A DNA stretch of 64,000 nt from Zanthoxylum bungeanum (taxonomy: Eukaryota > Streptophyta > Magnoliopsida > Sapindales > Rutaceae), in NCBI GenBank assembly GCA_019454045.1, contig SKCR01031799.1:164285-228284 (forward strand). The letters run 5' to 3'. Each line of letters opens with the position of its first letter. The first letter of the stretch is position 1. This document shows, piece after piece, positions 1-64,000 of this stretch. The notes beneath the pieces were generated by a model. It worked only from the letters and a program-made list of their open reading frames with translations. It had not been told where the DNA came from and searched no databases. Both the position numbers and the translations under genes were made by a program.

Positions 1-531
1 GGTTTTGCCCTTATCTTTTGAATTTGGCCCATTGGTTCTTTTGTACTTGAGACTCATGTATTTTTTTATTTTCTTTCTTTTTACTTTTGCAAGGGATAGC
101 ACAAGGTCAAGAGGTTATGGTCCCACATGAGGATCCAAGAGATACCGGACTATGTTTGCGGTCTTGGAGTAGGCGAGGAAATTTATATTAATAGAGGAAG
201 AGGAGAATATCGCCTAAGGAGAGGATGTTCAGATGTCGAAAGTACCCAAGCTAGAAAATCAGTGGGATACAGGCAGAGACCTGAAGAGACCGGTCTCGAG
301 GCAGAAAGAGTTCAGGCCGATAGCTCAGAATAATCCAACACATGAGAGAAGGCCACCTATCCAGGTCGCCTATGTCACCGGAGAGACAGAGTCACCTCCT
401 TGAACAGACCATTGTCCCAAATAGCACGAGAAATCCAAGATAAAAGACTATTGACTGAGCCCAACCTGAGGAGGTTTCCAATTTATAAGAGAGACGACAT
501 GGCTTATTGCATGCACCATAATGTGAGGGGA
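1..531 (+). pseudogene. Tat-type Ty3/gypsy gag remnant, part 1
   Basis: Decayed coding sequence with only short open stretches (for example 127-333, rich in Arg, Glu and Gly). Just before position 531 the translation shows a short YCMHHN segment, and just after the inserted LTR (from 3767) it shows GHTTERC. Together these give the Cys/His pattern typical of the gag C-terminus in Tat/Retand gypsy elements, so the Athila-like LTR at 532-3761 sits inside this gag. Gag would package element RNA in cytoplasmic particles. No start codon or full domain survives, and the left part runs off the window. The assignment rests on one motif and on continuity across the insertion. Confidence 0.5.
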
Positions 532-913
532 TGATAAGTGCATGAAAATGTACTTTGAACATCGCTAATTCGACTTGATTATCAAGTATTTAATCTTAAT
601 TGTAGTTTATTTTAATGTTTTATTATTAGGAAGCAATAGAACATGAAGATTGGAGCAATTGTACATGTTTTGGGACCTAACAGATGCATTGGAAGCATAC
701 GGGAAGAGTGAAAATATGAAATTCAAAGCACCAGAAAAAGTAGCAAGCACCGCGACACCCTCTTTCTGGCGTCGCGGCGCCCTTCGGCAAACATCCCCAT
801 ATATGAAGGCCGTAAGTTGGGCACCGTAACACCACTTTCCGGCACCGCGGTGCCCCAATAAAGTTCCAGAAACTTAATTCAGACGTGTTTCACACACATA
901 AGGACTCCATGAC

Positions 914-2945
914 TATTGGACAGTTATGACCCATAGCGTCACTATTTGTACAGATCATGGTGTTGTTGTACAAATTAACTATGTGACAAGGAGATTGCGC
1001 TCTTATCATTTGTGATTAGATCACCTAGATGTATAAATGATAGGAGGTCCTATGATTAGTTCCTGGATTGAGATGATATGAGACAGTATCAGTCCTCGAA
1101 GGATTAATCATTAAATATCCCTAGTCGTAGTATTATCGAGACTGAACATTGATAATACGGAATAGACTAGTATTGCACTTGTGCGCGTTGTGGGAGCACA
1201 ACGGCATAGTTCTCATATATTTAAGTATTGGATACTTATGCAAGTGTGATAGGAGGTTGTGTTTACCGATGGTGCGGAAACAGCTTCACTCTGGATAGAC
1301 CCATCGGAATTCCATTGGTAGTATGACTATGTGTCTATGGAAGTCCGATATCAGGGTATGTGTATTTGGTCTTAACTTGAGACTTGCATCGCTAATACTT
1401 GCGACAATCGGTATGCTTTAGTTTTGGTCGTCCAGGGCTTTAACCGGTTCTGTGTACACCTCTGCTGGGTATATTGAGAATCGTAGTATTTTGGGTGTGA
1501 TATCAAGACGGAAGTATCACTTCAGTCATAGTGGAGATGATGTCACGTAGGATACGGTACTAGTGCTCTTAAGTACTGCAGTCATCGGGATATTATGACT
1601 AGGTCATGTATATCCGATAATAGAGACTAGTTACCAGGCATCCGACATGTGCTTCGTACGGGGCAGACATAGTTCCAGCCCCAGGCCTAGCACGTGACAT
1701 TCGATACTGGATCGCAATACGCAATACTACGTATACTACGCCTGCCATAGATTATATATTCCAGTAAGAATATTTCTGGAGAATTGGGTAGGCACGGTGC
1801 TTTGCTAGAAGCCAACCATGTCTTGTAAATCAGTAAGCACGTGGTACGAGGTACGCACGTATTCGGATAATCCGATGATCGTATTTACTGCCAACATATC
1901 CAGGGATCTCTTGGGTCGCTTCCCAAAGATTCACTGATGACAGTTGATTCGAATTAGAATTAATCTGGGATTAATTAAGAGAGAGAATTAATCTAGGATT
2001 AATTAAGAGAGAGAAAATTAATCTAGGATTAATTGAGGTATTATTTAATCTGGGATTAAATGTGTTCGGAATAGAGAGAACGCGATTAATTTGGAATTAA
2101 TCGGTAGAATAAATTTAATAGTTAAATTTTATTTTTCTATTTAATTTATTCGTATGGGCTAAAATTAATATATCGGATATATTAATATGAATTGGATTTC
2201 GTTACGAAATTAAAGTCGGACTTTAATACGAATGAACGAATTAATTTAGAATTAATTCGTAAACGACGTTCGTAATATATTTGTGAGACATCGTTATTTA
2301 ATTAAATTAGATTTAATTATTTAGCGACGAGAATTCGTTTAATCGGATTAAACGGATCCGAGCCACATCAAATGTTCGTAGAGACATTTGAATTTTGAAT
2401 TCAAATGTGGGGCCCACTTTAAATGTGGTAGTTGGGAGAGTGGTTGGCATTTATGCCATACCATCCACTTTCCAACCACCTTGGAATGGTTTTGGCAAAA
2501 CCATTTACCCAACCACCTTGTTTAGGTGAAAAAGGTAAATTGGCTTTTACCAAAACTCTTCTCTCTCTCTCATTTGTGTATGCTTCACACAAAATACACT
2601 TGGAACTAAATGGAAACCCTAATATCCTCCAAAATGGGCGTGAATATGGTATCCCTCCTCTCTTTGATTTTGTGGCAAAATCAAGTTAGCTAGCACTTCA
2701 AGGAATCAACAAAGGTGATAGGGAAACAACTCAAAGCTTGGAATCAACATTGAAGGTTGGATCTTGGAGATCACTTCTCACAACTCAAAGCTTGAAATCA
2801 ACAAAGGAAGCATCTTGGAGATCTTCTTCTCAAAAATTTTAAAAGCTCAAATACATTCAATGTAAGTAATTTGGCAACTTATTTTGAATTTATGAACATG
2901 TTTTCATGCTTATTAGATCCTTGGCATGTTCTAGGAACACTAACA
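914..2945 (+). mobile_element. Ty1/copia solo LTR inserted in element D
   Basis: About 2.03 kb, starting TATTGGACAG (consensus TGTTGGACA) and ending ACACTAACA. The flanking 5-mers are ATGAC (909-913) and AGGAC (2946-2950), a target duplication with one mismatch. It aligns along its length with the copia LTRs at 18121, 36039, 42862, 49705 and 56519. No internal copia sequence adjoins it, so it is a solo LTR. It carries the palindrome train at about 1952-2356. It lies about 10 bp upstream of the TATA box of the LTR it invaded. Confidence 0.85.
1952..2356. repeat. Palindrome train in copia solo LTR
   Basis: Successive short inverted repeats with a central TGG, TAG or single G: three copies with AATTAATC/GATTAATT arms, then one with TTTAATC/GATTAAA arms, then AATT-rich ones, ending with TTTAATC-G-GATTAAA near 2337-2352. 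The set matches the trains in the other copia LTRs but with a different number and different arms. Confidence 0.8.
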
Positions 2946-2955
2946 AGGACTTCCC

Positions 2956-2963
2956 TATATAAA
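2956..2963 (+). promoter_or_regulatory. TATA box of element D LTR
   Basis: TATATAAA in the context of a GGACTTCCC block. The same GGACTTCCC-TATAAATA arrangement occurs on the minus strand in the LTR of element C (about 38583-38600), which supports a core promoter. The copia solo LTR ends at 2945, about 10 bp upstream, so it has cut this TATA box away from its original upstream region. Confidence 0.6.
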
Positions 2964-3766
2964 CCCAAGCTCGTCCAAACCCTAGAAAATGAGAAGAAAT
3001 ACACAATAAAAAGTTGAAATCACATATTTGAGATAGAAGAATGAAGAAGCTACAAGCCAGACAGGATGTCTCTCCGATCTATCCAGGTTGTATCTCTTTC
3101 TTCTATGGAGAACTAATCTCCTAGGCAAAGCTAAGGATGAACTCTTGTAATTAAGTTCTTATATTCTTTTTTTTTATTCCTAAATACTCTTCAACGTTTA
3201 ATATAATTTATGAATCTTTTGATTATCAATCCATAGATTGTGTTTTACCAATTTGCATATATGAATAGTCATGTTTCTTCTGTGTGTGATTGGGGAACCC
3301 AGATGTGACTAGTAATGTTGTTTTATGAGTTGATGTTCTACTGCAGTATTGTCTGAGGGTATATTGTCGACGTTAGATAGGTCATAACGATAACATTGTG
3401 TGTTGTTAACATAGAGAAAATAATTCATCGATTACCTTAGAATTTAATATGTTTTAAATTGAAATATATTCTGATTGTTGGTTTGGGATGTGAAACCTTC
3501 AATTGAGTAATAAAATGAATCAATTACTGAATGTAGGGATTTGATACAAGAGGGATTCCTGACGCATTGCTGCTTTTCTCTATTGATATATTCCTATGTG
3601 TTTTGCATAATCTTTAATCTAAACTGCCAATTAAAACCTTTCTTTAATTAAGTTATTGCTAACGTTTTCATTAAGTGAATTAGTTCCTTGTAACCATCTC
3701 TCTGAGGAATCGACACCCCAACTATACTGCGATAACCGTAAGTACTTTTTGGGCGTAATCGGAGGA

Positions 3767-4560
3767 CATACCACGGAAAGATGTAGAGACCTACAAGAGT
3801 AGGTGGAAGACTTAATAAGGAACATCTACCGAAATGGGTGCATAGACCACGCGGCTATGAAGGCCAGAAAGCGCCGATAGCGACAATATTTAGGGAGTAG
3901 TGGGAGAGCCAATATGCAAGGTGTACTCGATCAGTTTCCATAGTGCCTCATGTTAATTATGCTCATTTAGCCACTTTTCGGGCTCGTTATTATATGATGG
4001 GTGAAACATCTAGGATGGGCCCATAAGTGGGAATAGTAGGAAAAGTAATCAGCTGTAAAGTTTAATCATGGGGACGACTTCTTCCATTCTCCCGCGAACA
4101 AGCAAGTAAGAAGCATCGTCAGAAGTCCCCATCTAGATTTGAGTTGTTGAGTGAAATGCAATGTCAGGAGTTGGAGATTGATGGATTTCTCTCAACCCTT
4201 GGTGCTAACTCTGAATAAGTTCCTCCTAGAGAAATTGTGGTTGTTGTTCAACCTGCCATTCTTCTAGTTCTCCAAAAAGCTCGGTTCAGAAGGACATTGT
4301 TAAGAATTATTCAGAGATGCGGAGGAATGGCTAGGTTCAAAAGTGCATTGCTAAGAATTTTTCAGAGATGCAAATGAATGTTTTCAACTGAGTCTCTCTT
4401 AAAATGACCCTTAAAGAGTTATATGATAGGATGTAGATCCCGTGAATATGAATAAGACATTCTCTTTCTTAAATTAAAAGTTGTTCATCTATGCCTCTTT
4501 ATTATTTGAGCGAGAAAGACATGTTTAATAGTCTTGCGAGATACTTGTGATTGGGATACA
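3767..4560 (+). pseudogene. Tat-type gypsy gag remnant, part 2, and degenerate flank
   Basis: Continuation of the gag interrupted at 531. The first codons give GHTTERC followed by a basic stretch (RGYEGQKAP), as after the Cys/His motif of Tat-type gag. Stops and frameshifts follow quickly. From about 4080 to 4560 there are short coding-like fragments (SREQASKKHRQK, then repeated RIIQRC/RIFQRC segments near 4290-4370) that I cannot assign. No intact domain remains. Confidence 0.4.
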
Positions 4561-4718
4561 TGAATGGATGCAAGGCATATGGGAAAAGCGTGCACCCCCA
4601 TAGCACGCCAATCCCTGATGTCAATATCAAATCCATGGGCTAGAACATTAACACCCAATGACTTGCATCATTGAGGAATGTAACATGAAGACTTGTGTGG
4701 CATTTGGCATCTCGGGTA

Positions 4719-5091
4719 TCCATAGCACGCTCGGTGAGCGATTCAGAGTGGCGTTTGGTGCCTAAAGGTAATCATAGCACGTATGGATAGTAGATGGTTA
4801 CGGTACTATGGTACCTCTGGGTAGGGAGGGATAATTCCCCCACGGTATTTTGCCCAGTGTTGCAGGTGCATAGCACGGGGAAGTCCAATGGGCCTTCATG
4901 GCGTTTGTAGCCTTGGGAGGTGCATACCACGGGGAAGGCCTGAGAGCCTCTGTGGCATTTTTAGCCTCGAGATATGTCCAGCAAGGGGAGGGAGAATGCC
5001 ATTGTGGAATTGGCCATCCCATTTTGGATCCATAAGAGCATAGCATGGGGAAGGCCTGAGGGTCTCCATGGCATTCGCAGACTCGGGGCCT
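4719..5091 (+). repeat. Imperfect direct repeats of about 53 bp
   Basis: Degenerate units begin GCATAGCACGGGGAAG or similar and contain CATGGCRTTYGTAGCCTYGGG. The clearest copies start at about 4868, 4921 and 5039, with a more diverged one at about 4719. They lie in the 3' remnant of the Tat-type element and look like a minisatellite in its untranslated part. The 100-residue open frame on the minus strand here (4798-5100) is a by-product of the repeats. Confidence 0.6.
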
Positions 5092-5289
5092 TCCTAGCAT
5101 GAGAAAATCTCATGGCATTGGCTGCCGCCTCGATCTGTAGCTCGGTTCTCCGAGATGTTGGACTATAAGGTTCAAAATTATTACTTTGGGTAGCAGGGCC
5201 AGGACGTTATCTCAGGCTCCCTTGTTGTTTCTTTTGGGTCAATACGGGGTATGTGATACGTCACCCCCGTTGTACTTGTCTTATTTTTT

Positions 5290-7226
5290 TCCTAGTTTTT
5301 GTTTTGATGGATGACTCGGAGTGGGATGCCATTTCCAGTCTTCATAGTGATTACCAGTCTTCATAGGTAGGATGTGTAGACAACAAAAATTTGCCTCCTT
5401 TGAAGTTTCTCCAAGCTCTCTTTTGATTGTATGTTGAGCTCCAAGCTTGATGAATGAATTCCAAACTCTTGGGATTGGTTTCCCTATCACCTTGGATGAC
5501 TCTTTGATGTGCTAGCAATGGAGATTTTTGCAACAAAAATCCCCTTGTACATGATACAACTCTCGGCAATTGGAGAGTAAAAGAGAGAGAGAGAGATGGT
5601 CACGCCCAAGTGAGAGAGAAGAGAGTGATGAAAAGTGTGAAGTGTTTTTGATTTTCCCAAAATAAAATGTCATATACCAAATCTCAAGTTGGTAAATGTC
5701 ACTCACCTTTTCAAAATAAAATAAGGAAGTGTAAACAACAAGTCATCACCAACTACTAACTTCCATTAACATAAAGTGATGAGAATGACATGTGATGTGA
5801 CTTGATGTGGGCCCCACTTTGATTCAAAATCCGAGTGGGCCCGCAAACACATTCCGGGCTCGAATTCGTTAATTCATAAGTAACGAATTTTCTGTTGCGA
5901 CGTAATTAAATCAAATTTAATTAAATAATTATGCCTAGCAAAATTACTATTAAAGTCGCTGGTGAATTAATTCTAAATTAATTCGTTCGCCCGAATTAAA
6001 ATCCAATTTTAATTCCGTTATGAAATCTAATTTCATTTATATATCGAATATATTATTTTATCGATTAATTCTAAATTAATCGTTCTCTCTCTATATTCGA
6101 ATTTTATCTCAGATAAATTTTTGCCTTAATTAATCCCAGATTAATTTTCTCTCTCTAATAATTAATCCCAGATTAATTCTGTTCGAGTCATACGTCATCG
6201 GTGAATCTTTGGGAAGCGACCCATGAGATCCATGGATATGTTGGCAGTAAATCCGGTCGTCGGACTATCCGAACACGTGCGTACCTCGTACCACGTTCTT
6301 ACCGATTTACAAGACATGGTTGGCTTCTAGCAAAGCGTCGTGCCTACCCAATTCTCCAGAAATATTCTTTTAAGGAATATATAATCTTTGTCAGGCGTAG
6401 TATACGTAATATTGCGTATTACGATCCAGTATCGATATCACATTCTAGGCCTATGGCTGGAATTGTGTCTGCCTCGTACGAAGCATATATCGGATCTCTG
6501 GTAACTAGTTTCTATAATCGATAATCATGACCTAGTCATATATCCCGATGACTGCAGTACATAAGAGTACCAGTTCCGTATCCTACGTGATCATCATCTC
6601 CATATGACTGGAGTGATACTTCCATCTTGACATCACACCCAATACACTACGATTCTCAGTATACCCAGAAGAGGCGTACACAGAACCTGTTAAAGCCCCG
6701 GATGAGCAAAACCAAAGTTTACTGATTTTCGCAAGTATTAGCGATGCAAGTCTCAGGTTAAGACCAAATACACCTACCCTGATTCGGATTCCCATAGACA
6801 CATAGCCATACTACCAATGGGATTCCGAGGGGTCTATCAAGAGCGAAGCTATTTCCGTACCATCGGCAAACAGAACCTCCTATTACACTTGCATGAGTAT
6901 CCAATACCCAAATATATGAGAACTATGCCGTTACGCTTCCATAACACGCACAAGTGTAATACTAGTCTATTCCGCATTATCGATGTCCAGTCTCGATAAT
7001 ACTACGACTATGGATATTTAATGATTAAAACATTACATGGATTAATATTGTCTCATATCTTATTAATCTGGTACTAATCATATGGTCTTTTATCATTTAT
7101 ATATCTCGGTAATATCCAATTACAAATGATAAAAGAGCAATTTCATTTGTTTGTCACATAGTTTATTTGTACAACAACACCATGTTCTGTACAAATAGTG
7201 ATGCTATGGGTCATAATTGTCCAACA
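5290..7226 (-). mobile_element. Truncated Ty1/copia solo LTR
   Basis: On the minus strand it begins TGTTGGACAATTATGACCC at 7226 and runs leftwards through the usual copia LTR landmarks, including the palindrome train at about 5865-6185. The expected terminal segment with ATGTAAGT and the ACA end is not recognisable, so the left border (about 5290) is a truncation. No target duplication could be found: the right flank is TGGAA and I see no matching left copy. No open frame inside it looks coding. Confidence 0.7.
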
Positions 7227-7860
7227 TGGAATTGCCTCCAAAGGTCATTGATGTGTTTTTGGCAGTACCGAACCGCCGATTCAGTTCGAGAACCGACGAT
7301 TCTCGGATCAATTTTTAATGGAATCGGAAGATAATCAAATTTTTTAGGTTTCGGTTGATCTGGTTCATAATCAAACTGTGACCGGGCCTAAATCGGTAAA
7401 ATCGGCTAACGTGATAAATAATTTTAACTAATTAAGTATTATAAAATAAAATATTTATACTTATGAAAACACTAATGATGAACGATCTGATTAATATCTC
7501 ACTAAAACTATATAATCCAATTGATCAACATATATAATTTCTATTAATTTTGTTTATATTATTCAATATACTTGCAATTGTTTATGTTTTTTTTAAATGC
7601 TTGCGCGTTTTCTTTCTTCGAGATTTGACACCTATAAAATCGAGATCTGGTAAATGACTTTTAATAGATCGTTTTATTTGTAAAAAATTCTGATACGGCA
7701 TCGGAATCAGCTCGAACATATAGGGTATCTCATGTGCTCTGATTTCTATGTAAAAGATTATGGCAAAAGCATTTTTGTCCGAAATTCCGCACGACATCAT
7801 TTTTAATTTAGCTTAGTTAGATATCATCAATTTGAATAAAATTTTTGGACATTGTGGCAC
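7227..7860. other. Unassigned AT-rich stretch
   Basis: No gene, LTR or tandem repeat that I can support. At about 7262-7310 there are clustered ACCGAACCGCC / GAACCGACGATTC motifs like the subterminal repeats of plant hAT elements, but no second inverted end or 8-bp duplication was found. The minus-strand frame at 7582-7800 has no recognisable domain. Confidence 0.35.
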
Positions 7861-8740
7861 TGGAACACCCTATCCGAGGCAAGATGTTATGGTACGAAAC
7901 AAAAATAATTCATCTCCCTGAATCTCAATTCTAAGGAAAAATGAACATGACAAACCCTAAAAATCGGACAACTTAAAACATTATCCAGTGTCAAAACGAT
8001 CTGTAATAAATATCAGATATACAAAAAGGACATCTGGTCCCAATCCAAGAGATCAATTCTCAACATCAATACTCAAGGTTTCGTACCCCCAATTACTTGT
8101 ACAAATCAAAACTTTTATTTACATACATAAAACAACGTGTATTGCACGATTCAAAACATACTAACATAACTCTTAGGCTCCTACGACCTCTCCCAAGACT
8201 TTAGAGTGGTTGATTGCAGTTTGGGTGATCCGTCGCCTCGAACATGACTTCCCAAAAGCTTATGTGGTTGACCGATCTGGTTTTCAACCTGCAAAACTAT
8301 CAAACTGTTGTGGTGTTAGTTATAAAACTCAGTAAGTTACCACACTCATACTATATAAGGAAAAAATAAATCTTGAAAATAGTACACATATCTAACATTT
8401 ATGCGTATATGGTTATCTATCAGAAAACCTTTAAACTTCATTCAATTTCTTACGCTCTCTAAATATACAGTTGTCTGGAAATACTTACATAAACCGATCC
8501 ACACATTCAAATTACATATACATATTTAGAAACGCACCTTGTGCAGATTTTCTGATTTTCTTCATAACAATCGTACCATAACCAACAAAAACAAACCAAA
8601 CAATGATATACCAATACACACACACACACATATGTCAAAGACTAACGAGAGAACAACCCAAGAATACTTCCACTAACCGTATATCGATACGATCAAATGA
8701 AGCTTGTATGACACTCATTATCTATTTTAGAATAGGTACA
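7861..8740 (-). mobile_element. Probable chromovirus-type gypsy LTR fragment
   Basis: Read on the minus strand, this stretch ends GGGTGTTCCA (plus-strand 7861-7870), close to the GGGTGTTACA end common in plant Tekay/Del chromovirus LTRs. It also contains a GTAACTTACTGAGTT block (about 8322-8337). No PBS of the TGGTATCAGAGC type follows, no second LTR is present, and it stops where element A begins. A (CA)n microsatellite lies at about 8615-8630. The call is an inference from end sequence and general texture. Confidence 0.35.
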
Positions 8741-8742
8741 AT

Positions 8743-10200
8743 ATGAATTCCTTACGAACAGATTTCATAACCAAAACTATCAACATACGATCTAAATCAC
8801 CAACCAAACTGATGGCAAGGCTCGAGAATGAAGAAACAGCTGGCAAAGAACTGACAATCAAAAACACATTTCCAGATGAACAGTTGTTTGCCATTAAACA
8901 ACAGGAAGTCCCTTGGTATGCTGACTATGTCAACTATATAGTATCAGGAAAACGGCCGTTGGAATGGACAACTCAGCAACGAAAGAAGTTCTTCAAAGAA
9001 GTCAAGCACTATGTCTGGGATGAGCCGTACCTGTTCAAACGATGTGCTGATCAATTACCGAGACGGTGTATTCCACATGAGGAGGTCAATAGTGTCTTGC
9101 AACACTGTCATTCATCACCATATGGCGGACACTTCAATGGAAACAAAACTGCAGCCAAAGTCCTACAATCAGGTTTGTTCTGGCCCACTCTTTTTAAAGA
9201 TGCTTATCTATTCGCTCTTTAATATGACAGGTGCCAGAGAACGGGAAATATTTCCATAAGAAATGAATGACCTTTGCAAAACATTCTGGAAGTGGAGATA
9301 TTTGATGTATGGGGTATTGATTTTATGGGACCATTTGTTCCATCATTCGGAAACCTGTACATACTGGATACAGTAGACTACGTCTCCAAATGGGTTGAAG
9401 CGATTGCACTATCGTCCAATGATTCAAAAGTGGTGATCAAATTCCTTAAAAATAATATTTTCACTCGCTTCGGGACACCTCGGGCGATTATCAGTGATGG
9501 TGGCTCACAATTCTGCAACAAATACTTCGATGTACTCCTATCCAAATACGGAGTTACTCATAAGGTTGCCACTGCCTATCATCCACAGTCAAATGGACAG
9601 GTGGAAGTTTCAAACAGGAAGATCAAACAAATCTTGGAAAGAACCGTTTGATCAACAAGGAATGACTGGTCTAAAAAACTAGATGACGCATTATGGGCTT
9701 ACCGGACAGCTTACAAGACACCTATTGGTATGTCCCCATATCAAATGGTGTATGGAAAAGCGTGCCATCTGCCAGTTGAGCTTGAACATAAGGTGTACTG
9801 GGCACTGAAGAAGTTGAATCTTGATCCACAAGCTGCAGGAGAGAAAAGACTTCACCAACTCAACGAATTGGAGGAATTTTGCCTACAGACTTATGAAAAT
9901 GTGAAACTGTACAAAGAAAAGACCAAGAGATGGCATAATAAAAAAATAGTGCGCAGACAATTGGAGCCAGGACAACAGGTGTTATTATACGATTCACAGC
10001 TGAAACTGTTTCCTAGAAAACTGAAATCAAAGTGGTCAGGTCCATTTGTGATTACTCAGGTGTTACCATACGGAGTTGTTGAGATATACAACCCCAAGTC
10101 CAACAACACATTCAAAGTTAATAGCCATCGTGTCAAGCACTATTGGGGAGAATCATTTGAGCGACAAAAAGAAAGTGTCACACTTTCAGATCCAGCATAA
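8743..10200 (+). pseudogene. Athila-like integrase (C-terminal pol), broken by stops
   Basis: Integrase inserts element cDNA into chromosomes. One frame runs the whole length, broken only by in-frame stops at 9220-9222 (TAA), 9268-9270 (TGA) and 9649-9651 (TGA). Domains in order: a linker with PWYADYVNY; the HHCC zinc finger around GGHFNGNKTAAK with its CQ partner after the first stop; the catalytic core with WGIDFMGPF (first Asp), ISDGGSQF (second Asp) and a later [10 protein letters not shown] segment carrying the Glu; then a C-terminal basic region ending VKHYWGE. The spacing fits Athila integrases. The first ATG lies in non-homologous flank, so 8743 is only the edge of the open frame; homology starts near 8800. 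RT and RNase H are absent. Confidence 0.88.
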
Positions 10201-10240
10201 CATTTGGGCAGTCACGTCTAGCTGACGACATTAAACTTAG

Positions 10241-10258
10241 TGCTAGCTGGGAGGTAAC
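10241..10258 (+). other. Conserved post-pol block
   Basis: GTGCTAGCTGGGAGGTAACC with TTAAACTTA just before it. The same block occurs after the coding part of element B (minus strand, about 33040-33075) and element C (minus strand, about 40178-40210). It therefore marks the junction between pol and the 3' region in this group and helps align the deletion derivatives. Confidence 0.6.
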
Positions 10259-10396
10259 CAATGTAATTTGTGTATATATTATGATTTGGTGTGTTTTATT
10301 TTAGGTGTTAGTTTTTAAAGGTGAAGTCATTTCAAGATGGAATAAGCTCTCGCAAATATTCACAATCAATTTCTTTCTCTCCCTCAAAATTCTCTG

Positions 10397-10885
10397 ATGA
10401 AAGTCTACAAAACTCGCTTGGAACGGATGAGACTCCTGATGATAAAAGGTATTCCTAATGACATTCGTTGGGTAATCGAAGCACGGGTCCGATTAGCAGG
10501 TGAGTATTCTGATTCTTATAATTCTTATTTGCCTGGTTTTGGAAGAAGCACATATGCAAAGAAACGTAGAACTAAGCAAATGGGTGTTTGTTACAAATGT
10601 GCATGCTGGAATTGCAATGCTCGTTGTTGTTCTTTAGGAATGGTTTTTGATAATTGCGAAGATAAAATTAAATTCATTAGGGATGGCTTGAGTAAAGAGT
10701 TTTTAGATGATATATCTTCGACTCTTGAGACGCATCCCAATGAATATGTTCATATAGCCATCCGCAAATTACATACACAATTCCAAAAAGAAATACAACA
10801 GTTAAGTCTCGGGAATCTGACTCAAAAAGACCATGTTTGCCAATTTATAAGAAAATTGGATGGGAAACTTTCCCCTGACGCATAG
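10397..10885 (+). CDS. Unrecognised Cys-rich protein in the env-like position
   Basis: An open frame of 162 codons between integrase and the LOG gene, where Athila elements often carry an extra ORF. I do not recognise the protein. It has a basic N-terminal half, a segment YLPGFGRSTYAKKRR (residues 44-58), then a Cys cluster with C65, C68, C70, C73, C77 and C78 (CYKCACWNCNARCC), which could bind zinc, and a polar helical-looking C-terminus. No signal peptide or membrane segment is visible, so an envelope role is unlikely. A polypyrimidine-AG lies upstream (10292-10304), compatible with spliced expression. Element B keeps only fragments of it (about 32570-32900, minus). It may be an element protein or a second captured host fragment. 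Confidence 0.5.
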   Translation: MKVYKTRLERMRLLMIKGIPNDIRWVIEARVRLAGEYSDSYNSYLPGFGRSTYAKKRRTKQMGVCYKCACWNCNARCCSLGMVFDNCEDKIKFIRDGLSKEFLDDISSTLETHPNEYVHIAIRKLHTQFQKEIQQLSLGNLTQKDHVCQFIRKLDGKLSPDA

Positions 10886-11070
10886 ACGTCAATCAAGCTG
10901 TAAATTATTGTAAATATTATATATCTTTGTCTTTTCCTAATAATTGTGATTTGTTTTGTTAGTTTCTTTTATTTTCTCCGACATGATCCAGAGCTTTTTG
11001 ACCTTTCACGATTTATTTTACTGTTTAACTAATAATTGTCATTCGGCAGGTACTAGTGCTATTATTTTTA

Positions 11071-11084
11071 CTCACCCTTTTCAG
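11071..11084 (+). promoter_or_regulatory. Putative 3' splice acceptor before LOG
   Basis: CTCACCCTTTTCAG followed by GTGTTAT, 52 bases before the LOG ATG at 11137. The same CTCACCCTTTTCAG stands before the LOG copy of element B (minus strand, 32634-32647). A pyrimidine-rich run ending CAG fits the plant acceptor consensus. It could serve a spliced subgenomic RNA or derive from the host gene's 5' leader. Confidence 0.4.
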
Positions 11085-11136
11085 GTGTTATAAATTCAAC
11101 TCATCATTGCACTTTTAAAGACATCCAGAGTAAAAC

Positions 11137-11782
11137 ATGGAAGCCACTTCAAGAAGACGATTTGAAAACATCTGTGTGTTTTACGGTACTACTGTTGGTG
11201 CTAAACCACAATACGTAGCAGCAGCACAGGAATTGGATCAAGTCTTAGCTGCAAGGAATATGCACTTAGTATATGGCTCTGGGAATCTTGGACTAATAGG
11301 GATCATTTCAAAAGCTGTACAGGAAGGAGGCAGTCAAGTATTGGGAATCATTCCAAAACCATTGGCGGAGGCGAATCTTATTGGACCATCAAACGGAGAG
11401 GAACTAATTGTGCCAGGTATGTTTGAATGACTGATAGAAATGGTTAACCGTGCTGATGATTTTATTGCTTTGCTATGTGGCTTGGGCACAATGGAGGAAA
11501 TTTTTATCTTGGGAAAACCTGAACATACACCAGAAATCGCTTGGACTGTACAATGTTGATAAATTTTATGATTTTCTTTGTGTGTTTCTTGATGATGCCC
11601 GGAGAAATGGGTTCGTGTCAAAACCTATAAAAGAACTCATCTTCACTGCCAGAACTGCCCCAGATTTAATTGACCAAATCTTAGCCTTTGAACCACAAAT
11701 TGACCCTATCATTTCAAAGATAAATTGGTCCGAGAACGATCGTGGTAAGAGGCGTCGGATTAATCTAGATCTTAACCTTTAA
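11137..11782 (+). pseudogene. Captured LOG-type cytokinin riboside 5'-monophosphate phosphoribohydrolase
   Basis: LOG enzymes release free cytokinin base from its nucleotide in the cytosol and nucleus. The frame opens with ICVFYGT, followed by YGSGNLGLIG (residues 46-55, the Rossmann nucleotide-binding loop, usually YGGGSVGLMG) and VLGIIPKPL. A TGA at 11428-11430 follows PGMFE, where active LOGs have the MHER Arg. The PGGxGTxxE signature is degraded to LCGLGTMEE. An 8-base deletion relative to B's copy then shifts the frame, and the rest continues at about 11510-11782 (NIHQKSLGLYNVDKFYDFL onwards), ending KRRRINLDLNL. Total length is about 215 codons, normal for LOG, with no introns, so capture was probably through RNA. 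It lies between integrase and PPT inside element A. It cannot encode an active LOG as it stands. Confidence 0.88.
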
Positions 11783-11850
11783 CTTTTCATTTAGATATAG
11801 AATTTCAGCTAACCAGGTACTATCTTCTAAACTCTTCTTCTACTATCTTA

Positions 11851-11891
11851 GACATTGGAGACAATGTCTCATTTAGGTTTGGGGGAGGGGA
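11851..11891 (+). other. Hairpin plus internal polypurine tract
   Basis: GACATTG (11851-11857), loop GAGA, CAATGTC (11862-11868): a perfect 7-bp stem. It is followed by GGTTTGGGGGAGGGGA (11876-11891), which looks like a polypurine tract. Element B has the same stem with loop GGGA (minus strand, about 28420-28445), and C has a related one near 39945-39985. It lies about 1.24 kb before the LTR, so it is not the PPT adjacent to the LTR. Confidence 0.6.
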
Positions 11892-12330
11892 TTAGTTGAC
11901 TAGTATTTTTTTTTATTTTGTATGATGTTTTTATTTTTATTCCAAAATTTTACAAAAAATACAAAAAAAATTGAAAAATTTTACAAAAAATCAAAAAAAT
12001 AATTAGTTTTTTTGTGATTTTAATTTGATTAATCAGGTGAAATTGGTGCGAAATAGCTGTGTTAGGAATTGCCACTCTTGAGACGTATCTCAACTTATTT
12101 CGGAACAAGTTAATTTTTATTTATTTCTTTTTGAATTATTTAATTTGTGAATTCTCCATAAAACTGACTAAAATGGATCTTCATATGCTCAGTTGACAAG
12201 TATTATCAACATGCATGGTAACATACGGACATGAGAAGTAATTGATGAGTTTGTAATATTCAGTGCTATAGTTTAATTGGAGGAAGCATCTAAAAAAAGC
12301 GATGGGATAAAAAAATGTGAAAACAAACGT

Positions 12331-12572
12331 CTGAGTTCCGAGTTATTAAGTCTGTAAGGGTGTCTTAACACCTAGTGCCCTAAAGCCAACTAGTTTGGGA
12401 GTCACTGGCCCAAAGCTCGTTACATGGATCGAAGATGTTGCCAAAAAAAATATATATCTGAAGTCTGAGTAATTAAGTCTGTAGGGGTGTCTTAACACCT
12501 AGTGCCCTAAAGCTAATTGGTTTGGGAGTCACTGACCCAAAACTCGCTACATAGATGGAAGATATTGTATAT
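12331..12572 (+). repeat. Two-copy tandem repeat, about 110 bp
   Basis: Units at 12331-12442 and 12464-12572 share TCTTAACACCTAGTGCCCTA and a following TTTGGGAGTCACTG segment. Both units are also present in element B on the minus strand (about 17801-17900 and 17930-18020), so the duplication predates the split of A and B. Confidence 0.8.
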
Positions 12573-12630
12573 AAATAAATAAAAAAAAATCAATCAAAAA
12601 TCAAGAAAAAAAATCAAAAAAATTATTCAA

Positions 12631-12855
12631 TTGCTTAAAAAAGGTGTGAAATCTGATATAACTTTAGGACAAAAATATTACTCTCTTTTCAACTGCACTT
12701 GTGAGTATTATAAGCAAAATGAGTTGATTAATATTTTGTTGGCTGTGTATATGGAGAATGGTAAAAATAATCGAAGAATTTACTTATTCGGTAATTTAGA
12801 AAGAAACAAAACAATTATTGACTTAGATAAGAAGTTTCACCCGTTTAGTCACTAA
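12631..12855 (+). CDS. Small ORF of doubtful coding status
   Basis: 74 codons rich in Lys, Asn, Tyr and Ile, with no recognised domain. The homologous stretch in element B (minus strand, about 17540-17760) is well conserved as DNA but is broken by frame changes and stops. It therefore behaves like untranslated 3' sequence rather than a gene. Listed because it is the only open frame in the region. Confidence 0.15.
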   Translation: MLKKGVKSDITLGQKYYSLFNCTCEYYKQNELINILLAVYMENGKNNRRIYLFGNLERNKTIIDLDKKFHPFSH

Positions 12856-12936
12856 CTTTTTTATTCTCTTTTCTCTTGTCTTTTTGCTTTTGTGTGCATT
12901 AGTTTTACTATCTTTTTACTTTTATAAGACGTTTGT

Positions 12937-13056
12937 GGGTATCGTCGCTGTAAACCCTCACGAGACTACAACTCGTCCACTAGGGACACCTAGGGGTTTA
13001 AAGGCTTGTTGCATACGCTAAATGCAACCGTGATCCCTACGAAAGTGGCTTAGTTT
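12937..13056 (+). other. Conserved 120-base block before the PPT
   Basis: Nearly the same sequence stands just inside the 3' LTR in elements A, B (minus strand, about 17309-17437) and C (minus strand, about 39004-39131), although the LTRs of C differ from those of A and B. In A and B it can form a hairpin GTTGCAT (13008-13014) with ATGCAAC (13022-13028) and a short CTAGG/CCTAG hairpin. It may be a cis-acting RNA element; function unknown. Confidence 0.55.
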
Positions 13057-13115
13057 AATTTTAATTGTTTCTTGTATTTTATTTTTTTGTTTTGCTCGAG
13101 GACTAGCAAAATGTT

Positions 13116-13128
13116 AGGTTTGGGGGTG
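13116..13128 (+). other. Polypurine tract of element A
   Basis: AGGTTTGGGGGTG directly before the LTR start TGATGAGCG. It is the usual second-strand priming site of gypsy elements. Element B has AGGTTTGGGGTTG in the same place (minus strand, 17237-17249). Confidence 0.8.
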
Positions 13129-13692
13129 TGATGAGCGAAAAATATATCAATATTTACCGCCCCTTTTACTTAATATTTTGTTTAGTTTCTCGGGTTTGAT
13201 GAACGTTTTGATATGTTTTAGTTTATTTTGCATATGAAATAATATTGGGACTCAATGGAATCATTTAGGATGAAATATGGGTCAAATAAGGGCAAACATT
13301 GGACTTGACATATTAATTTTGGAGATTGGAAACTTGAAAGGGCGTTCTAACGAATTGCAGTTTCGGAAATTCCAATTTTGCGCAACTGTCGTATTTTGGG
13401 CATAAATTTTTACTTCGATATGGGATTGATCTGATTCAAGTTCAAGATTAAAGAAGACTCAAAGATTTACAACTTTTAAGAACAAAATAATTTCAAATTC
13501 TGTATATTTCATGACCTAAATTGATCAAACATCCGGAAGTGTGTTATGTGTAATTATTAAAGTCATTTTCAAAGCAAAAAAATAAATAATAAAAATAGTC
13601 AAGCTACCACCAAACATGACAGAAATTAATAATGGATTTGGTGGAGCAATTAGTGGAGCATTTAGTGGATTTGGTGGAGGCAAAATTTTACC

Positions 13693-13700
13693 TATAAATA
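13693..13700 (+). promoter_or_regulatory. TATA box of element A LTR
   Basis: TATAAATA in CCTATAAATACC, about 565 bases into the LTR. It matches the position of the TATA box in B's LTRs. Confidence 0.55.
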
Positions 13701-14269
13701 CCAAGCCATTTCATTTGTAAATTCATACTTTCTTATTTGAAATAACTTAATAATAACTAAGAAGATTGTATCTTGTTTGTTTATTTACAGCTTTCAGTAA
13801 TTAATTTCCGCTTTGGCACTTTCTTTTCTTGACTTTTCAGTTTTTACTTTCCGCAATTTACTTTTACGCACAGTCATTTTCTTTCTTTACTTTTTCAGTT
13901 TTCACTTTTCAAGCAATGAGGAGGTAACTCCCCCTTGCTATGGTAAAAGGTAAAGCTTTTATTATTGCTATTTAGATTAATCTCCTCTAATTATAATATA
14001 ATAACTATTTAAAATCTGACTTAACGAGGATACCGCCATATTGGTCGGTTGGTAATTAATTATAAATTGGTTTTAACCTGACTAAGCATGGATACCGCCT
14101 GATTGGTCGGTTGGTAATTAATTATTAATTTGACTTAATCAAGATACCGCATATATGGCTGGTTGGTAATTATCACGCAAAGTTAATATATTATATTAAG
14201 GGAGATATCTAAAATAGTAGTAATAAAAGTGGATCATTTTACCTCAGCATATTCTTTATTGTACTTTTA

Positions 14270-14465
14270 CTTTATTTACTTCAATAATTTACTTTTCACC
14301 AATTTACTTTTACTTTATTTACTTTCAACAATTTACTTTTCAGCAATTTAATTTTCAGCAATTTACTTTCAGCAATTTACTTTTCAGCAATTTACTTTCC
14401 AGTAATTTACTTTTCAGCAATTTACATTCCAGTAATTTAATTTCCAGCATTTACTTTATGTATTT
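14270..14465 (+). repeat. Tandem 16-17-bp repeat in A's LTR
   Basis: About ten imperfect copies of TTTACTTTTCAGCAA, some with CCAGTAA. It is absent as an expanded array from the B LTRs. Confidence 0.75.
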
Positions 14466-15899
14466 TCTTTTATTTAAGTTTCTACTACCCGTAAATATGT
14501 GTCGTAACTAAGCCAGTTATCAGGGGTTGTGATGAAATCCAATATCACCGGTTTATAAGGGGCTAAATTACAGTTTGGGTAATATAAAGGTTTATTTATT
14601 GAGCCTTAATCCTAATACTTTTTATTAACTGGCTATTAATAAAATTGAATTGGTAAACTTAAAATGAACTTTGAAAAGAGAATTTAGGTTAAATACCCTA
14701 AACTCAATAGCTCACGATCTTCCTTGAGGATAGATAACCCTTAATAGATTTCCTTACAGGATAGGAATATACCTGTCGGGCGGGGGTAACCATAATTGGA
14801 ACTTAATCTTAATGAATCCAGATAACTTGGTTAACATAGGAATATGATTAATTGGGTATACTGGGTATTTGTATTTGACCATCGGAAGAGGCTTTTACAT
14901 AATTTCGTGTTCCAGGTTAATAAACCAATATATTACAAAAATGTAAAATAAACACTTCATCTTTTAAAAAAAAGATATTGGAGGGATTCACAACCTTAGA
15001 TAGTTTTATAAATTTGAATTTTCTTCAATCTACTTTCAAGCAATTTATTTACATGTTTCAATTTTAAAGTCACCACCCAATCAAACAATCAATCTATTAG
15101 ATACTTGTAAATATTTAACTTCATAAATTGATAACAAAAGGTTTTAAGTCTTCGTGGGATCGATACTTTTTATACTACTTGAATGATACGTGCGCTTGCG
15201 TTATACGCGTGTGATTACACACTTGTCAGAATGATTGCTTTTGGTTGGTTGAATGTGGATTTGCTAAATAAATAAAATAAAGACACAAAAGAAAATACTA
15301 AAAAAATAACAAAATACACAAAATAGATAGGGTTGTGACTCCACATAATATTATTCAAAAGATGAATTGATTCTCTTATATATGTGTAATAAATTAATTT
15401 GCTAAACTGGAACACGAAGTTATGCAAAAGCCTCTGTCGATGGTCAGATGCAAATACCTTGTGTAACTCAATTAATCATATTCCTATTTTAACCAAGTTG
15501 TCTGAATTCATTAAGTTCAAGTTCCAATTATGGCTACCCACGCCCGACAGGTATATGTGTATCCTGTAAGGAAATCTATTAAATAGGTTATTTATCCTCA
15601 AGGAAGATCGTGAGTTATTGAATCTAAGGCTAAAACCTAAAATCCTTTTTTTTTAATTTCATTTTAAGTTTGCCACATCAATCTTTTTGGTGATCAGGCA
15701 ACAAGAAGCATTAAGCTTAAGACTCAATAAACAAACCAATGATTTACCTAATATATAATTAAATCAATTATTAAGTATGTGAATATTGTGTTTCGTCACT
15801 TCCCTAGAATAAAAATAAAATGATGGGGGTTAGGGGATCCACTTTTAGAAATCTCACTTTATTATAATATGGAAATTGTTATTGTTACCCATTTAAGTT

Positions 15900-16325
15900 G
15901 AACCAGCCATAAAGACGGTGTTATTATTTATCCATAAACCAGCCATATAGGCGGTAATCATCTGTCACCTAAAGACCGACCTATAAGCGGTGTCACATTA
16001 TGTTACATAATTAAAACCAGCCATTAAGGCGGAATCAACTTTTAATCCATATTATTAAATTACAATTTCCATATTATAATTAAAGTGAGATTAATATACC
16101 TTTACTATTTCTAATTTAGAAATCTCCCTTATTATAATATATAAATCTGCGTGATAATTACCAACCAGCCATATAGGCGGTATCCTGATTAAGTCAAATT
16201 TATAATTAATTACCAACCGACCAATATGGCGGTATCCAATTTAGTCAGGTTAAAACCAATTTATAAATAATTACCAATCGGCCAATATAGTGGTATCCTC
16301 ATTAAGTCAGATTTTAACTAGTTTA
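15900..16325 (-). repeat. Array of ACCAGCCATATAGGCGGTA-like units in B LTR
   Basis: Seven or so imperfect units spaced roughly 40-100 bases apart, variants of ACCAGCC/ACCGACC, then an ATATA-type centre, then GGCGGTATCC. The same array is in B's 5' LTR (about 35300-35690) and, with three clear units, in A (about 14030-14185). It lies downstream of the TATA box, so it would be transcribed. Confidence 0.7.
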
Positions 16326-16594
16326 TATATTATAATTAAGGGAGATTAATCTAAATTATAAAAGTAAAAGCTTCACTCTTCCCCAGCAGTAAATTAATTA
16401 CTGACACATAAAAGAAAAGAAAATAAAATAAAATAAAATAAAATTTATTGCAGAAAGTAAAAGTGCATAATTAAAAGTACTAAAAGTAAAGATGCTTAAT
16501 TTAAATTACAAAAACTTAAAACACAACAAGATGCAATCCTTAAAGTCCTTACAAAACCCAAGGAAGGCAAGATTTGAATTCTGAAATCGAGCTG

Positions 16595-16602
16595 AATTTA
16601 TA
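16595..16602 (-). promoter_or_regulatory. TATA box of B 3' LTR
   Basis: TATAAATT on the minus strand after AGGCC, with the same box at 35971-35978 in the 5' LTR. It lies about 635 bases into the LTR, downstream of the CG-rich block and G-box array. Confidence 0.5.
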
Positions 16603-16618
16603 GGCCTCGGTAAACTTG

Positions 16619-16683
16619 GCGCGTCGCGACGCGACGCGATAACTTTTACGCTTCGCGACGTGACAACTTTTGCGCGTCGCGAC
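16619..16683 (-). promoter_or_regulatory. CG-rich GCGTCGCGAC repeats upstream of TATA
   Basis: Overlapping copies of the palindromic core GTCGCGAC within about 65 bases, in an otherwise AT-rich LTR. They sit 20-90 bases upstream of the TATA box. Related cores occur in the LTRs of C (38722-38735) and D (about 770-781). Confidence 0.55.
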
Positions 16684-16728
16684 AAGAGTAGATCATCGAC
16701 ACATGGTGGATTGGCTTCGCGAGATCGT

Positions 16729-16982
16729 GACACGTGTCATGCTTTCATCGGCAACTGAATTATTACTGTCGGCAGCATATGATGCCGACACGTATCCCGG
16801 AACACGTTAGCATGATTCACTGAGATGTTGACACGTGTCAGGTGAATTTTAGCATCGATGATGATTGTCGACAGCATGTGATTATGACACGTGTTCGGCG
16901 CATGTTAGCATGACACATTTTAGCAAACGGCGTACGTTAGCACGTCGTATTTTAGCAAACCACTCAGAATGTGACACGTTTC
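16729..16982 (-). promoter_or_regulatory. G-box array in B LTR U3
   Basis: Five GACACGTGTC-like motifs at 16729-16738, 16787-16796, 16830-16839, 16886-16895 and 16973-16982. Two match exactly and the others differ by one base. Many TTAGCA hexamers lie between them. CACGTG is the plant G-box/ABRE core bound by bZIP and bHLH factors. The array sits upstream of the TATA box, where an enhancer would act. Confidence 0.65.
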
Positions 16983-17236
16983 CTGGCGTATTTTAGCAGA
17001 CGGCGCACGTTAGCGGTCGCGACACAGAAGGCTTGCGCGTCGCGATGGGTGAAATTACAATTTTGCCCTTCTATATGTTTTTCACTATTTTGGCTCCAAA
17101 TTGCTTCCAGAGAGTCCTGAAACTTTATTTATCTACAAAATAACACAAACACACATCAAAATATTCACAAAAATCAAGAAACTATACATAATATTAGGTC
17201 AAATGAGTGGGAAATAGTGACATTTACCACTCATCA

Positions 17237-18120
17237 CAACCCCAAACCTAACATTTTGCTAGTCCTCGAGCAAAACAACAACATAAAATAACATAAACAT
17301 CTTTAAAATAAATTTTAACTAAGCCACTTTCGCAGGGATCACGGTTGCATTTAGCATATGCAACAAGCCTTTAAACCCCTAGGTGTCCCTAGTGGATGAG
17401 TTGTAGTCTCGTGAGGGCTTACAGCAACGATACCCACAAACATTTTACAAAAGTAAAAAGATAGTAAAACTAATGCACACAAAAATAAAAAGACAAGAGA
17501 AAATAGAATAAAGAAGTTATTGACTAACCAAATGAAACTTCTTATTCAAGTTAAGAGTTGTTTTCTTTGTTTCTAAATTACTGAATAAGTAAATTCTCCG
17601 ATTATTTTTACCATTCTTCATATACACACACACCAACAAAATATTAATCAACTCATTTTTGCCCACAATAGTCTCAAGTGTAGTTGAAAAGAAGGTAATA
17701 TTTTCATCCTAAAGTTATATCAGATTCACACATTTTTTAAGCAATGGAATATTTTTCTGATTTTTTTTATTTTTATTTATTTATTTATATACAATAACTT
17801 CCATCCATGTAGCGAGTTTGGGTCAGTGGCTCCCAACCAGTTGGCTTTAGGGCACTAGGTGTATGACACCCCTACGGACTTAATTACTCGGATTTCCGAT
17901 ATAACATATATTTTTTATAACATCTTTTTGATCCATGTAGCGATCTTTTTTGGGCCAGTGACTTCCCAAACCAGTTGGCTTTAGGGCACTAGTGTTAAAC
18001 ACCCCTAACGGACTAACTCGATCTCAAATGTTTTTTTTTATCCCATCGTTTCTTAGATGCTCCTCCAATAAACTAGAGCACTGATATTACAAATCTATTC
18101 AATTACTACTCTGTCCATAT
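17237..18120 (-). other. 3' non-coding region of element B, right before its 3' LTR
   Basis: Homologous to about 12270-13128 of element A in reverse. It holds the PPT, the conserved 120-base block and both copies of the roughly 110-bp tandem repeat. It is interrupted at 18120 by E1; the remainder resumes at 28086. Confidence 0.75.
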
Positions 18121-20232
18121 TGTTGGACATTATGACCCATAGCGTCACTATTTGCACAGATCATTGTGTTGTTGTAGCAAATTAACTATGTGACAAAGAA
18201 ATTGCACTCTCATCATTTGTGATTAGATCACCATAGATATATAAATGAAGAGAGGTCCCTATGATTAGTTCCTGGATTGAGATGATATGAGACAGTATCA
18301 GTCCACGAAGGATTAATCATTAAATATCCCTAGCCGTAGTATTATCGAGACTGGACATCGATAATGCGGAATAGGCTAGTATTGCACTTGTGCGCGTTGT
18401 GAGGGCACAACGGCATAGTTCTCATATATATAAGTATTGGATACTTGTGCAAGTGCGATAGGAGGTCGTGTTTCACTCGATGGTACGGGAAACAGCTTCG
18501 CTCTGGATAGACCCTTCGGAATCCCATTGGTATTATGACTATGTGTCTATGGGAGGCCGAAATCAAGGTAGGTGTGTATAGTCTTAACCTGAGACTTACA
18601 TCGCTAATACTTACGATAATCGATAAACTTTGGTTTTGGTGGTAGGGGACTTTTAACAGGTTCTGAGTACACCACTTCTGGGTTTATCAGAGAGTCGTAG
18701 AGTATTGGATGTGATGTCAAGACGGAAGTGTCACTTCAGTCATATTGGAGTTGATGTCACGCAGGATACGGTACTAGTTGCTCTTGAGTGTTGCGCAACC
18801 AATCGGGATATTGTGACCAGGTCATGTATATCCGATTATAGAGACTATGTTACCAGACATCCGATATGTGCTTCGGACGGGGTAGACACTTATCCAGCCC
18901 CAGCCCTAGCACGTGATTATCCGATACTGGACCGATATGCACAATACAATTGTATACTACGCTTGATACAGATCTTAATATTCTTATGAGAATATGTCCG
19001 GAGAATTGGGAAGACTTGGTGCTTTGCTAGGAGTCGACCTTGTCTCGTAAATCGGTAGAACGTAGTACTTGGTACGTACGTGATTCGGATACACCGACGA
19101 CCGTATTTACTGCCAACATATCCGGGGATCTCATGGGTCGCTTCCCAAAGATTCACCGATGACGTATGACTCGCACTTATATTAATCTGGGATTAATATG
19201 ATGAGAGAGAGAATTAATCTGGGATTAATTTCGGAGACATTTTATCTAGGATAAAATATCAATTGAAGAGAGAGAAACATTGATTTGGAATTAATCGAGG
19301 AATTAATATATTTGATATATTAAACGAAATTAGATTTCGACGCGGAATAAAATTAGATTTTAATTCGGGCGAGCGAATTAATTTAGAATTAATTCGTTAG
19401 CGACGTGAATAATAATTCCGCTAGGCGCAATTATTTAATTCTCGTCGCGACGGAAATTAGTTAATTCGGAATTAGCGAATTTGGGCCCGAAAGTGTTTGC
19501 GGACACATTCGTATTTTGAAACGGGTGGAATCCGCAAATCACATCGCGATATCTCATTACTTGACACGAATAGATGATGGATGTATCTAGTCACCTTTAA
19601 GGGATGATACATTGTCTCTACTCTCAATGTGAGGTAATGATGGCAAATGATGTATTTTTCCTTGGAGGAAAACCTTTCACGGAAAATGAAGGGTTTTTAA
19701 TTAAAAAAAAATTCATTTTGTATTTGATACATTTTGGCTTTTCATTTGGCCACTGACTCACGTTTTTGTTAAAAAACAAAAACACAAGAAGTGATAAACA
19801 CTCTCTCCTCTTCTTCTTCTCCCCTCTCTCACGACATTTTCTGGTTTTGCAAAGGCAGTGAACTGCCGAACAAGATAAAAGAAAATGGAGGGAAGCAAGT
19901 GTGTTTTGTGGCAAAACAAGAGTGCTAGCACACTCCGGGTTCAATGCGAAGGTGATAAGGGAAGTATACCCATGAGCAAGGAACGTTTTGATGAAGCTTG
20001 GAGCTCGTTTTTCTTGATCAAAATGGAGCAAAACAGAAGCACAAAACCGAATCTGCAGCAGTGGGCGCACTTGACAGTGAACTGCCGTGAGCAGTGGCAG
20101 TGGGCAGTGAGTTCGTTTTTTGTGCCAAATCGCATCTCAACCGCTCGATGTAAGTATTCCGCACTTAAATCGTTGTATTCGCTTATGATTCATGCTTGAG
20201 TTTTGATCTTGGGACCTCTAGAAACTCCTACA
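18121..20232 (+). repeat. 5' LTR of E1
   Basis: 2112 bases, TGTTGGACATTATGACCC to AACTCCTACA. It contains the palindrome train at about 19179-19480. Near its 3' end are a GGCAGT-GA-ACTGCC inverted repeat (about 19853-19866) and a conserved ATGTAAGT. The several open frames inside (such as 19624-20070 minus and 19885-20199 plus) show no known domain and are reproduced in the 3' LTR only because the LTRs are copies. Confidence 0.9.
19179..19480. repeat. Palindrome train in E1 5' LTR
   Basis: First unit ATATTAATC-TGG-GATTAATAT at 19179-19199. Later ones include ATTTTATC-TAG-GATAAAAT, TTAATATAT-TTG-ATATATTAA, CGAAAT-TAG-ATTTCG and CGAATTAATT-TAG-AATTAATTCG. Arms change from unit to unit but stay complementary. 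Confidence 0.85.
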
Positions 20233-20233
20233 A

Positions 20234-20251
20234 TGGCATCAAGAGCTTAGG
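20234..20251 (+). other. Primer-binding site of E1
   Basis: TGGCATCAAGAGCTTAGG, one base after the LTR end. It resembles the TGGTATCAGAGC site complementary to initiator tRNA-Met used by most plant copia elements, with one substitution and one extra base. The mismatch may weaken priming or be a late mutation. Confidence 0.65.
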
Positions 20252-23180
20252 TTAAAAGCATGAAAAATGTTAGGGCTAAAATTTGGGCAAACTTGAATTT
20301 GAGCATGATAAATGAAATTGGATGGATTTGTATGCTTAATTGTGTTTGTATTGAAGATTGATTATGTCAATTTGAAGAAAATATGATTGGATCAATTTTT
20401 CCCCAAATTGCTACCTTGGCCGAAAATTGATATTGATTTAATGTCTTGGGATTTTTGATTTTTGACAATTGGAAGTGTTGGAAATCATTCGGGATGATGA
20501 TTTAACGTCAATTGCGGAATCAATTGGATTGAATTCGATTTGGACGAAAAATCCCCAAATTGCCAAGTATGTCATGAAACTTTAAATTGGGTAAAATTGA
20601 TTTGAGCATGCAATTATGAAATTGGATGATTAAGTATGCTTAATACATGTTTAATTGATGATTGGTTGGATCAATTTGATTAAATATTGTTTGGAACAAA
20701 TTTCCCCAATTTTGAAAGTATGTCATGAAACTTGAAATTGGGTAAAATTGATTTAAGCATGCAATTATGAAATTGGATGATTAAGTATGCTTAATACATG
20801 TTTAATTGATGATTGGTTGGATCAATTTGATTAAATTTGGTTTGGAACAAATTTGCCCAAAATCTTATGTTGGCCGAGAGTTATGCCCCTTTGTGTTCTT
20901 GGTGAATTTTGATTTTTTGAAACATTGGATGTGTTGAAAATCATTAGGGTATATTGATTTAATGTCGAATTGGGTTTAATTGGATTGAAACAAATCGGAC
21001 ATGTAATTAACCTTATTGCCAAGAATAAAGTAAAGCATGTAATGGGTTTGATTTTAATCTTAATGTGTTGGACATGTGATGATGAAATTGAGTATGATTA
21101 ATTGGACTAATTTAGTGTTTTGGAAATGTTGATTTAGTTGATTAATCATGTAATGCACTTTAAGTAATTAAATTGTTAAATTGGATTTATGTAATTTAAT
21201 TATTTGAGGCCTTAAATTGGATTTGGGCTTCTAATGTTGTAATTGGGCCTATTGGGCTTGATTTTATCAAGTTGGGTTTAGGCCAAATGGATTGGATCCA
21301 ATTGGGCCCAAAACCTTAACCATAAAGCCCAAATGCAACTAATGGACCTTTGTAATTTAATTGGGCCTAATGGGCCAAAATTAATTTAAAGGCTTATGGG
21401 GTAAATCCCGGATTGGACTTTGGTTGCGGGTTTGACCCGAGTTGACCAAAAGACCACGCCTTAAGAAATTAATTAAAAGCCCATTAGACTTTAATTAAAT
21501 TAATATTGGATATTAATCGGGCTTTGAGACCCGTAGCGATTAAATTTGGAATTTAAGTCGAAAAGGTTTATTAATAAAGTGTGATATTTAAGTTGGAATT
21601 AAATAGTGAATTAGAATTAAATACAAATTGAATTGGATTTAATTGTGTAGTTTAATTTAATTCGGGAATTCGTACTTTAAGTACTTATCCGCAAAAACGA
21701 GTTTGACTCGAACAAAATCAAATCGTTGTTTGAACATTGGATGATCACATAATTATCAGATTAATTAATTTGATTAGATTGATTGATAGCATGCTTATAT
21801 GAGTGAATACATGGTTGTGATGCATGAATAATGTATATCGGATGGATATTAGATGGGTGGGGCAATTTTAGAAATTGTTGTAATAAATTCGATTTATTAA
21901 ATTGGACCTGCGTGTCCAGCCTTATCACCTTCATTCTCTTTGTATTCTCTTCTCACCTATTCCCCTCTATGTATATGAGGTTTCTTTAGAAGTGTAGTGT
22001 AACGGGTAGAAGTAGTACAAGTGCTAGCTTGAGTGAGAAAGGGAGAGATTTGATCTAGGATCAATGTAAAGTATCCATCCGCATATCATTATTATTTTAT
22101 TTCATACTCGCTTTATTATGTATTTAGAATGCATGTTTAAGGGTGTATGATGATGAGACCTTAACAAAGATAATTAAATTGGTAGCCAATTTGCACGCGA
22201 AAAACCCTCGTTCTATATTAAGCAAATATCCTTCCATTGAATGATTCTTGTTCAAGATCCGAAGTTGGCATTGGTTTGTTTTTGACCAAAGTCAAGACCT
22301 TTGTCAATCAAGGATGTACTTGAATCATGAGAGTTTTGTTGCATATCGGTGTCGTCCAAATCGTGATTTTTATTGACCAAAGTCAGATCACTTTTTGTCC
22401 AATGACATTGATTACGAAACTTTCCTCGTCAATGGGTCCCGCTTAACTGGAATCATTAGGTTTGTGTTTGGCCAAAGCCAAGGCCTAAATGATTCGGAGG
22501 ATAGGGTTAGGAAAATGTATTGGATACATTGACATTATACATATGTTTCGGACTTGGATGTCCACCTAACCGGATCTAGGAATTGGATGAGATCCAATTG
22601 ATCTGAGATCTACCTAGTTAATAGCATACAGCTTTTTATTGGCCAAAGTCAGGGTTGTGTGTTATTTAACGGGATCCTAGCCCACTAGGAAACACGGTTT
22701 CCCGAGTACTCCACAGAGGGTTAGAGGCTCGACGAAAAATAGTGGGAGGCAAGTATTGAATTTGCAACATTCGTTCGAATACTCGCTAAACGCGCTCATT
22801 TAATTTATTTCGTCGTTATATTAAATGTTAGTTAGACTAATATTTAAATTGTTGTTTTAATAAACAGTTGGACTGTATTATACTTGATTATATATAATTG
22901 GATTATATTAATCAATATATTTGAATTAATTAATTTCAGTTTACAGTTGATTTTATAATTGGATTATAGTAATCAATGTAATTGAGGTTAATTAATTTGG
23001 ATTATATTTGATTATATAGTTGGACTATTATAATCATTATAATATATATAGTACCACTAATCGTTGATTAAATAGTTGGACTATTGTAATCAAGATAAGA
23101 AATTGAAAAGTTGGATATTTAAAATATAATCTGGGATTAAAATATTTTAAATGATTTAATTTTCAAATTGGGAATAAATA
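20252..23180 (+). other. Long leader of E1
   Basis: About 2.9 kb of AT-rich, TTGGAT-rich sequence without a credible gene. From about 21960 it aligns with the shorter leaders of the tandem copia array (46086-47050 and 51646-52611), sharing the block ATCCATCCGCATATCATTATT and several GGCCAAAGTCAAG segments (about 22260-22660). The first 1.7 kb have no counterpart in those copies. Confidence 0.6.
20567..20850 (+). repeat. About 150-bp tandem duplication in E1 leader
   Basis: Units beginning GTATGTCATGAAACTT at 20567 and 20718 are nearly identical for about 130 bases, ending TTGGATCAATTTGATTAAAT. Confidence 0.85.
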
Positions 23181-25770
23181 ATAGGTTACTTTATTTGATA
23201 AAATAACTTATTATACCTTACGCCCAAAATTAAGCAAAATAAGTAGAGCATAAAATCTTTGGAAGATTTATGTGATGATGACTTTAATGCTTAATTTAAT
23301 ATACTTGTCATAAATCTAATTTTGATTTAAGAAGTATTAAAATTGCAATTTATAATTCTTGGAGAATTAATTGACTATTCTAGAGAAGATAAGTCAAAGT
23401 TTGCAATTGGGCATGTAGCACGAGGTGCACATCGTTTCGATATTCTAAAACCCAAGGCTTGGCCAAGGTTTGTGAAATATTGAAAAGGATAATTGACATA
23501 TCCCAAAGTGACTACCATTTGGATATGGAAGACACGAAGGAATTAAAGAAAGGGAGGCTCTAACTTTAAAAATGTTTGTCAAAGTTATGTTCACTACTAG
23601 TATTGAAATTAGATTTTAAATACTTAGTGTGGTACATAAAATATATGTATTGATATTCAGAATCTGCTTTGAGCAGGATACTGACTTCAAGCTGAGATTT
23701 CTCTGCGAATCGGAAACGGGACGAAAGTCGCTGTTTCGACCGTAGATACCTAAGTTTAGGAACTACCCTTTGGGTGTGTACTTAAATTAGGAACTGTTAT
23801 AATGTAACTAGTTTGACTAGAAACATTATCTCTTTATCAGTGTTTAACCCACTGCGGGTGAACCTTTATATTCTAAAACACTAAAGTGTTTTATTATATA
23901 AAGATGATACTGAGATAAATACATTAGATGTAATAACAGAATTTTATTTTGAATATAATAAAATCTCAAACATATAAATGACAAATAAATAGCTCAAATT
24001 GATTTGATCAATAGAGACTTATTTGTGGCATTGTTGTCTAGGACACAATTAAACGAGACATGTCAGTTAGACGGTGTGTCCGAACTAAAACCGAATTTGT
24101 TGGACATGATAAGGTTTATCACGAGTCGCTCTGAGCTATCATTTCCTTCAAACAGGATATGTATTAACAGTGCAAAACTTATTTAGAATAAGGTTCCATA
24201 TAAATCTGTTTGACAGATATCATATAGGATATGAACAGGAAAGAAACGGGTTTTCTTACTCCTAATAATTTGGGTATGCCAGGCATAACGTTTGGATGAT
24301 ACCAAACTAGAACCCAAATTGGATAAGTGCCAATATAGGTTATCCTAAGGGAAACCTTAAGTATAGTACTTGTAAATCTCACATGAGAACAATATGATTG
24401 TTGCTCACCATGCGGTTTTCCTGAGAGGAATACCGATATGCAGTGGTCAGTGGGAGGATAGTGATACTCGATGAAAATCGAGTAATACTATTCAAAGCAC
24501 GAAGTCCTTAATGGAACACAAACAGTTCATCAATGATGAATCTGTACCATTAATCTTCAAATACACAAGAAACTTCGTAGATCGGATAGAGTCAGAAAAC
24601 AACCTAGGGTATGGGTTTCTGATCTAACCTCATAAAGATGTCAATCTTGTGAAGGTATGTCCACCGACTACGTTTAGAGGAAGTGATACGAGGTATCGAC
24701 TCTCTGTTATGGCAAAGTGCCATGAGTCCGAAATGGATTCCATGTATAACAACTATTTTGGATACTAGTTGTACCACAAGGCATTGTGCCTATGGTACAT
24801 TAAACGTCTTCAAGAAGACATACATGGATGGCAACATACCAACGTACAAAGCTAGGCTTTTGACGGAAGGTATCGTTATCAACATTGTGTTAATAACGAT
24901 TCAACCTTTTACCTGTTGCCATGGTAAATCCATTTTGAAGATGCTTGTTGATAACTGTATATTTCATTTATGAAATATGTCAGTTACAGATCAAAATCGC
25001 TTTCCTGAAAAGAAACCTTTTGGAGGATGTTTATAACATCTGACGATTTTGTATAACCAACAAACAAGGTTTGCGGTTATTCGATCCATGTTTGGATTGA
25101 AGCAAGCATAAGGTTCTTGGAACTGTCGTTTTGAAATAATCATAATGATTTATGATTTAATTCAAAAAAAAAACGAAATAATTCTTGTGTATAAGGAGGT
25201 TAGTGGGAGATTGCACTAACAGTGAAATTCCCATAAAGCAATTGGTGAAAGCTTGGCTTTCATAGAAATTCTCCGTAGAATTCTAGGGAGTAACAACCTT
25301 TATTCAAGGAATAAAGATCTACTGGGATAGATTTGGAGTTTGTTAACACTCTCTGGGAAATTGTACATTTAAAATGTACTTGTATTGGTGTCTCATACGC
25401 TTCGAGCATATGGAGTCACAATCGGGTCAATCCAAGTGATAGTCACTGGATTGAAGTTAAGAACATCTGTTAGTATCTTAGAGAACTAAAGATGTTGTCT
25501 TAAACTATGGAGAAGGAGAACTTGAAGTGACTGGGATCACTACTGCAAGTTTCCAAACAATTAAATACTACGGTACTATAAAGTTTGAACACTGGGACAG
25601 TGAGCTGGAAATCTTCCGAGCAAGATAACTGTTGCCGAATAACAACAAATGCGGATTATTGCTGCAGCTGAGGCAGCAATAGAAGCCATTTGGATCGATA
25701 ATAAATCTAATTAGATTAGATATAGTTCTTTTAGCAGCTGAGCTAGGCGTCAGCACAAGCTAAGGAATTA
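23180..25770 (+). pseudogene. Decayed Ty1/copia gag-pol of E1
   Basis: Aligns piecewise with the better preserved gag-pol at 52612-56275. Recognisable parts: a gag segment near 23220-23300; the gag C-terminus at about 23370-23600; a protease-region trace at 23590-23720; the pre-integrase motif near 24010-24050, which then jumps directly to the end of the integrase core at about 24070; RT fragments between about 24690 and 25340; and RNase H traces at about 25580-25770. Stops and frameshifts occur throughout, no catalytic motif is intact, and the integrase core is deleted. Open frames here (24004-24186, 24683-24973) are fragments only. Confidence 0.75.
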
Positions 25771-25966
25771 AAGGTCTCATCGACGATCCAGATATATACT
25801 TCTATATCATCTGATTCGTTCGGATCATACATCGTGGCGATGTGATGATCGTATAAATCGCGTCAACGATAAACAAACAAATCCGCTGACGAAAACCTTT
25901 CCTCAGCAATTTGAGCGAACCGTACATAGTTCAGGTGTAGGACACTTGAGTGACTCGCTACGTGCC

Positions 25967-25977
25967 AAGTGGGAGAT
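25967..25977 (+). other. Polypurine tract of E1
   Basis: AAGTGGGAGAT directly before the 3' LTR. The same tract precedes the LTRs at 49705 and 56519 and, on the minus strand, at 60822. Confidence 0.8.
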
Positions 25978-28085
25978 TGTTGGACATTAATGACCCATAG
26001 CGTCACTATTTGCACAGATCATTGTGTTGTTGTAGCAAATTAACTATGTGACAAAGAAATTGCACTCTCATCATTTGTGATTAGATCACCATAGATATAT
26101 AAATGAAGAGAGTCCCTATGATTAGTTCCTGGATTGAGATGATATGAGACAGTATCAGTCCACGAAGGATTAATCATTAAATATCCCTAGCCGTAGTATT
26201 ATCGAGACTGGACATCGATAATGCGGAATAGGCTAGTATTGCACTTGTGCGCGTTGTGAGGGCACAACGGCATAGTTCTCATATATATAAGTATTGGATA
26301 CTTTGCAAGTGCGATAGGAGGTCGTGTTTCACCGATGGTACGGGAAACAGCTTCGCTCTGGATAGACCCTCGGAATCCCATTGGTATTATGACTATGTGT
26401 CTATGGGAGGCCGAAATCAAGGTAGGTGTGTATAGTCTTAACCTGAGACTTACATCGCTAATACTTACGATAATCGATAAACTTTGGTTTTGGTGGTAGG
26501 GGACTTTTAACAGGTTCTGAGTACACCACTTCTGGGTTTATCAGAGAGTCGTAGAGTATTGGGTGTGATGTCAAGACGGAAGTGTCACTTCAGTCATATT
26601 GGAGTTGATGTCACGCAGGATACGGTACTAGTGCTCTTGAGTGTTGCGCAACCAATCGGGATATTGTGACCAGGTCATGTATATCCGATTATAGAGACTA
26701 TGTTACCAGACATCCGATATGTGCTTCGGACGGGGTAGACACTTATCCAGCCCCAGCCCTAGCACGTGATTATCCGATACTGGACCGATATGCACAATAC
26801 AATTGTATACTACGCTTGATACAGATCTTAATATTCTTATGAGAATATGTCCGGAGAATTGGGAAGACTTGGTGCTTTGCTAGGAGTCGACCTTGTCTCG
26901 TAAATCGGTAGAACGTAGTACTTGGTACGTACGTGATTCGGATACACCGACGACCGTATTTACTGCCAACATATCCGGGGATCTCATGGGTCGCTTCCCA
27001 AAGATTCACCGATGACGTATGACTCGCACTTATATTAATCTGGGATTAATATGTGAGAGAGAGAATTAATCTGGGATTAATTTCGGAGACATTTTATCTA
27101 GGATAAAATATCAATTGAAGAGAGAGAAACATTGATTTGGAATTAATCGAGGAATTAAATATTTGATATATTAAACGAAATTAGATTTCGACGCGGAATA
27201 AAATTAGATTTTAATTCGGGCGAGCGAATTAATTTAGAATTAATTCGTTAGCGACGTGAATAATAATTCCGCTAGGCGCAATTATTTAATTCTCGTCGCG
27301 ACGGAAATTAGTTAATTCGGAATTAGCGAATTTGGGCCCGAAAGTGTTTGCGGACACATTCGTATTTTGAAACGGGTGGAATCCGCAAATCACATCGCGA
27401 TATCTCATTACTTGACACGAATAGATGATGGATGTATCTAGTCACCTTTAAGGGATGATACATTGTCTCTACTCTCAATGTGAGGTAATGATGGCAAATG
27501 ATATATTTTTTCCTTGGAGGGAAAACCTTTCACGGAAAATGAAGGGTTTTTAATTAAAAAAAAATTCATTTTGTATTTGATACATTTTGGCTTTTCATTT
27601 GGCCACTGACTCACGTTTTTGTTAAAAAACAAAAACAAGAAGTGAAATAAACATTCTCTCCTCTTCTTCTTCTCCCCTCTCTCACGACATTTTCTGGTTT
27701 TGCAAAGGCAGTGTACTGCCGAACAAGATGAAAGAAAATGGAGGGAAGCAAGTGTGTTTTGTGGCAAAACAAGAGTGCTAGCACACTCCGGGTTCAATGC
27801 GAAGGTGATAAGGGAAGTATACCCATGAGCAAGGAACGTTTTGATGAAGCTTGGAGCTCGTTTTTCTTGATCAAAATGGAGCAAAACAGAAGCACAAAAC
27901 CGAATCTGCAGCAGTGGGCGCACTTGACAGTGAACTGCCGTGAGCAGTGGCAGTGGGCAGTGAGTTCGTTTTTGTGGCCAAATCGCATCTCAACCGCTCG
28001 ATGTAAGTATTCCGCACTTAAATCGTTGTATTCGCTTATGATTCATGCTTGAGTTTTGATCTTGGGACCTCTAGAAACTCCTACA
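25978..28085 (+). repeat. 3' LTR of E1
   Basis: 2108 bases, almost identical to 18121-20232. Most of the roughly 17 differences I found are one-base insertions or deletions. It ends AACTCCTACA, after which the interrupted 3' region of element B resumes. Confidence 0.9.
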
Positions 28086-28510
28086 CTATGTTACCATTAT
28101 ATTGATAATATCTGTCAACTGAGATATGAAGATCCATTTTAATCAGTTTTCATGGAAATTTCACAATTAATAATTCAAAGGAAATAAATAAAAATTAACT
28201 TTCTCGAATAGGTTGAGATACGTCTAGGAATGGAAATTCCTTACACATCTATCTTACACCAATTTCACCCGATTAATCAATTTAAAAACACAAAACACAA
28301 TATTTTTTTTTATTTTTTGTAAAAAAATTTTAATTTTTTTTTGTATTTTTCAAAAAATTTGGACTAAAAATAAAAACAACATAAAAATAAATACTGCAAC
28401 TATTCCCCACCCCCAAACCTAAATGAGACATTGTCCCCAATGTCTTAAAAAGTAGAAGATGAGTTTAGAAACAGTACATGGTTAGCTGAAATTCTACATC
28501 TAAAAAGAAA
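28086..28510 (-). other. 3' region of element B adjoining LOG
   Basis: Reverse-strand homologue of about 11783-12250 in element A. It includes the GACATTG/CAATGTC hairpin and a GGTTTGGGGGTGGGG tract (about 28405-28445). No gene. Confidence 0.75.
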
Positions 28511-28936
28511 TTAAAGGTTAAGATCCAGATTTATCTGATGCTTCTTACGCTCATTATCAGACCAGTTAATCTTGGAAAGGATATGGTCGATTTGTGGTTC
28601 AAATGCTATAATTTGATCAATTAATCCGGGGCAGTTCTGGCAGTGAATAGGAGTTCTTTTAAAGGTTTTGACACAAACCCATTTCTCCGGCCATCATCAA
28701 GAAATACACAAAGAAAATCATAAAATCCATCAGCTTTATATAGCCCAATCGGTTTCTGGTGTATGTTCAAGTTCGCCCAAGATAGCACTGTAAAAATATC
28801 CTCCAACGTGCCCAACCCTCCTGGGAAAGTGATAAAAGCATCAGCACGGTTATCATTTCCACCAGTCATTCAGACATACCTGGCACGATCAGTTCTTCTC
28901 CATTTGATGGTCCAATAAGATTCGCCTCTGCCAAAG
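28511..28936 (-). pseudogene. Captured LOG gene of element B, 3' half
   Basis: Minus-strand continuation of the LOG copy whose 5' half is at 32340-32566; a 3.4-kb LTR separates them. Unlike A's copy, this one keeps a good LOG signature PGGLGTLED (consensus PGGxGTxxE), followed by [19 protein letters not shown]. It carries a TGA at the same codon as A's copy, just after the SE of the MHER-like motif, plus one-base frame changes, including one after TARTAPD. The C-terminus again ends INLDLNL before the TAA at 28511-28513. The shared stop and shared tail show that both copies come from one capture. Confidence 0.87.
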
Positions 28937-29704
28937 TGTGGGACACATAAATCGGCGATGCTGTTCCAGGCTCGCGGCCTAGTTGGGAGTACGGAATAGC
29001 CCGCGGGGACTAAACCGGAGAAATAATATGGAGTCGCCACCCTGTGTGAACCGGGACAAAGATTTAAGGCCGCACTCACCCCTCGCAAGGGAAGACCTCA
29101 AACTATTGGTTCAGAATGGTCCCTTACTTATGCCACTTGTAATAATGTGATTTGTGCAATAATTTAATCGAATCTAGCAACATACATTCCCAATGGTATT
29201 CTATTTCTAAGCTCACATGCATAAGTACAAGGCTCATATCTAAGTTTGCATATAACCTATGTCCGAATTTGCATACAACCTATTTGCATATAACCTATGT
29301 CCAAATTTGCATGCATAAAGGTAAATTGAAATACGGCAAGCATACAACTTCATAAGCACACCATATTCATGGATACGGAAACGCAAGGAAATGGTAATTG
29401 TACAAACACGCATAAAAGTGAATCAGAATAATGGCAAGCATACAATTTCATAAGCACATTATACTTATACATGTGGGAACACAAATAAATGGCAATTGCA
29501 AATCATGCGTAATAAAGAGAAGCAATTAGGTACATAATGGAAAGAGATAACTAATGAGGCAGTTGTACATTAAAATAAACGTGCAATGATGCGATGCAAA
29601 GATAGACAATGAAAGTTAAAGAAAAGAGATGCAACATATGCCCACATCTATATAGGACTTTGAGTGTCCGATTAAACGTATTTCACATTCAATCGAACAT
29701 ACTT

Positions 29705-30540
29705 TGTTCGGCGCGGCAAAATGTCGTGGCAAAGGTAGCCCTTCGGCTTTCTATCCCTCAAAATGGAGGACCTTTAATCCAACTTGATTTGCCCATGTGG
29801 ATTGCAATATGATGCATGATTATGCAAAGAGATGACATACAGAAAGCAAACAACGGAATAATAAAAGGCGCGGCGAAGTACTGTCATAAATGTAGCCTTT
29901 TGGACTTTTCTTCTCTCAAATAGAGAACCTTTAGACCAACATAATAAGCCCATGTGCATTACATTACAATACATAAAAATAAACAAGACAAGGATATGGG
30001 ACTTCGCATGCTCGTTTGAACATATCTCACATTCAACCAAACATACTTCGTCTGGCGCGGCAAAGTACTGTCGTAAAGGTAGTCTTTTAGACTTTTCTTC
30101 TCTCAAATAGAGGACTTTTAGACCAACATACTAAGCTCATGTGCACTATATCATCAACACATAAATAGATAACTTGCAGAAAATAAATGGCGGAATATTA
30201 AAAGGCGCGGCGAAGTATTATCGTAAAGGTAGTCTTTTAGACTTTTCTTCTCTCAAATAGAAAACCTTTAGACCAACATACTAAGCCCATGTGCATCACA
30301 TCACATCGAATATAAAATAAATAAGACAAGGATATGGGACTTCGCATGCCCGATTAAACGTATCTCGCATTCAATCGAACATACTTCGTCCGGCGCGGTA
30401 AAGTACTGTCGTAAAGGTAGTCTTTTATACTTTTCTTCTGTCAAATAGAGGACCTTTAGACCAACATACTAAGCCCATGCGCACTATATCGTCATTACAC
30501 AAGCAAATAACATACGGAAATTAAATGGCGGAGTATCAAA
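29705..30540. repeat. Alternating dimeric tandem repeat
   Basis: Five units begin GGCGCGG(C/T)(A/G)AAGTA near 29710, 29868, 30055, 30205 and 30393. They alternate between a short type (about 150-160 bases, ending in a GGCGGAATATTAAAA-like run) and a long type (about 188 bases, containing ACAAGGATATGGGACTTCGC). This gives two and a half copies of a dimer of about 338 bases. Confidence 0.8.
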
Positions 30541-31807
30541 TGTGGATAATAAACAAACAAGATATAATAAAGCGAAATATGTGATGTTTGCTCAAGTGGT
30601 ACGTGGAGTTGTCTCCCAAGTACAGACCGTACTACCGTCCATTCAGATTCGGTTACGGAATTTACGTCTGGGTTTCCATCCTATATACCACAAGAGACGA
30701 CACATTTTTCCATCCATTCAAAGCCACAACATGCATCCACAAACGACTCTCATGCGAAAAAAATAAATAAAACAATTAAAAGATGAATGAAAATAAATAC
30801 GAAAAGTGCCCTCAGGTCTAACCTTTTAAATCATCTCTCGGAAGTACGGTACACGGTCGTCGGAAGGGTGGATGCTCCGCAACTCCTCCGGTTCACTGGT
30901 TCAACGTTTTCCCTCGCAGTTTCACTGTTTGGACCGCTGTTTTCGCTCTGTTTAACTGCTATTTTGCTGCATTTTCTGGTCACTGTTTTATGTAAATAAA
31001 GGACTGTTTTTGGACTGTTTTGTGACTGCTGTATCGGGTGGCTATCTAGGGACTGTTTTGGGTTATTTTTGGTGAAATAAGGGACTGTTTTTGGTGCAGT
31101 TTGCTGCTATGTTGGGGGCAGTTTGCTTGCTGGTTTCGGTCACTGTTTTGGGCTGTTTTAGGATCGGTTTTCTTGGGCTGTTATAGTTCGGTGGTTGGCT
31201 TGATTTTGTCTGTTTGATCGGTGACTTACTGGGGCATTTTAGTTGTTCACGTTTCTGTTTTGAAGGGTTTTTCGTTGCTTCGTGGCTTTATTTCACGTGG
31301 GTTCAAGGCATATTTGTTGTTTGCTTTTGTTGTTTGTCAAATGGCCGAGAGAGGTGCTGAGGGTTGTGCGTGAGTGAGGCGAGAGGGAATGGGCTGAATT
31401 GTTGTTTGTTTGTCAATGAGAGAGAGAGAGCTGTGAATCTGGTTTGTTTTCTTGGTGAAGGCCGTGAGTTACTGGATGAGGGCTGGTGAGTGGGCAGGTG
31501 GCGCAAGGGCTGGATTTTTGTGGTTAGGCGCAAGGGTTTAGGGCGTGTGGCAGTTTGACGTGAATGGCTTATGTTGTGTTGTTGTCTGTTTTAAAGATTT
31601 TGTCGTGAAGGGCTGGCTTTGTTTGGGTGTTGGGTGCGTGAGTTTTGGTCGGTGATAAGGGGCATGTGAGTTGATTTTTTGAAGGGCTGTTGTTAGTGGT
31701 GAGGGGAGAGCTTGCCGAGAGAGAGTTGAGAGTGTCTTTTAGGGTTTCTTTGTGGTTTCTTAGAGAGAGCTGGGAGAGTCCAGGGCCTTAGGGTTTAGTT
31801 TGTGTTA

Positions 31808-31816
31808 TATTTTATA
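31808..31816 (-). promoter_or_regulatory. TATA box of the 3.4-kb LTR
   Basis: TATAAAATA on the minus strand, followed downstream by AAACCCTAA motifs and CT-rich leader-like sequence. This is what orients the LTR. Confidence 0.45.
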
Positions 31817-32339
31817 GTAGGGTATTAGAGTTATGCATGAGTTTTAAAAATGAAACAAATCATGCAAATAAAGGGATGTGATTAATTAGTTTGTTAAAGG
31901 AAAGGATAATTGTATTTTTGGTGGGGATTTCTTTAAATTAGGTGAGTGATTTATTTAAATTAGGAAGTGATTTATTTAATTTAGGAATTAGATTTAATTT
32001 CAATTTCAATTTAATTGGTTATAATTTAATTTAATTTAATTAGTGTTTTAAAAATGTTTTAATTATTTCTTGGATTGGGCTTGGGTGAGATGGGCTTGGG
32101 TGTGTCTTAGTGATGTGTGGGCTTGGTGTGTGTCTTGCGGGGGTTTGGGCTAAGGATGTTTTAAAACGGAAGTCTAACAAGCGAACCCGAAGCTAAACAA
32201 GCGAATAAAATCCATCAAAATACTGATTTCTGACTTTTCCCTTCCGATGTCCGTTTCCCGCGACTTCCGTGACTTAAAAGGTAGTGCCTCTAAATGAGAC
32301 TCATCATAGGGACTTACATGCAAAAATGCAGTGTCTACA

Positions 32340-32566
32340 CAAAGGTTTTGGGCTGATTCCCAAGACTTGACTGCGTCCATCCTGTACGGCCTTTGAAATG
32401 ATCCCCATTAGTCCAAGATTGTCACCGTCATATACTAAGTGCATATTCCTTTCAGTTATGACTTGACCCAATTCATGTGCTGCTGCTACGTATTGTGGCT
32501 TAGTACCAACACTAGTACCACAAAAGACACAGATATTACAACTCGTCTTCTAGAAGTGGCCTCCAT
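32340..32566 (-). pseudogene. Captured LOG gene of element B, 5' half
   Basis: Minus-strand ATG at 32564-32566, then MEATSRRR as in A's copy. A one-base deletion soon after (in the segment matching FENICVF) shifts the frame. The nucleotide-binding loop is present as YDGDNLGLMG. The copy is cut at the codons for PKPL by the LTR at 28937-32339. The putative splice acceptor CTCACCCTTTTCAG stands upstream (32647-32634), as in element A. Confidence 0.85.
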
Positions 32567-33110
32567 TTTTATGTATTTCTTTCTCAGCTTTGGATGCCTT
32601 CAAAAGTGCAATGATGAGTTGAATTTATAGTACCTGAAAAGGGTGAGTAATAATAGCACAAGTATCTTCCAAAGGACGATTGTTAGCAAAACAATAAAAG
32701 AAATCGTGAAAGGTCAAAAAGTCTGGATCTTGTCGACGAAAATAAAGATAATTACAAAAGAAAAGCAAATCAAAGCAATTATTAAGGCAACGGAGTTGTG
32801 TACGTAATACGCCACTCGCTTGGTATAAATTCATTAGGATGCGTCTCAAGAATTCATTCATTACTCAGCTATCACTAATGAATTAATTCTCATCTTTGTG
32901 ATTGCCAAACACAATTCCTTCATGTTTTTCTTTGCCTTAAATGCTTCGTTTGTGCTTTTCCCTGAAAATATCACACAAAAATTAAAAACTCTACAACATG
33001 TACATACAAAAATATGAAAACAGAAATTACAACAAATTACATGGGTTGCCTCCCTGCTAGCGCTAAATTTTTCGTCTTCAGCCAGGCGTTACTAAAATCC
33101 ATCTGTCAAT
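32567..33110 (-). other. Element B region between gag remnant and LOG
   Basis: Contains the post-pol block GCTAGCAGGGAGGCAACCCA (about 33040-33060), broken pieces of the Cys-rich ORF of element A without the Cys cluster, and the shared leader of the LOG gene. The 78-codon minus-strand frame at 32625-32861 overlaps this leader and matches untranslated sequence in A, so I do not call it a gene. Confidence 0.6.
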
Positions 33111-33139
33111 GAGGTTTCGGCGTGGTTTTGGATGTCCGA

Positions 33140-34240
33140 TTAAAGACGATCATGTGAGCGTTGCTTTTGAAGGGTCTCTTCCAATGGTAAAGTGGCAAAA
33201 AGAATTTTGTCATATTCTTGTGCCACCTTTTTAAACTTTGTTGCTCTAGTGGTTCCTAAAAAGAAAGAAAGAAAATTATGAGGTCTCGTATGATGCTTGA
33301 CTTTGAATGCAAGTTCCATTCTGTCAAGCTTCTGGGTGATATCTTTGATCTGTACTCCCCAAACAGTGATGTTTCTCTCCTGAATGCCCGAGATCTTCAA
33401 TATGATCAATCATTTGCTCCTTCATTTGTGCATTTTCCTCTGCCTTTTCTTCACAAATATATTTCAAAATTTCCTCGTTCAGCTCTTCATCTGTCATCTG
33501 TGAAATGCATGCTCCATAAGTGCCAACCTGAGGATGTAAATATATGTCTGATTTTAGGTATTCATCCTCTGATATGACTGGCTCAAGTAGATCTTCTTCA
33601 AACATTTGTGCAATGGAAGCTCCAAGATCTTTAATTTGAGGATACAAAATTTCATCCTCAATTGTTGGTGCAATTGGAACAAACAGCTCTACTTCTTGAT
33701 CTTCGTCAGAGTCCGATGATTAATAAAAATCAAATTGAGATTTTGTTAGTTTGGGCTCCTGAACTGATACCTCTGATTCTTGATACTGCTCAGCCTCGTC
33801 CTCTGTTATGATGTCATGATGAATCTCAGGATATTCGAAGGCTTTTTCAGTATTATTTGAATTTGCTTCGTGAGATATGCAATTCAGATTATCTGTTAAT
33901 TGTCTAACTTGATTTGTCATCCTCTGTATAGACGCCGTTTGACTCTGAATTTGTGCATCAAATTGAGCTTCCCGTTCCTCGAGCCAATCTTTGAGCATGT
34001 GAATCAACTTATCTTCCTTTGATGGTTTTGGTTCTTGATGCAAATCATAGATGGATGGTGGATAAGATGGAAAATATAGTTCAGGAAATATGCTAGTTCC
34101 TCGTACCTTGAATGACTCTGATAATTTTTCCATTCTGAAATATATATGCATTGATCGCTCGGGTGGTTACCATCGCATATCGCATATCTCCCCATTGCGT
34201 TCTGTTGACCAAATGTAGTATTACTTGGTTCGGGCATCCA
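33140..34240 (-). pseudogene. Athila-like gag C-terminal remnant of element B
   Basis: The upstream piece (34237-34004) carries ICDGNHPSDQC, the Athila-type gag zinc knuckle, with the first Cys replaced by Tyr. After a frame change follow two acidic, Gln/Glu-rich frames (34151-33720 and 33647-33324) containing a likely coiled coil (LEEREAQFDAQIQSQTASIQ) and repeated SEDEYLKSDIYLHPQVG-like phrases. There is no protease, RT or integrase before the post-pol block, so pol has been deleted. The N-terminal two thirds of gag are also missing. Confidence 0.65.
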
Positions 34241-34468
34241 GTGATAATATTTGGGCTAGACAACAGGCCTTAGAAAACCGAACTGTTGCTCCCTGATTTG
34301 GGGTGTATCTTCTTCTAGTAAAGCTCGTAATCTTTCAATCTCCCAATAAAGATCCATGTCAACCACCTGAAAAATAAAAGAAGAAAATAAAAATTACAGA
34401 TAAAGATAAAGAAAATTAGATACAAGAAAACTAGATAGCTTCAAAATTAATAACTAAAGAAATATAAG

Positions 34469-34486
34469 TCCCCGGCAACGGCGCCA
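34469..34486 (-). other. Primer-binding site for tRNA-Asp
   Basis: Minus strand TGGCGCCGTTGCCGGGGA, an exact complement of the 3' end of plant tRNA-Asp including CCA. It lies 6 bases inside the 5' LTR end. This is the priming tRNA used by Athila-type gypsy elements and is the best evidence for the lineage. Confidence 0.92.
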
Positions 34487-36038
34487 AAAACTTGGCCGGT
34501 ACGCAATCACACGCGTATAACGCAAGCGCATGTATCGTTCAAGTAGTAAAAAAATATCGATCTCATGAGGACTTAATTCCTATTATTGTTATTAATTGTT
34601 GATTCTATTTATTTACAGGTATCTAATTATAGGGAGAAGGGAATGATTGCTTTTGGTTGGTTGAATGTGGATTTGCTAAATAAATAAAATAAATACACAA
34701 AAGAAAATACTAAAAAAATAACAAAAGACACAAAATACTTAGGGTTGTGACTCCACACAATATTATACAAAAGATGAATTGATTCTCTTATATATGTGTA
34801 ATAAATTAATTTGCTAACCTGAAACACGAAGTTATGTAAAATCCTATGTCGATGGTCAGATGCAAATACCCAGTGTAACTCAATTAATCATATTCCTATG
34901 TTAACCAAGTTATCTGAATTCATTAAGTTCAAGTTCCAATTATGGCTACCCACGCCCGACAGGTATATGTGTATCCTGTAAGGAAATCTATTTAAAAGTT
35001 ATCTATCCTCAAGGAAGATCGTGAGTTATTGAATCTAAGGCTAAAACCTAAAATCCATTTTCCAAGTTCATTTTAAATTTACCACATCAATCTTATTGGT
35101 GATCAGGCAAGAAGAAGCATTAAGCTTAAGACTCAATAAACAAACCAAAGATTTACCTAATATATAATTAAATCAATTATTAAGTATGTGAATATTGTGT
35201 TTCATCATTTCCCTAGAATAAAAATAAAATGATGGGGGTTAGGGGATCCACTTTTAGAAATCTCAATTTATTATAGTATGGAAATTGTCATTGTTACCCA
35301 TTTAAGTTGAACCAGCCATAAAGGCGGTGTTATTATTGATCCATAAATCAGCCATATAGGCGGTAATCATCTGTCACCTAAAGACCGACCTATAAGTGGT
35401 GTCACATTATGTTACATAATTAAAACCAGCCATTAAGGCGGAATCAACTTTTAATCCATATTATTAAATTACAATTTCCATATTATAATTAAAGTGAAAT
35501 TAATCTACCTTTACTATTTCTAATTTAGAAATCTCCCTTATTATAATATATAAATCTGAGTGATAATTACCAACCAGCTATATAGGCGGTATCCTGATTA
35601 AGTCAAATTTATAATTAATTAACAACCGACCAATATGGAGGTATCCAATTTAGTCAGGTTAAAACCCCAACCAGCCAATATAGCGATATTCTCATTAAGT
35701 CATGTTTTAACTAGTTTATATATTATAATTAAGGGAGATTAATCTAAATTATAAAAGTACAAAGCTTCACCCTTCCCCAACAGTAAATTAATTACTGAAC
35801 ATAAAATAAAATAAAATAAAATTTATTACAGAAAGTAAAATTGTATAATTAAATGTACTAAAAGTAAAAATGCTTAATTTAAATTACAAAAACTTAAACA
35901 CACAAGATGCAATCCTTAAAGTCCTTACAAAACCCAAGGAAGGCATGATTTGAATTCTGAAATCGAGCTGAATTTATAGGCCTCGGTAAGCTTGGCGCGT
36001 CGCGACGAGACAATTTTTACGCGTCGCGACGCGAGTAG

Positions 36039-37918
36039 TGTTAGTGTTCCTAGAACATGCCAAGGATCTCTAAGCAGATGTACTGTGTGAATAATCAAAA
36101 ATAAGATTACGGAATTAAACTTACATTGATTGGCTTGGATGATGGATTTTAAAAATTTGTATGTTGGTGAAGAGCTCCAAACTATTCTATTGTGTTCCAA
36201 ACTCAAGGAATTGGTTTCTCTATCACCTTCTTTAACTCCAAATGTGCTAGCAAGCTTGAAATTTTGAAACAAAATTTCCAAGAGATGGAAGAGGGTTCAC
36301 GGCAAAGTGAATGAGAAGGAGAGGAGAGAGTTTTTCTTTTTGTATTTTTGATTTTTAAAATCAATTCCCAATTACCAAATCAAAAGTTGGTAAATGTCTT
36401 ACAAAAGGCAAATGTGTTTTACAAGTTTCCACCAAAATCCACCAACAACTTCTATCACCAAAAAGGTGACTAAAGGTGACTAATGATGTAAGTTTGTGGG
36501 CCTCACTTTAAATTCAAAATTCAAGTGGGCTTGCTCAATATATTACGGGCTCGAGTTCGTTTAATCCGATTAAACGAATTTTCCGTCGCGACGTAATTAA
36601 ATCCAATTTAATTAAATAATAATGTCTCGCAAAATTATTACGAAAGTCGCTTGCGAATTAATTCTAACTTAATTTGTATGCCCGAATTAAAATCCAATTT
36701 TAATTCCGCTTTGAAATCTAATTCAATTAATATATCCAATATATTATTTAATTGATTAATTCCAAATTAATCGCGTTCTCTCTTCTAATCGAATTTTATC
36801 CCAGATAAATTCTTGCTGTAATTAATCCCAGATTGATTTTCTCTCTCTATAATTAATCCTAGATTAATTATGTTCGAGTCAAACGTCATCGGTGAATCTT
36901 TGGGAAGCGACCCATGAGATCCCTGGATATGTTGGCAGTAAATACAGTTATCGAACTATCTGAATACGTGCATACCCAGTACCACGTTCTTACCGATTTA
37001 CAAGACATGGTTGGCTTCTAGCAAAGCACTTTGCCTACCCAATTCTGCAGAAATATTCTTTTAAGGAATACATAATTTTTATCAAGCGTAGTATACTTAG
37101 TATTGCGTATTACGATCCAGTATCGGATGTCACATGCTAGGCCTAGGGCTGGAATTGTGTCTGTCCCGTACAAAGCATATATCGGATCACTAGCAACTAG
37201 TCTCTTTAATCGGATAATCATGACCTTGTCATATTATCCCAATAGCTGCAGCATTTAAGAGTACCAGTTCTGTATCCCTGCATGATCATCATTTCCATAT
37301 GACTGAAGTGATACTTCCATCTTGACATCACACCCAATACACTACAATTCTCAGTAAACCCAGAAGAGGCGTACACAGAACCTGTTAAAGCCCCGGATGA
37401 CCAAAACCAAAGCGTATTAATTGTCGCAAGTATTAGCGATGCAAGTCTCAGGTTAAGACCAAATACACCTACCCTGATTCGGATTCCCATCGAAACATAG
37501 TCATACTACCAATGGGATTCCGAGGGGTCTATCCAGAGTGAAGCTGTTCCCGTACCATCGGTAAACAGAACCTCATATCGCACTTGCATAAGTATCCAAT
37601 ACTTAAATATATGAGAACTATGCCGTTAAGCTTCCATAACGCGCACAAGTGCAATACTAGTCTATTCCGCATTATCGATGTCATGTCTCGATAATACTAC
37701 GACTAGGGATATTTAATGATTAAACCATTCGTGGATTGATAGTGTCTCATATCTTATTAATACGGAACTAATCATAAGGACTTTTATCATTTATATATAT
37801 TCAAGTAATCTAATTACAAAATGATAAAATAGCAATTTCCTTTGTCACATAGTTAATTTGTACAAAAACCATAATGTCTTTTACAAATAGTGATGCTATG
37901 GGTCATAATTGTCCAACA
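36039..37918 (-). mobile_element. Ty1/copia solo LTR in B's 5' LTR
   Basis: 1880 bases, minus strand, TGTTGGACAATTATGACCC (from 37918) to GGAACACTAACA (36039). The target duplication AGTAG is perfect (36034-36038 and 37919-37923). The empty site is visible in the 3' LTR near 16685. Its palindrome train lies at about 36555-36870. Confidence 0.93.
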
Positions 37919-37924
37919 AGTAGA

Positions 37925-38240
37925 TCATCGACACGTGGCGGATTGGCTTCGCGAGATCGTGACAAGTGTCATGCTTTCGTCGGCGGCTGAATTATTAGTG
38001 TCGGTAGCATGTGATGATGACACATGTCCCGGCATATGTTAGCGTGATTCGCTGAGATGTTGACACGTGTCAGGTGCATTTTAGCATCGATGATGATTAT
38101 CGGCAGCATGTGATGGTAACACGTGTCTGGCGTATGTTAGCATGGCATATTTTAGCAAATGGCGCACGTTAGCACGACGTATTTTAGCAAACCTTTCAGA
38201 ATGTGACACGTGTCCTGCGTATTTTAACAGGCGTCGCACA
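37925..38240 (-). promoter_or_regulatory. G-box array in B 5' LTR
   Basis: Exact GACACGTGTC at 38062-38071 and 38205-38214, AACACGTGTC at 38118-38127, and diverged copies near 37960 and 38020. They occupy the same places as in the 3' LTR and have TTAGCA hexamers between them. Confidence 0.65.
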
Positions 38241-38467
38241 TTAGCGGTCGCGACACAGAAGGCTTGCGCGTTGCGATGTGCGAAATTACAATTTTACCCT
38301 TTTGTTCGTTTTTCACTGTTTTGGTTCTAAATTGCTTTCAGAGAGTCCTGAAACTTTATTTATCTACAAAATAACACAAAACACATCAAAATATTCACAA
38401 ACTCAAGAAACTATACATAATATTAGGTCAAATGAGTGAGAAATAGTGATACATTTACCACTCATCA

Positions 38468-38958
38468 ACTGTCTTCATCTCATATTGTCGCTCTTCAATC
38501 TTCCTCAATGGATCTCTCTAAAATATGTATTTAGAGTCTTTAGTTGTGTCTTTTCTCCTCCTTAGGTTTTTTGGACAAGCTTCTATATTTATAGGGAAGT
38601 CCTGGAGTCATTATGACCGTAGAATACTAATTTCTGATGTTCATGGAAGTTTGTCGTAGCGTCGTTGGAATTGGAGTTGCAAGGCCCAACTCTTGGGAAT
38701 TTTATATCTTGATATTGTTGGGGCGTCGCGACGCCAGCCTCTTTTCCAGGATGGGTCATTTCTGTATATTTAGCTTTCCCCCATGCTTCTGTTGCATCTG
38801 TAAGCTCCCACAACAAGTCCATTTGTTCCAAGATCCATGTTCCAATGCTTTCTATCAATCAAACATAAAACAAACTATAAAATATATTAAATGACACAGA
38901 ATCTAATAAAAAATAAGCTAAGAGTGCAGGAATAAGTGGGTATAAACTGCACTTATCA
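38468..38958 (-). repeat. LTR fragment of element C
   Basis: Minus strand, starting TGATAAGTGC at 38958 like element D's LTR. It includes the TATAAATA-type box (about 38583-38592) just after GGACTTCCC. It is cut at 38467 by insertion of element B; the other part is not in the window in recognisable form. Confidence 0.75.
38722..38735. promoter_or_regulatory. Perfect 14-bp CG palindrome upstream of C's TATA box
   Basis: GGCGTCGCGACGCC equals its own reverse complement. It lies about 130 bases upstream of the TATA box on the minus strand. Similar GTCGCGAC cores occur in the LTRs of B and, as GCGTCGCGGCG, of D. Confidence 0.55.
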
Positions 38959-40237
38959 AACACCCACAAACTTAAGATTTTGGTAGTCCCGTGCAAAAGT
39001 AAATAAATTAACTAGGCCACTTTCGTAGGGATCACGATTGTATTTTGCGTATGCAACAAGCCTTTAAACTCATAGGTGACTCCAGTGGATGATTTATAGT
39101 CTCGTGAGGGCTTACAATGACGATACCCACAAAAGTCATTCACACACATACAATCATGCAAAAATATAAAAAAAAAAAAAAAAAAAAATAATCTCGATTG
39201 TTACACATAATTTTGTCCTCAAAGAATGCTTACCAATGAGATCAAAGAACCTTCAAAGTACTAAATGCAACTTAAATCCAAATTCTTGAATAAATCATCT
39301 AAGCCAGACTCACAGTGTGTGTGTGTGTAAGGGTCTAGTCACAGCTCGATTCCTAAGTAAGCCAACTCGATGATTTCGTCTCAAAAATTGAGATCTGATG
39401 GGTCAAACCAACCTAAGTATCTTAAAATTACTCTGTATTTGACTATTTTGTGCTCAGTATGGTATGATTTTTCTTTTTTTTTACAACGCACCTACCCTTT
39501 AAGGTATTATTTCTCCTCATGGTGGTCCTAACACTCGCCCATGGATAGCTTCACGCTTATCGGTTATAAGTGGTTTAACCTTTTTCTTTTTTTTCAAATT
39601 TTTTTCTTTTTTTTCTTTTCTCTCTTCTTTTGTTTTTAACCATACTATACATCATAACACTAGCATATCGAGATAGACATCTAAGCAAACGGTCATTCAT
39701 CGGCAACAATTTCTTCAACTAATCACTTTACCAACTACCTAAGTTCTTAATGCTATAAACCTATTGTTAAGTGTTTTTGAGTCTAACCTAAATCACCTAC
39801 TCAAGGCATCAAATAAAAATCAATTGGGAACTTATCATTTCTAAGATTTCATCTAAAACAAACAAAATTCATCATTTGACTTATGTTTTACTACATAAGA
39901 CTTAAAAAAATAACAGGTATTATCACTACATGCACACATCCCCAAACTTAAAACTTGCATTTTCCTCAATGTAAGATAAACATAAAGAAACAGGAGTGAG
40001 GAATAACATTATCGTGCATGAAGTTGATCAGGCTCCTGCTGGTAAGAATTTGATTGCGCGGGTTGTATGGGCTGTGCTAATACCTGCATAAATACACATG
40101 CAAACTAATAAATAAGCAAATATCACACAATAAAATAAAAATAAAATAAATAAAAATAAAAAATAAACAAATGCAAAGGTTGCCTCCTTGCTAGCGCTAA
40201 GTTTAACGTCTTCAGCCAGACGTAACCACCCAAGTGG
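38959..40237 (-). other. 3' non-coding region of element C
   Basis: Holds the conserved 120-base block (39004-39131), a poly-A run (about 39171-39189), T/C-rich stretches, a hairpin and TTTAAGTTTGGGGATG purine tract (about 39945-39985), and the post-pol block GCTAGCAAGGAGGCAACC (about 40178-40200). I see no LOG gene here, unlike elements A and B. Confidence 0.65.
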
Positions 40238-42227
40238 TCACGGTGGCTTCAACGTTGCGAACCGGATAGTCTCATGTTCTTTCGTCTTTGGTATCCACCA
40301 GTGATTATGACTTGAAAAATAATGCTTAGCTAGCTGTGTCAGGGTAATAATAGAAGGTCTTCTAGGGTCTACTGATGTTTGAAATTTTGGACTACACATG
40401 TAGCAAAATTGGCTCGACCACTTTTTGAGCTTTATATGGATCATCTTTAGGTGAGCACTGACTCTTGATTTCCTCTTTTTTCGATGTTTTGGGAGTGATT
40501 TCAGTTCTGGCTGTGGAGGATCTTCTTTGTATGGCTTTACTATGCTCATTGGTTGCTTGGCTACTGGTTCCTCCTGCATGTTAGCTTAAGTACATAGAGA
40601 CGCACTTAAGACATGGCTAATGGTTACTATGCTCTTTTTTCATTGCAACTCTCTTGTCTACAATGTCTAACATGTGACATTCTTCATCACCTTGAGGACT
40701 CGACATGTCTCTGGAAACACTAAAGGTGACTTCGTAATCTTTAACTCTCATTTTTCAGTTCACCTTTCTGCACATCAATGATCGCTTTGTCTGTTGCCAA
40801 GAAAGGTCTTCCAAGGATAATTGGAACGTCATGATCCTCTTCCATATCAAGAATAAGGAATTCAGTAGGAAAGTAAAACTTATCCACCTAACCAATACAT
40901 CATCTACTATTCCACGTGGGTAGGTGATGGATCTATCTGCTGGCTGCAATGTGACAGTAGTTGGCTTCACCTCACCTATGCCCAACTGTTTGTAGATGGA
41001 TAAGAGAATGAGATTGAAACTCTCACTGAAATCGCAAAGCGCCTTACCAAAATATCGATTTCCAATAGTGCACGGAATGGTAAAGCTGTCAGGATCCTTC
41101 AGTTTTGGAGGAAGCTTCTTCTTTATAATGGCACTACACTCCTCTGTGAGTGCTACTGTTTCAAAATCAGCTAGCTTCCTCTTCTTGGACACCATCTCCT
41201 TCATAAACTTCACATAATTAGGCATTTGTTCCAATACATTTACGAAAGGGATGTTGATATAGATCTTCTTGAAGATGTCTAGGAACTTGGCGAACTGAGC
41301 ATCAAAATTCTTCTTTTGAAAGCGCTGAGGGTATGGCAAATGTGTCTTTGGGATGGGAGATGGCTTATATGGAGGAGTGGGTGTACTGTTATCTTCTGTC
41401 ATTATTGGTTCCTTCTGAATTGTCGTATCTTTATCTTGACTGCTTTGGTCCTTAGGGGTCTCTCCAATCTCTTTCCCAATAGTAATGGCTTGGCACTGCT
41501 CCTTAGAATTGACTTCAGTATTATTAGGAAATACCCATTTATGTTGATTAGTCATGGAAGAAGCAAGCTGCCCTATCTGCACTTCTAAGGACTTCATTGT
41601 TGCCTCTATATTACCCATATGTGTTTCAATATTGTTCATCCTCGACTCATTCTTCTCAAACCTCTCTGAATTTTTAGCAAAAAACGTGCTCATGAGGTCT
41701 TCTAAGAAAGGTTTATGCTCAGCTTTTTGATTGTTGAAGCCATGAAGAGGTTGCAAGACATTCTCTGTGTTCGTATATGACAAGTTCGGATGATAGTAAT
41801 TAGGCAAAGGATTTCCTCTATAGTTTTTGAAGTTTCGATTGTTGACATACTGAACTTGCTCAAAACTTGCTCCTCTGTCTGGTAAAGTCATTCTATCAGC
41901 AGCCGCATCCTCAATAGATGGTTGGCCCTTTTGATTTGTCAATGTTGCTAGATGAGCTGGGAAGGATGACACTTGAGCTATAAGTGCAACAATATGTTCC
42001 ACCTCATATATACCATCCACCTTAGATAAGGTCGAGCGTTGACTTGGCTGGCCATCTCCTCCAGTAGAGCATAGACATCTTTAGCAGATTTCTTGAACAG
42101 GTTTCCTCCAGCAGCTGCATCGACCATGGATCTATTAGGATCATTAAACCCATTGTAGAATAATTTAATCTGAACATAGTCTTCAAAATTATGTTGTGGC
42201 ATCTTCTGAGTAGATCATTAAAGTGCT
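40238..42227 (-). pseudogene. Athila-like gag-protease of element C, pol deleted
   Basis: The main frame, 42020-40755 (421 codons), follows a gag segment in another frame (42202-41978). Landmarks: NNRNFKNYRGNPLPNYY (gag), a long EXXMXXXE-type coiled coil (about residues 105-165 of the frame), and the protease region GNRYFGKALCDFSESFNL, where the catalytic D-x-G is altered to DFS. This is followed by LQPADRSITYPRGIVDDV. A short frame 40579-40238 starts with PPQPELKSLPKH, matching the linker into RT, then ends at the post-pol block. RT, RNase H and integrase are missing. The N-terminal gag lies at 58345-58599, beyond the inserted copia array. Confidence 0.85.
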
Positions 42228-42232
42228 CTTAT

Positions 42233-45200
42233 TGTTGGACAATTATGACCCATAGCATCACTATTTGTAAAAGACATGGTGTCTTTGTAAAAATTAACTA
42301 TGTGACAAAGGAAATTGCTCTTTTATCATATTGTAATTGGATTACTTGGATATATAAATGATAAAAGTCCATATGATTAGTACCGGATTATTAAGATCTG
42401 AGACAGTATTAATCCACGAAAGGTTTAATCATTAAATATCCCTAGTCGAAGTATTATCGAGACTGGACATCGATAATGTGGAATAGGCTAGTATCACATT
42501 TGTGCGCGTTATAGAAGCTTAACAGTATAGTTCTCATATATTTAAGTATTGGATACTTAAGCAAGTGTGATAGGAGGTTCTGTTAGCCGTTGGACCGGGA
42601 ACAGCTTCGCTCTGGATAGACCCCTCGGAATCCTATTGGTAGTAAGACTATGTGTCTATGGGAATCCGAATCAGGATAGGTGTATGCGGTCTTAACCTGA
42701 GACTTGCATCGCTAATACTTGCGACAATCAGTATACTTTGGTTTTGGTCGTCCGGAGCTTTAACAGGTTCTGTGTACGCCTCTTCTGGGTTTACTGAGAA
42801 TCGTAGTGTATTGGGTGTGATGTCAAGATGGAAGTATCACTTCAGTCATAAGGAGATTATGTGTTGGACAATTATGACCCATATCGTCACTATTTGTAAA
42901 AGACATTATGGTTTTTGTACAAATTAACTGTGTGACAATGGAAATTGCTATTTTATCATTTTGTAATTAGATTACTTGAATATATAAATGATAAAAGTCA
43001 TTATGATTAGTTACGGATTATAAGATATGAGACAATATCAATCCACAAAGGTTTAATCATTAAATATCTCTAGTCGTAGTATTATCGAGATGGGACATCG
43101 ATAATGCGGAATAGACTAGTATTGCACTTTTGCGTGTTATGGAAGCGTAACAACATAGTTCTCATATATTTAAGTATTAGATACTTATGCAAGTGTGATA
43201 GGAGGTTGTGCTTGCCGATGGTACGGAAACAGCTTTGCTCTGGATGGACCCCGCGGAATCCCATTGGTAGTATGACTATGTGTATATGGGAATCTGTATC
43301 AGGGTATGTGTATTTGGTCTTAACCTGAGACTTGCATCGCTAGTACTTACGACAATCAATACGCTTTGGTTTTGGTCGTCCGGGACTTTAACAGGTCTTG
43401 TGTACGCCTCTTCTGGGTTTATTGAGAATCGTAGTGTATTTGGTGTGATGTCAAGACGGAAGTATCACTTCAGTCATATGGAGATGATGATCACACAGGG
43501 ATACAGAACCGGTTCTCTATTATGTTGCAACTATATGGATAATATGACAAGGTCATGATTATCCGATTATAGAGACTAGTTGCTTGTGATCCGATATATG
43601 CTTCGTACGGGGCAGACACTATTCCAGCCCCAGACCTTGCATGGGACATCTGATATTGGATCGCAATACGCAATACTACGTATACTACGCCTGACATAGA
43701 TTATATATTCCTTAAAGAATATTTCTGGAGAATTGGGTAGGCACGGTGCTTTGCTAGAAGCCAACCATGTCTCGTAAATCAGTAAGGACGTGGTACCGGG
43801 TACGAACGTATTCGAATAGTCCAATAACCGAATTTACTGCCAACATATCTAGGGATCTCATGGGTCGCTTCCCGAAGATTCACCGATGACGTATGACTCG
43901 AACATAATTAATCTGGGATTAATTATAAGAGAGAGAAAATTAATCTAGGATTAATTGCGGAAAGATTTTATCTGGGATAAAATTCTATTTGAAGAGAGAG
44001 AACGATTAATTCGGAATTAATCGATAAAATAATATATTCGATATATTAAATGAAATTAGATTTCATAACGGAATTAAAATTGGATTTTAATTCGCGAGCG
44101 ACTTTAATATTAATTTTGCTAGGCATAATTATTTAATTAAATTTGATTTAATTACGTCGCAACGGAAAATTCATTAATTCAGAATTAACGAACCCGAGCC
44201 CGGGATGTGTTTGCGGGCCCACTCCGATTTTGAATCAAGTGGGGCCCACATCAAGTCACATCATTAGTCACCTTTTTGTGATGGAAGTCACATCAACTTT
44301 GAGTGATGTAAGTTAAGTCACTTTTGGTGATGGAGGTGGTTGAGAGCATTAAATGAATTTTTGGCTCTCAACACTTTTGTTTTGGTTTTGAATAAACCAT
44401 ATACAATTTTTTGGTATTTTTTTTAGTAATTGTTTTAGAAACAAAATACAAGACAAAAAAACAAACCAACTATCCCTCTTAAACTCTCTCAATGCTGTGA
44501 AACTCCTAAGGCAAAAGGAAGATTTTTGTTGCAATTTTTCTTCCAAAGCTAGCACTTAAAGTTCATACTAAGGTGATAGGGAAACCTTCCCATTGAGTTT
44601 GGAATCTCAAATCACTCAAGCTTGGAGCTCAACATCATTCAAAGAAAGCTTGGAGTATTTCAAAGGAAGCAAAGTTTTGTAATCAACACATCCAACCGAG
44701 CATTGTGAGTATATTTCCGCTATACTTCTTTCTGTATTCACATGTTTTTCATGCTTATTAGATCCTTGGTTTGTTCCTTAGAGACCAACATGATGATCAC
44801 CCAGGGATACAGAACTAGTACTCTTAAATACTGCAGCTATCGGGATATTATGACTAGGTCATGATTATCCGATTACAGAGACTAGTTGCTAGTGATCCGA
44901 TATTTGCTTCGTACTGGGCAGACACAATTCCAGCCCCAGGCCTAGCATGTGACATCCGATATTGTATCGTATTACGCAATACATTGTATACTACGCCTGA
45001 TAAAGATTATATATTCCTCGTTGAATATTTCTGGAGAATTGGGTAGGCACGGTGCTTTGCTAGAAGCCAACCATGTCTTATAAATCGATGAGAACGTGGT
45101 ATCGGGTACGCACGTGTTCGGATAGTTCGATGACCGTATTTACTGCCAACATATCCATGGATCTCTTGGTTCGCTTCCCAAAGATTCACCGATGATATTT

Positions 45201-46085
45201 GACTTGAACATAATTAATCTGGATTAATTATGAGAGAGAAGATTAATCTGGGATTAATTACGGTAAGATTTAATCTAGGATTCATTATCATAGAAGAATT
45301 AATATGGGATTAATTGCGTCATGAATTAATCTGGGATTAATTCGTGAAGAAGAGAGAACGCGATTAATTTGAAATTAATAGGTACACTAAATTTAATAGT
45401 TAAATTGGATTTTACTATTTAATTTATTTAATTTGGCTAAAATAATATATCAGATATATTAATTGAAATTGGATTTTAATTCAAGCGAACAGATTAATTT
45501 AGAATTAATTCGTAAGCGACTTTCGTAATAATTTTGCGAGACATTATTATTTAATTAAATTGGATTTAATTATTTAGCGACGGGAAATTTGTTTAATCGG
45601 ATTAAACGAACCCATGCCCAAAGCTAAGTTGTGTGTTGCACAAGCCAACTTTAATTTGGAATTTAAAGTGGTGGGACCCAAGACTTACATCAATTGTTTG
45701 ACACTTGATGGAAGTTGTTGGCATTAATAAATTGGATGTATTAAACCAACACACCAACCAAGTCAACTAAGTTTTTTTATAAACTAATTGTTTTGGAAAC
45801 AATACTATTCATCTTCTCTCTTTCTTGTAAAAAATTTGAAACTTCCTTCTCTCCATTGGAATTTTGTTGCAAAATTTCAAGTAAGCTAGCACTTCAAGAG
45901 TTAAAAGAAGGTGATAGGGAAACTAACCCTTGAGTTTAGAACTCAACGATTAAGCTTGGAGCTTCTACATCCATGAAAGTTTTGAACTTCTCTACCGATC
46001 AATGTAAGTCCTCTGCAACTTATTTTTGATTTTATTCACACTAGAATCATGCTTAGTCTACCCTATTACATACCACTAAAAGAAA
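42233..46085 (+). repeat. First LTR of the copia array, with nested solo LTR
   Basis: Begins TGTTGGACAATTATGACCC, is broken at 42861 by a solo LTR (42862-44790), and resumes at 44791 with TGATGATCACC. Its right end is uncertain (about 46050-46085) because the sequence passes into the leader without a PBS. It carries five AATTAATC-type palindromes at about 45215-45345. Confidence 0.75.
42862..44790 (+). mobile_element. Copia solo LTR inside a copia LTR
   Basis: 1929 bases, TGTTGGACAATTATGACCC to GAGACCAACA. Flanks are TTATG (42857-42861) and TGATG (44791-44795), a target duplication with one change. The empty site is readable in the LTR at 49705 (near 50323). Its palindrome train (about 43905-44190) includes an ATTTTATC-TGG-GATAAAAT unit. 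Confidence 0.9.
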
Positions 46086-47050
46086 CCTCATTTACATTGA
46101 GGAGAATTGGTGAGAATAGAAATACAATGAGAGAGTGATTTGTTCTAGGAACAAATTGTATTATATATCCATCCGCATATCATTATTAATTTATTCGCGC
46201 CTTATTATGCTTTTAGAATGCATGTTTAAGGGTGTATGATGAGACCTAATCAAAGATAATAAATTGGTTGCCAATTTACGCGAAAAACCCTCACTCAAAT
46301 ATTAAGTGTTTTCCTTCCATTGAGTGGTTCTCTCTCAAGATCCAAGATTGGCATTGGTTTGTTGGCCAAATTCAAGATCAATGTCCATCGCGGATGTGTT
46401 TGAACCACGAAAGCTTTGTTCCATATCGCATGTCTTGGGCAGTTGTGATTTGTTGGCCAAAGTCAATGTCACTTCTTATTCATCGACGTGGATTACGAAG
46501 CTTTCCCACTGTCAATGGGTCGCGCTTAACTGAAATCATTAAGCTTGTTGAGCCAAAGCCAAGGCTTAGTTGATTCAGAGGAAAAGGTTAGGAAATATAT
46601 ATTGGATATATATCTTGGACTTGGAGGTCCACCTACCGATTCTAGGAATTGGAGGGGATCCAATTGATCTTAGAGATCTACCTAGTTAAGTTTCATACAG
46701 CTTGATGGCCAAAGTCAAGGTTGTGTGTTTTTTAACGGGATCCTAGCCTACTAGGAAACTAGGTTTCCTGAGTACTCCACAGAGGGTTAGAGGCTCACCG
46801 AAAAATAGTGGGTGGCCAGTATTAAATTTGCAATTTTGTTTAAATACTTGTCAATACGCACTCTTTTATTTTATTTATCGTTGTTATAAATATATTAGTT
46901 GGACTAATATTGAATATTGCTTTCTTTGAACAGTTAGACTGTACAAGACTTTACTCCACTTGTAGTTGATTATATAGTTGGACTATAGTAACCATTGCAT
47001 TTTGAGTGTACCTGATATCTTTGATTGGATAGTTGGACTATTGCAATCAA
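46086..47050 (+). other. Leader of first internal region, without PBS
   Basis: Starts directly with sequence matching about position 21960 of E1. No TGGTATCAGAGC-like site follows the LTR. It contains ATCCATCCGCATATCATTATT and repeated GGCCAAAGTCAAG segments. The open frames at 46268-46573 and 46324-46533 recur in the second leader (51828-52133, 51884-52102), but only because the leaders are copies. Confidence 0.6.
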
Positions 47051-47052
47051 GA

Positions 47053-49690
47053 TAGATGGAAATATTAGCGTTAGGGACAAATCATGGGCGATAATGTCTT
47101 TAATGGCTCCAAATTTCCAGATTGGGAGATGAATCTCAGGATAGTCCTGGGAGCTGAGAATTACTTTATGTCATAGAGAAACCTCTCGGTCCTGAGCCCG
47201 TAGTTGAGAAAATAGGAGAGCATGAGCTTTGGAAGACTCATCGTGATGATAACTTTAGTGCTCAATCCGTCATACTTGCCGCAATGACACATCAGTTTCG
47301 TCGTCAGAACAAAGGATTGGATCCTTGTAGTATGATGTTGAAATTAAAGGATCTTCACAGATCTAATCTTAGATCTCAGAAGCATGAACTGTACAATAAG
47401 CTTTTTCGCTCGCGTATGTCAGAGGGTACGTCTGTCGAGTACTATGTGTCGCAGATGATTGCTGACATCGAACAGCTAGGTCAGCTGGGTATAACCTTCG
47501 AGGCCAAGACTTCCATAGATTTGATCTTACAGTCTGTGCCTGACTGCTGGGGCGAGTTCGTCATGAACTATAACATGATGAACCAAGAGAAAACTGTTGG
47601 TGAGTTAATGGAAATGCTGAAAGAAGCAGAGCCAGAGCTTCTGAAGGGCAAGAAGCGCGAGGCGCATCTTACTTTGACATCCCAGACAGCCAAGGCTTGG
47701 CCGAAGGCTTCTAGGGGTGTGAAGAAGAAAAAAGGCAAGGCCAAATCATCAAAGTCTTCTGGGAAGACTAAGGACATATCCCAAAATGTCTGTCTACATT
47801 GTGGACAATGGGGTCACTGGAAGCGTGACTGTCGTGAGTACAAGGCGGAGTTGAAGGAAATGAAGACGAGCAAGGCTCCGGTTTCAGGTATGTTTGTTAT
47901 AAACATGTCCACTACTAGTTTTAAAATTTGTATTTTTGATTCTGGATGTGGTACTCACATATGTACTGGTGTGCAGGATCTGCTGATTAGCAGGATACTG
48001 GCTTCAGGTGAGATCGACCTACGAGTCGGAAAATAGACAATAGTCGATGTTTTGGCTGTTGGGACCTATGTTTTGTATCTGCCCTTGGGGCATGTAATTA
48101 CATAAGGTGACTGTTATTTTGTACCTATAGTCGATTTTTTAACTAAGGAACATCATCTCTGTATTTTGTTTAACCTGTTGCGGGTATGCCTTTGTATTAA
48201 GGAACACTGGGTGTTTTGCGTATAAAGATGACATTTTGATATGTACAGTAGATGTTAATAATAGTTTTTATATTTTGAATATAAACAAATCTCAAACATA
48301 AAATATGACAAAAAAAAAGCTCAAACTGAGTTAATCAGATGAGACTTATTTGTGGCATTGTTGTTTGGGACACATTAAGAAGAATCGTATATATACTCTT
48401 TGGAAGAATGGATACTTGGACAGATTTGATCCTAAATCATATGACGTCTACGAATGTTGTTTATTATGCAAGATGCCTAAAACGCCTTTTAGTGGTAAGG
48501 GTGTACGTGCTACCAAGGTGTTAGCCTTCGTTCATGGTGATGTATGCGGGCCCATCTCTAGCTAGGCTAGAGGTGGTTATGAATACTTTGTAACCTTTAC
48601 AGATGTTGCATCGTGTTATGGTTATGTGTATCTTATGAAACACAAGTCGGAAACGTTTGATAAATTCAAAGAGTTTCAACACGAAGTAGAAAAATAGACT
48701 GGCAAAAGTATTAAAACATTACAGTTAGACCGTGGTGAAGAATATTTTAACAATGAGTTTCTAGATTACTTAAAAGAATATGGTATTCTTTCACAGTGAA
48801 CTCCTCCAGGAACACCTCAATTGAACGGTGTGTCCGAACGGAGAAACCGAACTTTGTTGGACATGGTCAGGTCAATGATGAGTCACACTGAGCTACCAAA
48901 TTCCTTCTAGGGATACTCATTGAACAGTGCAATACTTATTTTGAATAAGGTTCCATCAAAATCTGTTGGACACACTCCGTATGAAATATGGACAGGAAAG
49001 AAACTGGGTTTCTCATTCCTGAAGATTTGAGGATGCTGGGCATGTTAAACGTTTGGATGGTACCAAACTATAACCCAAATCCGATAAGTGCCTATTTGTA
49101 ATTGGTTATCCTAGGGAAACCAAAGGATATTATTTCCACAACCCATATGAGAACAAGGTATTTATTGATCTTCATGCAGTTTTCCTCGAAAAATGAAGAC
49201 ACAAATGCAGTGATAAGTGGGAGGAAAGTAAAACTCGATGAAAATCGGAGTGATACTGTTCCTGGCACCGAATTCCTTACGGAACACGAACAGTTCATCA
49301 GGGATGAGACTGTTCCAAAATCTTCTAATACACAAGAACCGCGTAAGTCGGAGAGAGTAAGGAAATAACCTGAGAGGTATGGGTTTTTGATCTCACCTCA
49401 TGTAGATATTAATCTTATTGAGGAAGACGAACCCGCTACATATGAGGAAGCGATACAACGATCTTATTACAGCACAGGCTAAGGAATTACGGTCTCATCA
49501 ACGATCCAAGTATGTACTTCGAATGGTTACATCTGATTCGTGAGATCTTACATCGTGGCGATGTTAAGATCGAAAAGATCGCATCAGATGATAACCTTGC
49601 AGATCTGCTAACGAACACGATATCTCAATAAAAAGGTTTGAGCGACCCGTACATAGTTCAGTTGTTGGACACTTGAGTGATTGGCTATAG
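47053..49690 (+). pseudogene. Copia gag-pol with RT/RNase H deleted (first internal region)
   Basis: The gag frame is open from about 47161 to 48036 after an early one-base loss. It has the capsid-type VEYYVSQMIADIEQLGQLG, then a perfect zinc knuckle CLHCGQWGHWKRDC (47791-47832), then protease IFDSGCGTHIC with the catalytic DSG (near 47935). A stop after LRVGK ends the frame. Integrase follows in fragments: pre-integrase LWHCCLGHIKKN (about 48350), a core segment GGYEYFVTFTDVAS after an in-frame TAG near 48565, and TPPGTPQLNG with many stops. The linker runs to TYEEAIQ (about 49455), where sequence jumps to the end of pol (TAQAKELRSHQRSKY-type tail), removing about 1.25 kb present in the second copy. 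Confidence 0.85.
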
Positions 49691-49691
49691 G

Positions 49692-49704
49692 CCATGTGGG
49701 AGAT
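49692..49704 (+). other. Polypurine tract before second LTR
   Basis: CCATGTGGGAGAT, one base different from AAGTGGGAGAT at the other copia LTRs. Confidence 0.7.
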
Positions 49705-51645
49705 TGTTGGACAATTATGACCCATAGCATCACTATTTGAAAAGGACATGGTGTCTTTGTACAAATTAACTATGTGACAAAGGAATTACTCTTTTATCAT
49801 TTTGTAATTGGATTACTTGGATATATAAATGATAAAAGTCCATACGATTAGTACCGGATTAATAAGATATGAGACAGTATTAATCCACGAAGGTTTAATC
49901 ATTAAATATCCCTAGTCGTAGTATTATCGAGACTGGACATCGATAATGCGGAATAGGCTAGTATCACACTTGTTCACGTTAAGGAAGCTTAACATCATAG
50001 ATCTCATATATTTAAGTATTGGATACTTATGCAAGTGTGATATGAGGTTTTGTTAGTCGTTGGACCGGGAACAGCTTTGCTCGGGATAGACCCCTTGGAA
50101 TCTCATTGGTAGTATGACTATATGTCTATGGGAATCCGAATCAGGGTAGGTGTATGTGGTCTTAACCTGAGACTTACATCGTTAATACTTTCGACAATCA
50201 GTATACTTTGGTTTTGGTCGTCCGGATCTTTAACAGGTTCTGTGTACGCCTCTTCTGGGTTTACTTAGAATCGTAGTGTATTGGGTGTGATGTCAAGATG
50301 GAAGTATCACTTCAGTCATATGGTGATGATGATCACGCAGTGATACAGAACTAGTACTCTTAAATATTGTAGCTATCGGGATAGTATGACTAGGTCATGA
50401 TTATCCGATACAGAGACTAGTTGCTAGTGATCCAATATATGCTTCGTACGAGACAGACACAATTTCAGCCCCAAGCCTAGCATGTGACTTCCGATACTGG
50501 ATTGTATTACGCAATACATTGTATACTACGCCTGATAAATATTATATATTCCTCGTTGAATATTTCTGTAGAATTGGGTAGGCACAGTGCTTTGCTAGAA
50601 GCCAACCATGTCTTGTAAATCGGTGAGAACGTGGTACCGGGTACGCAAGTGTTCGAATAGTCAGATGACCATATTTACTGCCAACATATCCAGGGATCTC
50701 TTGGGTCGCTTCCCAAATATTCACCGATGACATTTGACTCGAACAGAATTAATCTGGGATTAATTATGGGAGAGAAAATTAATTTGGGATTAATTACGGC
50801 AAGAATTAATCTGGGATTAATTATCAGAGAAATAATTAATCTGGGATTAATTGCGTCATGAATTAATCTGGGATTAATTCGTGAAGAAGAGAGAACGCGA
50901 TTAATTTGAAATTAATCGGTAATGTAAATTTAATAGTTAAATTGAATTTTACTATTTAATTTATTTAATTGGGCTAAAATAATATATCGGATATATTAAT
51001 TGAAATTGGATTTCAATACGGAATTAAAATTGGATTTTAATTCAAGCGAACAAATTAATTTGGAATTAATTCGTAAGCGACTTTCGTAATAATTTTGCGA
51101 GGCATTATTATTTAATTCAATTGGATTTAATTATTTAGGGACGAGAAATTCGTTTAATCGGATTAAACGAACCCAGTCCCAAAGCTAAGTTGTGTGTTGC
51201 ACAAGCCAACTTTAATTTGGAATTTAAAGTGGTGGGACCCAAGACTTACATCAATTGTTTGACACTTGATGGAAGTTGTTGGCATTAATAAATTGGATGT
51301 ATTAAACCAACGCACCAACCAAGTCAACTAAGTTTTTTAGAAACTAATTATTTTGGAAACAACACTATTCATCTTCTCTCTTTCTTGTAAAAAACGTGAA
51401 CCTTGCTTCTCTCCATTGGAATTTTGTTGCAAAATTTCAAGTAATCTAGCACTTCAAGAGTTAAAAGAAGGTGATAGGGAAACTAACCCTTGATTTTAGA
51501 ACTCAACGATTAAGCTTGGAGCTTCTACATCCATGAAAGTTTCGAACTTCTCTACCGATCAATGTAAGTCCTCTGTAACTTATTTTTGATTTTATTCACA
51601 CTAGAATCATGCTTAGTCTACCCAATTACATAACACTAAAAGAAA
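49705..51645 (+). repeat. Second (central) LTR of the copia array
   Basis: Serves as 3' end of the first internal region and 5' end of the second. The palindrome train at about 50750-51170 starts with five AATTAATC-(T/T)GG-GATTAATT units, more than in E1 (two) or the third LTR (three). The right end is approximate. Confidence 0.85.
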
Positions 51646-52611
51646 CCTCATTTACATTTAGGGGAATTGGTGAGAAGATAGATACAATGAGAGAGTGATT
51701 TGTTCTAGGAACAAATTGTATTATATATCCATCCGCATATCATTATTAATTTATTCACTCCTTATTTTGCTTTTATAATGCATGTTTAAGGGTGTATGAT
51801 GAGACCTAATCAAAGATAATAAATTGGTTGCCAATTTACGTGAAAAACCCTCACTCAAATATTAAGTGTTTTCCTTCCATTGAGTGGTTCTCTCTCAAGA
51901 TCCAAGATTGGCATTGGTTTGTTGGCCAAAGTCAAGATCAATGTCCATCGCGGATGTGTTTGAACCACGAAAGTTTTGTTCCATATCGCATGTCTTGGGC
52001 AGTTGTGATTTGTTGGCCAAAGTCAAGGTCACTTCTTATTCATCGACGTGGATTACGAAGCTTTCCCACTGTCAATGGGTCACGCTTAACTGGAATCATT
52101 AAGCTTGTTGAGCCAAAGCCAAGGCTTAGTTGATTCAGAGGAAAAGGTTAGGAAATATATCTTGGATATATATCTTGGACTTGGAGGTCCACCTACCGAA
52201 TCTAGGAATTGGATATGATCCAATTGATCTTATAGATCTACCTAGTTAAGTTTCATACAGCTTGTTGGCCAAAGTCAAGGTTGTGTGTTTTTTAACGGGA
52301 TCTTAGCCTACTAGGAAACTAGGTTTCCCGAGTACTCCACAGAGGGTTATAGGCTCGCCGAAAAATAGTGGGAGGCCAGTATTAAATTAGCAATTTTGTT
52401 TAAATACTTGCCAATACGCGCTCTTTTATTTTTTTTATCGTTGTTATAAATATATTAGTTGGACTAATATTAAATATTTATTTCTTTGAACAGTTAGATT
52501 GTACAAGACTTTACTCCACTTGTAGTTGGTTATATAGTTGGACTATAGTAACCATTACATTTTGAGTGAACCCGATATCGTTGATTGGATAGTTGGACTA
52601 TTGCAATCAAG
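51646..52611 (+). other. Leader of second internal region, without PBS
   Basis: Nearly the same as 46086-47050, including the lack of a PBS and of the first 1.7 kb of the E1-type leader. No gene. Confidence 0.6.
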
Positions 52612-55600
52612 ATGGATGGAAAGATTAGTGTTAGGGACATAATCATGGGCGATAATGTCTTTAACGGCTCCAAATTTTCAGATTGGGAGATGAATCTCAG
52701 GATAGTCCTGGGAGCTGAGAAGTTACTTTTTGTCATAGAGAAACCTCTCAGGCCTGAGCCCGGAGTTGAGTAAATAGTAGAGCATGAGCTTTGGAAGACT
52801 CATCTTGATGATAACTTTAGTGCTCAATCCGTCATACTTGCCGCAATGACACCTCAGTTTCATCGTCAGAACAAAGGATTGGATCATTGTAGTATGATTT
52901 CGAAATTGAAGGATCTTCAAAGATCTAATCTTATATCTCAGAAGCATGAACTGCACAAGAAGCTCTATCGCTCGCGTATGTCAGAGGGTTTGTCTGTCGA
53001 GCATTATGTGTCGCAGATGATTGCTGACATCGAACAGCTAGGTCAGCTAGACATAACCTTCGAGGCCGAGACTTCCATAGATTTGATCTTACAGTCTCTG
53101 CCCGACTGCTGGGGCGGGTTCTTCATGAACTATAACATGATGAACCAAGAGAAAACTGTTGGTGAGTTAATAGAAATGCTGAAAGAACAGAGCCAGAGCT
53201 TCTGAAGGGCAAGAAGCGTGAGGCGCATCTTACTTTGACATCCCAGACAGCCAAGGCTTGGCCGAAAGCTTCTGGGGGTGTGAAGAAGAAAAAGGGCAAG
53301 GCTAAATCATCAAAGTCTTCTGGGAAGACTAAGGACATATCCCAAAATATATGCCTATATTAGGGAAAACGGGGTCACTGGAAGCGTGACTGCCGTGAGT
53401 ACAAGGTGGAGTTGAAGGAAGTGAAGACGAGCAAGGCTCTGCTTTAGGTATGTTTGTTATAAACATGTCCACTACTAGTTTTAAAAATTGGATTTTTGAT
53501 TCTGGATGTGGTACTCACATATGTACTGGTGTGCAGGATCTGCTGATTAGAAGGATACTGGCTTCAGGCGAGATCGACCTACGAGTCGGAAATGGGACAA
53601 TAGTCGATGTTTTGGTTGTTGGGACCTATGTTTTGTATCTGCCCTTGGGGAATATAATTACATAAGGTGACTTGTATTTTGTATCTAGTTTGACTAAGGA
53701 ACATCATCTCTTTATTTTGTTTAACCCGTTGCGGGTATGCCTTTGTATTAAGGAACACTGGTGTTTTGCGTATAAAGATGACATTTTGATATGTACAGTA
53801 GATGTTAATAATAGTCTTTATATTTTGAATATAAACAAATCTAAAACATAAAATATGACAAACAAAAGCTCAAACTGAGTTAATCAGATGAGACTTATTT
53901 GTGGCATTGTTGTCTGGGACACATTAAGAAAAATCATATACCTACTCTTTGGAAGAATGGATTCTTGGACAGATTTGATCCTAAATCATATGACGTCTAC
54001 GAATCTTGTTTATTATGCAAGATGCCTAAAACGCCTTTTAGTGGTAAGGGTGTATGTGCTACCAAGGTGTTAGCCCTCGTTCATGGTGATGTATGTGGGC
54101 CCATCTCTAGCTAGGCTAGAGGTGGTTATGAATACTTTGTAACCTTTACAGATGTTGCATCGCGTTATGGTTATGTGTATCTTATGAAACACAAGTCGGA
54201 AAATTTTGATAAATTCAAAGAGTTTCGACACGAAGTAAAAAACAGACTGGCAAAAGTATTAAAACATTACGGTTGGACCGTGGTGAAGAATACTTTGGCA
54301 ATGAGTTTCTAGATTACTTATAAGAATATGGTATTCTCTCACAGTGGACTCCTCCCGGAACACCTCAATTGAACGGTGTGTCTGAAGGGAGAAACCGAAC
54401 TTTGTTGGAGATGGTAAGGTCAATGATGAGTCGCACTGAGCTACCAAATTCCTTCTAGGGATACGTATAGAACAATGCAATACTTATTTTGAATAAGGTT
54501 CCGTCAAAATCTGTTGGACAGACTTCGTATGAAATATGGACAGGAAAGAAACCGGGTTTCTCATTCTTGAAGATTTGAGGATGCTGGGAATGTTAAACGT
54601 TGGATGGTATCAAACTAGAACCCAAATCGGATAAGTGCCTATTTGTAATTGGTTATCCTAGGGAAACCAAAAGATATTATTTCCACAACCCACAAGAGAA
54701 CAAGATATTTATTGCTCTTCATGTAGTTTTCCTCGAAAAGGAAGACACAAATGCAGTGATAAGTGGGATGAAAGTAAAACTCGATGAAAATCGGAGTGAT
54801 ATTGTTCCTGGCACCGAATTCTTTATGGAACACAAACAGTTCATCAAGGATGAGACTGTTCCACAATCTTCTAATACACAAGAACCGCGTAAGTTTGAGA
54901 GGTTCAGGAAACAACCTGAGAGGTATAGGTTTCTGATCTCACCTCATGTAGATATTAATCTTATTGAGGAAGACGAACCGGCTACGTATGAGGAAGCGAT
55001 ACAAGGTATCGACTCCGCTTTATGGCAAGAGGCCATGAAGTCCGAAATGGATTCCATGTATACAACCAAGTTTGGACACTGGTTGATGTACCAGAAGGCA
55101 TTGTGCATATTGGTAGCAAATGAGTCTTCATGGTGAAGACAGACATGGATGGCAACAAATAAACTTACAAAGCTAGGCTTGTAGCGAAAGGGTATCGTCA
55201 TCAACATGGTGTCGATTACGATGAAACCTTTTACCCGTTGCCATGATTGAATCCATTCAGATACTGCTTGCTATTGTTGCATATTTCGATTATTAAATAT
55301 GGCAGATGGACGTCAAAACCGCTTTCCTTAACAGAAACCTTTTGGAGGGTGTTTATATACAACGGCCTGACGGTTTTGTCGTGCCAAAATATGCAAACAA
55401 GGTTTGCAAGTTAAATCGATTCATTTATTGATTGAAGCAAGCATTGCGTTCTTGGAACCAACGTTTTGATGAGATCATAATGGTATATGGTTTCATTCAA
55501 AATGATGATGATTCTTGTGTATATAATAAAGCTAGTGGGAGCGCACTGACATTGATTATCCTATACGTTGATGATGTATTGCTTCTTAGCAATGACATTC

Positions 55601-56275
55601 TCATACTAAAATCGGTGAAAGCTTGGCTTTCATTAAAATTCTCCATGAAATTCTTGGGAGATGCAACTTTTATTCTAGGAATAAGGGTCTACTGGGATAG
55701 ATCTAAAAGTTGTTGGCACTCTCCAAGAAGTCGTACATTGACAGTGTTGAAGAGATTCGACATGGATCACTCCTAGAAGGGACTGCTTCCAGTATGACAT
55801 GGCGTCTCTCTATCTAATGATGAGAGAGATGCAATGAATCGGATCACGTTCGCTTCTACAGTCGGATCGATCATGTATGTCATGACATGTACGCGACCTG
55901 GTGTCTCATATGCTTTAAGCATCTGCAGTCACAATCAGGCCGATTTAGGTGATGGTCACTGGATTGATGTTAAGAACATCATTTAGTATCTTAGAGGAAC
56001 TAAGGATGCCTTCTTAGTTTATGGGGAATGAGAACTTGAGGTGACTGGGTTCACCGATGCAAGTTTCCAAACTGATAAATGCGACTATAAGTCGCAATCA
56101 GGGTACATATTTTGTTTGAATAATGAAACAGTGAGCTGGAAATCTTCCAAGCAAGATACTGTTGACGATTCAACAACAAAAGCGGAATACATTGTTGCGG
56201 CTGAAGCAGCAAAAGAATCATTTTGGATCTATAAAATTCCTAATTGGATTAGGAGTAGTTTTGTTAGCAGCTGAG
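52612..56275 (+). pseudogene. Ty1/copia gag-pol, full domain order, many stops (second internal region)
   Basis: Polyprotein of gag, protease, integrase, RT and RNase H, the copia order. Gag starts at ATG 52612 (MDGKISVRD) and has SVEHYVSQMIADIEQLGQL. The zinc knuckle is ruined by a stop near 53360. Protease shows WIFDSGCGTHIC (near 53490). Integrase shows LWHCCLGHIKKN (53899 on), the LDRGEEYF core segment and TPPGTPQLNG. RT begins at ALWQEAMKSEMDSM (about 55015), continues through TDMDGN and DVKTAFLN-like pieces, and keeps the catalytic YVDD at 55564-55575. RNase H has FTDASFQTDK (56047 on), KSQSGYIFCLN and TKAEYIVAAEAAKE. Numerous stops and frame changes make it inactive. It best documents what E1, E5 and the first copy have lost. 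Confidence 0.9.
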
Positions 56276-56507
56276 CTAGGCTACAGCACAGGCTAAGGAA
56301 TTACGGTCTCATCAACGATCCAAGTATGTACTTCGAATGGTAACATCTGATTCGTGAGATCTTACATCGTGGCGATGTTAAGATCGAAAAGATCGTATCA
56401 GATGATAACCTTGCAGATCCGCTAACGAACGTGATATGTCAGCAAAAAGGTTGGAGCGACGCATACATAGTTCATGTGTTGGACACTTTAGTGATTAGCT
56501 ATAGGCC

Positions 56508-56518
56508 AAGTGGGAGAT
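56508..56518 (+). other. Polypurine tract before third LTR
   Basis: AAGTGGGAGAT immediately before TGTTGGACAAC. Confidence 0.8.
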
Positions 56519-58344
56519 TGTTGGACAACTATGACCCATAGCATCACTATTTGAAAAGGACATGGTGTCTTTGTACAAATTAACTATGTGACAAAGGAAA
56601 TTGCTCTTTTATCATTTTGTAATTGGATTACTTGGATATATAAATGATAAAAGTCCATACGATTAGTACCGGATTAATAAGATATGAGACAATATTAATC
56701 CACGAAATGTTTAATCATTAAATATCCCTAGTCGTAGTATTATCGAGACTGGACATCGATAATGCGGAATAGGCTAGTCTCACACTTGTGTGCGTTATGG
56801 AAGCTTAACAGCAGAGTTCTCATATATTTAAGTATTGGATACTTATGCAAGTGTGATAGGAGGTTCTCTTAGCCGTTGGACCAGGAACAGCTTCGCTCTG
56901 GATAGGTGTATGTGGTCTTAACCTGAGACTTGCATCGCTAATACTTGCGACAATCAGTATACTTTGGTTTTGATCATCCGGAGCTTTAACAGGTTCTGTG
57001 TACGACTCTTCTGGGTTTACTGAGAATCGTAGTGTATTGGATGTGATGTCAAGATAGAAGTATCACTTCAGTCTTATGGAGATGATGATCACATAGAGAT
57101 ACAGAACTAGTACTCTTAAATGCTACAGCTATCGGGATAATATGACTAGGTCATGATTATCCGATTACAGAGACTAGTTGCCAGTGATCTGATATATGCT
57201 TCGTACAGGCAGACATAATTCCAGCCTCAGGCCTAGCATGTGACATCTGATACTGGATCGTATTACGCAATACATTGTATACTACGCCTGATAAAGATTA
57301 TATATTCCTCATTGAATATTTCTTGAGAATTGGGTAGGCACGGTGTTTTGCTAGAAGCCAACCATGTCTTGTAAATCGGTGAGAACGTGGTACCGGGTAC
57401 GCACGTGTTCGGATAATCCGATGACCGTATTTACTGCCAATATATCCAGGGATCTCTCGGGTCACTTCCCAAAAATTCACCGATGACATTTGACTCTAAC
57501 AGAATTAATCTGGGATTAATTATGGGAGAGAAAATTAATCTAAGATTAATTACGTCAAGAATTAATCTGGGATTAATTCGTGAAGAAGAGAGAACGTGAT
57601 TAATTTGAAATTAATCGGCAATGTAAATTTAATAGTTAAATTGGATTTTACTATTTAATTTATTTAATTGGGCTAAAATAATATATCGGATATATTAATT
57701 GAAATTGGATTTCAAAACGAAATTAAAATTGGATTTTAATTCAAGCGAACAAATTAATTTGGAATTAATTCGTAAGCGACTTTCGTAATAATTTTGCGAG
57801 GCATTATTATTTAATTAAATTGGATTTAATTATTTAGCGTCGGGAAATTCGTTTAATCGGATTAAACAAACCCAGGCCCAAAGCTAAGTTGTGTGTTGCA
57901 CAAGCCAACTTTAATTTGGAATTTAAAGTGGTGGGACCCAAGACTTACATCAATTTTTTGACATTTGATGGAAGTTTTTGGCATTATTAAATTGGATGTA
58001 TTAAACTAACGCACCAACCAAGTCAACTAAGTTTTTTAGAAACTATTTTTTTGGGAACAACACTATTCATCTTCTCTCTTTCTTGTAAGAAACGTGAACC
58101 TTGCTTCTCTCCATTGGAATTTTGTTACAAAATTTCAAGTAAGCTAGCACTTCAAGAGTTAAAAGAATGTGATAGGGAAACTAACCGTTGAGTTTAGAAC
58201 TCAACGATTAAGCTTGGAGCTTCTACATCCATGAAAGTTTCGAACTTCTCTACCGATCAATGTAAGTCCTCCGTATCTTATTTTTGATTTTATTCACACT
58301 AGAATCATGCTTAGAGATCTTGTGGCATATCTAGGACACTAACA
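56519..58344 (+). repeat. Third LTR of the copia array
   Basis: 1826 bases, TGTTGGACAACTATGACCC to GGACACTAACA. It is shorter than the others partly because about 70 bases are missing after CTCTGGATAG (near 56902). It ends at the CCCAT flank, where element C's gag continues. Confidence 0.9.
57503..57867. repeat. Palindrome train, best example
   Basis: Eleven perfect or near-perfect inverted repeats in 365 bases. Examples: AATTAATC-TGG-GATTAATT (57503-57521); GAATTAATC-TGG-GATTAATTC (57559-57579); GATTAATTT-G-AAATTAATC (57598-57616); AATTTAA-TAG-TTAAATT (57626-57642); TAATATATC-G-GATATATTA (57679-57697); GAAAT-TGG-ATTTC (57701-57713); AATTAAAAT-TGG-ATTTTAATT (57721-57741); AATTAATT-TGG-AATTAATT (57752-57770); TAATTAAAT-TGG-ATTTAATTA (57812-57832); GTTTAATC-G-GATTAAAC (57851-57867). 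The arms differ; the layout of arm, 1-3-base centre (often TGG) and arm stays the same. Confidence 0.9.
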
Positions 58345-58599
58345 CCCATACCTCGTACAGGTTCTCGATCTCCAATTACTTAAAAATGATAATCTATATT
58401 TTCAATTGGGCTGATTTAGTTGGTAGAAAGAACATTGCAAGAAATCTCGTGGCTATGTCCTCTCTTGTCATGATGCTCCTCATTGGTATATGTTGTCGTC
58501 AACCCCTCACCTTTTCCCTTAAAGAGAATGGGAACAAGCGTAACCTGATGGTCTCTTTACCCACGTCATTCATCTTAATTGTATCTAGCCATCTCCAAG
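58345..58599 (-). pseudogene. Element C gag, N-terminal part
   Basis: Minus-strand translation gives IRLRLFPFSLREK, then after a stop MTREDIATRFLAMFFLPTKSAQL and further on LYEVW, the core of the Athila/gypsy gag (retrotransposon gag domain). It continues at 42227 on the far side of the copia array. Its upstream side is cut at 58600 by the minus-strand copia element E5. The plus-strand frame 58386-58736 is a shadow. Confidence 0.8.
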
Positions 58600-60822
58600 T
58601 GTTGGTTTCTATTAAGGTCCCAAGATCAATTATAAGCATGAATCAAGTGCGAATACAAATCGAAGAAGTTGCGGAATACTCACATCGATCGGTTGAGCGA
58701 CGCGGAGGCGAACAAAATTTCAGATTCTGCTCCTAGACAGTCACGGCAGTGAGCTGTGAAACCTCACTGGTTTGGCCTCCATTTTGGTCCTTCGTCAAGC
58801 TCCAAGCTTCGTCGAATGGTTCCCGGCTCATGGGTGGACTTCCCTATCACCTTCGCATGTCTCGTAAGTGTGCTAGCACTTGTGATTTTGCCACAAAATC
58901 CCACTCTTGTGCTTCCCACTGCTCACGTTTTTTACAGAAACCAGTGAGCTGTTTTGCCCCTCCATGGGCGTGAGTTTTAGAGAGAAAGAGAGAAGGAGAG
59001 AGTGTGTTGTGTGAAGGATGGAAAAAAGTGTGTATCTAATACCACTTTTGATTTTCAAAAAATCAATTAATTGATTTCCAAAATCAAAAAACAAATACAA
59101 AACATTTAAATATATTAAATGTCAATCATGCCATCACACTTGAGTGTTAAACACTCTTCCATCAACTACCATCAAGTCACATCACTCATTCAAGTTGTCA
59201 AGTCACATCACTCAAAGTGACAAGATTTTACGCTTGATGTGACGCTAGATGCGACTAACGATTTGACGCTTGATTTGACTTGCGTGCCGCACTCGAATTC
59301 GAAATGCGAATGCGCTCGCAAATAATCCCGGGCTCGGGTTCGCTAATTCCAAATTAACGAATTTTTCGTTGCGTCGTAATTAAATGATTACGCCTAGCGA
59401 AATCACTATTCACATCGCTAACGATTTAATTCCAAATTAACTCGTTCGCCCGAATTAAAATATAATTTTAATTCCGCGTCGAAATCTAATTTCGTTTAAT
59501 ATATCAAATATATTAATTTCTCGATTAATTCCAAATTAATCGTTATCTCTCTTTTAATGATATTTTATCCCAGATAAAATATCTCCGCAATTAATCCTAG
59601 ATTAATTTTCTCTCTCATCTAATTAATCCCAGATTAATTTAGAGTGCGAGTCATACGTCATCGGTGAATCTTTGGGAAGCGACCCATGAGATCCCGGGAT
59701 ATGTTGGCAATAAATTCGGTCGTCGGACTATCCGAACACGTAAGTACCCCGTACTACGTTTATACCGATTTACAAGACAAGGTTGGCCTCTAGCAAAGCG
59801 TCATGCCTACCCAATTCTCCGGAAATATCTTTACAGGAATAAAGGATTTGTATCAGGCGTAGTATACGTAGTATTGCGTATTTCTGTCCAGTATCAGATG
59901 ATCACGTGCTAGGCCTGGGGCTGGAATTGTGTCTGCCCCGTACGAAGCACATGTCGGATGTCTAGTAACTAGTCTCTATAATCGGATAAACCTGACCTTG
60001 TCATTTTATCCCGATAGCTGCAGCAATTAAGAGAACTAGTCCCGTATCTTACGTGACCATCATCTCCATATGACTGGAGTGACACTTCCATCTTGACATC
60101 ACACCCAACACACTACGATTCTCAATATACCCAGTATTGGCGTACACAGAACCTGTTAAAGCCCTGGACGACCTTAACCAAAGTATATTGATTGTCGCAA
60201 GTATTAGCGGTGCAAGTCTCAGGTTAAGACCAAATACACCTACCCTGATTTCGGACTTCCATAGAAACATAGTCATACTACCAATTGAATTCCGAGGGGG
60301 TCTATCCAGAGCGAAGCTGTTTCCCATACCATCGGTAAAACACAACCTCCTATTACACTTGCATGAGTATCCTATACCCAAATATATGAGAACTATGTCG
60401 TTGTGCCCTCACAACTCGCACAAGTGTAATACTAGTCTTTTACGCATTTATCGATGTCCAATCTCGACAATGCTCTGACTAGGGATATTTAATGATTTAT
60501 CCTTCATGGACTGATACTGTCTCATATCATTCTCCGTCCAGGAACAAATCATATGGAACTCTCATTATTTATACATCTAGGTTTTTTTTTGGAAAATTCC
60601 AATTTTTCCTTTACTTGATCCAAAATTCTTTTGAATATTTATATTACAAGTTTGCTAATGACTCTTAGCCTAATGTTAATCCATATATGTTAATCCATTT
60701 ATACATCTAGGTGATCTAATCACAAATGATAAGAGTGCAATCTCATTTGTCACATAGTTAATTTGTACAACAACACAGTGATCTGTAAAAATAGTGACGC
60801 TATGGGTCATAATTGTCCAACA
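58600..60822 (-). repeat. 3' LTR of minus-strand copia element E5
   Basis: Starts TGTTGGACAATTATGACCC at 60822 and ends AATAGAAACCAACA at 58600 (minus strand). Its 3' part resembles E1's LTR more than the array's (shared GATCTTGGGACCT near the end). It contains the palindrome train (about 59335-59640) and a 115-base insertion (60583-60697). The possible target-duplication copy on the left is CCAAG; its partner lies outside the window. Confidence 0.85.
60583..60697 (-). mobile_element. Short retroposed insert with 15-bp target duplication
   Basis: The 15-base sequence TTTATACATCTAGGT occurs at 60568-60582 and 60698-60712. Other copia LTRs have it once, uninterrupted. The insert begins with a run of T on the plus strand, that is a poly-A tail on the minus strand. 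A poly-A end plus a long direct duplication is the mark of LINE-type target-primed insertion. The body (about 105 bases, AT-rich, with a repeated TGTTAATCCAT) matches no SINE I know; it could be a truncated LINE end or an mRNA 3' end. Confidence 0.7.
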
Positions 60823-60833
60823 ATCTCCCACTT
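60823..60833 (-). other. Polypurine tract of E5
   Basis: AAGTGGGAGAT on the minus strand (ATCTCCCACTT on the plus strand), directly before the LTR. Confidence 0.8.
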
Positions 60834-63800
60834 GGCCTATAGCCAGTCACTCGAGTGCTTGACACCCGAACTATGTACGGTTGGCTCAAATTTGCTGAGA
60901 AATGCTTTCGTCAGCGGATTTGCATGATTACCATCTGATGCGATTTATTCGATCATCACATCGCCACGATATATGATCTGAACGAATCAGATGAATAGTC
61001 GAAGTATGTATCTGGATCGTTGATGAGACCATTAATTCTTTAGCCTGTGCTCAAGCCTAGCTTAGCTGCTAACAGAATTATATGTAATCTAATTAGGTTT
61101 ATGATCGACCCATAAGGCTTCTATTGCCGCCTCAGCTGCAGCAATAACCTGCATTTGTTGTTTATTCGGTAACAGTATCTTGCTTGGAAGATTTTCAGCT
61201 CACATTCCGATATTCAAACTGTATAGTACCATTTTACGACTTATAGTCGTCTTATCGGTTTAGGAAACTTGCTACAGTGATCCCAGTCACTTCAAGTTCT
61301 CCATCTCCATAGACTAAGACAGCATCCTTAGTTCTCTAAGATACTAACGGATGTTCTTAACATCAATCCAGTGAATATCACTTGGATTGGCATGTTTGTG
61401 AATCCATATGCTCAAAGCGTATGAGACACCAGGTAGCGTACATTTTTCAATGTACGATTCCACGGAGAGTTTTCGAAAGCCAAGCTTTAACCGATTATTA
61501 TTTTATGGGAATATCATTTCCAAGAAATGACGTATTATCATTATTTTATAGGACAGCCACTGTCAGTGCGCTCCCACTAACCCTCTTATATACACAAGAA
61601 TCATTTCGTTTTGAATTAAATCATAAACTATTATGATTACATCAAAACGACAATTCCAAGAACCTATGTTTGCTTCAATCCAAACATGGATCGAATAACC
61701 CGTAAACCTTGTTTGCTAGTTTAGTACGACAAAATCGACAGGATGTTGTAAACATCCTCCAAAAGGTTTCCTTTTCAGGAAAGCAATTTTCCCGTAATGC
61801 TGTCATATTTCATAAATGAAACACGCAGCTTTAGCAAGCATTATTCAAATGGATTTACCGTGGCAACAGGTAAAAGGTTGAATCGTAGTCAACACAATGT
61901 TGATAACGATACATTTCCGCTAAAAACCTAGCTTTATACGTTGGTATGTTTCCATCCATGTATGTCTTCCTTGAAGACTTATAAGTACCAATAGGTACAA
62001 TGCCTTGCGGTACATCAATTAGTATCCAAACTTGTTGATATACATGCAATCCATTTCGGACTCATGAAACTTTGCCATAATAGGGAGTCGACACCTTGTA
62101 TCACTTACTCTTACGTAGTTAGTTGGTATTCCTCAATAAGATAAACATCTTTATGAGATGAGATCAAAAATCCATACCCCAGGTTGTTTTCTGACTCTCT
62201 CTGACCTACGTGATTCTTGTGTATTCGAAGATTAATGGTAATAGTTTCATCCTTGATGAACTATTTTGTGTTCCATTAAGAATTGGTGCCTTGGACAGTA
62301 TTACTCTGATTTTCATCGAGTTTTACTATCCTCCCACTTACCACTGCATATAGGTATTCCTCTTAGGAAAACCGCATGGTGAGCAACAATCTAATTGTTC
62401 TCTTGTGAGTTGTTTAAGTACAATACTTATGGTATCCCTAGGATAACCTACAATTGACACTTATCCAATTTGGGTTTTAGTTTGGTATCATCTAAAAGTA
62501 TGCCTAGCATTCCCAAATTATCAGGAATGAGAAACATGGTTTCTTTCCGTTCATATCTAATATGAAATCTGTCAAATAGATTTTTAATGGAACCTTTATT
62601 CTAAATAAGTTCTTGCACTGTTTAAAGCTTATCCGTTGAAGGAAATAGTAGCTCAGAGCGACTCATGATTAACCTTATCATGTCTAACAAAATTCGGTTA
62701 CTCAGTTCGGACACACCGTCAACTTGACGTGTTCCGGGAGGAGTCCTCATTTGAAAGAATACTATCATCTTTCAAGTGTATAAGAAACTTATAGCTTAAC
62801 TATTTTCCATTACGGTCTTACCGTGACGGTTTAATACTTTAGCCGATCTGTTTGTCTATTTCGTGTCGAAACTGTAAAAGTTTTCGATTTGTGTTTCAAA
62901 AGAAACGCATAACAATAACGTGATGCCACATCCGTATAGGTCACGAAATATCCTTATCCATCTGTAGCCTAGCTAGACATGGGCCCACTTGCCTCACTAT
63001 GAACTAGGACTAACAGGTCGGTGGCATTTGCACTTTTACCAAGTAAATAGTATTATAGGCACATTGCCCAATAAACTAGATTCGTAGACTTTATTTGATT
63101 GAAATCAAATCAGTCCTAGTACCCACTCTTCGAAAGTGTGGATATACGATTCTTGTTTAATTGCGTCCCAGACAACAATGCCACAATTAGTTTCTTCTGA
63201 TCAAATCAGTTGAGCTATTTGTTTGTCATGTTATATGTTTGAGATTTATTTTATATTCAAAATATAAACTCTGTTATTCACATATAATGTGTTTATCTCA
63301 ATATCATCTTTATATAATAAACACTTTAGTGTTCTAGAATATAAAGGTTCACCCGCAGCGGGTTAAACACTGATATAAAGATAATGTATCTAGTCAAACT
63401 AGTTACTTATAACAGTTTCCTAATTTAGGTACACACCGAAATGTAGTTCCTAAACTTAGGTATCTACGGTTAAAACAGCGACTTTCGTCCCGTTTCCAAT
63501 CCGCAGATTAATCTCAATTGAGGTCAGTATCATGTTCAAAACAGATTCTAAACATCAATATATATTTATGCATCACACTAAGTATTTAAAATCTAATTTT
63601 ATTACTAGTAGTGATCATAATCTTGACAAACATATTTGAAGTCAGAGCCTTGCTCGTTCTTCAATTCCTTCATGTCTGCTTTGTTCAAACGGTAGTCACG
63701 CTTCCGCGATCCCGTTTGCATAATTTAAGCAGATATTTTGGGATATGTCATTTATCTTCCCATAAGATTATAATGATTTTGCCTTTCCCTTTTCATATTC

Positions 63801-64000
63801 CAGAAGTCCTTGGCCAAGCCTTGGCCTTCTAGAATATCGAAGTAAGGTGCGCCTTGCGCTACTTGCCTAATTGCAAACTTTGACTTTATCTCCTTGAGAA
63901 TAGTCATTAACTCTCCAAGAGTTATGTATTGCAATTTAGTACTTCTAAATCTAAAGATAGATTATGAAGATCATTTAATTTCTGTATCATACTTTAAGGA
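60834..64000 (-). pseudogene. Decayed Ty1/copia gag-pol of E5, continues beyond window
   Basis: Minus-strand homologue of 52612-56275, with stops in every frame. RNase H traces lie near 61100-61290, the RT linker and start near 61900-62110, the integrase core and the GGTGTGTCCGAAC block near 62705-62900, the pre-integrase GTGGCATTGTTGTCTGGGA near 63160-63190, the protease region near 63480-63610 and the gag C-terminus near 63640-63950. Unlike E1 it keeps the integrase core region. It shares with E1 the decayed version of the protease area, so the two belong to one subfamily. No intact catalytic motif was found. Confidence 0.75.

Follow-up and report, generated by a model that had tools for sequence, protein, structure and literature searches.

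Results

Two Athila-type elements with a LOG-like gene

We analysed a 64,000-nucleotide stretch of Zanthoxylum bungeanum DNA (the window), in which a LOG-like gene lies between the integrase and the polypurine tract (PPT) of an Athila-type LTR retrotransposon, element A, as the initial annotation had placed it. Element B carries a second copy on the minus strand. The two elements comprise the following features.

Element A
8731–10200, plus strand: integrase in three open pieces (zinc-binding 8731–9222, core 9271–9648, C-terminal 9652–10200)
10337–10885, plus strand: NABP-like gene, 182-codon frame (stop at codon 3, open 10346–10885)
11137–11782, plus strand: LOG-like gene (ATG at 11137, stop at 11780–11782), matched by PF03641 in pieces
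11729–11782, plus strand: C-terminal basic and LxLxL tail of LOG (ending in KRRRINLDLNL), the LxLxL tail being shared with relatives
11878–11890, plus strand: PPT
11891–15225, plus strand: 3′ LTR, ends approximate, from homology to LTR parts of B

Element B
37919–38467, minus strand: 5′ LTR, further part (89.5% identity, 552 columns)
34487–36034, minus strand: 5′ LTR, part next to the primer binding site, ends approximate (92.6% identity to 15229–16663, 1436 columns)
34469–34486, minus strand: primer binding site, TGGCGCCGTTGCCGGGGA
32792–32919, minus strand: NABP-like gene remnant (66% identity to A 10636–10784, 149 columns, E 5.8e-8)
32340–32566, minus strand: LOG-like gene, 5′ piece (86.4% identity to A)
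28937–32339, minus strand: nested 3.4 kb insertion in LOG (TG..CA ends, 5-bp duplication CTTTG)
28511–28934, minus strand: LOG-like gene, 3′ piece (83.5% identity to A)
28405–28417, minus strand: PPT
15229–18118, minus strand: 3′ LTR, distal part (proximal part about 28404–28087, with a 10 kb element at 18119–28085 between them)

The integrase of element A matches PF17921 (E 1.5e-6) and PF00665 (rve, E 1.5e-17), with no Pfam match for its C-terminal piece at 9652–10200, and the DNA at 9108–9819 is 66.9% identical (E 1.4e-55) to the integrase of a related element, L001, described below. The search for upstream parts of element A (gag, RT) was confined to positions 7000–11000. We found the order by which the Athila lineage (OTA, non-Tat) is recognized, a retroviral-type integrase followed by an extra 3′ ORF and a PPT; in the L001 ORF, which we take to start at the end of RH and which runs into INT, a Pfam scan for an additional RNase H (aRH) returned only H2C2 and rve. 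No integrase frame was seen by eye in the short interior of element B. Its primer binding site is presumably of the tRNA-Asp type, the stretch at 36342–37918 between the two parts of its 5′ LTR is a member of an LTR-like family that recurs in the window, and the 3.4 kb insertion in its LOG is probably a solo LTR.

Flanking sequence is homologous on both sides of LOG, at 10938–11364 and 11362–12225 in A, and the PPT follows LOG in both elements (from 11878 on the plus strand and from 28417 on the minus strand), both as initially proposed. The two elements have opposite orientations and different interiors; we read them as separate insertions and reject a segmental duplication as the source of the two copies. 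The second copy was correctly recognized, with its end, given as 28936, placed two bases too far (28934). We saw no intron in either copy, in agreement with the first reading; the split of the gene in B is due to the nested insertion.

Several further repeats surround the two elements. The 10 kb element inside the B 3′ LTR has 2.1 kb LTRs (18119–20232 and 25976–28085) that are 98.96% identical, and it looks young. At 15216–15229 the 3′ LTRs of A (end at 15225) and B (end at 15229) abut tail to tail, and the B LTR lacks its last part there; since the B LTR is cut where the ends abut, A may have inserted into it. Two 4.7 kb stretches (44790–49458 and 50326–55004), 93.6% identical, lie in a dense nest of LTR-like repeats and carry a copia-type gag (PF14223 within 47158–48036), and an open 441-aa frame on the minus strand at 40755–42080 is gag-like by eye, without a Pfam match.

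Domain content, defects and selection in the LOG-like gene

Membership in the LOG family was found by PF03641 (Lysine_decarbox, the LOG domain) in pieces: the N-terminal half of A matches with E 6.1e-12 and the middle piece of B with E 6.1e-20, while the third piece, the C-terminal half of A (E 8.8e-6), scores 26.4 bits, marginally short of the cutoff (27). Among solved structures, the best matches come from Arabidopsis: 2a33 (E 1.8e-27) and 1ydh (E 2.2e-24). The PGGxGTxxE site reads LCGLGTMEE in one window copy. LOG enzymes generate active cytokinin. Both window copies are dead pseudogenes: A has a TGA at codon 98 (11428–11430) and a frameshift near 11505, and B has the same TGA at codon 98, frameshifts and the 3.4 kb insertion. 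At this position both copies thus lack the arginine that most relatives retain and that we take to be the catalytic residue; we likewise assume active-site roles for the other residues scored below.

We compared the A and B frames over 205 codons, excluding codons 122–130, the stop and two codons that B lacks, and obtained a dN/dS of 0.28 (bootstrap 0.18–0.45), with 19, 19 and 50 differing sites at codon positions 1, 2 and 3. This ratio suggests that the LOG frame was under selection until late. The window NABP-like frame compared with that of L001 gives 0.26 (0.16–0.39, 181 codons). Judged by these ratios, purifying selection acted on both frames as the compared pairs diverged.

The TGA at codon 98 is common to both LOG copies, at a position that holds arginine in 108 of 118 aligned relatives (205–255 aa, among the matches listed). 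A common ancestor that already carried the stop is unlikely, dN/dS being low on both sides of it, albeit with wide intervals (0.30 [0.15–0.67] before and 0.25 [0.12–0.48] after). Either the stop arose by parallel decay at a CpG, our guess being CGA to TGA in each copy, or something stranger took place.

A gene resembling flexivirus genes directly upstream of LOG

The initial annotation did not mention the gene that precedes LOG in element A (10337–10885), which resembles the nucleic-acid-binding (NABP) or cysteine-rich (CRP) proteins of flexiviruses. To our knowledge, this gene family is known only from plant RNA viruses. The A frame is 86% identical to the relative P0186 over 182 residues, and DNA 10370–10866 is 74.6% identical to L001. 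Taken alone, the window ORF stays below both curated Pfam cutoffs, with 20.6 bits against PF05515 (Carla_C4, cutoff 23) and 16.5 bits against PF01623 (Viral_NABP, cutoff 20.9). Our search returned 97 relatives (weakest E 5.8e-16; 44 of them 180–206 aa long), those with names coming from Xanthoceras, Populus, Rhamnella, Citrus and Acer. Among 21 of the 97, hand-chosen from the longer ones (alignment A3), 20 match PF05515 (best E 1.9e-7) and 18 match PF01623 (best E 1.4e-7) at E ≤ 0.01. P0186 exceeds both cutoffs (28.5 bits for PF05515, 24.5 bits for PF01623), and L001 exceeds that of PF05515 (34.2 bits) and stays below that of PF01623 (19.8 bits).

The relatives carry an AKKRR-type basic patch followed by a cysteine cluster; scored among the relatives themselves, C-x2-C-A-x3-C-x3-C is present in 34 of the 44 relatives of 180–206 aa and in 58 of all 97. 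The AlphaFold model of the protein is weak (pLDDT 62.7), and the one from a deeper alignment, which comprised L001 and 55 of the 97 relatives, is weaker still (58.4). With the first model, the viral fold search (best 50 of 61 rows) is led by flexivirus proteins, which account for 20 of its top 24 rows, none at E ≤ 0.001; 18 of these 20 are named as nucleic-acid or RNA binding proteins or silencing suppressors, the others being a 15kDa protein and one HP, and the remaining four rows are three unnamed proteins and a closterovirus p23. With the second model, 7 of 29 rows are flexivirus proteins, the top four included, again with no E ≤ 0.001. A profile search against the PDB returned nothing at E up to 1, and the alignment found no relatives among viral contigs.

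Evidence for related elements with and without LOG

L001 (positions 1–3330 of DAIEQH010000041.1) is a plant-type retroelement in a bacterial MAG titled Candidatus Nomurabacteria, apparently a contamination. Its integrase (496 aa) and NABP-like (182 aa) frames are both open, and a PPT-like run follows at 2601; LOG is absent from the stretch between the NABP-like gene and the PPT. The spacer after its NABP stop, RAFKPLLDVKLEEDVSHNHNYL, recurs nearly identically in the Acer gene model P0272 between an NABP-like part (49% identity in the protein search) and a LOG, which by eye this model joins. From this likeness, related elements with and without LOG seem to exist; as these sequences suggest, the 3′ cassette of the Athila-type group comes in variants, the NABP-like gene with LOG or without it. 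Since the NABP-like gene of L001 stands without LOG, LOG was probably added later, the alternative being its loss in L001. The Rhamnella model P0274, also compared with L001, joins by eye an integrase C-terminal part and an NABP-like part. Both models lack much of the finger region, and neither has a Pfam NABP match. Two pairs of LOG and NABP matches in a hand-picked list come from contigs of equal size (6562; 836), a hint of linkage rather than proof.

Relatives, tail and tree of the LOG-like protein

The LOG unit belongs to a large family: an initial protein search gave 81 relatives, with named ones in Dipteronia, Xanthoceras and Acer, and a profile search gave 7934 matches above threshold, cellular LOGs surely among them, of which the best 120 were taken (named matches from Populus and Xanthoceras). 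Most relatives come from contigs, mainly short ones, and it was their open frames that led to their detection. Among the matches listed, 106 of 120 LOG relatives of at least 205 aa are exactly 217 aa long, and 108 of the 120 carry LxLxL within their last 12 residues; this constant length and tail is shared by relatives with as little as 49% identity to P0006. In the 118 aligned relatives, again among the matches listed, E121 is kept in 113, T118 in 111 and K74 in 100, R98, G114, T118 and E121 occur together in 93, and PGGxGTxE[ED] is present in 83 and missing in 35, so that a good part is altered or decayed. The LOG alignment found no relatives among viral contigs.

We calculated an unrooted tree from 38 hand-chosen rows that include only two cellular LOGs, both from Arabidopsis. 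Supported branches set apart both the poplar group (16 rows) and the main group (12 rows), each making up one whole side of its branch. Seven of eight Sapindaceae gene-model rows group with the two Arabidopsis LOGs and may be element or host proteins; the eighth (P0024) joins the main group. If rooted on the Arabidopsis branch, the tree fits a single capture of LOG but does not prove it. The Populus proteins P0115, P0139 and P0149, named LOGL10, are 217 aa long, and P0115 and P0149, the two whose ends were read, have the LxLxL tail. Poplar entries named 'LOGL10' may therefore represent element proteins that were mistaken for host hormone genes.

Discussion

A probable two-gene 3′ cassette in Athila-type elements

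What we observe directly is the gene order in the window, the homology, the selection in pairwise comparisons and the existence of uninterrupted relatives. As a single joint explanation we consider it probable that a group of Athila-type elements in rosid plants carries a two-gene 3′ cassette with LOG in second place, that both proteins served living elements, for which the purifying selection on both frames argues, and that the NABP-like gene is homologous to the NABP/CRP genes of carla-, tricho-, viti- and related flexiviruses. The cassette would run from integrase through an NABP-like gene that shares descent with flexivirus CRPs to a LOG-like gene and the PPT, LOG presumably being host-derived and intronless with an added basic, EAR-like LxLxL tail. 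LxLxL is an EAR-type motif.

Cytokinin activity, silencing suppression and nuclear location of the cassette proteins are putative. The NABP-like protein may act in the nucleus as an RNA or DNA binder and as a silencing suppressor or transcription factor. LOG could locally raise active cytokinin, such that the element would be expressed and copied in dividing cells, and its tail may recruit it to nuclear co-repressors. With both genes, an element could dampen silencing and benefit dividing cells, through which new copies get into the germ line.

The same genes might be passengers, captured without benefit to the element and still open in some copies by recency. That both window LOGs are broken, that B keeps only an NABP-like remnant and that 35 of the 118 aligned LOG relatives (among the matches listed) lack PGGxGTxE[ED] would suit passengers, but neither the dN/dS of LOG (0.28, A versus B) and of the NABP-like frame (0.26, window versus L001) nor the length and tail of LOG, constant among relatives down to 49% identity to P0006, is expected of them, and we give this reading a small chance. 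We also think it unlikely that LOG kept its fold and changed its role, serving the element with its basic LxLxL tail as a nuclear nucleotide-binding co-repressor adaptor. Such a role is suggested by the tail in 108 of 120 listed relatives and by the Arabidopsis matches, in which the aligned part ends before it, at residue 205 of AtLOG3 and 206 of AtLOG8; against it, the presumed active-site residues R98, E121 and T118 are mostly kept (108, 113 and 111 of 118), jointly with G114 in 93, among the matches listed.

For the NABP-like gene, the resemblance could reflect convergence of a basic zinc-finger peptide in place of common descent with flexivirus CRPs. The matched region is short, the structure models are weak, and the cysteine pattern C-x2-C-x4-C-x3-C could not be aligned to the viral ones. 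Yet P0186 matches both families and L001 matches PF05515 above curated cutoffs, and flexivirus proteins lead the fold searches, which leaves convergence only a slim chance.

Within the preferred explanation of a two-gene cassette that served its elements, a further step can be proposed tentatively, at somewhat less than an even chance: the Athila-type lineage may have assembled a virus-like module, first a flexivirus-type suppressor or transcription factor gene and later a cytokinin-activating LOG with a repressor tail, at the place of env. In other Athila elements env occupies that place. If this is true, a gene for manipulating the host has passed between plant RNA viruses and LTR retroelements, and host cell division is under the direction of a retrotransposon. 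A conserved retrotransposon gene of a virus-type family, beside a hormone gene, makes the flexivirus CRP origin testable and provides an actual example of a plant retroelement that may carry genes for counter-defence and host growth.

Comparison with known systems

The plant LOGs AtLOG3 (2a33) and AtLOG8 (1ydh) resemble the element LOG over the whole domain, with about 200 residues aligned; the element LOG differs in lying inside an element, in showing no intron and in its added basic LxLxL tail.

Steinbauerova et al. reportedly described in 2011 'two Athila-like elements with similarities to LOGL4 gene'. PMC9289625 finds LTR elements with a LOG (YgdH) domain in two Citrus species, C. sinensis and C. 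clementina, and, if its filter is not applied, in Populus trichocarpa, a result it calls 'in line with' Steinbauerova et al. 2011. Such LOG-carrying elements are therefore already described in outline, contrary to the initial suggestion that no LOG-carrying LTR family had been described. The Citrus and Populus elements are likewise Ty3/gypsy elements with a LOG domain and very likely belong to the same group as the window elements; the main-text section of PMC9289625 on LOG does not mention an NABP-like gene, the tail, selection or gene order. Forward ORFs between integrase and the 3′ LTR are likewise known as the extra ORFs of Athila and further OTA elements. The survey by Neumann et al. 2019 (PMC6317226) reports such ORFs from 250 codons upward, a threshold at which genes of 182 and 217 codons would be passed over.

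For NABP/CRP genes in LTR elements or other retroelements, we found no earlier description among the matches listed, most subscription papers being out of reach. Viral CRPs are described in PMC12172455 as silencing suppressors and pathogenicity factors, and p12 of CVB also as a transcription factor that induces hyperplasia. The NABP-like protein shares with the flexivirus NABP/CRPs (PF05515, PF01623; for example CVB p12) a helical N-terminal part, a basic patch and a cysteine cluster in the Pfam-matched region, and its 182 aa compare with 69–225 aa in the flexivirus fold rows, fragments included. Unlike a flexivirus CRP, it is encoded by a retrotransposon and continues, past the matched region, into a conserved C-terminal part. 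The larger structure, a flexivirus-type gene together with LOG in an Athila-type group, looks new.
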